From contig JAABQB010000014.1 of assembly GCA_011391695.1 (NCBI GenBank), forward strand, positions 1 to 59,780: a DNA stretch of 59,780 bases, written 5' to 3'. The notes beneath the pieces were generated by a model. It worked only from the letters and a program-made list of their open reading frames with translations. It made no database searches and was not told the DNA's origin. Of the stretch, positions 1 through 59,780 are shown piece after piece; positions within the stretch are counted from its first letter, which is position 1, and the number at the start of each line of letters is the position of its first letter. The stretch is from Desulfobacteraceae bacterium (GTDB taxonomy: Bacteria; Desulfobacterota; Desulfobacteria; Desulfobacterales; RPRI01). Made by a program: the position numbers and the translations under genes.

Positions 1-159
1 GCCTACGCCGACACCGAATTTGAGGCCATCAATGGTCTGTGCGATGAGATCGTTATGATCTACGAAGAACTAAGGGAAAATAGAAACAATCTGGGAATCT
101 TGCCTGAAAAATGGCTGGGCTATCTTGACTCTGTGATAACTATCCATGAAAATATCTAA
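1..159 (+). CDS. C-terminal end of an unidentified protein (5' end outside window)
   Basis: The first frame is open from base 1 and ends at TAA 157-159, giving the last 52 residues of a protein. It is acidic and contains a likely helix rich in Glu and Arg followed by a Trp-Leu-Gly-Tyr stretch. I see no motif that names a family. The terminator at 325-357 lies downstream on the same strand and fits the end of this transcript. That it is coding rests on the open frame and the neighbouring terminator only. Confidence 0.5.
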   Translation, partial: AYADTEFEAINGLCDEIVMIYEELRENRNNLGILPEKWLGYLDSVITIHENI

Positions 160-324
160 TGACTATCTGGATATTCTGAAGCGGAAGGGTTTCTTGTGAA
201 AACCGCTAATTTAAACGAAGCATCTATTCGTGATTTTTTTGGCATGAATCCCGAATAATATCAGCAAGCATTAATTAAGTTTAAAAGCTTAGGATGTCCT
301 ATAAATACCCCCGGATGGATTTTT
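160..324 (+). other. Gap with possible decayed coding sequence
   Basis: No intact gene is visible. Frame 2 (146-199) reads 17 residues from an ATG that overlaps the upstream stop. Frame 1 then reads a protein-like stretch from GTG 196, interrupted by TAA at 256-258 and continuing in the same frame with protein-like composition to about 320. This could be the remains of a small gene with one frameshift and one stop, or chance. Confidence 0.25.
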
Positions 325-357
325 AAGGGTGCAGGAAATATCCTGACCCTTTTTTTT
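325..357 (+). terminator. Rho-independent terminator
   Basis: The arms AAGGGT-G-CAGGA (325-336) and TCCTGACCCTT (341-351) pair with one bulged G around an AATA loop. They are followed directly by a run of T (350-357). This separates the gene ending at 159 from the transporter starting at 379. Confidence 0.85.
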
Positions 358-378
358 ATTGAAGCTTATAAGGTCTTA

Positions 379-1272
379 ATGTCAAATCATACCAAAGGTA
401 TAATAATGATCAGCATAACGGCTCTGCTCTGGGGAATCCTGGCCATTGTGCTCAAATATGCGCTTCAGCGGTTCAGTGGCAATACTATCATCTGGTTCCG
501 GTTTACATTTTCATTCGTACTTCTGGCAGGATATTATATCTTTCATCGCCCGCAGTCTTTCGAAATATTTAAAATCCCCCCGGTTCTTGGAATAATTGCA
601 GGATTTGCCCTGGCGGGTAATTACCTGGGATTTACCACCGGCGTCGATTTGACATCTCCAAGCAATGCCCAAATCCTGATCCAGATCGCTCCGCTTCTGG
701 TGGTAGTTGCTGGGGTTGTATATTTTAAGGAACACCTGACGATCCTTCAAAAATCAGGCTTTGCCATTGCGGCAGCGGGTTTTTTATTGTTTTACCGGGA
801 TCAGCTTCATCATCTTGTAATCACTTCTCAGCAATATACTCTTGGTAATCTATGGATCATTTTTTCAGCCGTTGCCTGGGCGGTTTTTGCAGTATGCCAG
901 AAAAACCTAGTCCGATTCTGGGCTCCTCAGCAAATCAATTTGCTGATTTACCTGGTTGCCGCGATGATATTTTCCCCGCTGGCCGTTTTTCAGGAATTCC
1001 AGGGACTGGCCCTTTCAGATTGGCTGACCCTGATCTTTCTTGGTGCCAATACTCTCATTGCTTATGGCACTCTTGGTGAAGCCCTGAAGCTGATCCCTGC
1101 CAATCAGGTGAGCGCCATTATCGTCCTGAATCCGCTTATTACCCTGATTGTTGCCGGTGTTCTTTCGGCTCAGAAACTCCCCTGGCTTTCTTCTGAAAGC
1201 ACCACCCTGGTCGGATATGCCGGAGCACTCCTGCTTCTGGCAGGGGTGGGACTGGTTGTTAAAAAAGCATAA
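379..1272 (+). CDS. EamA/DMT-family transporter
   Basis: This 297-residue inner-membrane protein has about ten hydrophobic segments arranged as two similar halves, the usual form of the drug/metabolite transporter (EamA) family. The second half repeats the pattern of the first, ending with a Leu/Gly-rich helix and a short basic tail. The start ATG follows ATAAGG at a suitable distance. Members export amino acids, nucleosides or other small metabolites; the substrate cannot be read from sequence. It has its own upstream terminator and stands apart from the genes after it. A weak hairpin (AAGTCA/TGACTT, 1282-1300) follows the stop. Confidence 0.88.
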   Translation: MSNHTKGIIMISITALLWGILAIVLKYALQRFSGNTIIWFRFTFSFVLLAGYYIFHRPQSFEIFKIPPVLGIIAGFALAGNYLGFTTGVDLTSPSNAQILIQIAPLLVVVAGVVYFKEHLTILQKSGFAIAAAGFLLFYRDQLHHLVITSQQYTLGNLWIIFSAVAWAVFAVCQKNLVRFWAPQQINLLIYLVAAMIFSPLAVFQEFQGLALSDWLTLIFLGANTLIAYGTLGEALKLIPANQVSAIIVLNPLITLIVAGVLSAQKLPWLSSESTTLVGYAGALLLLAGVGLVVKKA

Positions 1273-1445
1273 GCAACCAACAAGTCATGTATGTTGACTT
1301 CTTTATGCCTGTCTGACATATAAATATATCTTTTTGCCAATTTTATATGTTGAATTTTAAATGAGTTACCTTCTTGATTTGGGATTGCCGGATAAACCGG
1401 GAATGTCGCAGATACCGAATCCGGTTAATTAATAAGGGATCGTTG

Positions 1446-2057
1446 ATGACTAACACAGTGAATACAAAGCCTGAGCGCTATAGAAAACCGGATAATGCTC
1501 AAAAGTATGATACAAAGATAAAGACTGCTGGTCTGCGCAATATCAGTCACTTTTTGGAACTGAGCGCACTAAAACGGGCGCTTGCCAATATCCGCGGAAA
1601 CTCAGTGCTTGACGCCCCTTGCGGAACGGGCCGCATTGATCTTTTACTGCGAGAGCGTTTTCCAAAAGTGGTTGGCCTCGATAGTTCTGAGGCAATGCTG
1701 GCTGTTTACCGCGAGATGGACAATACACGAGCGGGTTTTTTAGGCGATATTTTTCGTTTGCCGTTTCAGCAGGATTCTTTCGACTGGGTGGTATGCCACA
1801 GGTTGTTTCACCATTTCAATACCGATGAACTTCGTTTATCACTGCTGAAAAGCATAGCTCAAGTTTCAAAGAATGGCATTGTTTTTTATTCCTGGGTTAA
1901 AACCCCGCTTGCACACCGTGAGAGCTCACGTCGTGTGACGGTAAACCTGCACCATATTGAGAAACTGATTAACGAGGCCGGACTGGTTCTTGAATCAGTC
2001 CACTACGCATTCTGGCCGTTCCAGCCAAAGGCAATGATGGTTTGCCGGAAAAGATAA
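1446..2057 (+). CDS. Class I SAM-dependent methyltransferase
   Basis: The ATG at 1446 is preferred to an upstream in-frame ATG at 1374 because AAGGGA lies just before it and the upstream 24 residues are not family-like. The resulting 203-residue protein has motif I (VLDAPCGTGR), the acidic residue ending strand 2 (VVGLDSSEAML) and a later D-W-V strand, as in Methyltransf_11 proteins. It is a Rossmann-fold enzyme that transfers the methyl of S-adenosylmethionine; the acceptor is unknown. It lies 10 bp before the InaA-like kinase, so the two may be co-transcribed. Confidence 0.82.
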   Translation: MTNTVNTKPERYRKPDNAQKYDTKIKTAGLRNISHFLELSALKRALANIRGNSVLDAPCGTGRIDLLLRERFPKVVGLDSSEAMLAVYREMDNTRAGFLGDIFRLPFQQDSFDWVVCHRLFHHFNTDELRLSLLKSIAQVSKNGIVFYSWVKTPLAHRESSRRVTVNLHHIEKLINEAGLVLESVHYAFWPFQPKAMMVCRKR

Positions 2058-2067
2058 TGAAAATATT

Positions 2068-2853
2068 ATGAAATTAAGGGAGATATTCCATTCCGAAGAA
2101 ACAAGAAACCTTCTTGCACATAACGGATTCGGTTCGTTTGAATCATTGTGGAAAGTCGATGGGCAGTTCGTAGAAGAGCCTAATTACGAGCGGGGTGGGT
2201 GGAGCGGCATAATACTCCATGAAATAAGGCTTCAAAACGGGCATCCGTTAAAAATCGTAATAAAGCGGCAGGAAAACCACACCTTCAGATCTCTTTTGCA
2301 ACCTTTAAGAGGCACCCCAACTTTATTCAGGGAATACAACAATATATGCCGCCTCGAAAAATACGGCATCCCTACACTTGAACCCCTTTATTACGGGGAG
2401 CGCCGGGAAGAAGGAAATATCCAGGCTGTTCTGGTTATCCGGTTTCTTGAGGAATACAGAAATCTTGACGAGGTTCTTAAAGAAGCCGGGAAGAATGAAG
2501 TTTCCGGACTAAATCCTATAATTGATTCGGTTGCGGAAATAATAGCTCAAGTCCATTCCCATCGTTTTCAACACAGCTGCCTTTACGGAAAGCATGTTTT
2601 TGTTAAAACAGAAAAAGAAGCTCCGCCCGATATCCGGCTGATAGACCTTGAAAAAATGCATTATGGCTTATCCCGCTTTTCGGTTGCCGTCCACGACCTG
2701 AGCGCTTTATTCAGACACTCCGAGTGGCCTGAAGATGTCTGGAATTTATTTATTAAAAGTTATTTGAGCAAGGCCGGACTTGGAATAAAGGGGAAAGGGC
2801 TTTTTAAGGCTCTCGATAAAAAAATTGGAAAGAAAATATCCAAACGTATGTGA
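2068..2853 (+). CDS. InaA/WaaP-like lipopolysaccharide kinase family protein
   Basis: The 261-residue product has a eukaryotic-kinase-like fold as seen in the LPS kinases KdkA, WaaP and InaA. Visible are a VIKRQ strand (the ATP-binding Lys), a conserved hydrophobic strand with RFLEEY, an H-S-H-x-F-Q-H-S-C-L-Y-G-K-H catalytic loop and an IRLIDLEKM metal-binding Asp. It probably phosphorylates a sugar of lipopolysaccharide or a related substrate at the membrane. The C-terminus may be altered: an A7 run (2818-2824) lies near the end, and a second frame continues from GTG 2850 with a protein-like sequence to TAA 2931-2933. Confidence 0.72.
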   Translation: MKLREIFHSEETRNLLAHNGFGSFESLWKVDGQFVEEPNYERGGWSGIILHEIRLQNGHPLKIVIKRQENHTFRSLLQPLRGTPTLFREYNNICRLEKYGIPTLEPLYYGERREEGNIQAVLVIRFLEEYRNLDEVLKEAGKNEVSGLNPIIDSVAEIIAQVHSHRFQHSCLYGKHVFVKTEKEAPPDIRLIDLEKMHYGLSRFSVAVHDLSALFRHSEWPEDVWNLFIKSYLSKAGLGIKGKGLFKALDKKIGKKISKRM

Positions 2854-2950
2854 AAAGCCATCTAAACCAGCTCAATGAATTCTTTACCAAGGAGACCTTC
2901 CGGGAGGATAAGCAGAAAAACAATGATCACTAAAAAAGCCCGTGTGTTTT

Positions 2951-4228
2951 TTATATTACAACCTTGAACTTTTCATGGTATTTGAATGGGAAGGTTTCGT
3001 CCAACCGGACCAAATTTGAGCGGAGATAATGAAGATTAATGAAGGTCTTGTTTTTCAGATACAGATAGGAAAGAATCCGGTTGTTTTCATCATATTTTGT
3101 CTTATCATATTTCAGATAAACACTCTGCCCCTTTAATTTGTCCACAAGCCACTTCACGGCTTCCGGTTCTTTACCGGCCTTTATTTCAATACCAATTAAT
3201 CTGACGATCATATTGTTATTGAGCTCAATTATGTTGGGGGCAATCACGCTCTTTAAGTGTAAATACTTCACTTTGCCGTGTCCGTTGGCTTCGATTTTTG
3301 ACCCGAAGGACAACTTCCTTGGATCGATCTTTTTGTTAAATTGTACCGGATCATAAAAAATATACGGCAGTTTCTGTATTTCCTGCCGGTAGTCGATAGC
3401 AGTCCGTGCCGGTTTAATGACTTCTACAACTGTCTGATTGAAAATATCGGCCTGCTCAGCTCCAATTTTTTTTCTGATAACAGGCAAGAAAGATTCATTA
3501 ATCTCGTATCCGATCGAGCTTCTTTCAAGAAACTTTGCCGCAAGTGAGGTCGTGCCGCTTCCCAGGAACGGGTCAAGAACCGTTTCTCCTACAAAACTGA
3601 ACATTCTGATCAAACGCTTGGGAAGCTCTCCGGGAAACATGGCCAGATGCTTGTCCTGCTTCTCTCCGGGAAAAATCCAGTGTCCGGCAAAGTATTCGTT
3701 CCATTCTTTTACAGACAGCATAGACTGCTCTTTCGCTTTTTTGTCGGCTGGTGGAGAAGTCCCTGGTTTTTTGAAAATCAGGATAAATTCATAATCAAGC
3801 TTCAAAATTCCGTTTCGGGGGTATGGAAAACTTCCCATTATCGTGGCACCGCCGGTTGTATTGCAGGTTGTAACTTTCTGCCAGATTACAGCTCCCATAT
3901 AGTCGAAGCCTATGGATTCACAGAATTTAATGATCTCGGTTCTTATAGGTATGACTTTATATCGACCATAATATACGGATCTGGCAAACTGGTCTCCTAT
4001 ATTTACGCAAAGGCGGCAACCGCCATACATTACACGGTGGCATTCTTTCCATACCAGGTTCAGATTGTTGATATATTCTTCATAAGTATCATGAAAGCCG
4101 ATCTGCTGGGCGCTGTCATAATCCTTGAGCTGCCAGTATGGAGGCGACGTAATAGCCAGATGGACGGATTCATCCGGAACTTCCTGCATCAAACGAGAAT
4201 CCGCTATATAAATTTTGTGTTTATTCAT
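2951..4228 (-). CDS. Site-specific DNA methyltransferase with C-terminal SNase-like domain
   Basis: The protein has 425 residues. Residues 1-260 are an N4/N6 DNA methyltransferase of the beta order: TSPPYW (28-32) is the catalytic motif IV and DPFLGSGTT (219-227) the SAM-binding motif I. SPPY is typical of N4-cytosine enzymes. Residues about 335-425 resemble staphylococcal nuclease: VRLIGIE (342-348), a D-x4-R-x-L-x-Y-x-Y strand (Arg384) and an FINLHYLRSNLVRL segment. Arg343 and Arg384 line up with SNase Arg35 and Arg87, but I do not find a clear counterpart of Glu43, so nuclease activity is doubtful. No restriction enzyme is adjacent, so it may be an orphan methylase. Confidence 0.85.
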   Translation of the reverse strand: MNKHKIYIADSRLMQEVPDESVHLAITSPPYWQLKDYDSAQQIGFHDTYEEYINNLNLVWKECHRVMYGGCRLCVNIGDQFARSVYYGRYKVIPIRTEIIKFCESIGFDYMGAVIWQKVTTCNTTGGATIMGSFPYPRNGILKLDYEFILIFKKPGTSPPADKKAKEQSMLSVKEWNEYFAGHWIFPGEKQDKHLAMFPGELPKRLIRMFSFVGETVLDPFLGSGTTSLAAKFLERSSIGYEINESFLPVIRKKIGAEQADIFNQTVVEVIKPARTAIDYRQEIQKLPYIFYDPVQFNKKIDPRKLSFGSKIEANGHGKVKYLHLKSVIAPNIIELNNNMIVRLIGIEIKAGKEPEAVKWLVDKLKGQSVYLKYDKTKYDENNRILSYLYLKNKTFINLHYLRSNLVRLDETFPFKYHEKFKVVI

Positions 4229-4531
4229 GCTGTCTTTAAACTCTATCCGACATTTATTTCTTTTCCCTGACTTCTTTGGTTTTATCGGCCGGGATCATGT
4301 GCGTGGTACGGTTGTTTCCATAGGAGCAGGGGCGCCCAATTAAAAGGTGTGTTAACATAAAAAACACCTCACCGAAAGAAAAAACGGAAAAAATCAATAT
4401 CAGGGACTCTATAACGAGTTATTTGAAACCTTTCATCCGATTCAATCTCCCGCATACTGTCAATCTTGCCGGAGAGCCACCCGATCTTTTAATCTTTCGG
4501 ATCATCAAATTCCGGGCCTTAAGGTTATATA

Positions 4532-4699
4532 TCAAGCAGGGGGTTCCATCCACAACATCCACATTTCTTTTATGCTAAGCCTTTTTTCTTTATTATCAAC
4601 AAGCCGGACAAAAGCTTTCTGATTATTTGTTGCAACATCTTGTAATATTGATTCAAATCCATATCTCAACCTCACTAAAAATCTATTGACGATATTCAT
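4532..4699 (-). CDS. Possible small protein, 55 residues, unknown
   Basis: A minus-strand frame runs from ATG (4699) to TGA (4532-4534). The translation has mixed charged and hydrophobic residues, with a segment F-V-R-L-V-D-N-K-E-K and a Met/Trp-rich end, and looks protein-like. No Shine-Dalgarno sequence is visible, so it may equally be the remains of a longer gene or chance. I recognise no family. Confidence 0.22.
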   Translation of the reverse strand: MNIVNRFLVRLRYGFESILQDVATNNQKAFVRLVDNKEKRLSIKEMWMLWMEPPA

Positions 4700-4712
4700 A
4701 ATAAATTATAAA
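4686..4712 (+). promoter_or_regulatory. Candidate sigma-70 promoter of the lipid cluster
   Basis: TTGACG at 4686-4691 and TATAAA at 4707-4712 are separated by 15 bp in an AT-rich stretch. They lie about 50 bp upstream of the first gene of the cluster. The spacer is shorter than the usual 17 bp. AAAAGGA (4747-4753) then serves as the ribosome site for ATG 4763. Confidence 0.4.
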
Positions 4713-4762
4713 AAGAAAAGTTTAGAAGCAAAAAGAATTAATGTCTAAAAGGATTATCGGAC

Positions 4763-5497
4763 ATGAACGATAATGCAGGAAAAACAGCTCTTGTAATTGG
4801 AGGCAGCCGGGGAATCGGGCGAGCCATAGCCCTTCGTCTTGCCCAGTCAGGATTAGATATCTGGCTGACTTATCAGGGAAATCATTCTGCGGCAAGTGAG
4901 GTTAAATCCGAAATAGAAAAAAAAGGCGCAAAATGCGAGACAATATCTTTTGATATCTCAAATTACGACGCCACTAAAGCCGCTCTTGAAAAAAGGACTG
5001 ATGAACACCCTCCCCATGTTGTGGTGTACAATGCCGGAATCGCAAAAGACAATCTCATGGTATGGATGACAAAAGAAGAATGGGAATCGGTTATTTCTGT
5101 TAATCTTACCGGCTTTTATAATGTGATGAATGCTGTTCTTTTTCCCATGCTGAGGGAAAAACGAGGCCGTATCGTAGTTGTATCATCCGCTTCAGGCCAG
5201 ATCGGACAGGCAGGCCAGGTGAATTATTCGGCCTCAAAAGCAGGCTTAATCGGGGCTGTAAAGGCTCTCGCAAGGGAAATCGGGAAGAAAAACATCCTTG
5301 TCAATGCTGTGGCGCCGGGACTCATAGATACTGATATGACCGCATCTCTTGAAAAGGATAAACTCCTGCCTCTTATTCCCTTAAAAAGAATTGGAAGTCC
5401 TGAAGATGTGGCTTCTGTTGTCAATTTTCTTTGCACCGAGGAGAATATGTATATTCATGGACAGGTTATAGGCATTAATGGCGGTCTTGCGATATGA
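4763..5497 (+). CDS. fabG: 3-oxoacyl-ACP reductase (FabG/ApeQ-like)
   Basis: The 244-residue short-chain dehydrogenase has the NAD(P)-binding motif GGSRGIG near residue 10, the NAG motif and the Ser-Tyr-Lys catalytic set (SSASGQ... NYSASK). It is of normal FabG length. It should reduce the 3-ketoacyl-ACP made by the cluster's ketosynthases and is the only ketoreductase in the block. AAAAGGA precedes the ATG. It is the first gene of the 32-kb block and overlaps the next gene by ATGA, so translation is coupled. Confidence 0.92.
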   Translation: MNDNAGKTALVIGGSRGIGRAIALRLAQSGLDIWLTYQGNHSAASEVKSEIEKKGAKCETISFDISNYDATKAALEKRTDEHPPHVVVYNAGIAKDNLMVWMTKEEWESVISVNLTGFYNVMNAVLFPMLREKRGRIVVVSSASGQIGQAGQVNYSASKAGLIGAVKALAREIGKKNILVNAVAPGLIDTDMTASLEKDKLLPLIPLKRIGSPEDVASVVNFLCTEENMYIHGQVIGINGGLAI

Positions 5498-6999
5498 AAA
5501 AATATGACGATATTGTTGTAGGAAGCGGCATAAGCGGAATGACCCTCGCCCTTCTCCTTGGCATGAACGGTCATTCTGTGCTGCTTCTCGAAAAAAACAG
5601 GAATATCGGCGGGTGCATGACCCGTTTTTACAAACAGGGAATACCGTTTGATACAGGTTTTCACTTTACAGGCGGTTTTTATAAAAACGGAATTTTAAAC
5701 GATATGCTGACTGTTCTCGGGATCAGCGATCAGATTCAACCGGTATTTATAACAAGAGAAGAAGGGAACAGGCTTATATTTGAACAGGAAAATGGCGTTT
5801 ATGATTTTCCTTTCGGCTTTAAAGAAATCATTGCAAAAATGAAGAGCTACTTTCCTGGAGAGCAGAATGGTATCGACAGGTATTTTGAAATGCTTCTGGA
5901 TGTTTGTAATAAAACCGTGGCAATGGACCTGCGCAAACTCTCTCTTTCCCAGGACTCGATAGATGAAGATTATATCAGCCTGGATCAAGTCCTTAACAAG
6001 CTTATACAAAACAGCACGTTGAAAGGGCTTCTTTCAAAATACAGCATGTGTTACGGAGTAAAGCCTTCCGAAACTTCTTTTGCCAATCACAGCAGGGTAA
6101 GTTTCGGCCTGTATGAATCGGTCGCAAGGGTGAAAGACGGGGGAGACGCTTTCATCAGGGCTTTTAAAAAGCGATTCTCCGAGTATGACATCGACATCCG
6201 CTGCCAAAGCCATATAATTGAATGTTCGGATATAACAAATAATATTGTAGGTCGATTCGTTTTGAACACTGGTGAAGAGGTTTTTGCCGACCGGTGCACT
6301 TTTACTATCCATCCGAAGGCTGTTCTTGATGTTCTTCCCAAAAAACATCTCTCAAAGGCTTTTATTGACAGAGTAAGCGCCTTCGAACCGACACACGGTT
6401 TCTTTGCCGTATTCGGGGTCCTTGAAAACAGCAGACAGTCCTCTGATGACTATGATCCGACAATTCTCTCCCTGCTTCCGACAACTGATATCAATAAACT
6501 TATGGATCCCTGCTACACGGGAGATTCAGCCCTGGTTATCCTGAAAAACATGGATGCGGTTAATGGGAAAGACTGCCTTGTTCTGACCGCTCTTGAACTC
6601 TCTTTTCCCGAACATGTCAGGCAGTGGCATGATTCAAAATCAGGAGCCCGGCCTGAAGGGTACCTTGATTACAAGGAAGAACGGACTGAAGGAATAAAAA
6701 GAAGAATTTTAAACGTTTATCCTGAATACAGAGACTCTCTTAAGATAGTAGATTCGGCATCTGTATTAACTTTCAGGGATTATCTCAACGCACCCTTCGG
6801 ATCTGCTTACGGTATAAAACAGAAAATCGGTCAGTTTAATCTTTTTGGGAAACTGCCCCTGCGAAACCTTTATGCTGCCGGACAAAGCGCAGTGCTTCCG
6901 GGTATAGTCGGAGCAATGCTTTCTTCTTTCATTATCGGACGTGTCATTGCCGGCAGAGAGAGTTACCTTGACTTCATAAAAAAGAGGCTCGATTCTTGA
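5494..6999 (+). CDS. CrtI-like FAD-dependent oxidoreductase (phytoene desaturase/retinol saturase family)
   Basis: This 501-residue protein starts with a Rossmann FAD-binding motif (GSGISGMTLALLLG) and a following acidic residue (LLLEKN), then GGCMTRF and an F-DTGFHFTGGF segment, as in phytoene desaturases, carotenoid isomerases and retinol saturases. The C-terminal LYAAGQSAVLPGIVGAMLSS closes the FAD site. Such enzymes desaturate, isomerise or saturate conjugated chains in a lipid environment. Here the substrate is probably an ACP- or lipid-bound polyene. The start overlaps fabG by ATGA and the stop overlaps the next start, so it is part of a tightly coupled operon. Related genes are also found in proposed ladderane gene sets. 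Confidence 0.85.
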   Translation: MKKYDDIVVGSGISGMTLALLLGMNGHSVLLLEKNRNIGGCMTRFYKQGIPFDTGFHFTGGFYKNGILNDMLTVLGISDQIQPVFITREEGNRLIFEQENGVYDFPFGFKEIIAKMKSYFPGEQNGIDRYFEMLLDVCNKTVAMDLRKLSLSQDSIDEDYISLDQVLNKLIQNSTLKGLLSKYSMCYGVKPSETSFANHSRVSFGLYESVARVKDGGDAFIRAFKKRFSEYDIDIRCQSHIIECSDITNNIVGRFVLNTGEEVFADRCTFTIHPKAVLDVLPKKHLSKAFIDRVSAFEPTHGFFAVFGVLENSRQSSDDYDPTILSLLPTTDINKLMDPCYTGDSALVILKNMDAVNGKDCLVLTALELSFPEHVRQWHDSKSGARPEGYLDYKEERTEGIKRRILNVYPEYRDSLKIVDSASVLTFRDYLNAPFGSAYGIKQKIGQFNLFGKLPLRNLYAAGQSAVLPGIVGAMLSSFIIGRVIAGRESYLDFIKKRLDS

Positions 7000-8219
7000 A
7001 AAGGGTTGTTATTACGGGATTAGGGGCTGTTTCCCCTCTTGGGACTGACGTTCCTGCTCTGATGCAGGGAATTGAAGAAGGAAAGAGCGCCGTCAGGTAC
7101 ATGGATGGATGGAACCAGTATACCGGATTAAGAAGCCTTGTGGGCGCTCCGGCAAAGGTCGTTAATGAAAAATTGATTCCCCGCACCATAAGAAGATCGA
7201 TGGGAAGAATGAGCATCTTTTCCGTGCAGGCCGCTGACCAGGCCTTCGCCGATTCAGGCATTAACCGGGAAATGATCTCATCAGGCCGGATTGGATGTAT
7301 TGTTGGATCAACAATGGGAAGCTCCCAGAGCCTCAATGATGCTTTTGAATTAATGCTCCCCGAAAAAGACTTGACCTGTCTGCCCGCAATGAAGTTTTTC
7401 CAGTGTGTTTCCCACACTGCGGCAATGAATGTGGCTCACTATCTTGGACTGACCGGTTATGTCATGGCCACATCAGCGGCCTGCGCTTCCGGCTTGCAGG
7501 CTGTCGGAGCCGGATATGACCTGATAAGGCTTGGGAAGCAGGATGCCATGCTGTGCGGCGGAGCGGAAGAACTCCATCCTACTGTGACCGGCTCCTTTGA
7601 CATCCTTTTTGCGACATCTGCAAACTTTAACCATGAGCCGGAAAAAACACCGCGTCCTTTTGATGCAAATAGAGACGGCCTTGTATGCGGAGAAGGAAGC
7701 GGAATACTTCTTCTGGAAGAATATGAACATGCTGTAGAGCGCAAAGCCAGAATATATGCTGAAATAATCGGATACCACACATGCGGAAGCGGGGTTCATG
7801 TGAGCCAGTCAAATAAAGATTCGATCATCGGATGCTTCAGGCATGCACTGAAAGATGCCGGTATCGGCCCGGAAGATGTCGATTACATAAATGCACATGC
7901 GACAGCGACAATACACGGAGACAAGGAAGAAGCCGAAGCAATCCGCGAGGTTTTTGGCGGCTTTGTGCCGGTCAGCAGCCTGAAAGGATACATCGGGCAC
8001 ACATTGGGAGCCTCCGGTTCTATTGAGCTGATAGCATCCCTCATTATGATGGATAAGGAATGCATATATCCAACCCGGAATCTTGAATCGGTAAGCCATG
8101 ACTGTGAAGGCATTTACCACGTTATGAATAAATTAAATAAAAAAATCAATATACTGTTTAAAAACTGTTTTGCCTTTGGCGGAATAAATGCCTCGATTGT
8201 CTGTAAAAAGCTTAAATGA
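6996..8219 (+). CDS. Beta-ketoacyl-ACP synthase II-type (FabF/ApeR-like), complete active site
   Basis: The 407-residue ketosynthase has Cys163 (SAACASG), His301 (NAHATAT) and His335 (GYIGHT), the full Cys-His-His triad of FabF. It extends an acyl-ACP by two carbons by decarboxylative condensation with malonyl-ACP. Translation starts at TTG 6996, inside the stop of the FAD gene. It stands alone, without an adjacent partner subunit, which suggests a homodimer working in the early rounds, unlike the two paired ketosynthases later in the block. A 171-bp gap with a large inverted repeat follows. Confidence 0.92.
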   Translation: MKRVVITGLGAVSPLGTDVPALMQGIEEGKSAVRYMDGWNQYTGLRSLVGAPAKVVNEKLIPRTIRRSMGRMSIFSVQAADQAFADSGINREMISSGRIGCIVGSTMGSSQSLNDAFELMLPEKDLTCLPAMKFFQCVSHTAAMNVAHYLGLTGYVMATSAACASGLQAVGAGYDLIRLGKQDAMLCGGAEELHPTVTGSFDILFATSANFNHEPEKTPRPFDANRDGLVCGEGSGILLLEEYEHAVERKARIYAEIIGYHTCGSGVHVSQSNKDSIIGCFRHALKDAGIGPEDVDYINAHATATIHGDKEEAEAIREVFGGFVPVSSLKGYIGHTLGASGSIELIASLIMMDKECIYPTRNLESVSHDCEGIYHVMNKLNKKINILFKNCFAFGGINASIVCKKLK

Positions 8220-8286
8220 AAGCAGTCGGGAGTCAGTCATAGATTCACACAGATGAACGCAGATAGATTAAAATACAAAGAAATAA

Positions 8287-8365
8287 GTAACTACTGAGGT
8301 GGATAGGCTGTAGGATTTATCCCTAACAGTCTACAGCCTTCAGTCTAAATAACCTGAGTAGTTAC
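8287..8365. repeat. Imperfect inverted repeat between KS and ACP genes
   Basis: Outer arms GTAACTACTGAGGT (8287-8300) and ACCTGAGTAGTTAC (8352-8365) match with one mismatch. Inner arms AGGCTGTAG (8305-8313) and CTACAGCCT (8331-8339) match perfectly. There is no T run, so it is not a typical terminator. It looks like a mobile or REP-type palindromic element inserted in the operon. Confidence 0.7.
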
Positions 8366-8390
8366 AAAAGCAATTGATACAGGATACTAA

Positions 8391-8657
8391 ATGACGGAAC
8401 AAGAGATAATAAAACTGACGAATCAGGTTTTTGAAGAATCGTTTGAAATAGAAAAAGAAAAATTAAAGCCGGAGATGAATATTTTCCAGGATCTCGGACT
8501 TGACAGTCTTGATATAGTCGACCTCGTGGTTGCCCTGCAGAATAAGTTCGGCGTTAAAATAAGAAATGACGACAGGATCAAGAACATAAGGACGCTGGGG
8601 GACATATACAAATTTGTTCTCTCATTGAAAGCGGAAGGAGCGTCCCCTTCACTATAG
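8391..8657 (+). CDS. Acyl carrier protein
   Basis: The 88-residue acidic protein has the phosphopantetheine site LGLDSLDIVDL, with the modified Ser after Asp, and the usual four-helix ACP length. It carries the growing chain for the cluster enzymes. It lies 8 bp before the PlsC-type acyltransferase, which may take its acyl group. It is one of three ACPs in the block, which suggests separate starter, elongation and transfer roles. No phosphopantetheinyl transferase is present in the window. Confidence 0.93.
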   Translation: MTEQEIIKLTNQVFEESFEIEKEKLKPEMNIFQDLGLDSLDIVDLVVALQNKFGVKIRNDDRIKNIRTLGDIYKFVLSLKAEGASPSL

Positions 8658-8665
8658 CGGCAGAA

Positions 8666-9427
8666 ATGAAAGAAACCTTGAAACTGATATGTTTTAACTT
8701 TATTTTTTATGTTCTTTTTATTTTTTTTTCACTAATTGGAATTCCGGTTCTTTCAGCAATTGTGGCTTTCCAGTCTATCTTTATTTCTCACCGGAATGGC
8801 ATGAAAAAATTCCGCAGGGCCATTTCCTGGTACGGGCTTGTTATCATCAAGGCGCTCCCATACCCGTTTGTGAAGGTAATATATGAAGATCTGGACAAAA
8901 CAAAAACCGCGGGGCCATTTATTTTTACCAGCAATCACAGGTCTGCCTCGGACCCGTTTTTAATGGCCTGCCTTCCGTATGAGTGCGTGCAGGTTGTAAA
9001 TATATGGCCGTTCAAACTCCCGATACTCGGGTTCATGGCAAAATTGGCCGGATATTTGAGTGTAAGGGAAATGCCGTTTGAAGAATTCTCCAAAAAGGCG
9101 ACCGGTCTTTTAAATGAAGGAGTCTCGATTATTGTTTTTCCCGAAGGAACACGCTCGGCGGACGGCTCCCTTGGCCAGTTCCACGGGTCAATTTTCAGGG
9201 TGGCTCTAGAAACGGGTTATCCTGTTATCCCCTTATGCATAACCGGAAATGATAAGATTCCTGCAAGGGGGACACTGTTGCTTCGGCCCGGCACAATAAA
9301 GATACATAAGCTTTCTGCCATAATATGCGATGAATACAAAGGGTTCACCCCTTATAAATTAAAGAATATGGTTCGCCAGTTAATTGCCGACGAGATTGAA
9401 GTCATGGAAGGAAAAAGAAATGCCTGA
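8666..9427 (+). CDS. 1-acyl-glycerol-3-phosphate acyltransferase family (PlsC-like)
   Basis: The 253-residue protein begins with one or two hydrophobic segments and contains the acyltransferase motif NHRSASD (H-x4-D) and FPEGTRS, the glycerolipid acyltransferase motifs I and III. It should transfer an acyl group from ACP or CoA to a membrane-lipid acceptor at the cytoplasmic face. The gene follows the ACP by 8 bp and its stop overlaps the next start. Its place in the block suggests that the finished or partly finished chain is put on a glycerophosphate or similar lipid. Confidence 0.88.
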   Translation: MKETLKLICFNFIFYVLFIFFSLIGIPVLSAIVAFQSIFISHRNGMKKFRRAISWYGLVIIKALPYPFVKVIYEDLDKTKTAGPFIFTSNHRSASDPFLMACLPYECVQVVNIWPFKLPILGFMAKLAGYLSVREMPFEEFSKKATGLLNEGVSIIVFPEGTRSADGSLGQFHGSIFRVALETGYPVIPLCITGNDKIPARGTLLLRPGTIKIHKLSAIICDEYKGFTPYKLKNMVRQLIADEIEVMEGKRNA

Positions 9428-10517
9428 GCCATGCAGCAGCATATTCGGCTCCGTACTGGTTCAGGGTTCAATAAATGAGTCTGTTCAAAAAAACGTGCTC
9501 CTTGCGCTTGAAATAAATTTTGACTATTCCAGCGACTTTGGTTTCTCAACGATCTTCATGGATGAAGTCTCTTGTTCTGATACAAGGCTCACGAAGGAAG
9601 AGCTGCGCGACGTGATTGTCCAGTCGAAGTCTCTCGGTGTCAAGAAAATCATTTTTTCGGGAAAAGAGGTTGCATTTTATGCCTGGATAAAGGATCTCAT
9701 ATTATTTGCCCGTGATCTTGAGATAGAAACAGCCGTGACAAAAAATGATTATTTATGCGTTGCGACTTCCGGGAAAAATGATCCGCCTTTTTGCTCACGG
9801 CACAGGTTCTCCTGCGTTGTTACTTCTTACGGTTATGTATTGCCCTGCCCAGGACTTGAAATTCCTTTAGGAAATGTGCGCGGCCAGAAACTAAGCGATA
9901 TAATTAAAGACAGTGAAGTTCTTTGTGATTTAAAAGACTATGCAAACAAAATAAAAGGCCCGTGCCGCTATTGCGAAAATATCGAAATATGCTGCGGATG
10001 CAGGGGAAGAGCTTACCTTGCAACCGGGGATTATCTTGCATCTGATCTAATGTGTATCAAAAATACAACCGGCGAGCATGAAACTGTTTCCCTGCCTCTT
10101 CCGGTTGACGGGATAATACCGCAAAAGCGGCCTATGAGAATAATTGATACGCTCGACAAATTGGCCGAACGGTCAGCCTCATGTTCCGCACTGATAAATA
10201 ATGATATGCCTTTTATTGAAGAGGACGGATCGGTTGATAACGTTGCGTATCTTGAAATGATAGCCCAGTCAATCGCTGCATTAAACGGGTTCAGGAACAT
10301 GAATGAATCAGGATCTTCTCCCGAAGGATATCTGCTTGGAGCAAAAAACCTTGCGATACTTGGGAAAGCAACAGCGGGAGACAGGCTTACCATAATGGTT
10401 TTCAAGTACGCGCGTTACGGTGGTTTTGGCATTGTCAAAGGAATCGTGTCGAAAAACACGGAAGTCCTCGCAAGAGGAGAAATAAAGGTCTGGCATAAAA
10501 CAGATGAATCTGATTAA
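9420..10517 (+). CDS. SPASM-domain protein fused to ApeP/FabA-like dehydratase
   Basis: ATG 9420 is chosen because GGAAGG lies 10 bp upstream and an earlier in-frame ATG (9384) sits deep in plsC. The product has 365 residues. Residues 20-115 resemble a shortened radical-SAM barrel, but the CxxxCxxC cluster motif is absent where it should follow the first strand (LALEINFDYSSDF). Residues 125-212 form a SPASM/twitch Fe-S region with Cys125, 143, 182, 185, 191, 194 and 212. Residues 230-360 are a hot-dog fold like ApeP (IPQKRPMRIID, YLEMIAQSIAALNG, GYLLGAKN), a 3-hydroxyacyl-ACP dehydratase. The Fe-S part may be structural or an electron relay. I know of no described enzyme with this domain order. 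Confidence 0.78.
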   Translation: MPEPCSSIFGSVLVQGSINESVQKNVLLALEINFDYSSDFGFSTIFMDEVSCSDTRLTKEELRDVIVQSKSLGVKKIIFSGKEVAFYAWIKDLILFARDLEIETAVTKNDYLCVATSGKNDPPFCSRHRFSCVVTSYGYVLPCPGLEIPLGNVRGQKLSDIIKDSEVLCDLKDYANKIKGPCRYCENIEICCGCRGRAYLATGDYLASDLMCIKNTTGEHETVSLPLPVDGIIPQKRPMRIIDTLDKLAERSASCSALINNDMPFIEEDGSVDNVAYLEMIAQSIAALNGFRNMNESGSSPEGYLLGAKNLAILGKATAGDRLTIMVFKYARYGGFGIVKGIVSKNTEVLARGEIKVWHKTDESD

Positions 10518-10527
10518 GGAAAAAACA

Positions 10528-11196
10528 ATGACAATCCGTGCAGTTACTATTTTTCTGCTTCTTTTTTCCGCCGCAACTTACGTATACGCCCAGAATTCAC
10601 AGGTCTCTGAAAAGAGCCGAGCAGATTTAAACGGGGTTTTGAGCAGACTTGAAAAAAAAATGTCGGGAATTAAAACCTTAAAAACAGGTTTTGTTCAGGA
10701 GAAAGAGCTTGCAATATTCAAACAGAAAGTTGTCCTGAAAGGAACTGTCTATATAGAAAAACCTGCGCGGCTTGCATGGCATGTAAATGAACCAATGAAA
10801 TATATCATGGTTATTTCGCAGGACATGATAAGTCAATGGGATGAAGATACAAATAAAGTGCAGAAAATATCTCTTTCCAAAAATCCTGCTTTTGAAGCCG
10901 CGATAGGCCAGATGCAGGAATGGTTTTCCGGCGCCTACACTCCTCTTCTGAAAGAATATGAGATAGAACTGTTAAAAGAAAATCCGGCATCTCTTAAATT
11001 TACTCCCAGGGCGGCAACTTTCGCGGGCAATGTGATAAAAAGCGTGACGGTCGATTTCAGGAAAGATGAACAGTACATTAACAGGATATTCATTGAAGAA
11101 AAAAGTGGTGACACGACAAATCTTTCATTTGTTGAAACTCACCTGAACATTCCACTTGAGGATTCGGTCTGGAAGGTTAATCCCGGTGCCAAATAA
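10528..11196 (+). CDS. LolA-like outer-membrane lipoprotein carrier
   Basis: ATG 10528 is favoured over 10504 because AAGGA lies 8 bp upstream and the signal peptide then starts normally (TIRAVTIFLLLFSAATYVYAQ). The 222-residue periplasmic protein has the LolA/ApeL pattern: KTGFVQEKELAIFKQKVVLKGTVYIEKPARLAW-type strands forming an open beta barrel with a hydrophobic cavity. In aryl-polyene clusters a LolA homologue works with an MMPL exporter to move the lipid-linked product to the outer membrane. The MMPL gene directly downstream overlaps it, supporting that role here. Confidence 0.85.
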   Translation: MTIRAVTIFLLLFSAATYVYAQNSQVSEKSRADLNGVLSRLEKKMSGIKTLKTGFVQEKELAIFKQKVVLKGTVYIEKPARLAWHVNEPMKYIMVISQDMISQWDEDTNKVQKISLSKNPAFEAAIGQMQEWFSGAYTPLLKEYEIELLKENPASLKFTPRAATFAGNVIKSVTVDFRKDEQYINRIFIEEKSGDTTNLSFVETHLNIPLEDSVWKVNPGAK

Positions 11197-13582
11197 TTCT
11201 TCCTTAATTCAGGCGAAAGAGAATGTCCGTACAAAAGCGCTCATCTTTATAGTCTCACTAATTGTTATTGCTGCTTCTTTGACGGGTATTTTATTTATAT
11301 CTTTCGACAATGATATGGAACTGATGCTTCCGGACAATGATGAGATCCGAAGGAGCATGCATTTTTTACGCGAATCAAACTTTTCAGATAAAATTATCAT
11401 ATCACTGGGACTTAACGATTCCGCATATACAGAAACCGATCTCATAAGGGAAGTGGACAGGTTCGCACAATCTCTGAAGCCCCCCCTCATAAATGATGCA
11501 ATGTACAGCGTATCGGAAAGTGAAACAGCCAATGAAATGTTTGATTTTCTTAAATATACTCCACAACTTACCGATGAAAAAACACTCGAAAAAATCGATT
11601 CACAGTTAAATGACAACGGAATAAAATCGATTCTTCAGAAAAATTACAGGCAGCTCCTTTCCCCTTCAAGCATTTTTATTACACCTATATTGCGAAGCGA
11701 CCCTCTCGGCATAAAAACAGGTCTCCTTTCAGCATTGCAAAAACTATCTTCTTCAACAGGTTATGAAGTAGCCATAAAGAATGGACACTTTGTAAGTAAG
11801 GACGGAAAGCATGCCCTTTTGATCCTTAAAACCCCCGTGTCAGTTACAGACGGATTCGGTTCAAGGAATTTGATATCTTATCTGAAAAAAGAAATAGATG
11901 CCCTCCCGCCATATATTTCCGCAGATATAATAGCAGGTCATCTCCATACTGTTAGTAATGAAAACGTTATAAAAAGAGACATAAAGATAGTTTCGATAAT
12001 TGCCGCCATTTCCTTTTTACTAATATTTTTCTTTTTTTTCAGAGATATAAAAGCAGCATATATTTTTCTTATACCCCTTGCGTCAGTTGCTGTTTCAATA
12101 AATCTTTCATATTTTATTATGGGCAATCTTTCATATTTTATTATGGGCATGGGCGCGGTGATCGCCGGAATTTCAATTGATTACGGGATACATATCTATA
12201 TTGCGGTACGCACGGGTTCAAACCGGAAAGAGGCCGTAAGAAATGTTACAAGGCCAATTGTAACAGGAGCCTTAACAACCATGAGTGTTTTTGCCGCATT
12301 CTTTTTTTCGGAGGTTCGGGGATTTCATCAGCTTGCGGTTTTTTCGATCTTAAGCATTCTTTTTTGTCTTTTATGCTCTTTGTACATACTCCCGGTTTTC
12401 ATAGAAGGCAAAAAAGCACGCGCCTTTCCTGCTTTTTTTGATGAAAGCTCAAATGAAACAGAATTTATATCAGACAAAGCAAGAATTTTCTGCTGGGCAA
12501 TATTGCTGATTATTTTGCTCTTCTTATCATCTAAAGCTGCATTTAACAGCGATATAAAACAATTTGACGGAAGCGAACCATATATATTCAAGGCGGAAGA
12601 TAATTTTCAGAGTGTTTGGGGGGAAAAAGATAATCCTGCGATACTTGTTGTACAGGAAGAGAGCCTTGAAAAAGCATTGTTTACCAATGAACGCATATAC
12701 CGGGACTCGGTAAACAGATTCGGAAATGAAGATATTTCAAATTTTGCAGCAATATGGCCTTCAAATCAAACAAGAACAGAAAACTCGGCAAGGTGGATAA
12801 CATTCTGGAAAGAAAGGGAGAAAAAACTTAAAAGTCTGCTCGCAAAACATGGCGCGTCATACAATTTTTCAGACAACGCCTTTTTGCCATTTTTTGAGAA
12901 TCTTTATGGTGGCATGAATGCATCAGGATGGTCTGAAGGCAACCTTTTTCTTAAGAGAATAAAGGAGCGCTTCGTGCTTGAAAGCGGAAACGGCTATCAG
13001 GTATTAACCTATTTTCCTGATAATGATCAGTATATTGTAGCTTTCACAGAGTTTTGCAGGAATTATCCAGGATCATTTATAGTATCAAGAAAAAGTCTCT
13101 CAAAAGCCCTTTCTGATTCAATATCTTCTGAAATCATTTATCTTTCGGCTATAGCAGCCTTCTTTATTCCTTTTCTTACTCTTATATTGCTTAAGGATCT
13201 GCGGCTGACCATACTTGCCCTTATTCCGGTTTTTACAGGGATTATTGCATCTCTGGGAATACTTACCTTACTCGGTTTAACCTTGAATGCCCCCAGTATA
13301 ATTGCTATTATGGTCGTAACAGGACTTTGCATTGACTACGGAATATTCATGGCTTATACGTGCCGCTACCATTTTAACACCGGTACCGTAATATCAGTAT
13401 TTCTGTCCGCTCTAACAACTCTGATAGGAGCGGGAGTTCTTCTTTTTGCCAGACATCCTGTCCTCTTTTCTATAGGGGTAACACTCTTTTCAGGCGTGCT
13501 GGCAGGATATATGGCATCAATCGCGGCTGTTCCTTCAATGTACAGGCTGTGGTTTAACAGTAAAAGGGATATTGCAACTTGA
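11186..13582 (+). CDS. MMPL/RND-superfamily lipid exporter (ApeM-like)
   Basis: GTG 11186 is the likely start, with GGAAGG (11171-11176) 9 bp upstream; it overlaps the LolA stop by 11 bp. The 798-residue protein has the MMPL plan: TM1, a large periplasmic loop (about 45-250), five membrane helices, then a second TM, loop and five helices. The GISIDYGIH and GLCIDYGIF helices carry the proton-relay Asp of each half. It should export a lipid product using the proton gradient. A 24-bp tandem duplication (12101-12148) adds eight residues in one membrane helix. A DUF3261 lipoprotein gene follows with overlap. Confidence 0.9.
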   Translation: MPNNSSLIQAKENVRTKALIFIVSLIVIAASLTGILFISFDNDMELMLPDNDEIRRSMHFLRESNFSDKIIISLGLNDSAYTETDLIREVDRFAQSLKPPLINDAMYSVSESETANEMFDFLKYTPQLTDEKTLEKIDSQLNDNGIKSILQKNYRQLLSPSSIFITPILRSDPLGIKTGLLSALQKLSSSTGYEVAIKNGHFVSKDGKHALLILKTPVSVTDGFGSRNLISYLKKEIDALPPYISADIIAGHLHTVSNENVIKRDIKIVSIIAAISFLLIFFFFFRDIKAAYIFLIPLASVAVSINLSYFIMGNLSYFIMGMGAVIAGISIDYGIHIYIAVRTGSNRKEAVRNVTRPIVTGALTTMSVFAAFFFSEVRGFHQLAVFSILSILFCLLCSLYILPVFIEGKKARAFPAFFDESSNETEFISDKARIFCWAILLIILLFLSSKAAFNSDIKQFDGSEPYIFKAEDNFQSVWGEKDNPAILVVQEESLEKALFTNERIYRDSVNRFGNEDISNFAAIWPSNQTRTENSARWITFWKEREKKLKSLLAKHGASYNFSDNAFLPFFENLYGGMNASGWSEGNLFLKRIKERFVLESGNGYQVLTYFPDNDQYIVAFTEFCRNYPGSFIVSRKSLSKALSDSISSEIIYLSAIAAFFIPFLTLILLKDLRLTILALIPVFTGIIASLGILTLLGLTLNAPSIIAIMVVTGLCIDYGIFMAYTCRYHFNTGTVISVFLSALTTLIGAGVLLFARHPVLFSIGVTLFSGVLAGYMASIAAVPSMYRLWFNSKRDIAT
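12101..12148 (+). repeat. Perfect 24-bp tandem duplication inside the exporter gene
   Basis: Bases 12101-12124 and 12125-12148 are identical and in frame, encoding NLSYFIMG twice in a predicted membrane helix of the MMPL protein. The second copy runs on into the GMGAVIAG helix. It may be a recent slippage event. Confidence 0.97.
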
Positions 13583-14241
13583 AACAGATTATCATCGGAA
13601 TCATCCTGTTCTGTCTTGCCGGATGCAGCACAATTCCATTTAAGTCGGCCCCCGTTATATCAATGGAAAAGGCCGACCCCGGCATGGTAAAAGAGCAGTT
13701 TTCGCTCATGCTTCCGGGCAGGTTTCAAATCATAAGCACCATTGCTTTTGAATATATGGGAGAGTCCATATCATTTATAGGATATTCTGATATCGATACT
13801 AAAGAAAAAATATTTACCGTGGCAGGTATAAACCAGGTTGGCATAAAGCTATTTGAAATAACTGGTAATAGTGATAAAAACGAATTAAAGTTTGCGATCG
13901 AAGAGTTTACAAAAAAAGGAAATTTTACTGAAGCTGTTGCCGGAGATATCAGAAAGATATATTTTAACAGATTGCCGGCAGACAGTTCAAAATTATATAA
14001 GAAAAAACATGAGATTGTTTTTGTTCAGGACGAACCGGGGGCGGTCATTGAGTTTGTTTTTGCCGGGCCAGGCAAGCTTCTCGTTGAAAAGCGCTGCATT
14101 GTGGATAATCAGGCCATTTGGAGAGTAAATTATTATGAATACCGCGAAAAAAACGGGAAATTGCATCCGGCAGGAATTATTCTTGATAATATTAAATATG
14201 GCTATAAATTGATAATGAGGTTAAAAGAAATCCGGTCATGA
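13579..14241 (+). CDS. DUF3261-type outer-membrane lipoprotein
   Basis: Translation starts at TTG 13579 inside the stop of the exporter, with AAAAGGGA upstream. The 220-residue protein has a lipoprotein signal peptide ending in LAGC, so it is acylated and probably sorted to the outer membrane. The rest is rich in beta strands, and its place after LolA and MMPL genes matches the DUF3261 lipoprotein of aryl-polyene loci. It probably helps insert the exported lipid into the outer membrane. The stop overlaps the next gene by ATGA. Confidence 0.72.
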   Translation: MKQIIIGIILFCLAGCSTIPFKSAPVISMEKADPGMVKEQFSLMLPGRFQIISTIAFEYMGESISFIGYSDIDTKEKIFTVAGINQVGIKLFEITGNSDKNELKFAIEEFTKKGNFTEAVAGDIRKIYFNRLPADSSKLYKKKHEIVFVQDEPGAVIEFVFAGPGKLLVEKRCIVDNQAIWRVNYYEYREKNGKLHPAGIILDNIKYGYKLIMRLKEIRS

Positions 14242-14618
14242 ATATACTGGCGCGGGAAATAAGAAATTCCATATCTAACCTTGAGGAAAGCGGGGATAAC
14301 ATAAAAGCCAGGTTCCTTTTTAAGCCTGATTTTACCGGATTTAAAGGCCATTTTCCCGGCAGGTCCGTTTTGCCGGGCGTGTGTAAAATTCAGGCGGTTA
14401 TTGCAATGCTTGAAATATGGCATCAAAAAAGTATTTATATAAAAGAGATTTCAATGGCAAAATTTTTCGCTCCCGTATTTGACAATCAGGAGATTATTGT
14501 TACAACTAATAAAATAACCGGATTCTCTGAACCATCCGGCGAAATAAAAATAAAAGCGTCCGTGACAAGTAACGGAAAAAAGATTTCCGACCTTCAGTTA
14601 ATATTGTCATTTTTTTAG
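14238..14618 (+). CDS. 3-hydroxyacyl-ACP dehydratase (FabZ/ApeI-like)
   Basis: The 126-residue hot-dog protein has the F-x-GHFPGRSVLPGV motif with the catalytic His in GHFPG, and the IQAVIAMLEIW helix that follows. It dehydrates 3-hydroxyacyl-ACP to the trans-2-enoyl form. Together with the ApeP-like domain at 9420 it gives the two dehydratases that act as partners in aryl-polyene synthesis. It overlaps the lipoprotein gene by ATGA. No enoyl reductase gene is present in the block, so the double bonds should stay, giving a polyene. Confidence 0.85.
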   Translation: MNILAREIRNSISNLEESGDNIKARFLFKPDFTGFKGHFPGRSVLPGVCKIQAVIAMLEIWHQKSIYIKEISMAKFFAPVFDNQEIIVTTNKITGFSEPSGEIKIKASVTSNGKKISDLQLILSFF

Positions 14619-14640
14619 CGAGTTAAAGTAACCAGAAACC

Positions 14641-15165
14641 ATGAACCAGAGACCAGAGACCATAGATCAGAAACCGGCAACTTTGCGCCGCAAGAAAAAC
14701 GGCTATTTTGAACGTGTTGAAGGAATGCCTGAGCCTGTTTCGGTCAGCGTGAAAAGACGCGTCAATTTCAGTGAAGCAGACGTTATGGGGATTGCATGGC
14801 ATGGCAGATACCTCATATTTTTTGAAGATGCTTCAACCGAGCTCGGAAGGCGCTGCGGCCTTTCATATGTGGATTTTTACGATACAAACCTCCGCGCTCC
14901 GATAGTTCAGCTTCATATAGATTTTTTTCAGCCGCTTCTGCTCGACGAAGAATTTACCGTTACAGCATCGCTTGTGTGGAATGATGGAGCAAGGCTCAAT
15001 ACGGAATACTCGATAATTAAAAATGACGGAAGCATAACAGCAACAGGGTACACGGTACAAATGTTCACGGATGGCGTAAGCGGCGAATTCCTTATAGCAT
15101 CACCCGAACTCCTTGAAAGATGCCGGAAAAGATGGAAATCAGGAGATCTGAAATGTCCTCGTTAA
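14641..15165 (+). CDS. 4HBT-family acyl thioesterase (ApeK/YbgC-like)
   Basis: The 174-residue hot-dog protein has RVNFSEADVMGIAWHGRYLIFFEDAS, matching the Asp-containing active-site segment of 4-hydroxybenzoyl-CoA thioesterase relatives. It may hydrolyse stalled acyl-ACP or release the product. The start is uncertain: ATG 14641 lies in a degenerate direct repeat (ACCAGAAACC/ACCAGAGACC, about 14631-14675) and has no clear ribosome site. The family-like sequence begins only near residue 35. An in-frame ATG at 14725 is the alternative. Confidence 0.8.
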   Translation: MNQRPETIDQKPATLRRKKNGYFERVEGMPEPVSVSVKRRVNFSEADVMGIAWHGRYLIFFEDASTELGRRCGLSYVDFYDTNLRAPIVQLHIDFFQPLLLDEEFTVTASLVWNDGARLNTEYSIIKNDGSITATGYTVQMFTDGVSGEFLIASPELLERCRKRWKSGDLKCPR

Positions 15166-16298
15166 AAGCGGTTTCAGTAGCATTCGACATGGTAACCCCT
15201 TACGGGTGGGGAACAGGTTCATGCTGGAACGGGCTTTTGTCAAAAACAAGCGCCATTCGCCGCATAGACCGCTTTTCAACAAGTCTTATGCAGACCAATA
15301 ATGCGGCAACAGTGCCTGATCTGAAGCCAAACAGGGATGAATCTCTTGTAATGCAGATGCTGACGCCGCTTCTCAAAAAAATTGCCCCGGAAATACCCCC
15401 TGATACTTTTGTTATTCTGGCAACGACCACAGGTGAAATAGAGTTTTTACAGAGGTCTGTAATAAACGGGGAGCAAGAAGCAATAAAAAGCCGCCCTGAT
15501 CATTTGCTGAACAAGATCATGCTCCTTGCCGGAACATGTGCCGGCGGAATGGTTGTTTCGGCAGCGTGCGTCTCTTCCAGTGCGGCAATCTCAAGAGCCG
15601 CATCGATGATACGCAGTAAAGAGAGAGATTCTATCCTTGTTGTGGCATGTGACTCTGTATCAGAGTTTGTTACCGCGGGATTTTCTTCCCTGATGGCGCT
15701 TGACAGGCATATGGCGAAGCCTTTTGATAAGAACAGGTGCGGTTTAAGCCTTGGCGAAGCGGCAGGCTTGATGCTTCTCATGAGTGAAGAGAGAGCTGTG
15801 AGAGAAAAAAGAGACATTCTTGGAGAAATAGCGGGCTGGGGACTTACAAATGACGCGAATCATATAACAGGCCCGTCAAAGGACGGGAGCGGCCTTTCAA
15901 ATGCCGTTTTGAATGCCATGAAATCAGCCGGAATTTCCGAAAAGGAGATTGGCTGCATTTCAACTCACGGAACCGGAACTCCTTACAATGATTCAATGGA
16001 AATGAAAGCGATAAAAAATATTTTCGGCAAGAATCCGATTCCACTCTATTCGGTAAAGGGTGGAACCGGCCACACAATGGGCGCCGCAGGTCTTCTCGAA
16101 ATCATAATCGGATTCGAAACCTTGAATAAAAAGATAGTTCCTCCTACCGTAAATCTTCGAGATACTGACCGGGAAGCGGAAGGCTGGGTTTTCCCCGAAT
16201 CACAATTTTTTGATAGCCCCGTGACGCTTTCAACAAACTCGGGCTTTGGAGGAGTCAACTCTGCTCTTGTTTTAAAAAAATCGGAAAAGATATTATGA
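15153..16298 (+). CDS. Beta-ketoacyl-ACP synthase, complete (ApeO-like)
   Basis: ATG 15153 is chosen over 15120 because AGGAGAT (15141-15147) precedes it. It overlaps the thioesterase by 13 bp. The 381-residue ketosynthase has Cys139 (SAACVSS), His272 (STHGTGT) and His307 (GGTGHT), so it should be active. Its stop overlaps the start of a half-length ketosynthase-like protein (16295), and the two probably form a heterodimer like the KS/chain-length-factor pairs of type II polyketide systems. Confidence 0.9.
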   Translation: MSSLKAVSVAFDMVTPYGWGTGSCWNGLLSKTSAIRRIDRFSTSLMQTNNAATVPDLKPNRDESLVMQMLTPLLKKIAPEIPPDTFVILATTTGEIEFLQRSVINGEQEAIKSRPDHLLNKIMLLAGTCAGGMVVSAACVSSSAAISRAASMIRSKERDSILVVACDSVSEFVTAGFSSLMALDRHMAKPFDKNRCGLSLGEAAGLMLLMSEERAVREKRDILGEIAGWGLTNDANHITGPSKDGSGLSNAVLNAMKSAGISEKEIGCISTHGTGTPYNDSMEMKAIKNIFGKNPIPLYSVKGGTGHTMGAAGLLEIIIGFETLNKKIVPPTVNLRDTDREAEGWVFPESQFFDSPVTLSTNSGFGGVNSALVLKKSEKIL

Positions 16299-16957
16299 TT
16301 GCTGTAACAGGCATTGGGTGGCTCACCAGTAAAGAATATGGCTGTTTAATAAGCAAGGTTAATGAGACTCATGAAGGTTTGGGCAGTCTTTATTCTTATT
16401 TTAAGCATAAATCCTATTTTTCCTCTCCCGTAAAAAACTTCGGTAGATTTGACGCGATATCGAAAATGACATGTTTCAGTACCGCTCTTGCCTTAAAAGA
16501 TGCGGGTATCTCTTATTCATCGAAACACAAGCAGGACATAGGCATTTTTGGAGCAAACAAAACGGGATGTCTTGAGTCAAATCTGAATTACTTTCAGGAC
16601 TACATAGAAAGCGGAAGAATTCTTGCTAGAGGCAACCTGTTCATCTACACGCTTCCGTCCATCCCCCTCGCTGAAGCCTCAATTCACTTTGGATTAAGCG
16701 GTCCCCTGCTCCACTTGCTTTTTAATGAGAAAAGGATACCTTCACTTCTCAGCTTTGTCGGAGACAGCATCACGGGAGGCGAAACGCCCTCAATCCTTGC
16801 GATAAGCGCGGAAGAAACAGACGCGATCTGTTTTGTTCTAAAACAGGAAGACGATATTTCTCCCGGAATGAATGTTGGTCTTCAAAATGTAATTGCCGCG
16901 GCAGGGGAAACTTATACTTTTGATGAAATGATAAATGCTTTTAAAGGCATTGTTTAA
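16295..16957 (+). CDS. Half-length ketosynthase-like protein without active site
   Basis: The 220-residue protein matches only the N-terminal half of a ketosynthase: VTGIGWLTS start, a helix TCFSTALALKDAGISY, IGIFGANKTG and the strand IHFGLSGPLLHLLF. The nucleophile Cys and the later His residues are missing, and there is no C-terminal thiolase-fold half. The reading frame is clean and overlaps the active KS by ATGA, so it is likely to be a kept partner subunit and not a fresh ruin. It may set chain length or dock the ACP. No family name is certain. Confidence 0.62.
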   Translation: MIAVTGIGWLTSKEYGCLISKVNETHEGLGSLYSYFKHKSYFSSPVKNFGRFDAISKMTCFSTALALKDAGISYSSKHKQDIGIFGANKTGCLESNLNYFQDYIESGRILARGNLFIYTLPSIPLAEASIHFGLSGPLLHLLFNEKRIPSLLSFVGDSITGGETPSILAISAEETDAICFVLKQEDDISPGMNVGLQNVIAAAGETYTFDEMINAFKGIV

Positions 16958-16969
16958 AAAGGGACTTTT

Positions 16970-18241
16970 GTGAAAATAAAGCTTGTTTACCCCAGATGGC
17001 CCAAATTAAAAAACCAGCCCGAATTTAACCTTCCTCCTCACGGGCCTGTCGTTTTTGCAGCCGCTGTAAGCGATGATGTAGAAATATCATTCTGTGATGA
17101 AAATGTCGAACAGCTTGATTTCAACGAAGATGCCGATTTGATCGCCATCTCTGTCATGCTGACATGCCAGATGCCCCGTGCCTGGGAAATAGCGGACGAA
17201 TACAGGGCTTGCGGCAAAAAAGTGATATTTGGCGGAATTGCGACAATGCTGCATGCTTATGAGACGGCGCTTCATGCAGATTCGGTATTTTTAGGCGAGG
17301 CCGAAGGACGATTTAATACCGTTATAAATGATTTCAAAAACGGCACGCTTAAAAAGCTGTATGACTTTCACCTCGATTTCCCCGAGACATCTCTTATAGG
17401 AACAGCGCGCAGAAGCATATTAAACCGGGAGCTGTACAATTTCCGTGGAGTACAGATGGTCGATCTGATTCATGCCTCCCGCGGCTGCCGGTTCAACTGC
17501 TTTCCCTGCTGCACACCATATCTGGGAGGAAGAAAATTCAGGCCTCGCCCCATTGATGCTGTTATCCGTGAAATAGAAAGCATAGAAAACAACCGCCTGT
17601 TCTTTGTCGATAATTCTCTGGCACAGAATGACGAATGGGAAAAAACTCTCTTTAAAGCTATAGCTCCTTTAAAAAAGAAATGGATATCCCATCCGATAAA
17701 GGACGATGATGAAATACTTGACCTGGCGGCTGAAGCCGGATGCTGGTACGTTTACCAGGCAATTGTTGATACATCGGACCATATCCGTAAAAGGGTAAAA
17801 CGTCTCAAGGACCGCGGCATAGGCGTTGAAGGAACGATAATTCTCGGAACTGACGATCATGACGAGGATTATATAAAAAGACTGATTGATTTTCTCCTCG
17901 AAATAGACCTTGATCTCGCCGAATTCACGATACTCACGCCGTTTCCGCACACTCCCATAAGAAGCCAGCTGGAAAAAGAGAACAGAATACTTCATAACGA
18001 CTGGGCCCGTTATACGGCAGGTGAAGTTGTCTTCAAACCTGCAAAGATGAGCGTTGATTCTCTTCAGAAAATGTATGAGTATGCATGGGAAGCTTTCTAT
18101 GCCGGCCTGTGTAAGGAAATTCAGATGGCCAGGCTGTACATAAAGGTAATTGAAAAGGAAAAGCGTGACGGCACATATAAAAAAGGATCTCATGCCTCAG
18201 GTCGCACCAGAAAGTTATCAAGAAGCGGGGTTGTAATTTAA
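16970..18241 (+). CDS. B12-binding-domain radical SAM enzyme
   Basis: The 423-residue protein starts at GTG 16970. Residues 1-125 have a cobalamin-binding-like Rossmann fold (KIKLVYPRW, DLIAISVMLT, KVIFGGIAT, VFLGEAEG), and residues 165-360 the radical SAM barrel with Cys173, Cys177 and Cys180 (CRFNCFPC) binding the 4Fe-4S cluster. Enzymes of this class carry out methyl transfers, ring formation and rearrangements at unactivated carbons. The substrate here is probably the ACP- or lipid-bound chain. The stop codon is immediately followed by the start of a second member of the class. Confidence 0.87.
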   Translation: MKIKLVYPRWPKLKNQPEFNLPPHGPVVFAAAVSDDVEISFCDENVEQLDFNEDADLIAISVMLTCQMPRAWEIADEYRACGKKVIFGGIATMLHAYETALHADSVFLGEAEGRFNTVINDFKNGTLKKLYDFHLDFPETSLIGTARRSILNRELYNFRGVQMVDLIHASRGCRFNCFPCCTPYLGGRKFRPRPIDAVIREIESIENNRLFFVDNSLAQNDEWEKTLFKAIAPLKKKWISHPIKDDDEILDLAAEAGCWYVYQAIVDTSDHIRKRVKRLKDRGIGVEGTIILGTDDHDEDYIKRLIDFLLEIDLDLAEFTILTPFPHTPIRSQLEKENRILHNDWARYTAGEVVFKPAKMSVDSLQKMYEYAWEAFYAGLCKEIQMARLYIKVIEKEKRDGTYKKGSHASGRTRKLSRSGVVI

Positions 18242-19615
18242 ATGAAGGTTTTGCTGATCGGAGCGAATATCGCCAGCACACCATATTATGTATACCCGCT
18301 GGGACTCAGCATGGTTGCCACGGCACTCAGAAAAGCCGGACATATTGTAACACAGTTCGACTTTTTAAGAAACGACATGTCCCTTGAGGCTTTAGTCAAC
18401 GAATTAAGATCGTTTAAACCTGACATTATAGGCATCTCCATGAGGAACATAGATAATGTCAACCTTATGAATGAGCAAAGATATATTGATGCAGTTAAAG
18501 ATATCGTTAAAAATATTCGCGATGTCACAAATTCGCCGGTTGTATTGGGGGGGTCGGCTTTTTCAATAATGCCTGAAACAATTTTAAGTGAAGTCGGCGC
18601 CGACTACGGAATCATCGGAGAAGGCGAATCTCTGATGCTCGAACTTGTCAATAAAGCCGCTCTTGGAAAGTTTCCCGAAAAAGGGTGTATCCGGTCTTCA
18701 AACTACATGGACGGGGAAGACATCCCTTCGGCCTGCTATGACCCGGACATCATGCAGTTTTATCTTAAAAGCGGGAGTATCGCCTCATTACAGACAAAAC
18801 GCGGCTGCACCCACAAATGTATTTACTGTTCATATCCTGTTTTGGAAGGCTCTGCGATTCGCCCGAGAAATCCCGGAGCAGTGGTTGATGATATTGAAAT
18901 TCTGATAAATGATCACAATGCAAAGTATATCTTTTTTACCGATTCGGTATTTAACGACGATGAAGAATCTTATCTTGAAGTAGTGACAGAAATGAAAAAG
19001 AGGAACATTTATATACCATGGACCGCCTTTTTCAAGCCTGAAGGATTAAATGACAAACATGTTGAGCTTATGAAAGAGACCGGGCTCAAAGGCGTTGAAA
19101 TAGGCGCTGACGCCTCTACGGATACAACCCTGATAAAACTGGGAAAAAGGTTCAGATTTAAAGATATCGTCGCCTGCAATGATTTGTTCGCAGGGCATGG
19201 CATTGCAACTGCACATTTTTTTATGTTTGGATGCCCCGGTGAAACAAAAGAGACAGTGATACAGGGGCTTGAAAACATAAAAAATCTCAGGAAAACCGTT
19301 TCTTTTGTTTTCATGGGCATACGGATTCTGCCTGACACCGTTCTGCATAGTATAGCAATAAGGGAAGGCATTATTTCCCAGGAAAATACACTGCTTGAAT
19401 CGATTTATTATATTGCTCCAGGACTGGAAAAAGAGTGGCTGGAAAAAACCCTGACAGAAGGATTCTCTGGAATCAGGCATTGCGTTTTCCCTCCGGATGC
19501 CATGGATGAAAGTCTTCGGTTTCTGCACAAACTCGGATATTCCGGCTCCCTGTGGGATATGCTTATACCGGCTGATAAAAAATCCCGCAGGCAAAGAGTC
19601 CATGGAACAAACTGA
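18242..19615 (+). CDS. B12-binding-domain radical SAM enzyme, second copy
   Basis: This 457-residue protein has an N-terminal cobalamin-binding-like domain (YPLGLSMVATALRKAGH, DIIGISMRNID, PVVLGGSAFS, GIIGEGE) and a radical SAM core with Cys189, Cys193 and Cys196 (CTHKCIYC). The typical later strands TDSVFNDD and GVEIGADAS are seen. It follows the first copy without any gap and differs from it strongly, so the pair is not a recent duplication. A two-step or two-site modification of the acyl chain is a reasonable inference. The start of the next gene overlaps its end. Confidence 0.87.
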   Translation: MKVLLIGANIASTPYYVYPLGLSMVATALRKAGHIVTQFDFLRNDMSLEALVNELRSFKPDIIGISMRNIDNVNLMNEQRYIDAVKDIVKNIRDVTNSPVVLGGSAFSIMPETILSEVGADYGIIGEGESLMLELVNKAALGKFPEKGCIRSSNYMDGEDIPSACYDPDIMQFYLKSGSIASLQTKRGCTHKCIYCSYPVLEGSAIRPRNPGAVVDDIEILINDHNAKYIFFTDSVFNDDEESYLEVVTEMKKRNIYIPWTAFFKPEGLNDKHVELMKETGLKGVEIGADASTDTTLIKLGKRFRFKDIVACNDLFAGHGIATAHFFMFGCPGETKETVIQGLENIKNLRKTVSFVFMGIRILPDTVLHSIAIREGIISQENTLLESIYYIAPGLEKEWLEKTLTEGFSGIRHCVFPPDAMDESLRFLHKLGYSGSLWDMLIPADKKSRRQRVHGTN

Positions 19616-20345
19616 CCAGATAAACAGTGACAGCATCTGGTGTGTTATTCCTGTTTATAACAACGGGAACACCGTAAAATCAATTGCCGACGGATGCCGT
19701 TTATACTTAAAAAACATTCTCGTAATTGATGACGGCAGTACGGACATTGATCTTTTAAGGCTGTTTCGGGATACCGACATAAAAGTTATCCGCCATGAAA
19801 GAAACCTGGGTAAAGGCAGGGCGATAATGACTGCCGTGAAATTCATAATGGAAAACGGCGGTCTTTTCATGATAACCATAGATGCGGACGGACAACATTA
19901 CCCCGAAGATATAAAAAAATTCATCCCCCTCCTGTCAGGTGATGATTCTTCGATTATTATAGGTTGCAGAAATTTTGAAACAAATAATGTTCCGTCATCA
20001 AGCAGGTTCGGAAGAAAATTTGCCAATTTCTGGCTGCGCGTTGAAACCGGAATTTCAATCGGAGACTGCCAGAGCGGATTCAGGGCATATCCTGTAAAAT
20101 ACCTCTCTATGATAAAGATGTATGGATCACATTACGACTTTGAGGCGGAAATACTTGCAAGGGGAGCATGGGCAGGGCTTAAATTAAAAACGGTCCCAAT
20201 AGAAGTCTGGTATCCCGAGCCGCAATCAAGGGTGTCATCCTTTAAACCATTTCTGGATAATTTCCGTATTTCAGTCATGCACGCAAGGCTTGTCGGAAGG
20301 CGACTTCTGCAAAAAACATGGGGTGTTGACCATGCAAACGGGTAG
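19602..20345 (+). CDS. Family 2 glycosyltransferase (DPM/polyprenyl-phosphate type)
   Basis: ATG 19602 is taken as start since it overlaps the radical SAM stop by 14 bp and the GT2 fold (CVIPVYNNGNTV) begins 14 residues later. The 247-residue protein has ILVIDDGSTD, the metal-binding TIDADGQHYPED and the DCQSGFRAYP motif, typical of GT2 enzymes that use a lipid phosphate acceptor. It should add a sugar to a lipid at the cytoplasmic face. With the LpxL-like acyltransferase just downstream it repeats the GT2-plus-acyltransferase pair of aryl-polyene loci. Confidence 0.86.
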   Translation: MEQTDQINSDSIWCVIPVYNNGNTVKSIADGCRLYLKNILVIDDGSTDIDLLRLFRDTDIKVIRHERNLGKGRAIMTAVKFIMENGGLFMITIDADGQHYPEDIKKFIPLLSGDDSSIIIGCRNFETNNVPSSSRFGRKFANFWLRVETGISIGDCQSGFRAYPVKYLSMIKMYGSHYDFEAEILARGAWAGLKLKTVPIEVWYPEPQSRVSSFKPFLDNFRISVMHARLVGRRLLQKTWGVDHANG

Positions 20346-21243
20346 TAGGGCTGATAAAACCGGTCCACGGAAAAGAGGGAACAGGACCGGTTTCTGGTTT
20401 TTTGAAATGTTTATTCGCATATCCGGGCTTCGCGGCGCATATGGCTTTTTATACTTTGTCTGCCTCTACTATCTGATTTTTGACAGGCATGCCGTATCAT
20501 CTGCCTTGCCTTATATTAACAGAAGGTTCCCGGATAGTGGTATGCTGACAAGAAATTTTCATGCATACAGGCTTTTTATAAGCCAGGGAAGACAGCTTGT
20601 TGACCGGCTGGCCGCTATTGTTTCAAAAAAACAGCTTTTTGATATAAAGCTAAATGGTTATGATAAACTCATGGCGCTCTTTCAAAAGTCAGACAAGGGA
20701 GTCATACTGCTCACATCCCATTTCGGAAACTGGCAGATCGCTCTTACCTCTCTGAACAAACTGGGGAAAAGAGTATATCTTCTGATGCGTGAAGAGGAAA
20801 ATCCGGCTGTAAAGGAGTCCTTAAATGTTGGGAATGAAAAAGGCGATATAAGGATCATATCCCCTGAGCAGGCATTCGGGGGAGTTATTGAAATAATGAA
20901 TGTTCTTAAGAAAGGACATGTTGTTTCTATAATGGGAGACAGGAACTATGGCGCAAAGGCGTTTAAAATTGATTTTCTTGGTGAAAAAGCCTTTTTCCCG
21001 TTCAGTGCCTTTGCCATAGCTGCGGCAGCAGAATGCCCTGTTGTGATTCTGATTGCTGCAAAAGACTCTGCCTATAGCTATACTGTTGATGTAACGAACA
21101 TTCTTGTTCCCTGCTGTAAAAGCAGCGGGAAAAGAAATGAACAGCTTATTCCGTGGGTGCAGGAATATGCAAATATTCTTGAAAAATATATTCAAAAGTA
21201 CCCATATCAGTGTTTTCTTTTTCATGATATATGGAAAAACTGA
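20332..21243 (+). CDS. LpxL/HtrB-like lipid acyltransferase
   Basis: The start ATG 20332 overlaps the glycosyltransferase stop. The 303-residue product has one N-terminal membrane anchor, the SHFGNWQ motif with the catalytic His, and GDRNYGAKAFKIDFLG followed by FPFSAFAIA, the pattern of the lipid A late acyltransferases. It should transfer an acyl group from ACP to a lipid-linked sugar or similar acceptor. The preceding glycosyltransferase probably makes that acceptor. A palindromic element and the next ACP gene follow. Confidence 0.85.
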   Translation: MQTGSRADKTGPRKRGNRTGFWFFEMFIRISGLRGAYGFLYFVCLYYLIFDRHAVSSALPYINRRFPDSGMLTRNFHAYRLFISQGRQLVDRLAAIVSKKQLFDIKLNGYDKLMALFQKSDKGVILLTSHFGNWQIALTSLNKLGKRVYLLMREEENPAVKESLNVGNEKGDIRIISPEQAFGGVIEIMNVLKKGHVVSIMGDRNYGAKAFKIDFLGEKAFFPFSAFAIAAAAECPVVILIAAKDSAYSYTVDVTNILVPCCKSSGKRNEQLIPWVQEYANILEKYIQKYPYQCFLFHDIWKN

Positions 21244-21286
21244 AAATAATTATGAGCTCGAAAAAAGTCGGAATTCAGACGGCAAA

Positions 21287-21396
21287 ATAAAAAGATCATT
21301 ATGCAAGGCGCACGAATCTTGAGGAATGAAGCGTACTTTTCGTACGCTGCAATGACGAAAGATGAAGTGCAACACAGCAGAATGGCTTTTTATGAA
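21287..21396. repeat. Imperfect palindromic intergenic element, about 110 bp
   Basis: The ends ATAAAAAGATCATTATGC and the reverse complement of the right end (ATAAAAAGCCATTCTGCTG) are similar. The centre holds the perfect hairpin AGCGTAC-TTTTC-GTACGCT (21330-21348). There is no coding frame. It resembles dispersed palindromic units seen in desulfobacterial genomes and lies just before an ACP gene with a strong ribosome site (AAGGAG). Confidence 0.65.
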
Positions 21397-21426
21397 GCCG
21401 GCATAAATAATTAAGGAGATTGGTGG

Positions 21427-21708
21427 ATGGAAAGTAAGGAAAAAAATCTGGCTGAAATCAGGAAACTCCTCAAAGAGCTGCTGGTTGAAAATTTATCTCT
21501 TGAAGATATCAGGCCGGAAGATATTAAAGATGATGAAGTACTTTTCGGAGACGGGTTGGGTCTTGACTCTCTGGATGCCGTTGAAATTGTTGTGCTGCTC
21601 CAGAGAAACTTCGGTCTTGAAGTAAAGGATATGAAGCAGGGGAGGGAGATTTTTTATTCTGTGGATACCCTTGCAAGATACATATATGTAAATAAAAAAA
21701 CAACATGA
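21427..21708 (+). CDS. Acyl carrier protein, second copy
   Basis: The 93-residue acidic protein has the phosphopantetheine site GLGLDSLDAVEIV and ACP-like helices. AAGGAG stands 8 bp before the ATG. It directly precedes the KS and KS-like pair at 21740-24017, and by analogy with aryl-polyene and type II polyketide systems it is the likely elongation ACP for that pair. Its sequence differs clearly from the other two ACPs. Confidence 0.93.
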   Translation: MESKEKNLAEIRKLLKELLVENLSLEDIRPEDIKDDEVLFGDGLGLDSLDAVEIVVLLQRNFGLEVKDMKQGREIFYSVDTLARYIYVNKKTT

Positions 21709-21739
21709 CCTTTTTGCTTAAATCCATATTATATTTTTT

Positions 21740-22903
21740 ATGAAGGCAGTAATATCAGGAATAGGAATAATTTCTGCTGCGGGTTTTAATCTTGAACAAA
21801 ACCTTGAGGCGTTAAAAAACGGAAAAAGGAATGGGGGACCTGTCTCTGCTTTTTCCACTATTCTGCCCTATCCGGTATTTGAGGTAAATTCTCTGCCTGA
21901 AAAATGTGCTGAAGAAGGGATGCGCACCCGAAGCCTTGCTTTTACAGCCTTGAATGAGGCTTTGGACGACGCGGGATTACAGGCTCCTCTTTCCGGATTC
22001 AGAACCGGAGTTTGTATCGGGACGACGGTTGCAAGTCAGCTTAATGACATTTCTTTTTACACCGCATTCAGAAAATCCGGAAACGCTGACTTAAAACCTG
22101 TTAACCTCTTTTTAAAAGGCAATCTTGCAGAATCCGTGGCATGCTCTCTCAATGCTTCAGGTCCGTCCGTTACAGTTGTAAATGCCTGCTCCTCTGGAAC
22201 CGATGCCATCGGGATAGCTCTTTCATGGTTAAAAACAGGTTTATGCGATATCGCCATAGCCGGAGGCGCCGATGAAATAAACCGCGTTCCATTATGCGGT
22301 TTTGGCTCCCTTGGGATATTGAGCAACTCTCTTTGTGCTCCATTTGACAAAAACAGATCCGGCCTGAACCTGGGTGAAGGAGCGGGGATTCTTATTATTG
22401 AAAGGGAGGATTTTTATATCAAAAGATGCGGAAAACCATCCCTGTATCTTTCAGGTTACGGATCATTTGCCGATGCATACCATCTCACAGCCCCGAGACC
22501 TGACGGAACAGGTCTTGAGTCAGCAATCAGAAAGGCGTTATCCGATGCGGGAGTTTTACAGGCGGACATCTGTTTCGTAAACGCCCACGGAACAGGCACC
22601 CTTGATAACGACAAGGTTGAAGGATCCGTTCTTTCAAGAGTTTTCGGCAATAAAATAAAATTTCTTTCTACAAAGGGTTATACAGGGCACACTCTTGGCG
22701 GCGCGGGGGGTATTGAGGCAGTATACACTGCAGCCGCTCTGAAAGAGGGATGGATACCGTCAAATGCCGGGTTTGAATGTAAAGATGATAATATACCCAT
22801 AACTCCTGTTACGGAGAATACCGATATAAAAGGCTCATTTGCGTTGTCGACCTCTCTTGCATTTGGCGGAAACAACTCGGCAATAGTTATTGAAAGAGCA
22901 TAG
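21740..22903 (+). CDS. Beta-ketoacyl-ACP synthase, third complete copy
   Basis: The 387-residue ketosynthase carries Cys150 (NACSSGT), His283 (NAHGTGT) and His317 (GYTGHT), plus the DKNRSGLNLGEGAG loop. It should condense malonyl-ACP with the growing chain. It is paired with the inactive KS-like protein at 22974, in the order KS then partner seen in type II polyketide and aryl-polyene loci. No good ribosome site is visible before ATG 21740, in an AT-rich leader. Confidence 0.91.
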   Translation: MKAVISGIGIISAAGFNLEQNLEALKNGKRNGGPVSAFSTILPYPVFEVNSLPEKCAEEGMRTRSLAFTALNEALDDAGLQAPLSGFRTGVCIGTTVASQLNDISFYTAFRKSGNADLKPVNLFLKGNLAESVACSLNASGPSVTVVNACSSGTDAIGIALSWLKTGLCDIAIAGGADEINRVPLCGFGSLGILSNSLCAPFDKNRSGLNLGEGAGILIIEREDFYIKRCGKPSLYLSGYGSFADAYHLTAPRPDGTGLESAIRKALSDAGVLQADICFVNAHGTGTLDNDKVEGSVLSRVFGNKIKFLSTKGYTGHTLGGAGGIEAVYTAAALKEGWIPSNAGFECKDDNIPITPVTENTDIKGSFALSTSLAFGGNNSAIVIERA

Positions 22904-22916
22904 GAATTTTTATGAG

Positions 22917-22950
22917 GGGTCAAGGATTCAAGGGATCAAGGTTTCGAGTG
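22917..22950 (+). repeat. Short degenerate direct repeats between KS and partner
   Basis: The spacer holds repeated GGxTCAAGG-type units (GGTCAAGGATTC, AAGGGATCAAGG). Similar purine-rich spacers occur near 14631-14675 and 52249-52270. They look like intergenic filler typical of this genome and not a regulatory site. Confidence 0.4.
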
Positions 22951-22973
22951 AATAGAAGGGCGAAGAACCTTAT

Positions 22974-24017
22974 ATGTATATTTCCGGAATAGGAATTGTT
23001 TTTACACGCGGGCGGGGAATCGATTCTTTCGAAAAAGCCCTGAAAGAGGGATGGATAGAGCCTTCAAGGACAGGCTCGATTCCGGCATACCGGGTCGGTC
23101 AGGAAACCCTGACGGACGCCTCTTTGACAAAAAAAATGAGACGTGCCGACAGGTTCAGCAGAATGGCGGTTCTTTCCGCTGTTGATGCATGCAGGGACAG
23201 CGGCATTAACGTAAACGAAAGGGCAGAACTCGGGATTGTTCTTGCAACGGCTTTCGGACCCCATGCGACAACTTTTAGCTTTATAGACGATATACTTGAT
23301 TACGGAGACACAAATGTATCCCCGACAAAATTTTCAAACTCGGTTCACAATGCTGCGGCATCATATGTATCTGCCATCCTCGAAAACCGGGGACCGACAG
23401 TTACTATTACACAGTTTAAGTTTGCGTTTCAAAATGCCCTTATCCTTGCAGGTTCATGGATAGCTGAAGGACGGTGTGATCATGTTCTGTGCGGATGCGC
23501 TGATGAACTTGGCACGGTAATGGAGTACGCATGTAAAATGAAACTGAATATTGCAAAAGAAGGAAAAATCAATCCGTTTGCTTTTTCGGATACTCCGGTT
23601 TCTGTTCCCGGCGAAGGATCGGTATTTATTATGCTGTCTAAAGAAAAAGGCCTCAATAATTATGGAAAAGCTACTGAAACATCCTTTCCCAGGAACATAA
23701 CAGGCAACCCCGATCTTTTTGTAATTGATGCTGATGGAATGTCCGCAAACGAAACGGGCTATAGGGATATAATCGATTATGGTTCATTGATAGCCGGGTA
23801 TTCGCCTGTTTTCGGAAGCATGCTGACAGGAAGCGCATTCAACTTTGCAGCTGCCGCACTTATGTTAAAAAATCAGATTGCTTACAACTGCGTTTTTCAG
23901 GATAATCCCTTTGGGGCAAAATTGTGTGATGAAACTTCGGCAAAAAATCTTAATGAGATATACTGCATTAAAATCTGCAGACCGGAAATAAAAACCATTA
24001 TAAAACTGCAAAAATAA
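22974..24017 (+). CDS. Ketosynthase-like partner (chain-length-factor type), inactive
   Basis: The 347-residue protein keeps the thiolase fold of a ketosynthase N-terminal half (YISGIGIVF, NSVHNAAASYVSAI, GPTVTIT), but the nucleophile position holds Lys149 (TQFKFAF) and the two catalytic His motifs are absent from a short C-terminal half. That fits a chain-length factor such as ApeC, which dimerises with the active KS and shapes the tunnel. It follows the third KS after a 70-bp gap. A second, shorter partner (16295) belongs to the other KS. Confidence 0.72.
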   Translation: MYISGIGIVFTRGRGIDSFEKALKEGWIEPSRTGSIPAYRVGQETLTDASLTKKMRRADRFSRMAVLSAVDACRDSGINVNERAELGIVLATAFGPHATTFSFIDDILDYGDTNVSPTKFSNSVHNAAASYVSAILENRGPTVTITQFKFAFQNALILAGSWIAEGRCDHVLCGCADELGTVMEYACKMKLNIAKEGKINPFAFSDTPVSVPGEGSVFIMLSKEKGLNNYGKATETSFPRNITGNPDLFVIDADGMSANETGYRDIIDYGSLIAGYSPVFGSMLTGSAFNFAAAALMLKNQIAYNCVFQDNPFGAKLCDETSAKNLNEIYCIKICRPEIKTIIKLQK

Positions 24018-24027
24018 GGAGTCATCC

Positions 24028-24666
24028 ATGGGAAAAAATCAAAAAGTTATCATAAGCCTTATTATAATGTTTGTTTTAGCCTTAGCCTGTTCCACCCTGT
24101 ATGCTGGAAGCCTTACCGGTAAAAAATATTATACGATGACAAATATCTGGTACGAAAATCCAAACGACATCTTGTCCACAAATTACCACAGGGGAGTCAT
24201 TTTACCTTTCGGGACAAAGATCGGCATTCACAGTATCAAAAACAGGAGAATTAGGTTTACTCCTGACGGAAGCGGTCAGATCTTCACCCTTATTAATGTA
24301 AAGACAAGTACAATTACTACCGAAGAACTTTTTAACAAGTATTTTTCCACAGAGCCTGTTGGAATAGGATTAGGCGAATATTCCGAGGTAGCCGAAGCTG
24401 ACCGTGAAAACATTAAAAACGGTACGATAGCTATTGGAATGAGCAAGAAGGCGGTTCTTATGGCGTACGGATATCCGCCAACCCACAAGACTCCTCTTTT
24501 AACCAGTGATATCTGGTATTACTGGTATGCACGTCTTCACAAGGTTAATGTGTATTTCAAAGATGACAAGGTTTTTAAAATAGAAAAAATAGAACCGGCA
24601 GAGTTCCCTGGATTTACGAAATCAAGCGTCGATTCTGCAGGCGGCATTAAAAAAAAGGCCAAATAG
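24028..24666 (+). CDS. Periplasmic protein with SmpA/BamE-like C-terminal domain
   Basis: The 212-residue protein has an N-terminal signal sequence (VIISLIIMFVLALACS). The ALAC sequence is a poor lipobox, so it could be a lipoprotein or be cut after LYAG. The C-terminal segment GMSKKAVLMAYGYP... WYYWYA... VYFKDDKVFKI is the fold signature of SmpA/OmlA/BamE-type domains. The first half has no match I recognise. It precedes an outer-membrane barrel gene by 4 bp. AAGGAG lies before the ATG. Confidence 0.6.
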   Translation: MGKNQKVIISLIIMFVLALACSTLYAGSLTGKKYYTMTNIWYENPNDILSTNYHRGVILPFGTKIGIHSIKNRRIRFTPDGSGQIFTLINVKTSTITTEELFNKYFSTEPVGIGLGEYSEVAEADRENIKNGTIAIGMSKKAVLMAYGYPPTHKTPLLTSDIWYYWYARLHKVNVYFKDDKVFKIEKIEPAEFPGFTKSSVDSAGGIKKKAK

Positions 24667-24669
24667 TAT

Positions 24670-25518
24670 ATGAAGAATAATTGGACTTGTGCCATAATAG
24701 TCACATTTGTTCTATTTTGTTATACCTTTTCCTTTGCACAAACTGAAAGCATTAAAGATACTGCAGTTGATACAAAAGAGAACGAAATCATTTCTAAACT
24801 GCACGCCCTGGAAATAGGACCGGAAATATCGTTTATTGAATATAGAGAACCTGCTGTTATGAAAGAAGAAGGAACGATGATCGGAATTGGTGCGTCATAT
24901 ACTTATCACAAAGGCGTTATGATTAAGATTGCGGGCAGATACAGTTATGGACAGGTAGACTACAAAAATTCAGGAACCATTAATAATATAGATGATAACA
25001 TATTCGAAATCAGAATGCTTGGCGGCCACGACTTTAACATCTCGAATTCACTTTCTATCACGCCATTCATAGGCATTGGCTACAGATATTTGAAAGATGA
25101 TGCGGCAGGAAGAATCAGTTCCACAGGCCATTACGGATACTTAAGAGAATCCAATTATTACTACAGTCCTATTGGTATCGAAGCGGTAAATGTTTTTGAT
25201 AAAGGTTGGTCTGCCGGTGCAATTCTGGAATATGATTATTTTTGGAAAGGGAAGCAAAAAAGCCATTTAAGCGATATTGACCCCGGCTATAATGACATTT
25301 CAAATGATCAGAACGGTGGTTATTGCCTACGAGGGTCTATAAAAATCAAGAAACAAACAGACAGGGTGTTTTTTGTAATAGAACCATTCATAACATATTG
25401 GAATATCGATAAGTCGGACGTTCAATACCAGACATATTATGGAGTTGTTATCGGAACCGGATGGGAACCCAAAAATGAATCTACAGAAATCGGTGTAAAG
25501 TTTATGATAGGATTTTAA
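24670..25518 (+). CDS. Outer-membrane beta-barrel protein, small
   Basis: The 282-residue product has a signal peptide (CAIIVTFVLFCYTFSFAQT) and then alternating hydrophobic and polar strands rich in Tyr, Gly and Trp (AGRYSYGQVDY, GIGYRYLKDD, LEYDYFWKG), ending VKFMIGF with a C-terminal Phe, as in outer-membrane barrels assembled by the BAM complex. The size suits 8 to 12 strands. It is the only barrel in the lipid block and may present or anchor the product. I cannot name the family. Confidence 0.65.
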   Translation: MKNNWTCAIIVTFVLFCYTFSFAQTESIKDTAVDTKENEIISKLHALEIGPEISFIEYREPAVMKEEGTMIGIGASYTYHKGVMIKIAGRYSYGQVDYKNSGTINNIDDNIFEIRMLGGHDFNISNSLSITPFIGIGYRYLKDDAAGRISSTGHYGYLRESNYYYSPIGIEAVNVFDKGWSAGAILEYDYFWKGKQKSHLSDIDPGYNDISNDQNGGYCLRGSIKIKKQTDRVFFVIEPFITYWNIDKSDVQYQTYYGVVIGTGWEPKNESTEIGVKFMIGF

Positions 25519-25654
25519 TTATCTCAACTCCTTGATCCAGTTCCCGGCAGAGATCGCATATTATGGTGTGGCTCAATGTCGTAGGCCTGGCCGCCATTGA
25601 AATAGGATATAAAATCTTGTGCCGTAGAGACAGGAAACTAACACAGAGAAAAAG

Positions 25655-25903
25655 ATGAATAAAGAAAGCAAGAACATTGAAGAAACACTGATAAAAGAAG
25701 TTGCTGCGATACTCTCCATGGAGCAAGGCTCGGTCGGACCCGAAGTTCCACTTCACGAGATGGGTTTGGATTCCCTCGGCTTTGTTGAGCTTCTTGTAGT
25801 AATAGAAAAAACTTTCAAAATAAGGCTCATGGAATCCGGCCTTACCAGGGAGGATTTTAAGACAATAAGGTCCCTTGCTGCCAAAATCAGGATAATGACG
25901 TGA
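25655..25903 (+). CDS. Acyl carrier protein, third copy
   Basis: The 82-residue protein has the site EMGLDSLGFVELLVVIE with the phosphopantetheine Ser and the length of a free-standing ACP. It lies just before the condensation-like acyltransferase at 25939, which makes it the probable acyl donor of that enzyme. A 136-bp gap without a gene separates it from the outer-membrane protein. Confidence 0.92.
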   Translation: MNKESKNIEETLIKEVAAILSMEQGSVGPEVPLHEMGLDSLGFVELLVVIEKTFKIRLMESGLTREDFKTIRSLAAKIRIMT

Positions 25904-25938
25904 GACCTTTGAATGTGTTATTGAAGGCCTCAATTTAA

Positions 25939-27279
25939 GTGTATATGAAGATTTCTCTGCCATACTCAAAAAACAAACGCTATTTAACAGGAATCGACTG
26001 GATTATACATGTCTTAAATTGCATGACCCTGAAAGAGACAGGGGCAGGATTCATGTCCCAGGTGGTTTTTGAGCTGCATGGAAAAGCTGATGCCTTGCAG
26101 ACCGAGTCTTCTCTTTCAGCTTTTATGAAAAAACACCCTCTGTTAAACGGCCACTCTTCAAGGGATTTCAATCTTGCGCCTTACTGGAAAATTCCAACAG
26201 AAGGAACAGGCAAGATCTCATTTGAGACTGTTCATATAACCAATGCTAATAAGAAAGACGCATTTTTTGACGATGTTTTAATTATCCTCGAAAAGGGAAT
26301 AAACAGGCCTTTTAAAAACAGGAAAGAGCATGTAGCTTTTCATCTTATAACACAAGGAGAAAAAAGCTATGTCGCCATGACTTTCGACCATCTCATTTTC
26401 GACGCCAGAAACGCCGAAGCTTTTCTCAACATGTTCCAGAGGGACTGGGAAGGCGAGAAGGATTCAGGCAACATTACGATTACTGAACCGGCCCATCTTT
26501 CCATGTGGATGGATAAGTTTAAGGCGGGACAGCTCGTAAACAGGGCTTTTCTTCAGATAGCGGACAGGGTTCCTCCCCGTGTATTGCCCCTTCCTCCCGG
26601 GAAAAAAGGATTTAAATTCAAGATTCTTTCTTTCGGCACGAAGGAAACTGAAGCAATAGCTGAAAATGCTTTCAATGAAGCAGGGTACCTGATGCTGATG
26701 CCTTATGCCCTTGCAGCCTCAGTTTGCGCTTTGCACGGAATCTTCGCAGGCAGAGGAATATCATCCGGTGATTATGTTATCCCGGTTTCAATTGATACAA
26801 GGAATCGGGAAGAAGTAAATAAAGATCTTTTTTTCAATCATGTCTCATTTTTCATTTTCAAAGCCGAAGCGTCCGATGCCTCCAATTTTCTGGCTTTACT
26901 GAAATCAATAAAAGAGCAGATGTACACCCAGGTCAAGTCGGACCTGCCCGGAGACATCTGCAAAGCAAGCCTTTTGATGCGGATCGCACCGGCTTCTCTT
27001 CTCGGCCGCCTGCTTAAAATATATTTCAAGGGAGAAATAGCCTCTTTCTGTTTTTCGTATGTCGGGAAAACGGCTTACACCTCCCCTTATTTCATGGGGA
27101 ATAAAATAAAGAATATATTTCATATGCCGAGAACACCCGTTCCGCCGGGAATCGGTATTTTTTTTCAGCAGTCGAATGAAAAACTGAATGTAATCCTTTC
27201 TTATCTTGACGGAATGTTAAACGCAGATGAAGGGGAGGTTATTTTAACGTCACTTAAATCGCGTCTGGGGGTGGAATAA
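25939..27279 (+). CDS. Condensation-domain-like acyltransferase
   Basis: The 446-residue protein has the active-site segment DHLIFDA (His151, Asp155), matching the HHxxxDG signature of NRPS condensation domains, PapA-type and wax-ester acyltransferases, with Asp in place of the first His. The N-terminal half (FMKKHPLLNGHSS) is typical of such folds. It is likely to transfer an acyl chain from the ACP encoded just upstream to an alcohol or amine acceptor. GTG 25939 or ATG 25945 may be the start; AAGG at about 25924 favours GTG. Such an enzyme is not part of standard aryl-polyene loci. Confidence 0.68.
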   Translation: MYMKISLPYSKNKRYLTGIDWIIHVLNCMTLKETGAGFMSQVVFELHGKADALQTESSLSAFMKKHPLLNGHSSRDFNLAPYWKIPTEGTGKISFETVHITNANKKDAFFDDVLIILEKGINRPFKNRKEHVAFHLITQGEKSYVAMTFDHLIFDARNAEAFLNMFQRDWEGEKDSGNITITEPAHLSMWMDKFKAGQLVNRAFLQIADRVPPRVLPLPPGKKGFKFKILSFGTKETEAIAENAFNEAGYLMLMPYALAASVCALHGIFAGRGISSGDYVIPVSIDTRNREEVNKDLFFNHVSFFIFKAEASDASNFLALLKSIKEQMYTQVKSDLPGDICKASLLMRIAPASLLGRLLKIYFKGEIASFCFSYVGKTAYTSPYFMGNKIKNIFHMPRTPVPPGIGIFFQQSNEKLNVILSYLDGMLNADEGEVILTSLKSRLGVE

Positions 27280-27282
27280 AAT

Positions 27283-28464
27283 ATGCGCCTGTCATGCGAT
27301 GTTCTTGTCGCCGGAGGAGGAGTTGCCGGCATATCGGCAGCCGTGCGCGCTGCGCGCGAAGGGGCCCGTACGATACTTGCGGAAACAAATGGTTTTCCCG
27401 GCGGAACCGCCGTAAATTGCATGCACCGTTATATCTGCGGATTATATTCTTCCGGCCCTCTACCTCCGGAAGGCACTTTGAACGGAGGAATCGCCGATGA
27501 AATATGCGCGAAACTCAAAAAACTTGCGCCCGGAACAAAACCGGTTAAGATGGGCAAAGTCCTTCTTTTCCCTTTTACAACGGGAGACCTTATTAGTGTT
27601 TTAAGGTCATTAAGCGAAAAGCAGGCAGAACTCGACCTTTTATATGAAACGGAAGTTGTGTCGGTCGAAGTGCAAAACGGCAGGATAAGAAATGTTTTTG
27701 CACGGAATAATACCGGCGAAATAGAAATATCGACACGGGCGGTAATTGATTGCAGCGGATACGGGGCGGTAATCCGCTTGAGTGGAGCGGCTTACGATAT
27801 TTCTTCGCCGGAAGAACGCCAACTCGCAGGTTTCTGTTTCAAAATAAAAGGGATTAAAGATCCCGGAGAGATGGCACCCGTGAGCGTTCCTTATCACATA
27901 TCGCAGGCTGTTGCTGAAAAGAGAATTCCATCTTACCTGAAATATGCCAGGTTTTATAAGAGCGATGTTGACCATGAAGGATATTGCCTTATAAGTATCC
28001 CTCCGGGCAACAGCCCTGAAAGAATCCGTGAAGCAAAAAAATATGCCGCAGCGGTTCATGATATCCTGGCCGATTCGATAGATTCTTTCAGAAATTCCCG
28101 TATAACGGAAATGTCCAGCGTAATCTCAGAACGCGAAGGTCTCCGCATGAAAGGGGAATATACGCTGACTGAAAAAGATGTGCTTTCAGGACGCAAATTT
28201 CACGACGGAGTTGTAAAAAGCGCTTGGCCTATAGAGCTGTGGGATCAGAAGAAAGGCCCCTCTTGCCGGTATCTCGATGATGGCGCTTATTACGAAATTC
28301 CGCTGCGCTGTCTTAAGTCACGGAACATAAAGAATCTTTACTGTGCCGGACGATGTATATCGGCATCCCCTGAAGCTCTCGGATCAACAAGGGTCATGGG
28401 AACCTGCATCTCCCTCGGGGAACAGGCCGGACTTGCTGCAGCAAAGGATCTCGATTTGTTATAA
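27283..28464 (+). CDS. FAD-dependent oxidoreductase (PF12831/FixC-like)
   Basis: The 393-residue protein opens with a Rossmann FAD site (DVLVAGGGVAGISAAVRAA), a partner acidic residue (LAET) and FPGGTAVNCMHRYICG. It ends with NLYCAGRCISASPEALGSTRVMGTCISLGEQAG, the C-terminal FAD motif of the FAD_oxidored group. It is soluble in appearance. It may carry out a redox step on the acyl chain or supply electrons to another enzyme. It sits between the acyltransferase (3 bp) and the third radical SAM gene (10 bp). Confidence 0.8.
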   Translation: MRLSCDVLVAGGGVAGISAAVRAAREGARTILAETNGFPGGTAVNCMHRYICGLYSSGPLPPEGTLNGGIADEICAKLKKLAPGTKPVKMGKVLLFPFTTGDLISVLRSLSEKQAELDLLYETEVVSVEVQNGRIRNVFARNNTGEIEISTRAVIDCSGYGAVIRLSGAAYDISSPEERQLAGFCFKIKGIKDPGEMAPVSVPYHISQAVAEKRIPSYLKYARFYKSDVDHEGYCLISIPPGNSPERIREAKKYAAAVHDILADSIDSFRNSRITEMSSVISEREGLRMKGEYTLTEKDVLSGRKFHDGVVKSAWPIELWDQKKGPSCRYLDDGAYYEIPLRCLKSRNIKNLYCAGRCISASPEALGSTRVMGTCISLGEQAGLAAAKDLDLL

Positions 28465-28474
28465 GGATAAGCTT

Positions 28475-29908
28475 ATGAAGATATTGCTGGTTAAACCACA
28501 CACTGAACTTCTGGTTGCAAAGCGGCTGCAGGAAGGTTTTCTTCATCTTGAGCCACTTGAGCTTGAAATAGTTGCCGGTGGGGTGCCGGACGAAGATGAT
28601 GTTTTAATTCTTGATCTCAGCGTTGAACAGGATCCGATCAGAACTTTCAGAAATACTTTATCGGAATATTCTCCTGATATGGCCGGTTTTTCGGGATACA
28701 GCACGAATGTCGATGCTGTCAAAAATTTTGCAAAGATGGTTAAGGATTTTAATCCCGGCATAGTTACTGTCGTTGGAGGAGTCCATGCAACTCTTCTTCC
28801 CAAGGATTACGCGGTTAAACAGATAGATATAATTGTCCGGGGTGAAGGCGGAACCGTAGTGCGGGAACTTGTACGCAGGTTCAAAAATGGAGAATCCCTC
28901 AATTATGAAGACCGCGCCCTTTCTCCGCAAGACCCGTTGTTTAATGAAAAAGCTGAACTTTCCCCGCCTGTATATCCTTCAGCAGTCGAGATACCCCGTC
29001 CAAGAAGAGATCTTGTGAACAGATCGAAATACTTTTGCGTCTGGACTTCAAGCCCTACCGGAAGGCTTGACACAATGTTCCCGAGAGTAGCAAGTATGCG
29101 TACTTCAATCGGGTGCGCTTTTTCCTGTTCTTTCTGTGTTATACCGCATCTTATGCACGGAAGGTACCTGCAGAGAAGCCCTGAAGATGTTGTAGATGAG
29201 ATAGAACGTATTCATGAGGAGCACATCTATTTTGTAGATGATGAGATGTTTCTGAACCCGGCAAGAGTTACAAAAATAGCAGAGCTTCTTATTGAGCGCG
29301 GAATCAAAAAGAAATACATAAGCTGGGCGAGAAGCGACACCATAGCTAAATATCCTGAAGTCTTTAACATATGGAAAAAAGCCGGCCTCGATCTGGTCTA
29401 TGTCGGCCTCGAATCCATGGACAAATCGCGCCTTGATGAATACTCAAAGAAAACAAATGTTGAAACAAACAGAAAAGCCGTGGATCTTTTACGGAAATGG
29501 GGAATAACCCTTCATGCCGCCTTCATTGTCCATCCTGATTTTACAGTCGAAGATTTCAGGCGGCTTGAAAAGGAAGTTGCCAATGTATGCCCGGCAGAAG
29601 TAACCTTTACGGTTCTCTCCCCTTCTCCCGGAACAAAATTCTGGCATGACAACAGGCACAGGTTCATATGTGATCCCTACCGCTTTTATGACTGCATGCA
29701 CTCTGTGCTTCCGACCCGGCTTCCTTTAAAACGCTTTTATCAGCATTTTGGAAGATTAAATAGCCTTGCATTGCGCGCAAACCCTCTGCGGGTCAACAAA
29801 ATCAAAGTTCCATTAAAGGATCTGTACAGGGCCATTTCGGGAGGCACAAAATATATCTTCTCTCTTTATAATATCCACAAGGATTACTTGCCGGAGAAAA
29901 GCAGGTGA
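28475..29908 (+). CDS. B12-binding-domain radical SAM enzyme, third copy
   Basis: ATG 28475 with AAGGAT upstream is the start; an earlier in-frame ATG lies inside the FAD gene. The 477-residue protein has a B12-binding-like domain (KILLVKPHT, DMAGFSGYSTN, VTVVGGVHATLLP, IIVRGEGG) and the radical SAM Cys214, Cys218 and Cys221 (CAFSCSFC), followed by IYFVDDEMF and LVYVGLES strands. It belongs to the BchE/HpnJ-like broad class. It is the third such enzyme in the block and the most distant in position, coupled by GTGA overlap to the AMP-ligase. Confidence 0.88.
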   Translation: MKILLVKPHTELLVAKRLQEGFLHLEPLELEIVAGGVPDEDDVLILDLSVEQDPIRTFRNTLSEYSPDMAGFSGYSTNVDAVKNFAKMVKDFNPGIVTVVGGVHATLLPKDYAVKQIDIIVRGEGGTVVRELVRRFKNGESLNYEDRALSPQDPLFNEKAELSPPVYPSAVEIPRPRRDLVNRSKYFCVWTSSPTGRLDTMFPRVASMRTSIGCAFSCSFCVIPHLMHGRYLQRSPEDVVDEIERIHEEHIYFVDDEMFLNPARVTKIAELLIERGIKKKYISWARSDTIAKYPEVFNIWKKAGLDLVYVGLESMDKSRLDEYSKKTNVETNRKAVDLLRKWGITLHAAFIVHPDFTVEDFRRLEKEVANVCPAEVTFTVLSPSPGTKFWHDNRHRFICDPYRFYDCMHSVLPTRLPLKRFYQHFGRLNSLALRANPLRVNKIKVPLKDLYRAISGGTKYIFSLYNIHKDYLPEKSR

Positions 29909-31338
29909 ACATATTTGAAACCATAAAAAAAGAGACAGCCGGCTACGGCGATAAACCCGCGGTTATCGAAGGTGATCAGAGCATATCATACCGCGAACTT
30001 ATTGATGCCGCTGAAAACCTGGCTTCCCGGCTGAAAAATAACCGGATTAAACCGGGAAACAGGATCGCCCTGCTCTGCAACGACTCTATCGATTATATAA
30101 TTATAAGCCTTGCAATACTTGCTGCAAAAGCGGCGGTTGTTCCAGTTTCATCTTCTCTTTCATGGGATGAAACGGATGCTGTTTTAGACAGGATAGATGT
30201 CAATTGTCTCATTTTTGACAAGCCGTCTTATTCCGGGCCGGATGCCGAGCCTTTATTTTCAGGGTTTAACGGCGGCGGGGAATTTTTCCTGCTCAACAGA
30301 AAAGCAAAGGATCTTCTTCCGGAAGAATATTATGCCCTGAATCCTGCATTCATAAGATTCTCTTCAGGCACAACCGGGGCAAGCAAAGGCGTTCTCCTGT
30401 CGCACGAATCGATAATTGAAAGAACAGACGCCGCGGACATGGCACTTCGCATGACCCCTGAAGATGTCGTCATATGGGTTCTTTCCATGAGCTATCATTT
30501 TGTTGTAACCATTCTCCTTTTCTTAAGAAGGGCTTCAACAATAGTTCTTTGCGGAAATGATTTTCCTGAATCATTTGTTGAGAATATTAAAAACAGGAAG
30601 GGAACATTCACATACGCATCTCCCTTTCATTATCATCTCCTTTCCAATTCGGGCGATATTCCGTCGGATATTTTCTCCGGTGTCCGTATTGCAGTTTCTA
30701 CGGCGATGAAATTGCCGCAATCAACGGCCGGTGAATTTTACGACAAGTTCGGGCTTGAGCTTTCCGAGGCTTACGGAATAATTGAAGTCGGGCTTCCATT
30801 TATCAATCTTTCGGGAAATCCCGCAAAAAGAGGTTCCGCGGGAAAGGTTCTGCCCGATTATGATATAAAAATCGAAAACCGGGATAAAAATGGCGTCGGT
30901 GAGCTGCATGTTAAGGGGAAAGGAATGTTCGATGCCTATTTCTCACCGTGGCAAAGCAGAAAAGAGGCCATTAATGAAGGCTGGTTTAACACGGGAGATC
31001 TCGGCAGAATTGATGAAGACGGGTTTCTTTATATTTTCGGCAGGGACAAAAACGTCATTAATTTTGCCGGCATGAAAATATTTCCGGAAGACGTGGAATC
31101 CGTTTTGAACCGGCATCCGGCCGTCAAAGAATCTCTCGTTTACGGTCTTCCCCATCCGCGGTATGGTGAACTGCCCTGTGCGAAGGTTGTTTTTAAAGAG
31201 GAAACAAGTCCTGATTTTGACACGAATGAAATCCGCAGATATTGCTATCCTCTTCTTGCATCATACAAAGTTCCGAAAGAAATTAATCCTGTAAAAACAC
31301 TTGAAAAAACGGCGAGCGGAAAAATCAAGAGATGGTAA
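29905..31338 (+). CDS. Acyl-AMP ligase (ApeH-like)
   Basis: The 477-residue enzyme of the ANL superfamily has the P-loop FSSGTTGASKG, the YGIIEVG motif, the GWFNTGDLG motif and a C-terminal TASGKIKRW with the catalytic Lys473. It activates a carboxylic acid as acyl-AMP and loads CoA or ACP. In aryl-polyene clusters such a ligase loads the starter acid; here the starter is unknown because no aromatic ammonia lyase is present. The start GTG overlaps the radical SAM stop. Confidence 0.86.
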   Translation: MNIFETIKKETAGYGDKPAVIEGDQSISYRELIDAAENLASRLKNNRIKPGNRIALLCNDSIDYIIISLAILAAKAAVVPVSSSLSWDETDAVLDRIDVNCLIFDKPSYSGPDAEPLFSGFNGGGEFFLLNRKAKDLLPEEYYALNPAFIRFSSGTTGASKGVLLSHESIIERTDAADMALRMTPEDVVIWVLSMSYHFVVTILLFLRRASTIVLCGNDFPESFVENIKNRKGTFTYASPFHYHLLSNSGDIPSDIFSGVRIAVSTAMKLPQSTAGEFYDKFGLELSEAYGIIEVGLPFINLSGNPAKRGSAGKVLPDYDIKIENRDKNGVGELHVKGKGMFDAYFSPWQSRKEAINEGWFNTGDLGRIDEDGFLYIFGRDKNVINFAGMKIFPEDVESVLNRHPAVKESLVYGLPHPRYGELPCAKVVFKEETSPDFDTNEIRRYCYPLLASYKVPKEINPVKTLEKTASGKIKRW

Positions 31339-31393
31339 AAGCAATGCCTTATCAAAAATATCAAATATCAAAAACTTTACATTACGTGCTTAG

Positions 31394-32356
31394 ATGACAA
31401 TAGGCACAGATCATAATTTCTTTAGGTTCATCACACCTGCATGGCTTTGGAAATCAACCTCTCCGGATCACCGTTCACTCAGGATAGGGATTCCTCGAAT
31501 GTTCTTTTACTATATCTATCCCGGTCTGTGGGAGACATTCTTCAGCGAACTGGGAATGGAACCAATTGTTTCCAGGCCGTCCACCATCAAGACAGTTGAG
31601 AAAGCTTCTCAAATATCCGAAACAGAACACTGTCTGCCGAACAAACTTTTTGACGCACACCTTGCCGAACTTGTCGGGAAGGTGGACATGGTATTTGTGC
31701 CCCGTGTCCTGTCCACCATAAAGGGTCATCTCTCCTGTCCAAAGTTTGGCCCGCTTCCCGATGCGGCCAGGGCGGATATCGCCCGGGAAACGAAAGTTCT
31801 GTCTATTGAACTTGACGAAAGCAGGCGTCCCTTATCCGAGAGCCTGATGCTTCTTGGGAAACAGTTAAAGAGTCAAAAGAGTCAAATCCGGTCAGCAATT
31901 AACAGTTCATTAAGAGCCATGGAATTGGCAAAGAATCAGCCGGTTCGCTATCTGAGAAAAAAGGAAGGGCTCCGTTTCTTGCTTATCGGACACCCCTATG
32001 TCATTCACGACAATTTTATCGCGGGACCGATTCTGCAGAAGTTGGAAAAGATGGAATGTGAAGTTGAACTGATCTCTTTCGCGAAAGAAGCTCCGGTAAA
32101 GAGTTATATTCTGTGGAGCACAGCCAATTTGATTTATCACTCGATGAAGACCCTCTCCCGTGAAGAATATGATGGGGTTATTCAGCTTACGGTATTTAAT
32201 TGCGGATGTGATTCCATGATGATTGATACGTATCGAAGTCTGATGAAAGAAAAGAATATCCCATTCATGTATCTTATGGTCGATGAGCATTTAGCCCAGT
32301 CCGGTATGGATACACGGGTGGAGGCGTTTGTTGACTCGCTCGGGTGGCGTCCATGA
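31394..32356 (+). CDS. DUF2229/HgdA-type subunit of 2-hydroxyacyl-CoA dehydratase-like complex
   Basis: The 320-residue protein has the DUF2229 (COG3580) pattern: RIGIPRMFFYYIYPGLWETFF near residue 27, a conserved EHCLPNKLFDAH with Cys, HLSCPKFGP, and a C-terminal NCGCDSMM... DEHLAQSGMDTRVEAF. The Cys residues probably bind a 4Fe-4S or double-cubane cluster. Relatives receive electrons from an ATP-driven activase for difficult reductions or dehydrations. The gene starts after a 55-bp gap in the block and overlaps the next by ATGA. The function here is inferred. Confidence 0.75.
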   Translation: MTIGTDHNFFRFITPAWLWKSTSPDHRSLRIGIPRMFFYYIYPGLWETFFSELGMEPIVSRPSTIKTVEKASQISETEHCLPNKLFDAHLAELVGKVDMVFVPRVLSTIKGHLSCPKFGPLPDAARADIARETKVLSIELDESRRPLSESLMLLGKQLKSQKSQIRSAINSSLRAMELAKNQPVRYLRKKEGLRFLLIGHPYVIHDNFIAGPILQKLEKMECEVELISFAKEAPVKSYILWSTANLIYHSMKTLSREEYDGVIQLTVFNCGCDSMMIDTYRSLMKEKNIPFMYLMVDEHLAQSGMDTRVEAFVDSLGWRP

Positions 32357-33456
32357 CATATATGGCTATCCCCAACATCGGCAACTACACCATCGCCCTC
32401 GCCACAGCGGTCGAATCTCTCGGGATTAAGGCCTGGGCTTCGACCGCCACAACGCCTGAAGCCCTGAAGTTAGGCATCGAGGCGGCCCCGGAGTCTGTCT
32501 GTCTGCCTCTAAAGGCCCATCTTGGCCACTTTATTGAGGCGGACAGGGCCGGCGTAGAATATGCTTTCATGATCAACAGTGTCGGGACATGCAGACTTAG
32601 ATATTATCGCCACATGATAGATCAGATACTCAAGGATCTGGGGCTGAAAATAAAGATCTTCGGTCTCGGCTTCGACGGGTTCAAACCGCCGATCGTACGC
32701 CATTTTGCTCCCGGACCAATCACGTTTATCAAACCCTTATTCCATACGGTCTTAAAGATCAAAGTGATTGATGAACTGGAGGTGGCCGCCTGGCGGACAA
32801 GGCCCATCGAAATAACCCCGGGAGACACCACGCGGATCATGAATAAGTTGCTGGTGGAACTCAGTGAGTCAAAAACCATGGCCGAGACCCGGTCCATCCG
32901 CAAAAAGGTTGCAGGGAGTTTCGCGGATATTCCAGTGGATAAAGAGAAGCAACCGCTCAAGGTGGGACTGGTCGGCGAAATATCTTTTTTGCGGGACAAG
33001 TGTTTGAATAAGAACATTGAATATATACTGGGCAGCCAGGGGATTGAGCTGAAAAACTTCTTTTTGCTTGGAGAAGAGTTAGAGAACATAACGCGAATCA
33101 TATTCCTTAACCAGAGTCGGAGAAAGTCCCTGTTCCGAATCACGGACCGATACTTGCAGAATTCGGTTGGAGGACATGCTCTCGATTCCGTTGCAAACTC
33201 GATCCATTGTGCGGATGAAGGGTATGACGGCATGATTCACCTGTGTCCTTCCGGATGCATGCCTGAAGTCAGCGTACGACCGATATTAAAGCGTGTCAGC
33301 AAAGACAAGGATATTCCCATACTGGAAATGTCTTATGACGAACATACCTGTGGCGTCGGGATTGCGACCCGCTTAGAAGCCTTTGCCGATGTCCTCATGG
33401 AAAGAAGAAAATGCGGCGCCGCCGCCTTTCGCAGGGAGAAAGCCCGCCGTGGATAA
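32353..33456 (+). CDS. COG3581/HgdB-type subunit of the same complex
   Basis: ATG 32353 overlapping the previous stop is the likely start, giving 367 residues. The protein has ESVCLPLKAHLGHF, NSVGTCRLRYY, HLCPSGCMPEVSVRP and DEHTCGVGIATRLEAF. These Cys-containing motifs parallel those of the gene upstream (both end with DEH... TR-EAF), so the two look like paralogous halves of a heterodimer as in 2-hydroxyglutaryl-CoA dehydratase or double-cubane proteins. It should hold an Fe-S cluster reduced by the activase domain of the downstream protein. Confidence 0.75.
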   Translation: MTYMAIPNIGNYTIALATAVESLGIKAWASTATTPEALKLGIEAAPESVCLPLKAHLGHFIEADRAGVEYAFMINSVGTCRLRYYRHMIDQILKDLGLKIKIFGLGFDGFKPPIVRHFAPGPITFIKPLFHTVLKIKVIDELEVAAWRTRPIEITPGDTTRIMNKLLVELSESKTMAETRSIRKKVAGSFADIPVDKEKQPLKVGLVGEISFLRDKCLNKNIEYILGSQGIELKNFFLLGEELENITRIIFLNQSRRKSLFRITDRYLQNSVGGHALDSVANSIHCADEGYDGMIHLCPSGCMPEVSVRPILKRVSKDKDIPILEMSYDEHTCGVGIATRLEAFADVLMERRKCGAAAFRREKARRG

Positions 33457-33460
33457 TTCA

Positions 33461-36136
33461 ATGAATAACACCTGTTACATTGGGATTGATGTCGGTTCCA
33501 TCAGCACAAATTGCGTCGTCATTACGCCGGAGGGTGAAGTCCTTTCTGAAATTTACATGCGGGGGGACGGCCATCCGATCGAGTCGGTGCAGCAGTGTCT
33601 GACCCAACTCACGGCACAGTTGCCTGACACGTATTGCGTCAAGGGTGTTTGCACAACAGGAAGCGGAAGAATTCTTGCAGGCGCGGTCGTCGGCGCGGAT
33701 GTGATTAAAAACGAAATATCGGCCCATGCCCGTGCGACGATACATCTCTATCCTGATGTGCGCACAATATTCGAAATCGGCGGACAGGATAGTAAAGTCA
33801 CGATTGTCAGGGATGGAGCTATCGTCGATTTCTCAATGAACCTGCTTTGCGCAGCGGGCACAGGAAGCTTTCTCGATTCACAGGCCAGAAGATTGAATAT
33901 TACGATTGAAGAATTGAGCACCAGGGCGATTACATCTGAAAATCCCACGGATATAGCCGGCCGCTGTACGGTTTTCGCGGAGTCGGACATGATTCACAAA
34001 CAGCAGGGCGGGCATGAACAGAAAGACATCATGATGGGATTGTGTCACGCCCTTGTCCGAAACTATCTTTCAAATGTTTGCAATGGGAAGGAGATCAAAC
34101 CGCCAATTGTTCTTCAGGGCGGAGTGAGCGCAAACAAGGGAATCTGCCGGGCTTTCAAAGAAGCGCTTCAGTGCGATATCGTGGTTCCACCCTACAATAT
34201 GGTCATGGGGGCCTATGGGGCCGCCCTGATTGCATCAAAATCCGGCATCGAAAAGACAAAATACCGGGGAAAAGAAGCCTCCAGACACACCATTATTACA
34301 AAAGGTTTCGAATGCGGGGATTGTCCCAATTCTTGTGAAATTATCGAGGTCCTCGATGCGGATGAAGTCATCGGAAGAACCGGCGGGCGGTGCGGTAAAT
34401 GGGAGGGAATGACGGGACCGCGTGAAGCCCTCAGGGGAACAGTCCCGATTGTCCCTGTTTCCGGAACTTCCGCAGGCGGTCTAACGGAATATGATGCCTG
34501 CCGACTGGTGGACAATGCCCCTGATCTTATTCAAATAGGCGTTTCCAAAAAAAAAGTCGTAAATATCATGCAGGATGACGGATTTCCTTCCGAATGCGAC
34601 GTTATAGTCATGGGTGCAGGCATAGCAGGCCTGACAGCCGCGGCCCTCCTCTCGAGATCGGGACTTAAGGTTGTGCTGCTTGAGAAGCAGTCAAGACCGG
34701 GCGGATACTTCATGGGATTTAAAAGAAAAGGGTTCACTTTTGACAGTTCCATTCAATGGTTAAACGGGTTCAATGCTGACGGATTTGTTGGCAGGATATT
34801 CGAATACATAGGATCGGATTATCCGAAATGCAAAATGTCGGATCGTATCCGCAGGTACAAGGGTGAATCCTTCGACTACATTCTTACCAGCAACCCTTAT
34901 GAACTCCGCGACCGGCTGATAAAAGATTTTCCCGCCGAAACGGATGGTATAAAGAGGTTTTTTGAGGACTGCAGAAAAATTGGCGTCCACTTCGACAAAT
35001 TAAACGGATGCCTGCGCGCGCACCAAACCATGCCTGAAATTGAAAGAATGATCTTTGGAATTAAAATGCTCGGCTGGGCTGTTCCGGTGTGGAAATATTT
35101 GCGAATTTCTGCTGAAAAAGGCCTGGACAGATACTTCAAAGACAATGAGATAAAAAAAATATTCTGCAGTGAAGAGAAGTTCATGTCCATAATCATGCCG
35201 TTCGCGTGGGTTTTCGCCAACGATCTGCTCTTTCCGCCGGAGGGTGGAGCTGAAGTTTTTGTAAAATGGCTGTGCGGAAAAATTCATAATTCGTCATCGC
35301 AGATATTTTTAAACCATAACGTTAAAGAGGTGCTGGTGAAAAACAAAATGGCCTCCGGAGTACGTCTTTCCGACGGACGGGTCATTAATTCCAAATATGT
35401 TATTGCCGCATGTGACTTAGAAAATCTATATGAGAGGATGCTTCCCGAAGGCTCGGTGCCGGATAAACTGATCCGCCGTCAAAGAGAAGCCGATCTCTAT
35501 TCTTCCAGTGTCACAGTATTTATTGGCCTTGATCTTGATGAGTCCGCCCTCGGATTGCGTGGAGAATTGATATACCTGACTGCCGATGATATTCCGAGGA
35601 AAGATCATTCAGGAGGAGACCCTTATAACAATGCTCTTGTTATTCAGTCTCCTTCGGCAAGAGACAAATTGCTTGCCCCCGAAGGTAAATCGACAATGAC
35701 CATACATTGTTCGGCCCGCATAGATTATGGTGATTTATGGAAGACGGATAAAAACATGGAGCGCGGAACAAGATACAGGGAATTCAAGCAAGAATATGCG
35801 GATATCCTGATCGAAAGAGTTGAAAAGGGCCTCGGAATAAATATAAAAAAGCATATCGAAGTGCTTGAAATTGCGACACCGGTCACATACTGGCGTTATA
35901 CCGGAAATCGCAACGGAAGCACTATGGGAGCAAGTCCAACTGATAAAAATATCAGAAACCAGCTTGCTCATTACAAAACACCGGTTAAGAATTTATTTCT
36001 GGGAGGACACTGGGCGGAATACGGAGGCGGTATGCCGATGGCCGTGAAGGCGGCTTCAAACGCGAGCCTGATGGTTCTGGAAAAATCAAACAAGGAAGAA
36101 TTTAAAAAACTGCGGGATGTCATGGATTTCAAATAA
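33461..36136 (+). CDS. Fusion of BcrD/HgdC-type activase ATPase and CrtI-like FAD oxidoreductase
   Basis: ATG 33461, 4 bp after the upstream stop, is preferred to 33383. The product has 891 residues. Residues 5-285 are an ASKHA-fold activase: YIGIDVGSISTN phosphate loop, FEIGGQDSK, and Cys130 (LCAAGTG) and Cys169 (GRCTVFAES), which match the pair that bridges the dimer 4Fe-4S cluster of HgdC. A Cys-rich tail (CGDCPNSC, GGRCGKW; 285-314) follows. From about 380, VIVMGAGIAGLTAAALL starts a full CrtI-like FAD domain with GGYFMGFKRKGFTFDSSIQW and a C-terminal LFLGGHWAEYGGGMPMAV. The frame is unbroken through the junction. It implies ATP-driven electron delivery joined to a flavin redox step. Confidence 0.88.
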   Translation: MNNTCYIGIDVGSISTNCVVITPEGEVLSEIYMRGDGHPIESVQQCLTQLTAQLPDTYCVKGVCTTGSGRILAGAVVGADVIKNEISAHARATIHLYPDVRTIFEIGGQDSKVTIVRDGAIVDFSMNLLCAAGTGSFLDSQARRLNITIEELSTRAITSENPTDIAGRCTVFAESDMIHKQQGGHEQKDIMMGLCHALVRNYLSNVCNGKEIKPPIVLQGGVSANKGICRAFKEALQCDIVVPPYNMVMGAYGAALIASKSGIEKTKYRGKEASRHTIITKGFECGDCPNSCEIIEVLDADEVIGRTGGRCGKWEGMTGPREALRGTVPIVPVSGTSAGGLTEYDACRLVDNAPDLIQIGVSKKKVVNIMQDDGFPSECDVIVMGAGIAGLTAAALLSRSGLKVVLLEKQSRPGGYFMGFKRKGFTFDSSIQWLNGFNADGFVGRIFEYIGSDYPKCKMSDRIRRYKGESFDYILTSNPYELRDRLIKDFPAETDGIKRFFEDCRKIGVHFDKLNGCLRAHQTMPEIERMIFGIKMLGWAVPVWKYLRISAEKGLDRYFKDNEIKKIFCSEEKFMSIIMPFAWVFANDLLFPPEGGAEVFVKWLCGKIHNSSSQIFLNHNVKEVLVKNKMASGVRLSDGRVINSKYVIAACDLENLYERMLPEGSVPDKLIRRQREADLYSSSVTVFIGLDLDESALGLRGELIYLTADDIPRKDHSGGDPYNNALVIQSPSARDKLLAPEGKSTMTIHCSARIDYGDLWKTDKNMERGTRYREFKQEYADILIERVEKGLGINIKKHIEVLEIATPVTYWRYTGNRNGSTMGASPTDKNIRNQLAHYKTPVKNLFLGGHWAEYGGGMPMAVKAASNASLMVLEKSNKEEFKKLRDVMDFK

Positions 36137-36208
36137 AATAAATGTACGCGAAAATCACTTTGTGACAGGGAATAAGGTCGCAGTTTCAGTTTAATAAGGG
36201 GGATACTT

Positions 36209-36646
36209 ATGGAAAACCTGACTGAAGGATATCCGGTAGTCATCGAGATTCCTGTCGCATGGGGAGAGATGGACGCCTTTCAGCACATCAACAATATTGT
36301 TTATTTCAGATATTTTGAAAGTGCAAGGATCGCTTATTTTGAGAAGCTGAACCTTATGGATATGATGAACAGGACGGGCATAGGTCCTATTCTTGCCTCA
36401 ACGTCATGCAAATTCAGAATTCCTTTGAAATATCCGGATAAAGTCCTTGCCGGAGCCAGGGTATCCTGTATCGAGGAAGACCGGTTTATCATGGATTATA
36501 TTGTTGTCAGCGACAAACATAAAAAAATAGCTGCAGAGGGTGATGGCCTGATAGTGGCCTTCAACTACAGTGAGAACAGGAAGACTTTAATGCCTGAAGA
36601 ACTGAGGCAGCGCATACTAGACATTGAACCGAAACTGCCTCGTTAA
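36209..36646 (+). CDS. 4HBT-family acyl-CoA/ACP thioesterase
   Basis: The 145-residue hot-dog protein has EIPVAWGEMDAFQHINNIVYFRYFESARI, with the conserved Asp and the HxNNxxY segment of YbgC/FadM-type thioesterases. It probably releases or proof-reads acyl chains. It is the last gene of the 32-kb block, 72 bp after the fusion gene, with AGGGGGAT before the ATG. It differs from the ApeK-like thioesterase at 14641. The next gene is convergent and no clear terminator is seen in the 118-bp gap. Confidence 0.86.
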   Translation: MENLTEGYPVVIEIPVAWGEMDAFQHINNIVYFRYFESARIAYFEKLNLMDMMNRTGIGPILASTSCKFRIPLKYPDKVLAGARVSCIEEDRFIMDYIVVSDKHKKIAAEGDGLIVAFNYSENRKTLMPEELRQRILDIEPKLPR

Positions 36647-36764
36647 CACCGCTGCTTACATCGAGACTTCTGCATACCATTGAAAGCACTCAGAAATTAT
36701 CAGCAAACAGTTCCTTTTCAACCTGCTGACATATCCGTTTGGAAGGGTCTGCAGAGTTCTTCCA

Positions 36765-39700
36765 TCACACAAAACGTTTCATTTCTTCCAGATATTCCGG
36801 GTAACGGGACAGGTAAAAGGAAAGCGCACGCGCAAAATCGGGACCGAGGACACCGTTTATGAACATCTGGCATATTTCCTTTTGACGCAGAAGAGTAAAC
36901 TGAGAAGTGACCCAGATGTGGCGCTCTTCCTCCGGAATTGAACTCATTAACTGGTTGATAGCGCTTCGGGCACGCGGCTGATACATCCAGAAATATAGCG
37001 CGTCAAGAGCGTGAATGCAGATAATCTTTTCCATATCCTGGGCTTCGGCATTGGCTTTTTCCTGAAATTTCTGGGGATGTCCAAGCAGTTCTATCGTATT
37101 AGTCTCCGGAAAGAGGAGCTCTATCTGTGCATAGATGTCCATCAGATCCGACAGCTTTTTCCGGTATTCCCGGAACCGGGTCCGGATATTGGCGTAACGG
37201 TCAGCCGTGCCTTCTATGATCCCGGCCACAATGTCTGATGCTGTTTTGGAAATAATTGCGGCCCATTTCTGAAGCACACCGACTACAGCCTCTACCCCGT
37301 AAGCAGCAAGTATCGATCCGGCGGCATAATTAAGCAACACGGCTATCGGAATGGATAGAATGGTGCGGAAAAAGTTTCCGAAAATCGCACCTTTCGGCAA
37401 ACCGCGAAACGCATTGTGACTTGATAGATATGCCCCATTGGTTATTGCCATAACAGAATATAACAGAACCGGTTGGGTAGCCGTTGTAATATCAAACATC
37501 CGGTCCAGGATGACTGTTTTCACAAGATAATCTAGTAATGGAACCGAAAATCCTGTAAAAAGCAACGAATCCGCAGTTCGGTCCCAGTTTACATAGGCAT
37601 CCCACCTGAGCAGGGGAGATCGGCGAAAACCGCCACCGCCCAGAATCGACTGAAGAACATTGCGGATTCCCGTGATACCGAACCAGATAAAAGCGCCGAA
37701 ATATGCCAGCAGCCACCAGTCCTTGGTAAGAGCAAATGTTGCAAATGCCGGCACGAATCCGATAAAAACCTTCAACAGGTTTTTTAAGTGGGAATTAACG
37801 TAAGTCCAGGGAATGCGCTTCTTTTCATAGATAGAAACAGGAGGCTCCAGGTACAGATCATTGGTAATGACATTCTCTGTTCCGCCAAGTGTAATGACAT
37901 TTCCTTTTTGAGTCACGCGGGCGGCATTTTCCAGCACTTCCCAATCTTCCTTTTGAGAATAAGCCATCCAGCGGATTAATGGCAGAGATTCGGCTATTTC
38001 CAGAAACTTTTTGCTCACATTATCACGGGCAAGGAATGTATGACGCTTGCGTACGTTGAGATATATCGGAATAATGTCTCTTCCGGTACCGACATCCTTC
38101 TTGATCTGATTACGTGCTCTTCGCGGGAGGGTTTCAATAACCGCAAGCCCCATGCCGTGCGATCGACCGGATCGTCCGGTAGAGTCACTTCCAAGGCGTG
38201 CTTTTAGCGGCCTGCTCTTGTACATGATCTGAAGATTGATTATATCGTGGAGGATAACAGTCAGTTTTTCGATCTGCTTTTTCTGTTCAGGAAGATTCCT
38301 GCTCGCCACTTTCTGGATGATCTCAAGAATCAATCGCTTCAGCGCTATAGGGCTCTGCACATTGATGGCTTCCTGAAGCTGGCTGATGGCATGAATATGG
38401 ACGGTTTTACCTGCAGCCCAATCCTTGAGATTAAAGAGTTCCAGTCTTGAGATCCTGCCGTCGCAGTCATAAAGCAACTCCAGCACTTCTTCCACTTCAA
38501 CATTAGACAGATTCAGTGTGATCCTGTATCCTGATTGCAGAGAGGCCAGACGGTCGAGAAGCTCTGCCGGAGACAGCTTCAGCAATTCCGGAATATCGGG
38601 GTCATCGGATGGCGCTGAAGGATTTGGAATATCGGGGTTGCTCGAAGGCTTGAGGTAGCCGGCAATCAGAACTTCCAGATCAAGACGATTCATTTCGTCG
38701 AACCACTTTTTAATCCGGGCCTGTTCGTCATTACCGGCTGTGCAATAGTCTGACCGGAGCTGTCCAGCCTTCTTCTGCAGGGCATTCAGAATATTCTGAT
38801 GAATAAATTTACCCAGATGGAACGTCGACTTCTGACCGATGCCGACAAAAGCGAGGAACTCATTTTCATCCACAGGCGCCGGATCGATTTCGTATATACG
38901 CTTGAAATCTGACAAATGCCTGTGATTAAAGGCTCTGAGCAGTTCCATTACGTAAGCCTGCTGGTACGCAGAAACCTTCCTCCCTTGATCCATGAGACTG
39001 ACAACCGCCGGCTCCTCGAGAAAGCAGAGAAATGCCTGGGAGTCCGGGAATCCCCTTGGAACCCAGATAAGATTTATGTACTTATTTCGAAACCGGGATG
39101 AAAACTCGATTCCGATACGTACATCGATATCCATTATCCGTGCAGCTTCAAGAAGTTCGGTAGCAAAACGCGGTTCGATATAGTTGTAATGAATAATCCT
39201 CAAACGCCTGATACCCTTTATCCAGGCATCCATTATCAGGTGGGTTGAAGATTTGCGCCCCTTTGTATTTGCGTCGTGCACGTGATCGTCAAATGAAATC
39301 TGGTTCCATTCTTCCGGCATTTCGAGAAGATGATATCGTTTGAGCTGCCTGCGGACAACCCTAGGTTTGCCCGAAACTGTAGTACGGAAATCGTGAGCCA
39401 GTTCGAGTTGCTGCCTGTAATTGTCCCGGGTACGAACGACTTCTTTCATGATTTGCATCAAAACACGGGCGGTGTTTTTTGGCATCGGCCCTACGGCTGT
39501 ATCCAGGACTTCATCGCGCAAAGAGCGAAGCGCGCCGAGACGTTCATCCATTCCTCCTATCTCGAGAGAGGTAAGCAGATGGACCATTGCATATGCGATC
39601 CGCAACCTTTTTGTTTCGGCCATCTCTTTAATGCCATGAGAATGGAAATAGCCTGAATATTGCCTGCGTGCATGTTCAAAATCCCGGCCTCTGGAAAAAG

Positions 39701-39842
39701 CATCATTTACAATACCAATCAGCCTGTAATCTCCACGGTCGAAAAGAATGCGGCTGCTCCGGAAGGAAGACAGCTCAGGTCTGCAAATTCTCTCGATTTC
39801 TTCCATTTTTGATTTATTTGTCAAGCTGCCGGTTTCACTCAT
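36765..39842 (-). CDS. Large orphan membrane protein with PHP-like segment
   Basis: The 1025-residue protein matches no family that I can name with confidence. Residues 183-255 read like a PHP phosphoesterase start: FDDHVHDANTKG (His187, His189) followed by GIRRLRIIHYN and IDVRIGIEFS. Residues about 400-420 are a Pro/Ser/Asp-rich linker. Residues about 680-830 hold four or five membrane helices (FVPAFATFALTKDWW, LLAYFGAFIWFGI, FRTILSIPIAVLLNY). The C-terminal 190 residues are helical and charged. It starts 32 bp after the small Lys-rich gene, so the two are likely to be co-transcribed. No ribosome site is obvious. Confidence 0.6.
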   Translation of the reverse strand: MSETGSLTNKSKMEEIERICRPELSSFRSSRILFDRGDYRLIGIVNDAFSRGRDFEHARRQYSGYFHSHGIKEMAETKRLRIAYAMVHLLTSLEIGGMDERLGALRSLRDEVLDTAVGPMPKNTARVLMQIMKEVVRTRDNYRQQLELAHDFRTTVSGKPRVVRRQLKRYHLLEMPEEWNQISFDDHVHDANTKGRKSSTHLIMDAWIKGIRRLRIIHYNYIEPRFATELLEAARIMDIDVRIGIEFSSRFRNKYINLIWVPRGFPDSQAFLCFLEEPAVVSLMDQGRKVSAYQQAYVMELLRAFNHRHLSDFKRIYEIDPAPVDENEFLAFVGIGQKSTFHLGKFIHQNILNALQKKAGQLRSDYCTAGNDEQARIKKWFDEMNRLDLEVLIAGYLKPSSNPDIPNPSAPSDDPDIPELLKLSPAELLDRLASLQSGYRITLNLSNVEVEEVLELLYDCDGRISRLELFNLKDWAAGKTVHIHAISQLQEAINVQSPIALKRLILEIIQKVASRNLPEQKKQIEKLTVILHDIINLQIMYKSRPLKARLGSDSTGRSGRSHGMGLAVIETLPRRARNQIKKDVGTGRDIIPIYLNVRKRHTFLARDNVSKKFLEIAESLPLIRWMAYSQKEDWEVLENAARVTQKGNVITLGGTENVITNDLYLEPPVSIYEKKRIPWTYVNSHLKNLLKVFIGFVPAFATFALTKDWWLLAYFGAFIWFGITGIRNVLQSILGGGGFRRSPLLRWDAYVNWDRTADSLLFTGFSVPLLDYLVKTVILDRMFDITTATQPVLLYSVMAITNGAYLSSHNAFRGLPKGAIFGNFFRTILSIPIAVLLNYAAGSILAAYGVEAVVGVLQKWAAIISKTASDIVAGIIEGTADRYANIRTRFREYRKKLSDLMDIYAQIELLFPETNTIELLGHPQKFQEKANAEAQDMEKIICIHALDALYFWMYQPRARSAINQLMSSIPEEERHIWVTSQFTLLRQKEICQMFINGVLGPDFARALSFYLSRYPEYLEEMKRFV

Positions 39843-39874
39843 AACTGTGTAGGGCCGATTGCAATTGGACAGTT

Positions 39875-39973
39875 TTATTTATTCTTCTTATCCCTCTTTT
39901 CCTGCTTCTTTTCTTTCAATGATTTGGCCGGCTTTTTTTTGGTGTCTTTTTTTACGTCTTTTGATTTTGACAT
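39875..39973 (-). CDS. 32-residue lysine-rich small protein
   Basis: ATG (39973) is preceded by AAGGAGGA at ideal spacing, a near-perfect ribosome site. The frame runs 32 residues to TAA (39875-39877). The product is almost only Lys, Asp, Glu, Ser and Arg (KSKDVKKDTKKKP, EKKQEKRDKK), predicted to be disordered and very basic. Its role is unknown; nucleic-acid or ribosome binding would fit the charge. It lies between the S1-type gene and the large orphan gene on the same strand. The strong ribosome site is the main evidence for it. Confidence 0.7.
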   Translation of the reverse strand: MSKSKDVKKDTKKKPAKSLKEKKQEKRDKKNK

Positions 39974-40121
39974 GTGTGTTCCTCCTTGAATAAAATTAAT
40001 GACATTAATCTTTAATCACGTAATCACGGCATATTCCTCTAATCAGTTTTTCCCCTGTTTTGTATATTTTGAGCTTTATTTGTTGTGCAAAGTTGTCATT
40101 CCTCCGATAATGGGAAAAGCA

Positions 40122-41597
40122 TCATTTGTTCTTTCTGGATTCCATTGCCTGCCGAAGTTTTTCGGCCAGATCACTGACTGGTGCGGGAATTGCTGCTTGA
40201 GCAAAACTTTTCCAGGCATCCTCTTCTTTTGCATCGCCGGGAGCAAGAGTGATTTTACGGTCAAGGGGATGAATCTCCTCCACGGTTACGGCAATAGGAT
40301 CTCCTGCCTTCATCTGTTCGATCAGTCCGGGCTTTTCGGCCCCGCTGAATTTCGATTTCGGGAGAAGCCCGGTAATGCCGGGGGCAAGTGAGACAAAATA
40401 GCCGAATTTTTCCTTTTTCTCCAGAATCCCGATGACGATCTGGCCAACGCTGAATCTTTCCGGCACTTCCAGCCACGGGTCTCCCAGTGCATCACGGATG
40501 CTGAGGGATATCCGTCGCCCTTTCGCATCAACTTCTTTTATCATAACCGAAACCGTTTCACCCGGTTTTACAATATCAGACGGATTGATAACTCTTTTAA
40601 GATAGCTCATTTCGCTTATATGGACCAGTCCCTCTACGCCCGGGGCTATTTCCACAAAAACGCCAAAATTCATACACCGGGTGACTTTCCCGCTCACCTT
40701 CGCTCCGGAATGAAAATTATCCGAAACCTTATCCCAAGGATCCGTGTCAACCTGTTTCATGGAGAGGGATATCTTTTTCTGATTCTTCTTCTCCCCGTCT
40801 GCTACCGCAATAACTTTGACAGAAACCTTATCATCGGCGCTCACAACCTCCTCGGCCTTTTCCGCCCTCGACCAGCTCAATTCCGAAATGTGGACCATGC
40901 CTTCGACTCCCGGAATCAATTCAACAAATGCTCCATAAGGCATGACCTTTGTGACCCGGCCCTTAAAAATATCGCCTGCTTTTAATGTGCTGAAAAATAT
41001 TGCTTTCTCTTTTTCTATAGCCATGGCGAGAAGCTTCCTGCGGGAGACAATTATATTCCTGCCTCCTTCCCCGAACTGGGTAATTAAAAACTGGCAGGTC
41101 TGTCCCACGTAATCTTCAGGCGTTTCAGTATAGTTGACATCTATCTGACTGATTGGGCAAAAGGCACGTCTCTGAAGAATCTCCACATGGAAACCGCCTT
41201 TGCAGGTTGCGCTTATTTTCCCTTCAACTGGAATCTCATTTTCAAATGCGTCTTTTAAAAGTTCAAGCCCTCCGATACCTGAAATAGCTCTTGAAAGGCG
41301 AATCTCGTGATCATCAATTCCAACTACATAAAGCTCAATTTCATCGCCTTCGATAAAGGGCATGTTTCCATCGCCGTCTAAAAGCTCAGCCCGTTCAACG
41401 GTGCCATCAACCTTCGTGCCGGTATCCATAAAAACCGAGTCTTTTCCTATGGAAATGATCTTTCCCTTTATCCTGTCCCCGAGCTGAAGATCGTCTTTCA
41501 TGCCGGAGCTGTACGATTCGAAAAGCTCCGCAAAACTTCGGTCATCATTCTCTTTGTTTTCATTATCAAAGCTTTCATCATCAATGTTTTCTGACAT
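40122..41597 (-). CDS. rpsA: 30S ribosomal protein S1-type RNA-binding protein
   Basis: The 491-residue protein starts with an acidic 35-residue leader and then holds about five S1 beta-barrel repeats (GDRIKGKIISIGKDSVFMD, GDIFKGRVTKVMPYGAFVEL, GAKVSGKVTRCMNFGVFVEI, VGQIVIGILEKKEKFGYFVSL and a degenerate one after the first). Each typical repeat has the VxxxxxxGxxVxxxxGxxGxxHxSE pattern. It is shorter than the six-domain S1 of E. coli, as is common outside the Gammaproteobacteria. GGAG precedes the ATG. It may be the main S1 or a paralogue; I cannot tell from the window. Confidence 0.85.
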   Translation of the reverse strand: MSENIDDESFDNENKENDDRSFAELFESYSSGMKDDLQLGDRIKGKIISIGKDSVFMDTGTKVDGTVERAELLDGDGNMPFIEGDEIELYVVGIDDHEIRLSRAISGIGGLELLKDAFENEIPVEGKISATCKGGFHVEILQRRAFCPISQIDVNYTETPEDYVGQTCQFLITQFGEGGRNIIVSRRKLLAMAIEKEKAIFFSTLKAGDIFKGRVTKVMPYGAFVELIPGVEGMVHISELSWSRAEKAEEVVSADDKVSVKVIAVADGEKKNQKKISLSMKQVDTDPWDKVSDNFHSGAKVSGKVTRCMNFGVFVEIAPGVEGLVHISEMSYLKRVINPSDIVKPGETVSVMIKEVDAKGRRISLSIRDALGDPWLEVPERFSVGQIVIGILEKKEKFGYFVSLAPGITGLLPKSKFSGAEKPGLIEQMKAGDPIAVTVEEIHPLDRKITLAPGDAKEEDAWKSFAQAAIPAPVSDLAEKLRQAMESRKNK

Positions 41598-42150
41598 GTT
41601 TTGGCTCCAAAAAAAATTTAATAGAGGATCCTTTTAACCCTTAACAACACTTAAGGTCAATATTTAACCCGATTTTATCCGTCCGTTTTTCTGCCATGTC
41701 ACCTCCTGCTCCCGCTTAAGTTATACTTTGCCTTCGCTTCAAACAGCCACAACACTCTCACAAACTGCAGCTTTTGATGAGGCATCAATAGATACAACGG
41801 CAATGAATTTCTATTCCATAAACATTTTATAGCAAAATCCGGATAAATATGAAATGTTTTATTGAAACTTCCCGCAGGAAACTGTTTGAACCGAAACAGT
41901 ATAACACTGATCCCGCTACTTGCGGCCGGGCTATAGAGCAAATGAAAAACAGATTGCGGGCAAACTTAATATCTGTTATCCGAAATATCATTATGTAATG
42001 AGTTCCTGATCCTTAAAATAGAGACTTTTGAAGAACGCCCAATTTTGTCCAAGTACAAGGAAGGCGAAAATTTTAACCGCAGGAATACATTGAAGTATTT
42101 CGATGATTGAAATTTGAGCCTGACACAGTAATCGGGCAAAAGGGGGTGTT
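41598..42150. other. Intergenic region between divergent rpsA-like and Fe-S genes
   Basis: This 553-bp stretch holds the promoters of the two divergent units, which I could not fix to clear consensus boxes, and an imperfect palindrome at 42043-42141. A minus-strand frame of 80 codons (41699-41941) has no ribosome site and no protein-like pattern and is not accepted as a gene. Confidence 0.5.
42043..42141. repeat. Imperfect palindromic element upstream of Fe-S gene
   Basis: The ends TTTTGTCC and GGGCAAAA pair with one mismatch. Inside, GGCGAAAATTTTAACC pairs partly with GATTGAAATTTGAGCC, around a central AATAC/GTATT hairpin (42084-42099). The plan is like the element at 21287-21396, with a small tight central hairpin in a larger weak palindrome. 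Confidence 0.5.
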
Positions 42151-43212
42151 ATGCAAAGGTCTCAAATAAGTAATCTGGGGGAGAATGTTGTGCCTGAAAT
42201 AAAATTTGATCCGGAATTATGTGTCACCTGCGAGACGATCGATTGTCTTATGAAATGCCAGTATGTAAAATTTGCCGGTATTAGCGACGCAAAAGCCGAA
42301 AAATCAAAAATAAACGCCGGAGAAGAGAGTCGAGTGCTGAATGAATGCCTGACCTGTTATGCCTGCCAGGAGTATTGCCCGTACAATAACAATCCATTTT
42401 ATCTGCTCGTGGAGCGGCAGGAAGAAAAAGGGATTCTCCCGGCGCCCAAACCGATTATTGAGGAACAGCTTAGAATGATGGGCCCGAGGGGGAGGATAAC
42501 ACCGCAAAAGGTTCGCTCACCTGTGGTGAATATGTGCGCCTTTCCAATGCTTGCCGGATGTGTCAGGGGCAAACTGTTTGAAGGCGCTTCTGTGATATCG
42601 GGGAATGACATGTTCTGCAATATCATGTGGCTTCATTTTGCAAAGAACTCCGTAATCAGGGAGCGGGTTCCGAAGATGATCGACAATATAATGTCGTTTT
42701 ATCTTACGGATTCGAAAATTGACGAGATGGTCTGTTTTCACGATGAGTGTTACGGGACATATACCAGTGTGGCAGACGCCTTCGGCATTTCCGTGCCGTT
42801 TAAACCGGTTCATCTGTTTGACTATATTAGTGGTCGGCTTGATGAATTATCAGACCGGATTAAGCCGATTAATACAAAAGTCGCATACCAGCGGCCATGT
42901 TCGAACCGTTTGTCGCCGGAGACAGATAAGATGCTGGATGATATTTTCAGGAAAATAGGCGCAGAAAGAGTACCCCGAAAGTATGACCGGGAAAACGCAT
43001 TATGTTGCGGAGGAGTCCCGCGTGCCCAGCAGCGGGATGAACTGGCTGACGAGCTGGTGGAAAAAAACATCAGCGATATGCTCTCTACCGGCGCCAAATA
43101 TTGTGTATTTAACTGCCCGTTCTGCATGGCGACTCTCGGACAGGAAGTGGCGGAACATGGTTTAATGCCGATACTCGTGAGCGATCTTGTCCTGACTGCA
43201 CTGGGAGAATAA
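42151..43212 (+). CDS. Fe-S protein, HdrD/GlpC-like with CCG domain
   Basis: The 353-residue protein has an N-terminal di-cluster ferredoxin region (CVTCETIDCLMKC and CLTCYACQEYCP) and later QRPCSNR... ALCCGG, the CCG motif of heterodisulfide reductase subunit D and GlpC. It should pass electrons from the FAD oxidase encoded next to it to the membrane or to another carrier. AAGGGGG stands before the ATG. With the two genes downstream it forms a GlcD-type oxidase set. Only one complete CCG motif is clear. Confidence 0.8.
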   Translation: MQRSQISNLGENVVPEIKFDPELCVTCETIDCLMKCQYVKFAGISDAKAEKSKINAGEESRVLNECLTCYACQEYCPYNNNPFYLLVERQEEKGILPAPKPIIEEQLRMMGPRGRITPQKVRSPVVNMCAFPMLAGCVRGKLFEGASVISGNDMFCNIMWLHFAKNSVIRERVPKMIDNIMSFYLTDSKIDEMVCFHDECYGTYTSVADAFGISVPFKPVHLFDYISGRLDELSDRIKPINTKVAYQRPCSNRLSPETDKMLDDIFRKIGAERVPRKYDRENALCCGGVPRAQQRDELADELVEKNISDMLSTGAKYCVFNCPFCMATLGQEVAEHGLMPILVSDLVLTALGE

Positions 43213-43216
43213 ACCG

Positions 43217-44593
43217 ATGAATGATTTCATCAGGCAATTAGCCGAAATTACGGGACCGGGATTTGTTTCCGGGGAGCCGGAGGAGCGCTATCTTTATTCC
43301 ATGGATCAGGGAACCATGCCCCCTGTTTCGCCCGACGCAGTAGTCATGCCGGGAAGCACTGAGGAGGTGCAACAGATTATGCGCCTGGCAAACAAGCATA
43401 AAGTCCCGGTGGTGCCCATGGGGGGAGGACTGGTGCTCTCAGGGCTAACACGGGCACTTCATGGCGGCATAATTTTAGATATGAAGCGGATGAACCGTAT
43501 CCTTAAGGTCAATCCTAAAAGCCGATATGCTGTTATTGAAGGCGGAGCTTCCGAAGGTATGCTGCAGGCGTATCTAAAAAAGCATCATCCGGAACTCAAA
43601 CATTCCATGCCTGACGCCCCGCCGATAGCTACTTTGGCAGGAAATATCTGCATTCATGGATCAGGCCATCTATCGGTTCTGGGCGGATTTCATTCGGATA
43701 TGCTTACAGGAATGGAGGTTGTGCTGCCGACCGGAGAAATCGTGAAGTCGGGATCATGCAGCGTCTCTACGGACTGGTTTGCGAGGGCGCCGCTTCCTGA
43801 TCTTTCCGGGCTTTTTCTTGGATGGTCGGGAACCACGGGCGTTGTGACTAAACTCGGAATCAGACTTTTCCCCAGTTATGCTCACAATGATATGCTCATT
43901 TTCGTATGTGAGGATGCGGACCTGATGCCTGACGTCATTTCACGACTGACCGGCGTGCAGGTCGCGGAAGACATGACACCCTGGATGACGCCGAAACCGG
44001 AATGGGCCAGAGGCTTTCTGCATATAAACATCAGCTACGGTGCGCACAGTAAAAAGGAGCTTACTTTCAAACGTAACCTGCTCCAGGCATCCGTGAAGAA
44101 ATATTCCGATCAGAAAATTGCTGGTTTTCTCCCCATGCCGCCTCCCCAAAAAAGCAGGTTTTTAAAAATACCTTCGTCCGACCTGGTGACATTTGCCGAT
44201 CTCAGAAAGGGCGGCGGCTTCGAATATGTCGGAGCGATCATGGCCATCGAACATTTCGCAGAGGCCTATCGTGCCGGTCTCAACATCGCCCGGACATACA
44301 ACGTGAGCTATTCCATGGGCGCCAGAATCATCGGAGCCGGTCATGCCATGATGTTTTTTTACGCATATGCCTTTAACCGTGCGGATCCGGAAGACATAAA
44401 ACGGGCGCAGCACGCGCTCGAGGCAACCAACACAGCGGCTCTTGAAATCGGCGGGATTCCATGGAAATCGGAATTGCCCGCCCAGAAACAGATCATTGAT
44501 AAAATGGATCCCGGCACGTTTAATCTGATGAATAAGATCCGTTCCGTGCTGGATCCGAATCACATAATGAATCCGGGAAACTGGGAAAAGTGA
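43217..44593 (+). CDS. FAD-binding 2-hydroxyacid oxidase (GlcD/D-lactate dehydrogenase type)
   Basis: The 458-residue protein follows the GlcD plan: PDAVVMPGSTEEVQQIMRLANKHKVPVVPMGGG is the PCMH-type FAD-binding domain, then a GNICIHGSG segment and a C-terminal cap ending in LDPNHIMNPGNWEK, the usual end of this family. It probably oxidises D-lactate, glycolate or another 2-hydroxyacid, with Fe-S proteins on both sides taking the electrons. It is 4 bp downstream of the first Fe-S gene and 6 bp upstream of the second. Confidence 0.88.
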   Translation: MNDFIRQLAEITGPGFVSGEPEERYLYSMDQGTMPPVSPDAVVMPGSTEEVQQIMRLANKHKVPVVPMGGGLVLSGLTRALHGGIILDMKRMNRILKVNPKSRYAVIEGGASEGMLQAYLKKHHPELKHSMPDAPPIATLAGNICIHGSGHLSVLGGFHSDMLTGMEVVLPTGEIVKSGSCSVSTDWFARAPLPDLSGLFLGWSGTTGVVTKLGIRLFPSYAHNDMLIFVCEDADLMPDVISRLTGVQVAEDMTPWMTPKPEWARGFLHINISYGAHSKKELTFKRNLLQASVKKYSDQKIAGFLPMPPPQKSRFLKIPSSDLVTFADLRKGGGFEYVGAIMAIEHFAEAYRAGLNIARTYNVSYSMGARIIGAGHAMMFFYAYAFNRADPEDIKRAQHALEATNTAALEIGGIPWKSELPAQKQIIDKMDPGTFNLMNKIRSVLDPNHIMNPGNWEK

Positions 44594-44599
44594 TTAATC

Positions 44600-45757
44600 A
44601 TGCTGCATGAAGAAATACTTCACCGATGTTTTCGCTGCGGTTACTGTAAGATGCCTTCCAGCTATATCGATCTGAACTGCCCATCTTATCTGGCCTTCCG
44701 GTTTGAAACCTATTCGCCGGGAGGACGTATGTGGCTTCTCAGGGCCTGGCTGGATGGAAAGATTACGTTAAGTCAGAGATTTGCTGAAATCATGTTTTCC
44801 TGCACCGCGTGCGGCAACTGCACCGAACATTGTCCGTTTCCCGGTTTTAAAAACCTTTTGCTGGAGGCTTTTACATCGGGGAGGGAATCTTTTCTGGATG
44901 ACGGACTCGTCCCGGCCGGGGTGAGAGATTATCTCACAAGGATGCAGCTTCACGGAAACCCCTACGGCCTGCCGGGGAAAAAACGGGCAGACTGGGCCGC
45001 AGGGACTGATATCGCACCGTTTACTGACCAGGAATATCTGTTTTATGCGGGTGATGAAGGCTCTTACGATAATCGCGGCCAGGAGATAGCCCGTTCCGCT
45101 TCCAGATTGCTTGCAAAGGCCGGCATCTCTTTCGGCATTTTAACCGGAGGTGAAAATTCAGACGGAAATGATGTAAGGGCATCGGGCGAAACAGCCCTGT
45201 TTGAAGATCTGGCAAAAAAAAATACGGATCTCTTCAATAATAAAAATGTAAAAAAAATCATCACATTGTCTCCCCACAGCTTTAATTCGTTTAAAAAAGA
45301 TTATCCTAAACTGGGCGGGAATTATCAGGTTTTTCATTACACGCAGATCCTGGCGTTTAACATGGGGAAGCTGAAATTCCGGGAGAATCCGGAGCCTGTT
45401 CTGGCAACATACCATGATCCATGTTACCTTGGCCGCCATAACCTTGATTACTATTCACCGCGGATGATGCTCTCGGCGGTTCCAGGTATTAAGATTGCCG
45501 AGATGGACCGGAATAAGAAGAATGCTCTGTGCTGCGGAGGCGGGGGAGGAAATTTATTTACGAACGTCCTGTCATCCGGTTATGAAAGCCCTGCACGTTC
45601 CCGTGCCCGAGAAGCTAAAGCCACCGGCGCAAAGATCATTGCCGTTTCCTGCCCCCTGTGCGCTATCATGCTGGAAGATGCTGTTAAGACGGAAGGGCTT
45701 GCCGGAGATTTGCGGGTCATGGAAATATCCGAAATCATAAATGACCGTATCATGTAA
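44600..45757 (+). CDS. Fe-S protein with two CCG-type motifs (GlpC/HdrD-like)
   Basis: The 385-residue protein has 4Fe-4S motifs near its N-terminus (CFRCGYCKM and CTACGNCTEHCPFP) and, in the C-terminal half, YHDPCYLGRHN and ALCCGGGGGN, with a final VSCPLCAIML. This is the pattern of GlcF, GlpC and HdrD proteins. It is the second Fe-S partner of the GlcD-like oxidase. Having two such subunits for one oxidase is known from anaerobic lactate-oxidising sets. Confidence 0.83.
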   Translation: MLHEEILHRCFRCGYCKMPSSYIDLNCPSYLAFRFETYSPGGRMWLLRAWLDGKITLSQRFAEIMFSCTACGNCTEHCPFPGFKNLLLEAFTSGRESFLDDGLVPAGVRDYLTRMQLHGNPYGLPGKKRADWAAGTDIAPFTDQEYLFYAGDEGSYDNRGQEIARSASRLLAKAGISFGILTGGENSDGNDVRASGETALFEDLAKKNTDLFNNKNVKKIITLSPHSFNSFKKDYPKLGGNYQVFHYTQILAFNMGKLKFRENPEPVLATYHDPCYLGRHNLDYYSPRMMLSAVPGIKIAEMDRNKKNALCCGGGGGNLFTNVLSSGYESPARSRAREAKATGAKIIAVSCPLCAIMLEDAVKTEGLAGDLRVMEISEIINDRIM

Positions 45758-45793
45758 TTCGCATAGTATCGACAAATAAAAAAGGAGTCGTCC

Positions 45794-46972
45794 GTGGAGC
45801 AATGCATACAAGTATTGAATACCGGTCTTCGTGGCGTAACCGTTGCCAGCACCAGAATCAGCGATGTGATCGGAGATCAGGGGAAATTGATCTACCGCGG
45901 CTATTTGATAAAGGATCTGGCTGAAAAGACCTGCTTTGAGGAAATCATTCACTTGCTGCTGTTCGAAAAGCTGCCCAATCAGGAAGAGCTGGCTGCCCTT
46001 AAAAAGCAACTGGTTACCGAACGTGGTCTTCCCCAAGAAGTAATCGCGGCACTTAAAACCCGTCCGGCCAAAGCGCTTCCCATGGATATTTTACAGGCGT
46101 CCACATCAATGCTGGCTCACCATGACGACGATGTTAACAATCAAACCCGTGAAGCTGCTTTGCGCATGGGCATTCGATTAATTGCAAAACTGGCTACAGT
46201 TGTAGCGGCATGGGAGCGCATTCGCAATGGGATGGAGCCGGTGGCCCCTGATCCTGACCTGGACCACGCGGCCAATTTTCTTTACATGCTGTCTGGGAGG
46301 AAACCGGAGACGGAAGTGGTCCGTTATTTTGATGCGGCGCTGGTTCTGCACGCTGAACACTCCTTCAATGCATCAACTTTTACAGCCCGGCAGGTGGCAT
46401 CCACACGCGCCCATATCTATGCAGCTGTTGCTGCGGCAATCGGATCGCTTTCAGGCGAATTGCACGGAGGCGCCAATGTACGCGTGATGCTCATGTTGCT
46501 TGATATCGGCAGTATTAGCCGTGTCGAAACTTATGTTAACCGGATTTTAGACGAAGGCAAATTAATTATGGGATTAGGGCATGCTGTTTACAAGACCGAT
46601 GATCCACGGGCTCATATTCTGGCACCCATGTCGAAACGCATGGGTGAAATAGCCGGCGATACCAGATGGTACGAGATCTCGAAGATGCTGGAGAAAAAGG
46701 GCAAAGAAGTTTTCAAGCGCCGCAAGGGGACTGATATTTATCTTAATGTCGATTTCTACAGCGCGTCTCTGTACTATTCCATGGGCATACCGGTGGATCT
46801 TTACACCCCTCTGTTTGCCATTTCGCGTATCTCCGGATGGGTGGCCCATGTTCTGGAAGAGCAATTTGCAGAGGCAGCTCCCAAGGCAATCTTGTATCGT
46901 CCCGAATCCGACTACGTTGGTGATTATTGCGGGCCCGATTCCTGCGAATTTGTTCCCATCCATCAGCGTTGA
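45794..46972 (+). CDS. Citrate synthase family protein
   Basis: Translation starts at GTG 45794 after AAAAAGGAG. The 392-residue protein has HAEHSFNASTFTARQVAST with a catalytic His, GELHGGANV, LGHAVYKTDDPRA with the second His and the RPESDYVG segment near the C-terminus. It condenses acetyl-CoA or propionyl-CoA with oxaloacetate; citrate and 2-methylcitrate synthase are not separable by eye. Its place after the hydroxyacid oxidase set suggests carbon from that oxidation enters the TCA cycle. Confidence 0.87.
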   Translation: MEQCIQVLNTGLRGVTVASTRISDVIGDQGKLIYRGYLIKDLAEKTCFEEIIHLLLFEKLPNQEELAALKKQLVTERGLPQEVIAALKTRPAKALPMDILQASTSMLAHHDDDVNNQTREAALRMGIRLIAKLATVVAAWERIRNGMEPVAPDPDLDHAANFLYMLSGRKPETEVVRYFDAALVLHAEHSFNASTFTARQVASTRAHIYAAVAAAIGSLSGELHGGANVRVMLMLLDIGSISRVETYVNRILDEGKLIMGLGHAVYKTDDPRAHILAPMSKRMGEIAGDTRWYEISKMLEKKGKEVFKRRKGTDIYLNVDFYSASLYYSMGIPVDLYTPLFAISRISGWVAHVLEEQFAEAAPKAILYRPESDYVGDYCGPDSCEFVPIHQR

Positions 46973-46991
46973 TATCAATTGTCCGGTAAAC

Positions 46992-47945
46992 ATGGAAATC
47001 GATAACACTATTGTTAAAGCGGCGGCGCAGTGGGATTTTAAGTTAACAAATATCCGCAGGGATATTCCAATAGCGGGGAGTCCTGAACGCTGTGAGCTCA
47101 GGTCCGTCATAGAGTGCGATAACAACAGGTTTTATCTCCTTGAAAGTATTTTCGACACTGACATCAATCATAAATTAAGAATAATTTCCTGTCTAAATTT
47201 TCTTTCCAGCAAGGGACTGCCCTCTTTAAATCCATATCTCTGTGCAAGAAATAACGAATATATAGTCGATTGTGACGACAGATTCTGGCAGATTTCGCCA
47301 TTTGTTCAAGGGGCGGTTCTGGACCGCCCGGAATATATCTTCGATAAGTGGCGGGGTAAAGTGATGGCGGAGTTTCTGATTGAATTGAGAAAAAAGTCGA
47401 CGGAGCTTCCCTGTCTTAGCAGTCTCACTTCATTTTCAATAAAAGATTATATTTCTAAACTCATATCTCAGATTAAAACAAATGATCAGGAAGTGCTTGG
47501 TAAAATCGGACCGGTAATAAGCTTTCTTGAAAACCGGTTTATGAAAGTTCATGACATGCTTCCCGTTTCGTTTTGTCACGGAGATTTTCATCCGTTAAAT
47601 ATCATATGGTCAAAAGATTCGATAAAGGCTGTCATAGACTGGGAATTTCTGGGGATGAAACCCGAAATATACGATGCGGCAAACCTTATAGGTTGTATCG
47701 GAATTGAAGATCCTCAAGGGCTACTTGGCAATCTTGCAAAAGTTTTTATCGGGGATTTGAAAAAGTCGGGATTAATATCGAAGATAAGCCTGGATGTTTT
47801 TGTTGAGTTTGTTATTGCGGTGCGTTTTGCATGGCTTTCTGAATGGCTCCGGCATAAAGACATTGAAATGATCGAGCTTGAAACCGTGTATATGAATCTT
47901 CTTGCGGATAATTACGATATGCTGAAAAATGCCTGGGGGATATGA
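46992..47945 (+). CDS. Aminoglycoside-phosphotransferase-like kinase (APH family)
   Basis: ATG 46992 is chosen; the longer frame starting at 46746 lies within citrate synthase. The 317-residue protein has the APH catalytic loop SFCHGDFHPLNII and the metal site AVIDWEFLGMKPEIYD. Members phosphorylate homoserine, choline, fructosamine and antibiotics; the substrate here is unknown. The start follows citrate synthase by 19 bp, so co-transcription is possible. There is no strong ribosome site. Confidence 0.8.
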   Translation: MEIDNTIVKAAAQWDFKLTNIRRDIPIAGSPERCELRSVIECDNNRFYLLESIFDTDINHKLRIISCLNFLSSKGLPSLNPYLCARNNEYIVDCDDRFWQISPFVQGAVLDRPEYIFDKWRGKVMAEFLIELRKKSTELPCLSSLTSFSIKDYISKLISQIKTNDQEVLGKIGPVISFLENRFMKVHDMLPVSFCHGDFHPLNIIWSKDSIKAVIDWEFLGMKPEIYDAANLIGCIGIEDPQGLLGNLAKVFIGDLKKSGLISKISLDVFVEFVIAVRFAWLSEWLRHKDIEMIELETVYMNLLADNYDMLKNAWGI

Positions 47946-48008
47946 ACAGAAAAAGACTACAGGCCATCAGATGTAAAGTCCACCGTAACTCATCCCTGCT
48001 CGAAGTGA

Positions 48009-49163
48009 TTAGTTTTGTCTCAGTTTATCCCGAATCGCGAGAAGATCGCAAACCGGCAGGATGGAGATCTTATCCTGAACGGGATAACTTTGTCGTCCCG
48101 GGTAGATGATCCATAAATGATCGAGATTTAATGTTTCCAGCGCAGTTCGCATCGATTTTGTTACAGCAGGCGCTTCGTTGAATTTAAACTCTATTCCGTA
48201 TCGACGTCCCTTGTGCAGGAAAAAAAGGTCAAGTTCAGCGCCGCTGTAGGTTGACCAGAAAAAGGCCTGCGCGGGTTTGACTGTCAGCAGTGTCTGTTCA
48301 AGGGCAAAGCCTTCCCAGGATGCGCCAACCCTTGGATGTCCAAGAAGGCTGTGGTAATCGGGAAGGCTGAGTAATTTATGGAGGATCCCCGAATCCCGAA
48401 AATAGATTTTGGGGGCTTTAACCTGACGCTTGCCTATATTTTCATGCCAGGGCTGCAACTGCCGGATCATGAAGGTGCCGGTAAGGATATCGAGATAGGA
48501 GCGCATAGTCTTGTCGGATAGTCCCATGGCACGACCCAGTTCCGATGCATTCCAGATTTGACCGTGATAATGAGCCAGCATTGTCCAGAAACGGCGCATG
48601 GCTGCAGAGTGAATAGAAATGCCGAGATGAGGGATGTCACGCTCCAGGAAGGTTCGAATGAAACCTTCAAGCCAGGCCATGCTGTCTTCATCAGAGTCGG
48701 CAAGAAAAGAGCGGGGAAATCCGCCTTTCAGCCACAGCGCTTTTTCTGATTCAGAATTGATTTCCTGTAATGTAAACCCAGATAGCTCTATAAATTCCAG
48801 ACGACCGGCAAGGCTTTCCGATGCATTCTTCATGATATCCGGAGAGGCGCTACCTAAAATGAGAAAGCGTGTCCGGTTCATGGGACGATCAACAAGAACC
48901 CTTAGGACCTTGAACAAACCGGGCATCTCCTGGATCTCGTCCAGAACGGCAATCCCTTTTAGAGATCCGAGCATAAGTTCTGGATTTTGCAGACGTATCA
49001 GATCAGGCTGGGATTCGAGATCAAAATAAACCGTGTCTTGACCTTCTCCAAACATCCGTGCAAGAGTCGTTTTCCCGCATTGTCGCGGACCAAGAAGGGC
49101 TGTGACTGGAGAACGCTGAACCGCGATTGATAATTGTTCAAGATAAGATGGTCTGTTAATCAT
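48009..49163 (-). CDS. AAA ATPase with DUF4143 (COG1373)
   Basis: ATG at 49163 is favoured because a consensus promoter ends 7 bp upstream. The 384-residue protein has the Walker A motif LLGPRQCGKTTLA, a Walker B strand (GIAVLDEIQE), the sensor stretch RTRFLILGSASP, a helix-turn-helix-like middle and a C-terminal DUF4143 nuclease-fold-like domain (GAELDLFFLHKGRRYGIEFKF). Such proteins are common solitary accessory genes of unknown role, often gained by transfer. The RYGIEFKF strand resembles the core of PD-(D/E)XK nucleases. Confidence 0.87.
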   Translation of the reverse strand: MINRPSYLEQLSIAVQRSPVTALLGPRQCGKTTLARMFGEGQDTVYFDLESQPDLIRLQNPELMLGSLKGIAVLDEIQEMPGLFKVLRVLVDRPMNRTRFLILGSASPDIMKNASESLAGRLEFIELSGFTLQEINSESEKALWLKGGFPRSFLADSDEDSMAWLEGFIRTFLERDIPHLGISIHSAAMRRFWTMLAHYHGQIWNASELGRAMGLSDKTMRSYLDILTGTFMIRQLQPWHENIGKRQVKAPKIYFRDSGILHKLLSLPDYHSLLGHPRVGASWEGFALEQTLLTVKPAQAFFWSTYSGAELDLFFLHKGRRYGIEFKFNEAPAVTKSMRTALETLNLDHLWIIYPGRQSYPVQDKISILPVCDLLAIRDKLRQN

Positions 49164-49170
49164 GGAGCTT

Positions 49171-49198
49171 ATTATACATTGAATATTCGGAGTGTCAA
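49171..49198 (-). promoter_or_regulatory. Consensus sigma-70 promoter, likely leaderless transcript
   Basis: On the minus strand TTGACA (49198-49193) and TATAAT (49176-49171) are perfect consensus boxes with a 16-bp spacer. Only 7 bp separate the -10 box from ATG 49163, so transcription should start at or next to the A of the start codon. Confidence 0.8.
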
Positions 49199-49402
49199 TA
49201 CGAATTTTCAAGCATATCTCTCGCTGCCTCGTTTTACAGTCACAGCCCCCGAATACCCCAAATCCATCTTCCGCTTCTTCCGCTAAAAGCCGACATAACC
49301 ATTACGGTTTATGAAGCTCCCCGCAGCAATCTGTAGTCAGCCTGAGGCGGATTCGACCGCATTCCCAGCCGCGAGCAAATGGAATGTGCTCACTGTTTCG
49401 GT

Positions 49403-50461
49403 TCAAGTGCCCGCGTATTCACGTTTAGCTTTCCGGACCTCATTCTCATACACGTCCTTAGAAAAATTTCCTGCACGGTAGCCCTGCTTAAGGTCACGGA
49501 TTTTATTCCCGTATCTTTCTTTGAGTTCCTGAACGATTCTTTTGTATTCTGATTTGCTTATTCTTGCAGCCTTATAGGCAGATTTTGCTGAAGCAACATT
49601 CCATTTACCATGCTCGGTTTTGCCGGTGGTGCCTGATGAAGCAGCCCGGGGTTTTTCTGACCCACCGGATTTATTGGTCTCAACAGCGGAATCCTGCGGG
49701 CTGATCACTCTCGTATCATTTGTTCCATTAATCATTGCACGGTACAGCACCACCCCGATAATAACAATTAAAATAACTGCCAGTATATACTTCACGTATT
49801 GTGGGATGCCACCGGGTAAAGAAACGCCCGGCCGTGGAGAACTCGATTGCGGCATACGGTGGTGCATACCGCCATAGGGAAACAGCAGTTCGCTGCCTTG
49901 CTCGCCGGATTCGGCAATGCGCTCAGGTATCAGCCGGGGTGTTGCAAATCGTGGAATGCTGTAAATGCGTGTCGTCTGCGGAATACCTTTGAGCTCTTTA
50001 TAGCCGACTTCCTGTGCAGGCACCTCGGCCTTGTTCATGGCCATGAATACAGCTTCGCTCAGATAAATCTCGTCGGCAGGAGCAATCCCTTCAATGCGTG
50101 ACGCGACATTAACGGGCTCGCCGAAAATATCCTTCTTGGTAACCCGCACTTCACCCAAATTTGCCGCCACGCGTATATGTATGCGCTTATCTTCCGGCGC
50201 ATTCAGATTATACTCGTGCATGGCATCCTGTAACGCCATGGCACATAGCATTGCGTCGGTGGGTGAACGGAATGTGATAAGCAGGGCGTCGCCGATACTT
50301 TTGACTACAATGCCTTTAAAACGTTTTATCAGCGGGAGTAGAGTACCGTCAAAAGTCTGCAAAAGATGCGCATTTTCGGCTCGCGACTGCCGGCTCGTCG
50401 TGGCCGTAAAGCCGGCGATATCGACAAAGAGTATCGTAAGATTTTCAGTTTTTATATCCAT
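49403..50461 (-). CDS. Class III nucleotide cyclase with C-terminal TM and repeat region
   Basis: The 352-residue protein has an N-terminal class III cyclase domain (LFVDIAGFT and SIGDALLITF hold the two metal Asp; EPVNVASRIE holds the Asn and Arg of the catalytic site), a Pro-rich linker, one membrane helix (ILAVILIVIIGVVLYRAM) and a C-terminal charged region with two short repeats (SKSEYKRIVQELKERY, SKDVYENEVRKAKREY). The domain lies before the helix, so the catalytic part is in the cytoplasm. The C-terminal repeats look like SHOCT-type segments. It probably makes cAMP. Confidence 0.85.
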   Translation of the reverse strand: MDIKTENLTILFVDIAGFTATTSRQSRAENAHLLQTFDGTLLPLIKRFKGIVVKSIGDALLITFRSPTDAMLCAMALQDAMHEYNLNAPEDKRIHIRVAANLGEVRVTKKDIFGEPVNVASRIEGIAPADEIYLSEAVFMAMNKAEVPAQEVGYKELKGIPQTTRIYSIPRFATPRLIPERIAESGEQGSELLFPYGGMHHRMPQSSSPRPGVSLPGGIPQYVKYILAVILIVIIGVVLYRAMINGTNDTRVISPQDSAVETNKSGGSEKPRAASSGTTGKTEHGKWNVASAKSAYKAARISKSEYKRIVQELKERYGNKIRDLKQGYRAGNFSKDVYENEVRKAKREYAGT

Positions 50462-50549
50462 ATACCCAGCTTTTTTGGAGAAAGAATTCCAGGGAAACTT
50501 TTTTTACGGTATATTTTATAGCTCAATTGAGATTGTGTGTCAAACGGAC

Positions 50550-51311
50550 TCACGAAGCCGGCAGTTTTATAAATATGTAGCCTCCGCCTTTAAACCCAAA
50601 TGGCCTTAAAAGATTATGGTAATTGCTGAAAATGCCTTTGCAGAACGTGTCAAAAGTAATTTTGTAAGGCCTCTTCTGCTCAGGGTCCACGTCGAGAATT
50701 GTAACATCACCGGTTTTCGTATCAAAACCCCCGACCGGTGAAATATGAGGTATGTTAAGAGACCGTAGAAACGCGCCCTGGTCGAAGTGGGCTATGATGA
50801 GGCAAATCTCCTTAATTTCAAAATCGGAAAGCCTGTTCCGCAGAACTTCTCTTACCTTTTCTGATTGACCGGAATTCTCCGGGGCCTCAATTATTTCAAT
50901 CTCTTTATATTCTATTCCATACTCATTAAGGCTGCTTTTCACAATCTCGCCAAGAAGCGGCAGCGGGAGGCCGCGTTTTCCATTGTCTCCCTTTTCACTC
51001 ATTCTTTCCTTCCAGTTTCCAGTCCTGACTTTTTCCAGAATATCCATCTGGCTGGCCGGAATAAAGTTGCTCCCCTGCTTTTCTCTTAAGGCATTTACGA
51101 CCGAAACCACAGTAGCAACCGAGCAGGACGCTTCATGATATTGTTTCACATGGTGCTTTAAAAGCGAGGCTTTAAGCTTATTGCCGCCTGTTTGAATGGA
51201 ATCGGAGATATACTCCGCCTCGCTGCGCCCGAAAGCTCCCGTCCCCGTGATTTTGTGGAAAAAGTACAGACTATAAAAAAAAGTATGTATGATGATTCTG
51301 CGAAGATTCAT
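50550..51311 (-). CDS. Phytochelatin-synthase-like papain-fold protein
   Basis: The 253-residue protein has Cys63 (HEASCSVATVVSVVNAL), His189 (IPHISPVGGFD) and Asp207 (TILDVDP), the Cys-His-Asp triad and spacing of phytochelatin synthase. The segment between the catalytic His and Asp matches the glutathione-binding family. Bacterial members mostly hydrolyse glutathione or its conjugates. The hydrophobic N-terminus may be a signal or anchor. It stands alone between a cyclase and a small secreted protein. Confidence 0.75.
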   Translation of the reverse strand: MNLRRIIIHTFFYSLYFFHKITGTGAFGRSEAEYISDSIQTGGNKLKASLLKHHVKQYHEASCSVATVVSVVNALREKQGSNFIPASQMDILEKVRTGNWKERMSEKGDNGKRGLPLPLLGEIVKSSLNEYGIEYKEIEIIEAPENSGQSEKVREVLRNRLSDFEIKEICLIIAHFDQGAFLRSLNIPHISPVGGFDTKTGDVTILDVDPEQKRPYKITFDTFCKGIFSNYHNLLRPFGFKGGGYIFIKLPAS

Positions 51312-51557
51312 ATATTTTTTCTGCTGTTTTGTTTCATCTCTCGGAATGCGGATAATAGTCCTTTAATTCATATTCTCGGGGATGGAAAGAAATATTGATG
51401 GTAGGAGGAAGGAAGCAACCAAATGACCAAACAACCTATTTGCCAGAACGCACCGGGAGTGCCCGGCCGAAGCTGTAGTCGTACGACCGGCGACCCCAGA
51501 GCCGCCTGCCATTGGTGAAATTGAAGCTGGCAGATTTGGAAGCTGTTTTTTGGGTTC

Positions 51558-51923
51558 TTACTCTGTTGTGTAAGTAGTCGTATCTGTTTTACGGTCATAT
51601 TTTAACAAGAGAACCTTGGCCTTACACAGATCAACGTCTTTGTAAATCGAGAAGCTATTTTTGTCTGCCCACATTACTTTGATATTCCATGAACAGCCTT
51701 TTCCAGAGCCTTCAAGTGTCGTTATGAAATTTTCTTTGTCCCTAAGAGCTACGCTGAGTTCATTTTCACTCCACTCTTTATCTCCTGAATGATTGAGGCT
51801 GAAATATTTGATCGGGTATCCGGTGCTGTTGACTACTTTAAGATCACGACTGTTGCCAGCGTTCGTTATAGCACAAAACATAAGCAAGGCTATCAAACTT
51901 CCTATAAATACTCCTTTTTTCAT
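51558..51923 (-). CDS. Small secreted protein, unknown
   Basis: ATG 51923 with AAAGGAG upstream is chosen, giving 121 residues with a clear signal peptide (KKGVFIGSLIALLMFCAITNAG). The mature part (KVVNSTGYPIKYFSLNHSG, one Cys near the middle and one near the end) looks like a small beta-rich periplasmic domain. The strand pattern resembles proteins that start with VNxTGxxI, but I cannot assign a family. A Thr-rich tail closes it. Confidence 0.7.
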   Translation of the reverse strand: MKKGVFIGSLIALLMFCAITNAGNSRDLKVVNSTGYPIKYFSLNHSGDKEWSENELSVALRDKENFITTLEGSGKGCSWNIKVMWADKNSFSIYKDVDLCKAKVLLLKYDRKTDTTTYTTE

Positions 51924-52293
51924 AACACGCTCCTTTTGATTAATGAATAATATTCTGACCCATAAAGCCACTACACTTTTTTGCCTTAAGCATACCTACA
52001 ACCATTTTCAATATGTCCGATATTCAGATAATTTACCACGTACTGTGAAAAAGACAATTCTTTGTTTGAATTCAGTTCATTTTTTTCACTCTATTATAAT
52101 TATTGAATTTCAGGTAGCGGATTATGGAGGAGCGACTATAGTTTGTCAAGGTAATTTTTCAGGAAATTCTATCACCGAATTGCTTCAAATAAAATGTTAC
52201 CCAAGCGTGATTAAAATATGAGGCTCTTCTCCCAATTAGTTGGGAGAAAGGGGTCCAGGATTCGAGGATCACCAACTAATTTGGAGATGATCC
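51924..52293. other. 370-bp region without a convincing gene
   Basis: It holds the upstream region of the secreted protein gene, an AT-rich stretch and a perfect hairpin TTCTCCCAA-TTAG-TTGGGAGAA (52227-52248) with a similar weaker copy near 52270-52285. There is no T run on either strand. A plus-strand frame of 92 codons (51943-52221) has no ribosome site and odd composition and is not accepted. Confidence 0.5.
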
Positions 52294-52648
52294 CTATTTA
52301 CATTCAGCGCCAGTTCCTATTTTTTTTAATATTAAGCCAATAAATGTTAATTCATAGCAATAAGGTTTACCAGGCTCGCCGGATACACTTATAAACCACT
52401 TTTCAATTGGTTCTGATTTCGAAATATAATCCCTTCCTCCATCCGGAGTATAAAACCTCGAAGTACGATGCGTACCTGCATTTTCATTTCCGATAATTTT
52501 CCCGCCATTATTTGTTAACGCAGTTCTGACTTCCCAAGTAGTATCACCTACCTGAATCAGGTCATTCCCGCATTTTAGCGCAAACACCGGATTTGCTGAC
52601 AAAAACCACCAATAATATAAGGTAAATATAAAGTAGTAATTTTTTCAT
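52294..52648 (-). pseudogene. DUF2845-like secreted protein gene with 5' frameshift
   Basis: From ATG 52648, with GGAGGA upstream, the frame gives a signal peptide start (MKKLLLYIYLILLVVF) but then meets a stop. The mature part (CGNDLIQVGDTTWEVRTAL... FIGLILKKIGTG), which resembles DUF2845 proteins, lies in another frame. One added base in the homopolymer at 52601-52605 (A5 on the plus strand) would join them into VVF-LSANPVFA, a normal signal end. So the gene is frameshifted, phase-variable or affected by a sequencing error. It lies just downstream of the DUF169 gene. Confidence 0.72.
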
Positions 52649-52663
52649 TCTTCCTCCAATTAT

Positions 52664-53434
52664 CTACCTGAAAATGTCCGTTAATGGAAGTGTGAGTCCC
52701 ACCTCGGGTTGGTAGCGCAGGAAAGCAGGGATAGGATAACGAATTCCTTTTTCATGTGTCCTGGCAAGTCCATCCACAAGGGCCTTCAGATGTGAAGCAG
52801 GCAGTGCATAAACCATTTCGTGATCCTGTGCAGTTGCCCAAACTCGATCTCCATTACCAGGTACAACGACTTTGGGTGATTGATCCAGGAAAGCCGCTAT
52901 TACTCCTTCCGTGCATGAAGCGGCCCGCCCGGAAAATGAACATGTAATCGGTTTTCCCGTATGGTAGGTACTGCCATGCAAACAACGCATGAGCTGGGCA
53001 GGGTTGAGGTACATTAATATTACATCCGGTTCAATTTTGGTCCGTTCCAGGGATGAGTAAACAACAGCCTCGCATTGACCCTGTTTAAGGGATCTGAAAG
53101 ACTGGAGAATCGTATTTGCCGCTTCACTATCTGCAGCATAATTCATTTTTAAAAGAAACTTAACCGCCCCGTCTATATTCGCAGGTTCCCAACCGTAGGT
53201 ATGCCCGGAAATAGCACATCCCAAATCCTCTTTAGTCATTGCAATAGTCCATCCGTATTTGCGGGCAATCGCTTGTGCTTGGCAATGTGCTATTTTGACT
53301 CCGAGATCTTTTAATGGAGTCCTTGTGCCGCCTGGGATTTCGTTTTTTCTCTGCATAAATTTTACTGCTACTGGAAACGTTCCTGGTTTTAGATAGCTGT
53401 TCAGTTCCTTACCAAGCTCTTGCCATTCCTTCAT
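52664..53434 (-). CDS. DUF169 family protein
   Basis: The 256-residue protein has the DUF169 (COG2043) pattern: PVAVKFMQRKNEIPG near the start, IAHCQAQAIARKYGWTIAMTKEDLGC with two conserved Cys, an NPAQLMRCLHGSTY segment and a CSFSGRAASCTEGVIAAF segment. The four Cys may bind a metal. AGGAGG stands before the ATG. The family is widespread in anaerobes and its function is unknown. Confidence 0.82.
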   Translation of the reverse strand: MKEWQELGKELNSYLKPGTFPVAVKFMQRKNEIPGGTRTPLKDLGVKIAHCQAQAIARKYGWTIAMTKEDLGCAISGHTYGWEPANIDGAVKFLLKMNYAADSEAANTILQSFRSLKQGQCEAVVYSSLERTKIEPDVILMYLNPAQLMRCLHGSTYHTGKPITCSFSGRAASCTEGVIAAFLDQSPKVVVPGNGDRVWATAQDHEMVYALPASHLKALVDGLARTHEKGIRYPIPAFLRYQPEVGLTLPLTDIFR

Positions 53435-53674
53435 AAAAATATCCTCCTGTTTTATATTTTAACCATATCGATGGCTCACAATACATTCTCGTTTGTCGGA
53501 AATCAATCCGAACTATGCCGATAAACGAAGATTGCCATTTTAAGTCTTCAATTTTTAGGTACGAAGGGAATTTGTGTGCAGCAGGAAGAAGCAGAGCCTG
53601 GACGTCCTTTTCCTCCAGCTTCTCTCATTCTATTGTGGCCGCCTGCCTGAACAGAGGCTGAGGAATCAGACAAC

Positions 53675-53702
53675 AAACGGCCGGTGGCGATTCCGGCCGT
53701 TT
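53675..53702 (-). terminator. Hairpin terminator after the cytochrome gene
   Basis: AAACGGCCGG (53675-53684) and CCGGCCGTTT (53693-53702) form a perfect 10-bp stem with an 8-base loop. It lies 25 bp after the stop of the minus-strand cytochrome gene and is followed on that strand by a T-rich TTTGTTGT. Confidence 0.7.
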
Positions 53703-53726
53703 CTTTGCTAATAGCAGCTTATAAGA

Positions 53727-54116
53727 TTATTTCTTGTCGCGGATTTTGGCGTGGCACTCGCCGCACTTGCCTTTAATCTCTCCCAGCTTGACCTTTACGG
53801 TTTCGCCATTCTTCTTGGCAGCGGCAACAGAGATGTCCTTGGCAAGTGATGAGATGGCCAAAGTCAACTCTTTGCCGAGAGGATTAGGAATGTTTTCGCC
53901 AACTTTACTGGTCTGGGCAGCCAACCCGTCGGCATCTTTGGTAATGACCTCAAACTTATTAGCTCCAAGGTTTTCGTTCATTGCGGTCAGCCAGGCTGCT
54001 CGGGCCTGCATTAGTTTCTGTGCAGGGCGCAGTTCCGGCTTGGTGTCTTCGGCAGCAAAAGCAAAGATAGCGACTGTAAAAATTGCAACGGACAGCAGGA
54101 AAATAATCTTTTTCAT
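53727..54116 (-). CDS. Cytochrome c'-like monohaem protein
   Basis: The 129-residue protein has a signal peptide (KIIFLLSVAIFTVAIFAFAA) and one haem motif CGECH (118-122) close to the C-terminus, the layout of cytochrome c' and related four-helix proteins. It should be periplasmic and may bind NO or carry electrons. AGGAGCG precedes the ATG and a hairpin terminator follows, so it is a single-gene unit. Confidence 0.82.
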   Translation of the reverse strand: MKKIIFLLSVAIFTVAIFAFAAEDTKPELRPAQKLMQARAAWLTAMNENLGANKFEVITKDADGLAAQTSKVGENIPNPLGKELTLAISSLAKDISVAAAKKNGETVKVKLGEIKGKCGECHAKIRDKK

Positions 54117-54314
54117 AGGACGCTCCTTTCAGCGAGGTATGATGGTTCGGTGTCGTAAAACTGATACTGACTAAATAACACGCATTTGTACGATGGAAGA
54201 TTATGATGGATGGCTTTGTGTGTCAATGAAAAAGAAACAGGAAAGAAGCACGATCTCCCAAGCCACCGCAACGAACTCCTCAATCTGATTCCTTGGAAAA
54301 AGTGTTTGACAAGC

Positions 54315-55631
54315 TCATGTTTTAATTCCCTTTATTTCGTAAATCTTTACAGGCTCACTGAAACCCTTAACTTCTATCGTTCCTTTCGATTCGCATTCGA
54401 TTTCGTTTTTGATCAGCGAATAGGTGGCATGACCTACGGTGATACGGTCGGGTTGGCAGGCGGTTTCGAGTCTCGACGCCAGATTCACGGAGCTGCCGAG
54501 AATTGTATAGTTGAGCCGATCCTCGCTTCCGAAAGTGCCTACAGTCGCGTAACCGGTATTTATTCCAATTCGTATATGCAGAGGTTCGTCATGGCCCAGA
54601 TCTTCCCATTCCACACGAAGTTCCTTCATCTTCTCCTGCATTTCCATTGCCATTTTCACACAACGAACAGCATGGTCTTTGTCGGAATTAAATTCCGGTG
54701 CGCCGAAAAAAATCATTATTGCATCGCCGATAAACTTATCAATGGTTCCGCCCCACCTTTGAGCGATTTTACTCATTTCTGAAAGATACTGATTCAAAAA
54801 TTCGCGGGTATCTTCAGGCTCCAGCTTGTCGGTCCAGGCCGTGAAACCCTTAACATCTGAGAAGAAGACGGTAAGCTTGCGGCGCTCGTAATCGGGCGCG
54901 GAGTCCGCCTCACCATTTTCAAGTGCTTTGACGAACTGCTGGGGAAGGAAAACTTTTAGTTTATTACTCAGAACTGATATTTTTTTATTTGTAACATCCA
55001 GTTCCTTTTCACGTTGTCTCATTTTATTTACAACAAGGTTTGTAGCTATTAAAGTAAGCCCGACAACTAAGAAAACGCTGAGATGAGCAAAAAGGAAATC
55101 GAACGGCGTTAAATGATCGAGATACGGCAAATATATTTCATTGTAGATCTTTGCATCTCCTCTGAAAGCTGGCGCGTATGGAATAATTCTATTGTATGCA
55201 AGCAATCCGAGAGAAAGAAAAACAACCTGACTTCCAAAGAATAGTCGGGTTGCAAAGCTTGAATCAATATAAACGCTGTAAAGCACTACCATCAAGGGGA
55301 AAACAAGAACTGGTGGGATCTTTTGCATACCGAAAATATAAACAAAAAAAGGAACGAAAATAATATCAGCACACAAAAATATTAACGAAGTCGGCCTTAC
55401 CATAAAATCGTATCTTAATAAATATTGGAATGCGAATATAAGGGGTATCGGAATTGTAGGGAAACCAAGCACGATAAGGAAAAAATCAGATAATATTCCC
55501 TTTGTAAGCCATATATAGCCCAGAAGAAAAGCCGTAAAAATGCTCAAGACTAAAAGTGCGAAAAAAGTATACCGGAGTCGCGCCAATTGCCTTTGCCTCA
55601 TTTCATCTCTAAACTCGTTGGTCCATTCCAT
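54315..55631 (-). CDS. Membrane-bound class III adenylate/guanylate cyclase
   Basis: The 438-residue protein has six membrane helices in residues about 15-215, a short helical linker (KKISVLSNKLKVFLPQQFVKAL) and a C-terminal class III cyclase domain. FFSDVKGFT and FIGDAIMIFFG give the two metal Asp, and SSVNLASRLET the Asn-Arg pair. It is probably an active cAMP producer that senses something in the membrane through the six-helix part. The domain order differs from the other cyclase at 49403. Confidence 0.88.
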   Translation of the reverse strand: MEWTNEFRDEMRQRQLARLRYTFFALLVLSIFTAFLLGYIWLTKGILSDFFLIVLGFPTIPIPLIFAFQYLLRYDFMVRPTSLIFLCADIIFVPFFVYIFGMQKIPPVLVFPLMVVLYSVYIDSSFATRLFFGSQVVFLSLGLLAYNRIIPYAPAFRGDAKIYNEIYLPYLDHLTPFDFLFAHLSVFLVVGLTLIATNLVVNKMRQREKELDVTNKKISVLSNKLKVFLPQQFVKALENGEADSAPDYERRKLTVFFSDVKGFTAWTDKLEPEDTREFLNQYLSEMSKIAQRWGGTIDKFIGDAIMIFFGAPEFNSDKDHAVRCVKMAMEMQEKMKELRVEWEDLGHDEPLHIRIGINTGYATVGTFGSEDRLNYTILGSSVNLASRLETACQPDRITVGHATYSLIKNEIECESKGTIEVKGFSEPVKIYEIKGIKT

Positions 55632-55667
55632 GTTTGCCAGTCCTTTAAGCCTATAGATTATTACAAA

Positions 55668-56951
55668 TCACGCTCGCGGATAAACAAAAATCACCATCAA
55701 GAAAAATATAACCAAGACTGCTGCTACTGATAAACGGGGGTGTGGCTTTATGGCATACTTGCTGATTGCATAGCTCATCAATAAAGATAAAGAGGAAACG
55801 ATTCCGAACTTTACCAGGCTGGATGTTCCCACCAGGTTAACCAGCAGTAATTGAAGGGCTACAACCAGCGGCAGATGCACCAAATAAATATTATAAGAAT
55901 TGGCCGCTAAGGTTTCATTAATCTTATGGGAACGATTCCAGTAGCGAAAAGCAATGCTCGTAAATGCTATCAGCAAAGTCTCCCGCAAAAAAGAACGAAG
56001 TAGCATAAGCGGTATGATGAGTCCTGTACTTATTTTATTTGAAACGAGATTACTCGAATTAGACAGCACCTGGATAACAACTACGCCAAAACCAAAACCT
56101 AAAATAATGCACATTGATATCCACAGAAGGGGATGGCCGGGGAAATTATTACCTTTGACAAACCAGTTCCGGGAAAAAGCATAAACGCCTAATGAAAAAT
56201 AGATGATATACGTAGGCAATCTCCAAAGCTGAAACTGGAGAATTCCGGCAATAATTACCCAGGGGTCGAAATAAGGAGAAGGAATCATGTTAATGAACAC
56301 CCTCATCATGATGTTCAATAACCAGACAGAGAATATAACCAGGAGCATTGCTTTTCCGGACTGTGTCTTTTTTTTAATAGATGAAGAAGGGAAAAAGTGC
56401 TTCTTCAGAGTATAGATTATTGCGAATATGATAAAGAAAAAGAGGAGCAATGAAATGAACCAATAGGCGGAATGATTAAACTCCCCCAATAATTGATCAG
56501 GAGTCCAAAAACCCGTTGGGAAATCACTTGCATTTCTTACCCAATTTATCCAGAGTTGACAATAACTTATCAACGGTTTTCCACCTAAATTGCTGTAATA
56601 ATGAATATAAGTAATGATAGGGACAATGAAGATGATCCCAATCAGCCAGGGAATTCCCAAGCGTATAAACTTATCTTTGAGAAATGCACCAGGCCCTTTT
56701 TTCTGAATATTAGGCAGGGCAAAATAACCGGCGATGAAAAACAGGACAGGCATTGCAAAGACATCTATTATCATCATCGCCAAGTCAAATAGTTTAATAT
56801 TTGCGGCAGCATCACCAACAACCCAATACCGGCCCAAAGTTCCATAGCTTATTGTTGCATGAAGCAGGACAACAAACACGACCATCAAATAGCGAATATT
56901 GTCTAAGAATAGAATCCTGTTTCCCGATGATTCCGGTAATGTAGGAGTCAT
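55668..56951 (-). CDS. Acyltransferase 3 family membrane protein
   Basis: The 427-residue protein begins with LFLDNIRYLMVVFVVLLHATISYG, the conserved Arg and His segment of the acyltransferase-3 (OafA/MdoC) family, and has about ten membrane helices. Such enzymes transfer an acyl group, often acetyl or succinyl, to sugars of the cell envelope. The substrate is unknown. It lies just upstream of the membrane-bound cyclase on the same strand (36-bp gap). Confidence 0.85.
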   Translation of the reverse strand: MTPTLPESSGNRILFLDNIRYLMVVFVVLLHATISYGTLGRYWVVGDAAANIKLFDLAMMIIDVFAMPVLFFIAGYFALPNIQKKGPGAFLKDKFIRLGIPWLIGIIFIVPIITYIHYYSNLGGKPLISYCQLWINWVRNASDFPTGFWTPDQLLGEFNHSAYWFISLLLFFFIIFAIIYTLKKHFFPSSSIKKKTQSGKAMLLVIFSVWLLNIMMRVFINMIPSPYFDPWVIIAGILQFQLWRLPTYIIYFSLGVYAFSRNWFVKGNNFPGHPLLWISMCIILGFGFGVVVIQVLSNSSNLVSNKISTGLIIPLMLLRSFLRETLLIAFTSIAFRYWNRSHKINETLAANSYNIYLVHLPLVVALQLLLVNLVGTSSLVKFGIVSSLSLLMSYAISKYAIKPHPRLSVAAVLVIFFLMVIFVYPRA

Positions 56952-57015
56952 GATTTAGCTCCTTATTTGCCTTCCACACAGATAGGTTAATATCTTTTTG
57001 CTTTCGACAAACACA

Positions 57016-57046
57016 AAACCCCGCTCTCTTTTGAGAAACGGGGTTT
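57016..57046 (-). terminator. Rho-independent terminator
   Basis: AAACCCCG (57016-57023) and CGGGGTTT (57039-57046) form a strong stem, extended inward by CTCTC/GAGA pairing. On the minus strand the stem is followed by TTTTGTGTTTGT, a fair U-rich tract. It would end the transcript coming from the genes at 57293-59780. Confidence 0.72.
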
Positions 57047-57113
57047 CAGTAATCAGTCCATAACACCCTCATGTAAGGTTGAATGGTCCAAGAATTTTAA
57101 TCTCATATATTAC

Positions 57114-57246
57114 GAGCCAATTGCAAAAGTCCTAAAAAGAGAAGAATTTGTCATTCCCACGAAAGCGGGAATCCAGTCTTTTCAGTATGTTGCAAAAATT
57201 TCTGGATTCCCGTTTGCACGGGAATGACGACTTTTGAAATTGGCTC
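57114..57246. repeat. MITE-like palindromic element, 133 bp
   Basis: The outer arms GAGCCAATTGCAAAAGTC (57114-57131) and GACTTTTGAAATTGGCTC (57229-57246) match with one mismatch. The inner arms GTCATTCCC-ACGAAAGCGGGAATCCAG and CTGGATTCCCGTTTGCACGGGAATGAC are near-perfect inverted copies (57150-57228). AAAGTCCTAAAA occurs at both sides. The GTCATTCCC core is a widely dispersed bacterial palindrome. There is no coding frame. Confidence 0.82.
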
Positions 57247-57292
57247 CAAAGTCCTAAAATAAGACTCGATAGACCGATAATAGCATTAAAGG

Positions 57293-57592
57293 TTACCCTT
57301 TTTCCAGCAGCCGCCTATTGCGAATTTGAAAAAGCTTTAACCCTGAGTAGGCTGCCGGATAGAATACGAAATATCCGACAAGACCCCACAGAAAAGCGGG
57401 CCTTAATTGATTGCCCAAAAGCCAGGCAATGGCAATTGTAAGAACGCTCCAAATCAGGATACGCCGAATGACCTTCTGATATTCGGTTCTGAAGGTGTAC
57501 CAGAGATCAATGATCCCATACAGCGCGGCAATCAACTGCACGCATATGATCATGCCAAAAAGAAAGACTATGATTTTGATTGCGACAGTCAT
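57293..57592 (-). CDS. Small membrane protein, unknown
   Basis: The 99-residue protein has two or three hydrophobic helices (IKIIVFLFGMIICVQLIAAL, ILIWSVLTIAIAWLLG, FLWGLVGYFVFYPAAY) and a basic C-terminus. No family is recognised. Its start overlaps the stop of the PEP-synthase-like gene by ATGA, so the two are co-translated and may act together. Confidence 0.68.
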   Translation of the reverse strand: MTVAIKIIVFLFGMIICVQLIAALYGIIDLWYTFRTEYQKVIRRILIWSVLTIAIAWLLGNQLRPAFLWGLVGYFVFYPAAYSGLKLFQIRNRRLLEKG

Positions 57593-59780
57593 TCGTTTTC
57601 CCCTTTATCTTCGGATATCAATCGGACAATCCCCTGATCTCCGTCCACCTGAACTTTTAACCCCGTGTGAATGCGTTTGGTGCAATCCGGCAGATCAACC
57701 ACGCACGGCATTCCGAATTCTCTGGCAACGGTTCCAGCGTGAGACAGATAACTTCCCACCTCGACAATCGCAGCCCCTGCCGTGAGAAAGAGCGGCGTCC
57801 ATGCAGGATCCGTGTAAGGTGCGATCAGAACCTCTCCTGGCCTGAGCTCTATATCAATGGAGGGGTCCAGTATGATACGAGCTATCCCGCTATAGCTGCC
57901 CGACGATGCCGGTTGCCCTCTGAAAGCTACTCCTTCTTCGACATCTTTCGCATCGAACCGGGAGGCCTCTTTTAATTTTATGCCGATGGACTTGGGAGGG
58001 GTCGTCTTGGACAGCCGGATGTGTTCCATACGCCGTTCCCGGATTATGTCCTCCACGTCTCGCCATGCGAGTTCTCCGGCCTGCATCCTTTCTATTTCTT
58101 TTAAATGCAGAAAAAATATGTCGCCTTTGCACCTGAGTTTCCCCTGGCGAATAAACTCGGCCTCAATCCGGAGTATCTTTTTCCGAATGATGTGAAAACC
58201 CATTATGTGGTAAAATCTGCTGTTTTCCCGCATCCTGGAAAAATACTTGGTTCGATTCGCCAGATAGCGGATTATGCGCCATCGGGGCCTCAAAAGGGCC
58301 TCAAGCTGGTATTTTTCAAGGTTTTCACGAATTTTCTTTTCCAGCTCTCTGCGTGTTTGATTCATTTCTTTTTCATGTTCTCCGGGATCCGTTTCAACCA
58401 GCATGTAATTGCGCACCATTCCTATAACCGGGGCCGGATTTTCTTCCCAGCGGGGTGATCTCAGTTCCAGTTCTTTGAGTCCCCGATGCCCGTTTATGGA
58501 AAGGAAACGGTTCAGTTGCTCCAGAAAGTTTTTTGCTTCCGGTTCGGCTTTGAGCTCGGACAGGACTTTTTCAGGCTTGTGTTTTTCCAAAAGCTCCCGA
58601 ACCGGTTTATGCCGTTTGGCTTCTTTTGCCAATGCCCAAATGCCCCTGCCCATTTCCGCTGAGAGCACCCCTTCGGAACCGGAACAAAGCAAAGAGGCTG
58701 CATCGCCTCTCATATCAGGCAACCAGCGGCGCAGCAGCTTTTCCAGCAAACCCATGCTTAAGAAATACCGCCCAGATGATAAGTTCACTATCATCACCTG
58801 ATTGCCGGCCGGGTCGAAGATTCTAGTCCCGGCCAGCAGTCTTTCGCTCGTTTTAAAAAGGTCGTACGCCGGATCATCATCCACTTTCCGTGAAAGCTTT
58901 CTGAAACCGTCCATAAAATTGCCGGGCAACCCGCGTGTCCGTCCGAAAAATACACCAAACATCAGGTAAGACAAAAACATCAGGCATAGAGAAAAAAGAA
59001 GCTTGACCGGAGAAAATTTCATGTCGGGCGGTTTGATTCCTAAGTCATAAAGCAGATCGGCCATATTCTCATCAGATATTTTGAAAGGGAGCATCATCAG
59101 GAATGCCCGGACATTTACATACATCCATCCTTTAATTGACCGGAACAGGGGAGGCGCAAAAAACAATTGATAAAAGTCTCCGGTAAGGGGTGTAACCGGA
59201 TCGGTGAAATTTTCAACCAATGGCTTGAATACGACATACTGTCCCTTGATATCCCGTTCGATGTCTTCGCGACCCATCACGGTAATGGGACGGGACTGGA
59301 GCATATAAACCTGCCCGTCAGCTATTGCCCATTCTATGTCCTGCGGATTGCCGAAGTGTTCTTCAGCCTCCACCGCCAGCAGAGTAATCTTCTGGATGAG
59401 ATCAGGCGAAAGCGTTTCTTTCTGCCGCATCCCGTGGGGTACCTCCTGGAGCCGTGTTGCGCTCCCTTCCTCAAGACGTGACGGAACCATGAACCGTTTG
59501 TCTGCGATCCGTTTTTCCCGCAGTTTGAATCCGTCCCGTTCAACAATGTAATGATCGGGTGTCACACGGCCGTCGACGATGGCAGCTCCCATACCCCAAC
59601 TGGATTCCGTGACGATTTCATCCCGGGAACCGCTTACCGGATTTGCCGTAAAAGTAACTCCGGAGATCTCCGACCGGATCATCTCCTGAACTACCACGGC
59701 CATGAAAACCGATTCATGGCCGATGCCCTGAGTGGTGCGATAGGAGACGGCCTCAGGATTCCAAAGGGAAGCCCAGCAAT
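57589..59780 (-). CDS. PEP-synthase-like phosphotransferase (PPDK_N plus PEP-utilisers His domain), 5' end outside window
   Basis: The frame is open to the window edge; an ATG at 59703 is internal, because family-like sequence (LWNPEAVSYRTTQGIGH) lies upstream of it. Visible are the second half of the ATP-grasp PPDK_N domain (MIRSEISGVTFTANP, DIEWAIADGQVYMLQSRPI), a long helical middle and the C-terminal phosphohistidine domain (GSYLSHAGTVAREFGMPCV with the mobile His). The large TIM-barrel PEP/pyruvate domain of true PEP synthase is missing. That is the layout of rifampin phosphotransferase and related enzymes, which phosphorylate other substrates. The true substrate is unknown. Confidence 0.83.
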   Translation of the reverse strand, partial: CWASLWNPEAVSYRTTQGIGHESVFMAVVVQEMIRSEISGVTFTANPVSGSRDEIVTESSWGMGAAIVDGRVTPDHYIVERDGFKLREKRIADKRFMVPSRLEEGSATRLQEVPHGMRQKETLSPDLIQKITLLAVEAEEHFGNPQDIEWAIADGQVYMLQSRPITVMGREDIERDIKGQYVVFKPLVENFTDPVTPLTGDFYQLFFAPPLFRSIKGWMYVNVRAFLMMLPFKISDENMADLLYDLGIKPPDMKFSPVKLLFSLCLMFLSYLMFGVFFGRTRGLPGNFMDGFRKLSRKVDDDPAYDLFKTSERLLAGTRIFDPAGNQVMIVNLSSGRYFLSMGLLEKLLRRWLPDMRGDAASLLCSGSEGVLSAEMGRGIWALAKEAKRHKPVRELLEKHKPEKVLSELKAEPEAKNFLEQLNRFLSINGHRGLKELELRSPRWEENPAPVIGMVRNYMLVETDPGEHEKEMNQTRRELEKKIRENLEKYQLEALLRPRWRIIRYLANRTKYFSRMRENSRFYHIMGFHIIRKKILRIEAEFIRQGKLRCKGDIFFLHLKEIERMQAGELAWRDVEDIIRERRMEHIRLSKTTPPKSIGIKLKEASRFDAKDVEEGVAFRGQPASSGSYSGIARIILDPSIDIELRPGEVLIAPYTDPAWTPLFLTAGAAIVEVGSYLSHAGTVAREFGMPCVVDLPDCTKRIHTGLKVQVDGDQGIVRLISEDKGENE

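Follow-up and report, generated by a model that had tools for sequence, protein, structure and literature searches.

Does the stop-free frame that joins an activase ATPase to a CrtI-like flavoprotein in the genome of a Desulfobacteraceae bacterium encode one enzyme, or have two neighbouring genes run together? The frame occupies positions 33461–36136 (+ strand, 891 codons) of the window, by which we mean the whole stretch of 59,780 nucleotides of contig JAABQB010000014.1 that was analysed. Residues 7–258 of the frame match the BcrAD_BadFG family (PF01869; 164.8 bits against a cut-off of 31.5) as well as the curated profile TIGR00241 (185.1 against 125.4), and residues 388–869 match the Amino_oxidase family (PF01593; 73.5 against 19.8). 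The unbroken 891-residue activase and flavoprotein frame described in an earlier, sequence-only reading of this DNA is thus borne out, with no stop along it and a profile match to each half. Since the activase half (ACT) and the flavoprotein half (CRTI) are both well conserved in relatives, the frame is not a chance open frame, and a chance opening at the join was likewise ruled out. ACT comes last in a trio of genes, D2229a–D2229b–ACT. Taking the evidence as a whole, we regard it as probable that adjacent ACT and CRTI genes have been run together, that ACT powers D2229a and D2229b in a lipid pathway, and that CRTI is separate.

The protein was searched against about 492 distinct genomes: 291 from the class, 10 from the genus, one of which is outside the former set, 17 from a related family and 200 from the class to which a Nitrospirota-type genome belongs. 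A peptide-pattern scan of the species collection yielded six loci. ACT ends at a stop of its own, at residue 314–367, in 25 of the 26 activase genomes, and in the window alone it runs on. No fusion to CRTI was found in the 25 other ACT genomes or in the ten other genomes with CRTI, one of which (G101) was judged only as far as the end of its contig, about 65 bases upstream. The sequence-only reading had proposed an ACT–CRTI fusion enzyme; with the homologues separate and the fusion seen only here, a result which that reading had itself named as refuting, a conserved enzyme of this kind is not supported, and bench effort on a chimera found in none of the related genomes is spared.

The origin of the single frame lies at the join itself. 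In G123, a genome of the same genus whose operon is identical in gene order to that of the window, the tract that is nine A's long in the window contains two additional bases, ACT ends in TAA and the ATG of CRTI follows five bases later. This ATG is retained in the window at 34568, and relatives with CRTI in other locations also begin at the matching ATG. ACT and CRTI read as one frame owing to the 2 nt by which the window falls short of G123 in this A-rich tract. Nine is the longest A/T run length in the window, which has four such runs in total. As ACT is separate in all but one of its genomes and no other CRTI genome carries the fusion, the latter is a one-genome indel or a homopolymer miscount. 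The AGAAGG stretch that precedes the CRTI ATG in G123 has been lost from the window, which would fit a true change at the join and provides a weak hint in that direction.

Although the fusion is not conserved, the neighbourhood of ACT and CRTI exceeds chance. The genomes found with both genes are those of the window, G123, G291, G051, G178 and G743; the two genes are adjacent in five of these six and probably one gene apart in G291. The arrangement is tandem in the genus of the window and convergent, with the genes facing each other on opposite strands, in G051, G178 and G743. In G291, ACT is 91% identical to that of the window, stops at the matching place and is followed by a B12-radical-SAM gene, and the contig that carries CRTI begins with a stretch that overlaps this same gene (456 nt, 96% identity); ACT, radical-SAM and CRTI are therefore likely to follow one another in this order. 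The two contig ends of G291 (L069 and L055) carry overlapping versions of a single B12-radical-SAM gene with a divergence of about 4%, pointing to a strain mixture in this assembly. As nearly every genome found with both ACT and CRTI has them side by side, some coupling between the two is likely.

This adjacency, together with the unbroken frame and the loss of AGAAGG, which would also fit single-chain translation, could be taken to mean that ACT and CRTI form one enzyme in this lineage, in which ATP-driven electrons reach the flavin. We consider such a functional fusion very unlikely, however, given that it occurs in one of 26 activase genomes and in no other CRTI genome, that the two genes occupy opposite strands in the three convergent genomes, that five genomes have CRTI without any trio, and that a likely partner pair for the activase is encoded immediately upstream of it. 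The genomes with CRTI and no trio are G279, G261, G192, G101 and G265 (no D2229a match at E 1e-20), and a dependence of CRTI on the trio was rejected on their account. The trio is present without CRTI in G670, G671, G672 and G533; CRTI was not found in G173 and G278 either, both of which are less complete genomes, and its absence from G749 or G824 is provisional, as only the best three or four candidates per genome were scored. Joined genes are also seen inside the trio: in G247, D2229a and D2229b share one open frame of 768 codons (L100:4873–7176).

CRTI belongs to the lipid cluster and is separate from the trio. It carries the glycine motif GAGIAGL at frame residue 385, and this N-terminal motif, with the PF01593 score above cut-off, places it as a predicted member of the FAD amine-oxidase superfamily. 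The nearest named family is carotenoid isomerase (TIGR02730; 118.1 against a cut-off of 586.9), then come CrtD and CrtI (TIGR02733, 105.1 against 549.7; TIGR02734, 96.1 against 238.1), so that CRTI scores well under the cut-off of all three. It lies directly 3′ of the AMP-binding ligase in G279 and G261 only, both without the trio, and 5.7 kb downstream of the ligase on the same contig in G192. Between the ligase and CRTI of G192 there is another B12-radical-SAM protein, which has 50% identity to B12rSAM3 (L041:6079–7605).

The surroundings of the frame in the window are listed in Table 1. Between 4.7 and 36.6 kb the window holds in total three B12-radical-SAM enzymes, two CrtI-like proteins, a ligase, ketosynthases, a KR, a dehydratase, acyltransferases, LolA and MMPL and, judged solely by Pfam domain content, this would be a ladderane-like FASII cluster. 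As listed, FADox and B12rSAM3 overlap; relatives of B12rSAM3 align from about residue 44, and the start of this gene is therefore probably further downstream than annotated. Two further proteins of the window are without a Pfam or NCBIfam match: one of 446 residues within the lipid operon (25939–27279), which is also found beside FADox in G123, G749 and G824, and one of 1025 residues (36765–39842), which is 89% identical in G123 and also occurs in G261. At 42151–46972, two Fe-S CCG-domain proteins flank a FAD-linked oxidase and are followed by citrate synthase, a set that we take to resemble a glycolate/lactate-type dehydrogenase.

Table 1. Position of the trio, CRTI and the lipid-cluster genes in the window.
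Feature	Position	Strand	Remarks
Rest of lipid cluster	4763..25518	+	KR, second CrtI-like protein, four ketosynthase-like proteins, acyltransferases, SPASM protein, LolA, MMPL, ApeI/FabA-like dehydratase, 4HBT, two B12-radical-SAM enzymes, glycosyltransferase, outer-membrane barrel
FADox, FAD_oxidored flavoprotein, same operon	27283..28464	+	
B12rSAM3, B12-binding radical-SAM enzyme	28343..29908	+	true start may be near 28472
AMP-binding acyl/aryl-CoA ligase	29905..31338	+	
D2229a, DUF2229 protein with HGD-D-like C-terminus	31394..32356	+	Cys80, Cys115 and Cys270 invariant
D2229b, partner of D2229a	32344..33456	+	Cys53, Cys83 and Cys305 invariant
ACT, activase ATPase	33461..34558	+	window residues 1–366; end of homologues at about residue 360–367
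Nine-A run at the ACT–CRTI join	34547..34555	+	window 2 nt shorter here than same-genus G123
CRTI, CrtI/CrtISO-like FAD flavoprotein	34568..36136	+	own conserved ATG at 34568
4HBT-type thioesterase, after CRTI	36209..36646	+	

Cys130 and Cys169 of ACT, to which the sequence-only reading had drawn attention, are invariant in the 26 ACT proteins and are present in all 24 other activases compared; by analogy they should hold a 4Fe-4S cluster in the ACT dimer. The Cys-rich tail noted in the same reading is likewise present, in the form of Cys285, Cys288, Cys292 and Cys311, but does not set ACT apart, as 15 of the 24 other activases have all four of these cysteines aligned and 22 have at least three. 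We therefore rejected the tail as the mark of a special ACT.

The two genes preceding ACT present the candidate partners of the activase. D2229a reaches the DUF2229 profile (PF09989; 124.3 against a cut-off of 29.4) and D2229b falls just below it (26.9), while neither reaches the cut-off of the HGD-D profile (PF06050; 25.0 and 25.3, respectively, against 28.4). Comparison with the PDB, using profiles built from 15 and 16 relatives for the two proteins, gave as best matches the C-terminal parts of the double-cubane protein (7yyl/6eno) and of HadC (3o3m), over a span of only about 65 residues and with E values of 1.5e-5 to 0.004 for D2229a and 0.006 to 0.016 for D2229b. AlphaFold2 models, obtained from alignments of five and four close sequences, had a mean pLDDT of 34.8 for D2229b and 45.4 for D2229a and were too poor for a fold search. 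The three invariant cysteines of D2229a are found in 20 of 20 chains and the three of D2229b in 24 of 24, counted after omission of six D2229a and two D2229b of the 26 genomes as partial or interrupted, and in either subunit two of them are 30–35 residues apart and one lies in the C-terminal part. The same layout is found in BzdO of benzoyl-CoA reductase, for which the available text of PMC11971306 describes a 4Fe-4S cluster held by Cys95, Cys128 and Cys380. The profile matches and the three-cysteine layout point to D2229a and D2229b as the likely acceptor of the electrons of ACT.

The trio recurs beside lipid-cluster genes in two lineages. Neighbourhoods were assessed by tblastn at 1e-8 within 7 kb of ACT wherever the sequence extends that far, the flanks being uneven as contigs end. 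By this rule 18 of the 26 trio loci have ketosynthase, B12-radical-SAM or CrtI-like matches nearby, against none of 26 control activases, although one control has a KR-like match. Twenty of the controls were hand-picked from 39 genomes that have an activase match but lack a trio or CRTI relative, and six were added, namely three Nitrospirota-type large activases and three other activases of the window's own genome. The corresponding Fisher p value of about 7e-8 serves only as a guide because the trio loci are related. The association extends to divergent trios whose D2229a and D2229b are 25–31% identical to those of the window, and in the four divergent trios examined for Pfam domains the gene after ACT is LolA-like.

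Core cluster genes are absent within the available flank of the remaining eight trio loci. Four of the eight have less than 4 kb on at least one side. G278, G672, G825 and G173 are on short contigs, and even so G173 has ApeI, MMPL and one more cluster gene. G670, G671 and G854 have no core cluster gene despite about 7 kb on both sides, and G533 has none over several kb. These last four loci would suit a trio of general function, unrelated to lipid, whose proximity to the cluster reflects shared ancestry or block transfer; so would G743, in which only CRTI and the trio lie together, away from the remaining cluster and between HflX-like and PolA genes. Such an explanation is unlikely in view of the contrast between trio loci and controls, which includes the divergent trios.

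It is also conceivable that the trio does not act on lipid but reductively activates the B12-radical-SAM enzymes that the cluster encodes. B12-radical-SAM enzymes require low-potential electrons, their genes lie near many trio loci, and G670–G672, where the trio is apart from the cluster, retain B12rSAM3 elsewhere in the genome (65–66%). Against this proposal, G279, G261, G192 and G265 have B12rSAM3 without the trio, and G533, G726, G854 and G825 have the trio without a B12rSAM3 match at E 1e-60. As D2229a and D2229b moreover resemble a catalytic pair, we judge the activator role to be quite unlikely.

Our preferred reading is that ACT drives D2229a and D2229b in the lipid pathway. The ACT dimer, with a 4Fe-4S cluster between Cys130 and Cys169, would spend ATP on driving electrons, for which ferredoxin is the probable source, one at a time into the D2229a/D2229b pair. 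By comparison with the BCR/HAD radical-enzyme family, three cysteines in each subunit would bind the pair's own clusters. The pair may then act on an intermediate of the ladderane-like pathway that is bound to CoA or ACP, either by reduction or by radical dehydration. Against this reading, three genomes of the same genus have the pathway genes without the trio. CRTI would be a separate flavoprotein of this pathway, perhaps acting near the same step, and is not expected to accept the electrons of ACT. The ATP-driven chemistry on a conjugated lipid that the sequence-only reading had assigned to a fused CrtI enzyme does not survive in that form, the fusion being confined to one of 26 genomes, but low-potential chemistry of this kind in a conjugated-lipid pathway is plausible through D2229a and D2229b, which lie upstream of ACT in a trio that recurs beside lipid genes. 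In its fullest form the proposal is a tentative one: the trio may constitute a split ATP-driven BCR-related radical reductase that is a tailoring module of ladderane-like clusters in Desulfobacteraceae relatives and Thermodesulfovibrionia and acts on a lipid intermediate bound to CoA or ACP by way of a Birch-type or ketyl-radical step, with the CrtI-like flavoprotein coupled to it in some lineages and joined in this genome. If a BCR/HAD-type ATP-driven unit does operate in lipid biosynthesis, extremely low-potential radical chemistry would serve to build membrane or pigment lipids.

Activases, the FAD amine-oxidase superfamily and ladderane-like clusters are each already known, and a link between such an activase and these clusters was found in no paper, nor was any report found of an activase–phytoene desaturase fusion, in a searched literature that omits most subscription journals. 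The ladderane-like FASII clusters of Kuenenia and Desulfotalea are described in the available text of Rattray et al. (2009; PMC2649909) as containing several divergent ketosynthases, SAM-radical enzymes, two phytoene-dehydrogenase-like proteins, a CoA-ligase-like protein and a Mmp-like membrane protein; the window cluster has matching gene content, compared by description only, and the word activase is absent from that available text. Clusters of this type have been reported in Desulfobacterota (PMC2649909, PMC9902471) and, according to the accessible part of PMC9902471, are widespread in anaerobes, with their product outside anammox bacteria unknown. The trio provides a small testable gene set for this question.

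CRTI shares the FAD amine-oxidase superfamily with the CrtI, CrtD and CrtISO flavoproteins but differs from them in scoring below every named-family cut-off listed and in sitting in a FASII-type cluster. The closest parallel to the trio in a single chain is a group of large activase/DUF2229 proteins of about 1300–1500 aa, present in several genomes including that of the window (contig C94), which resemble the trio in combining an activase with a Cys tail and D2229a-like, in some also D2229b-like, stretches. These proteins carry two activase domains in front on one chain, whereas the trio is three genes in the order a–b–ACT with one activase, and none of those examined lay beside a lipid cluster. 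With the BCR/HAD family (BzdNO with BzdPQ, HadBC with HadI, and the double-cubane protein) the trio has in common an ATPase activase with two invariant bridging cysteines and a partner made of two subunits, each of which has three invariant cysteines. It differs in its DUF2229-type catalytic subunits, whose resemblance to HGD-D is only C-terminal, in the CxxCxxxC...C tail of its activase, and in its setting, which is a lipid cluster for the trio and aromatic or amino-acid breakdown for the BCR/HAD family.
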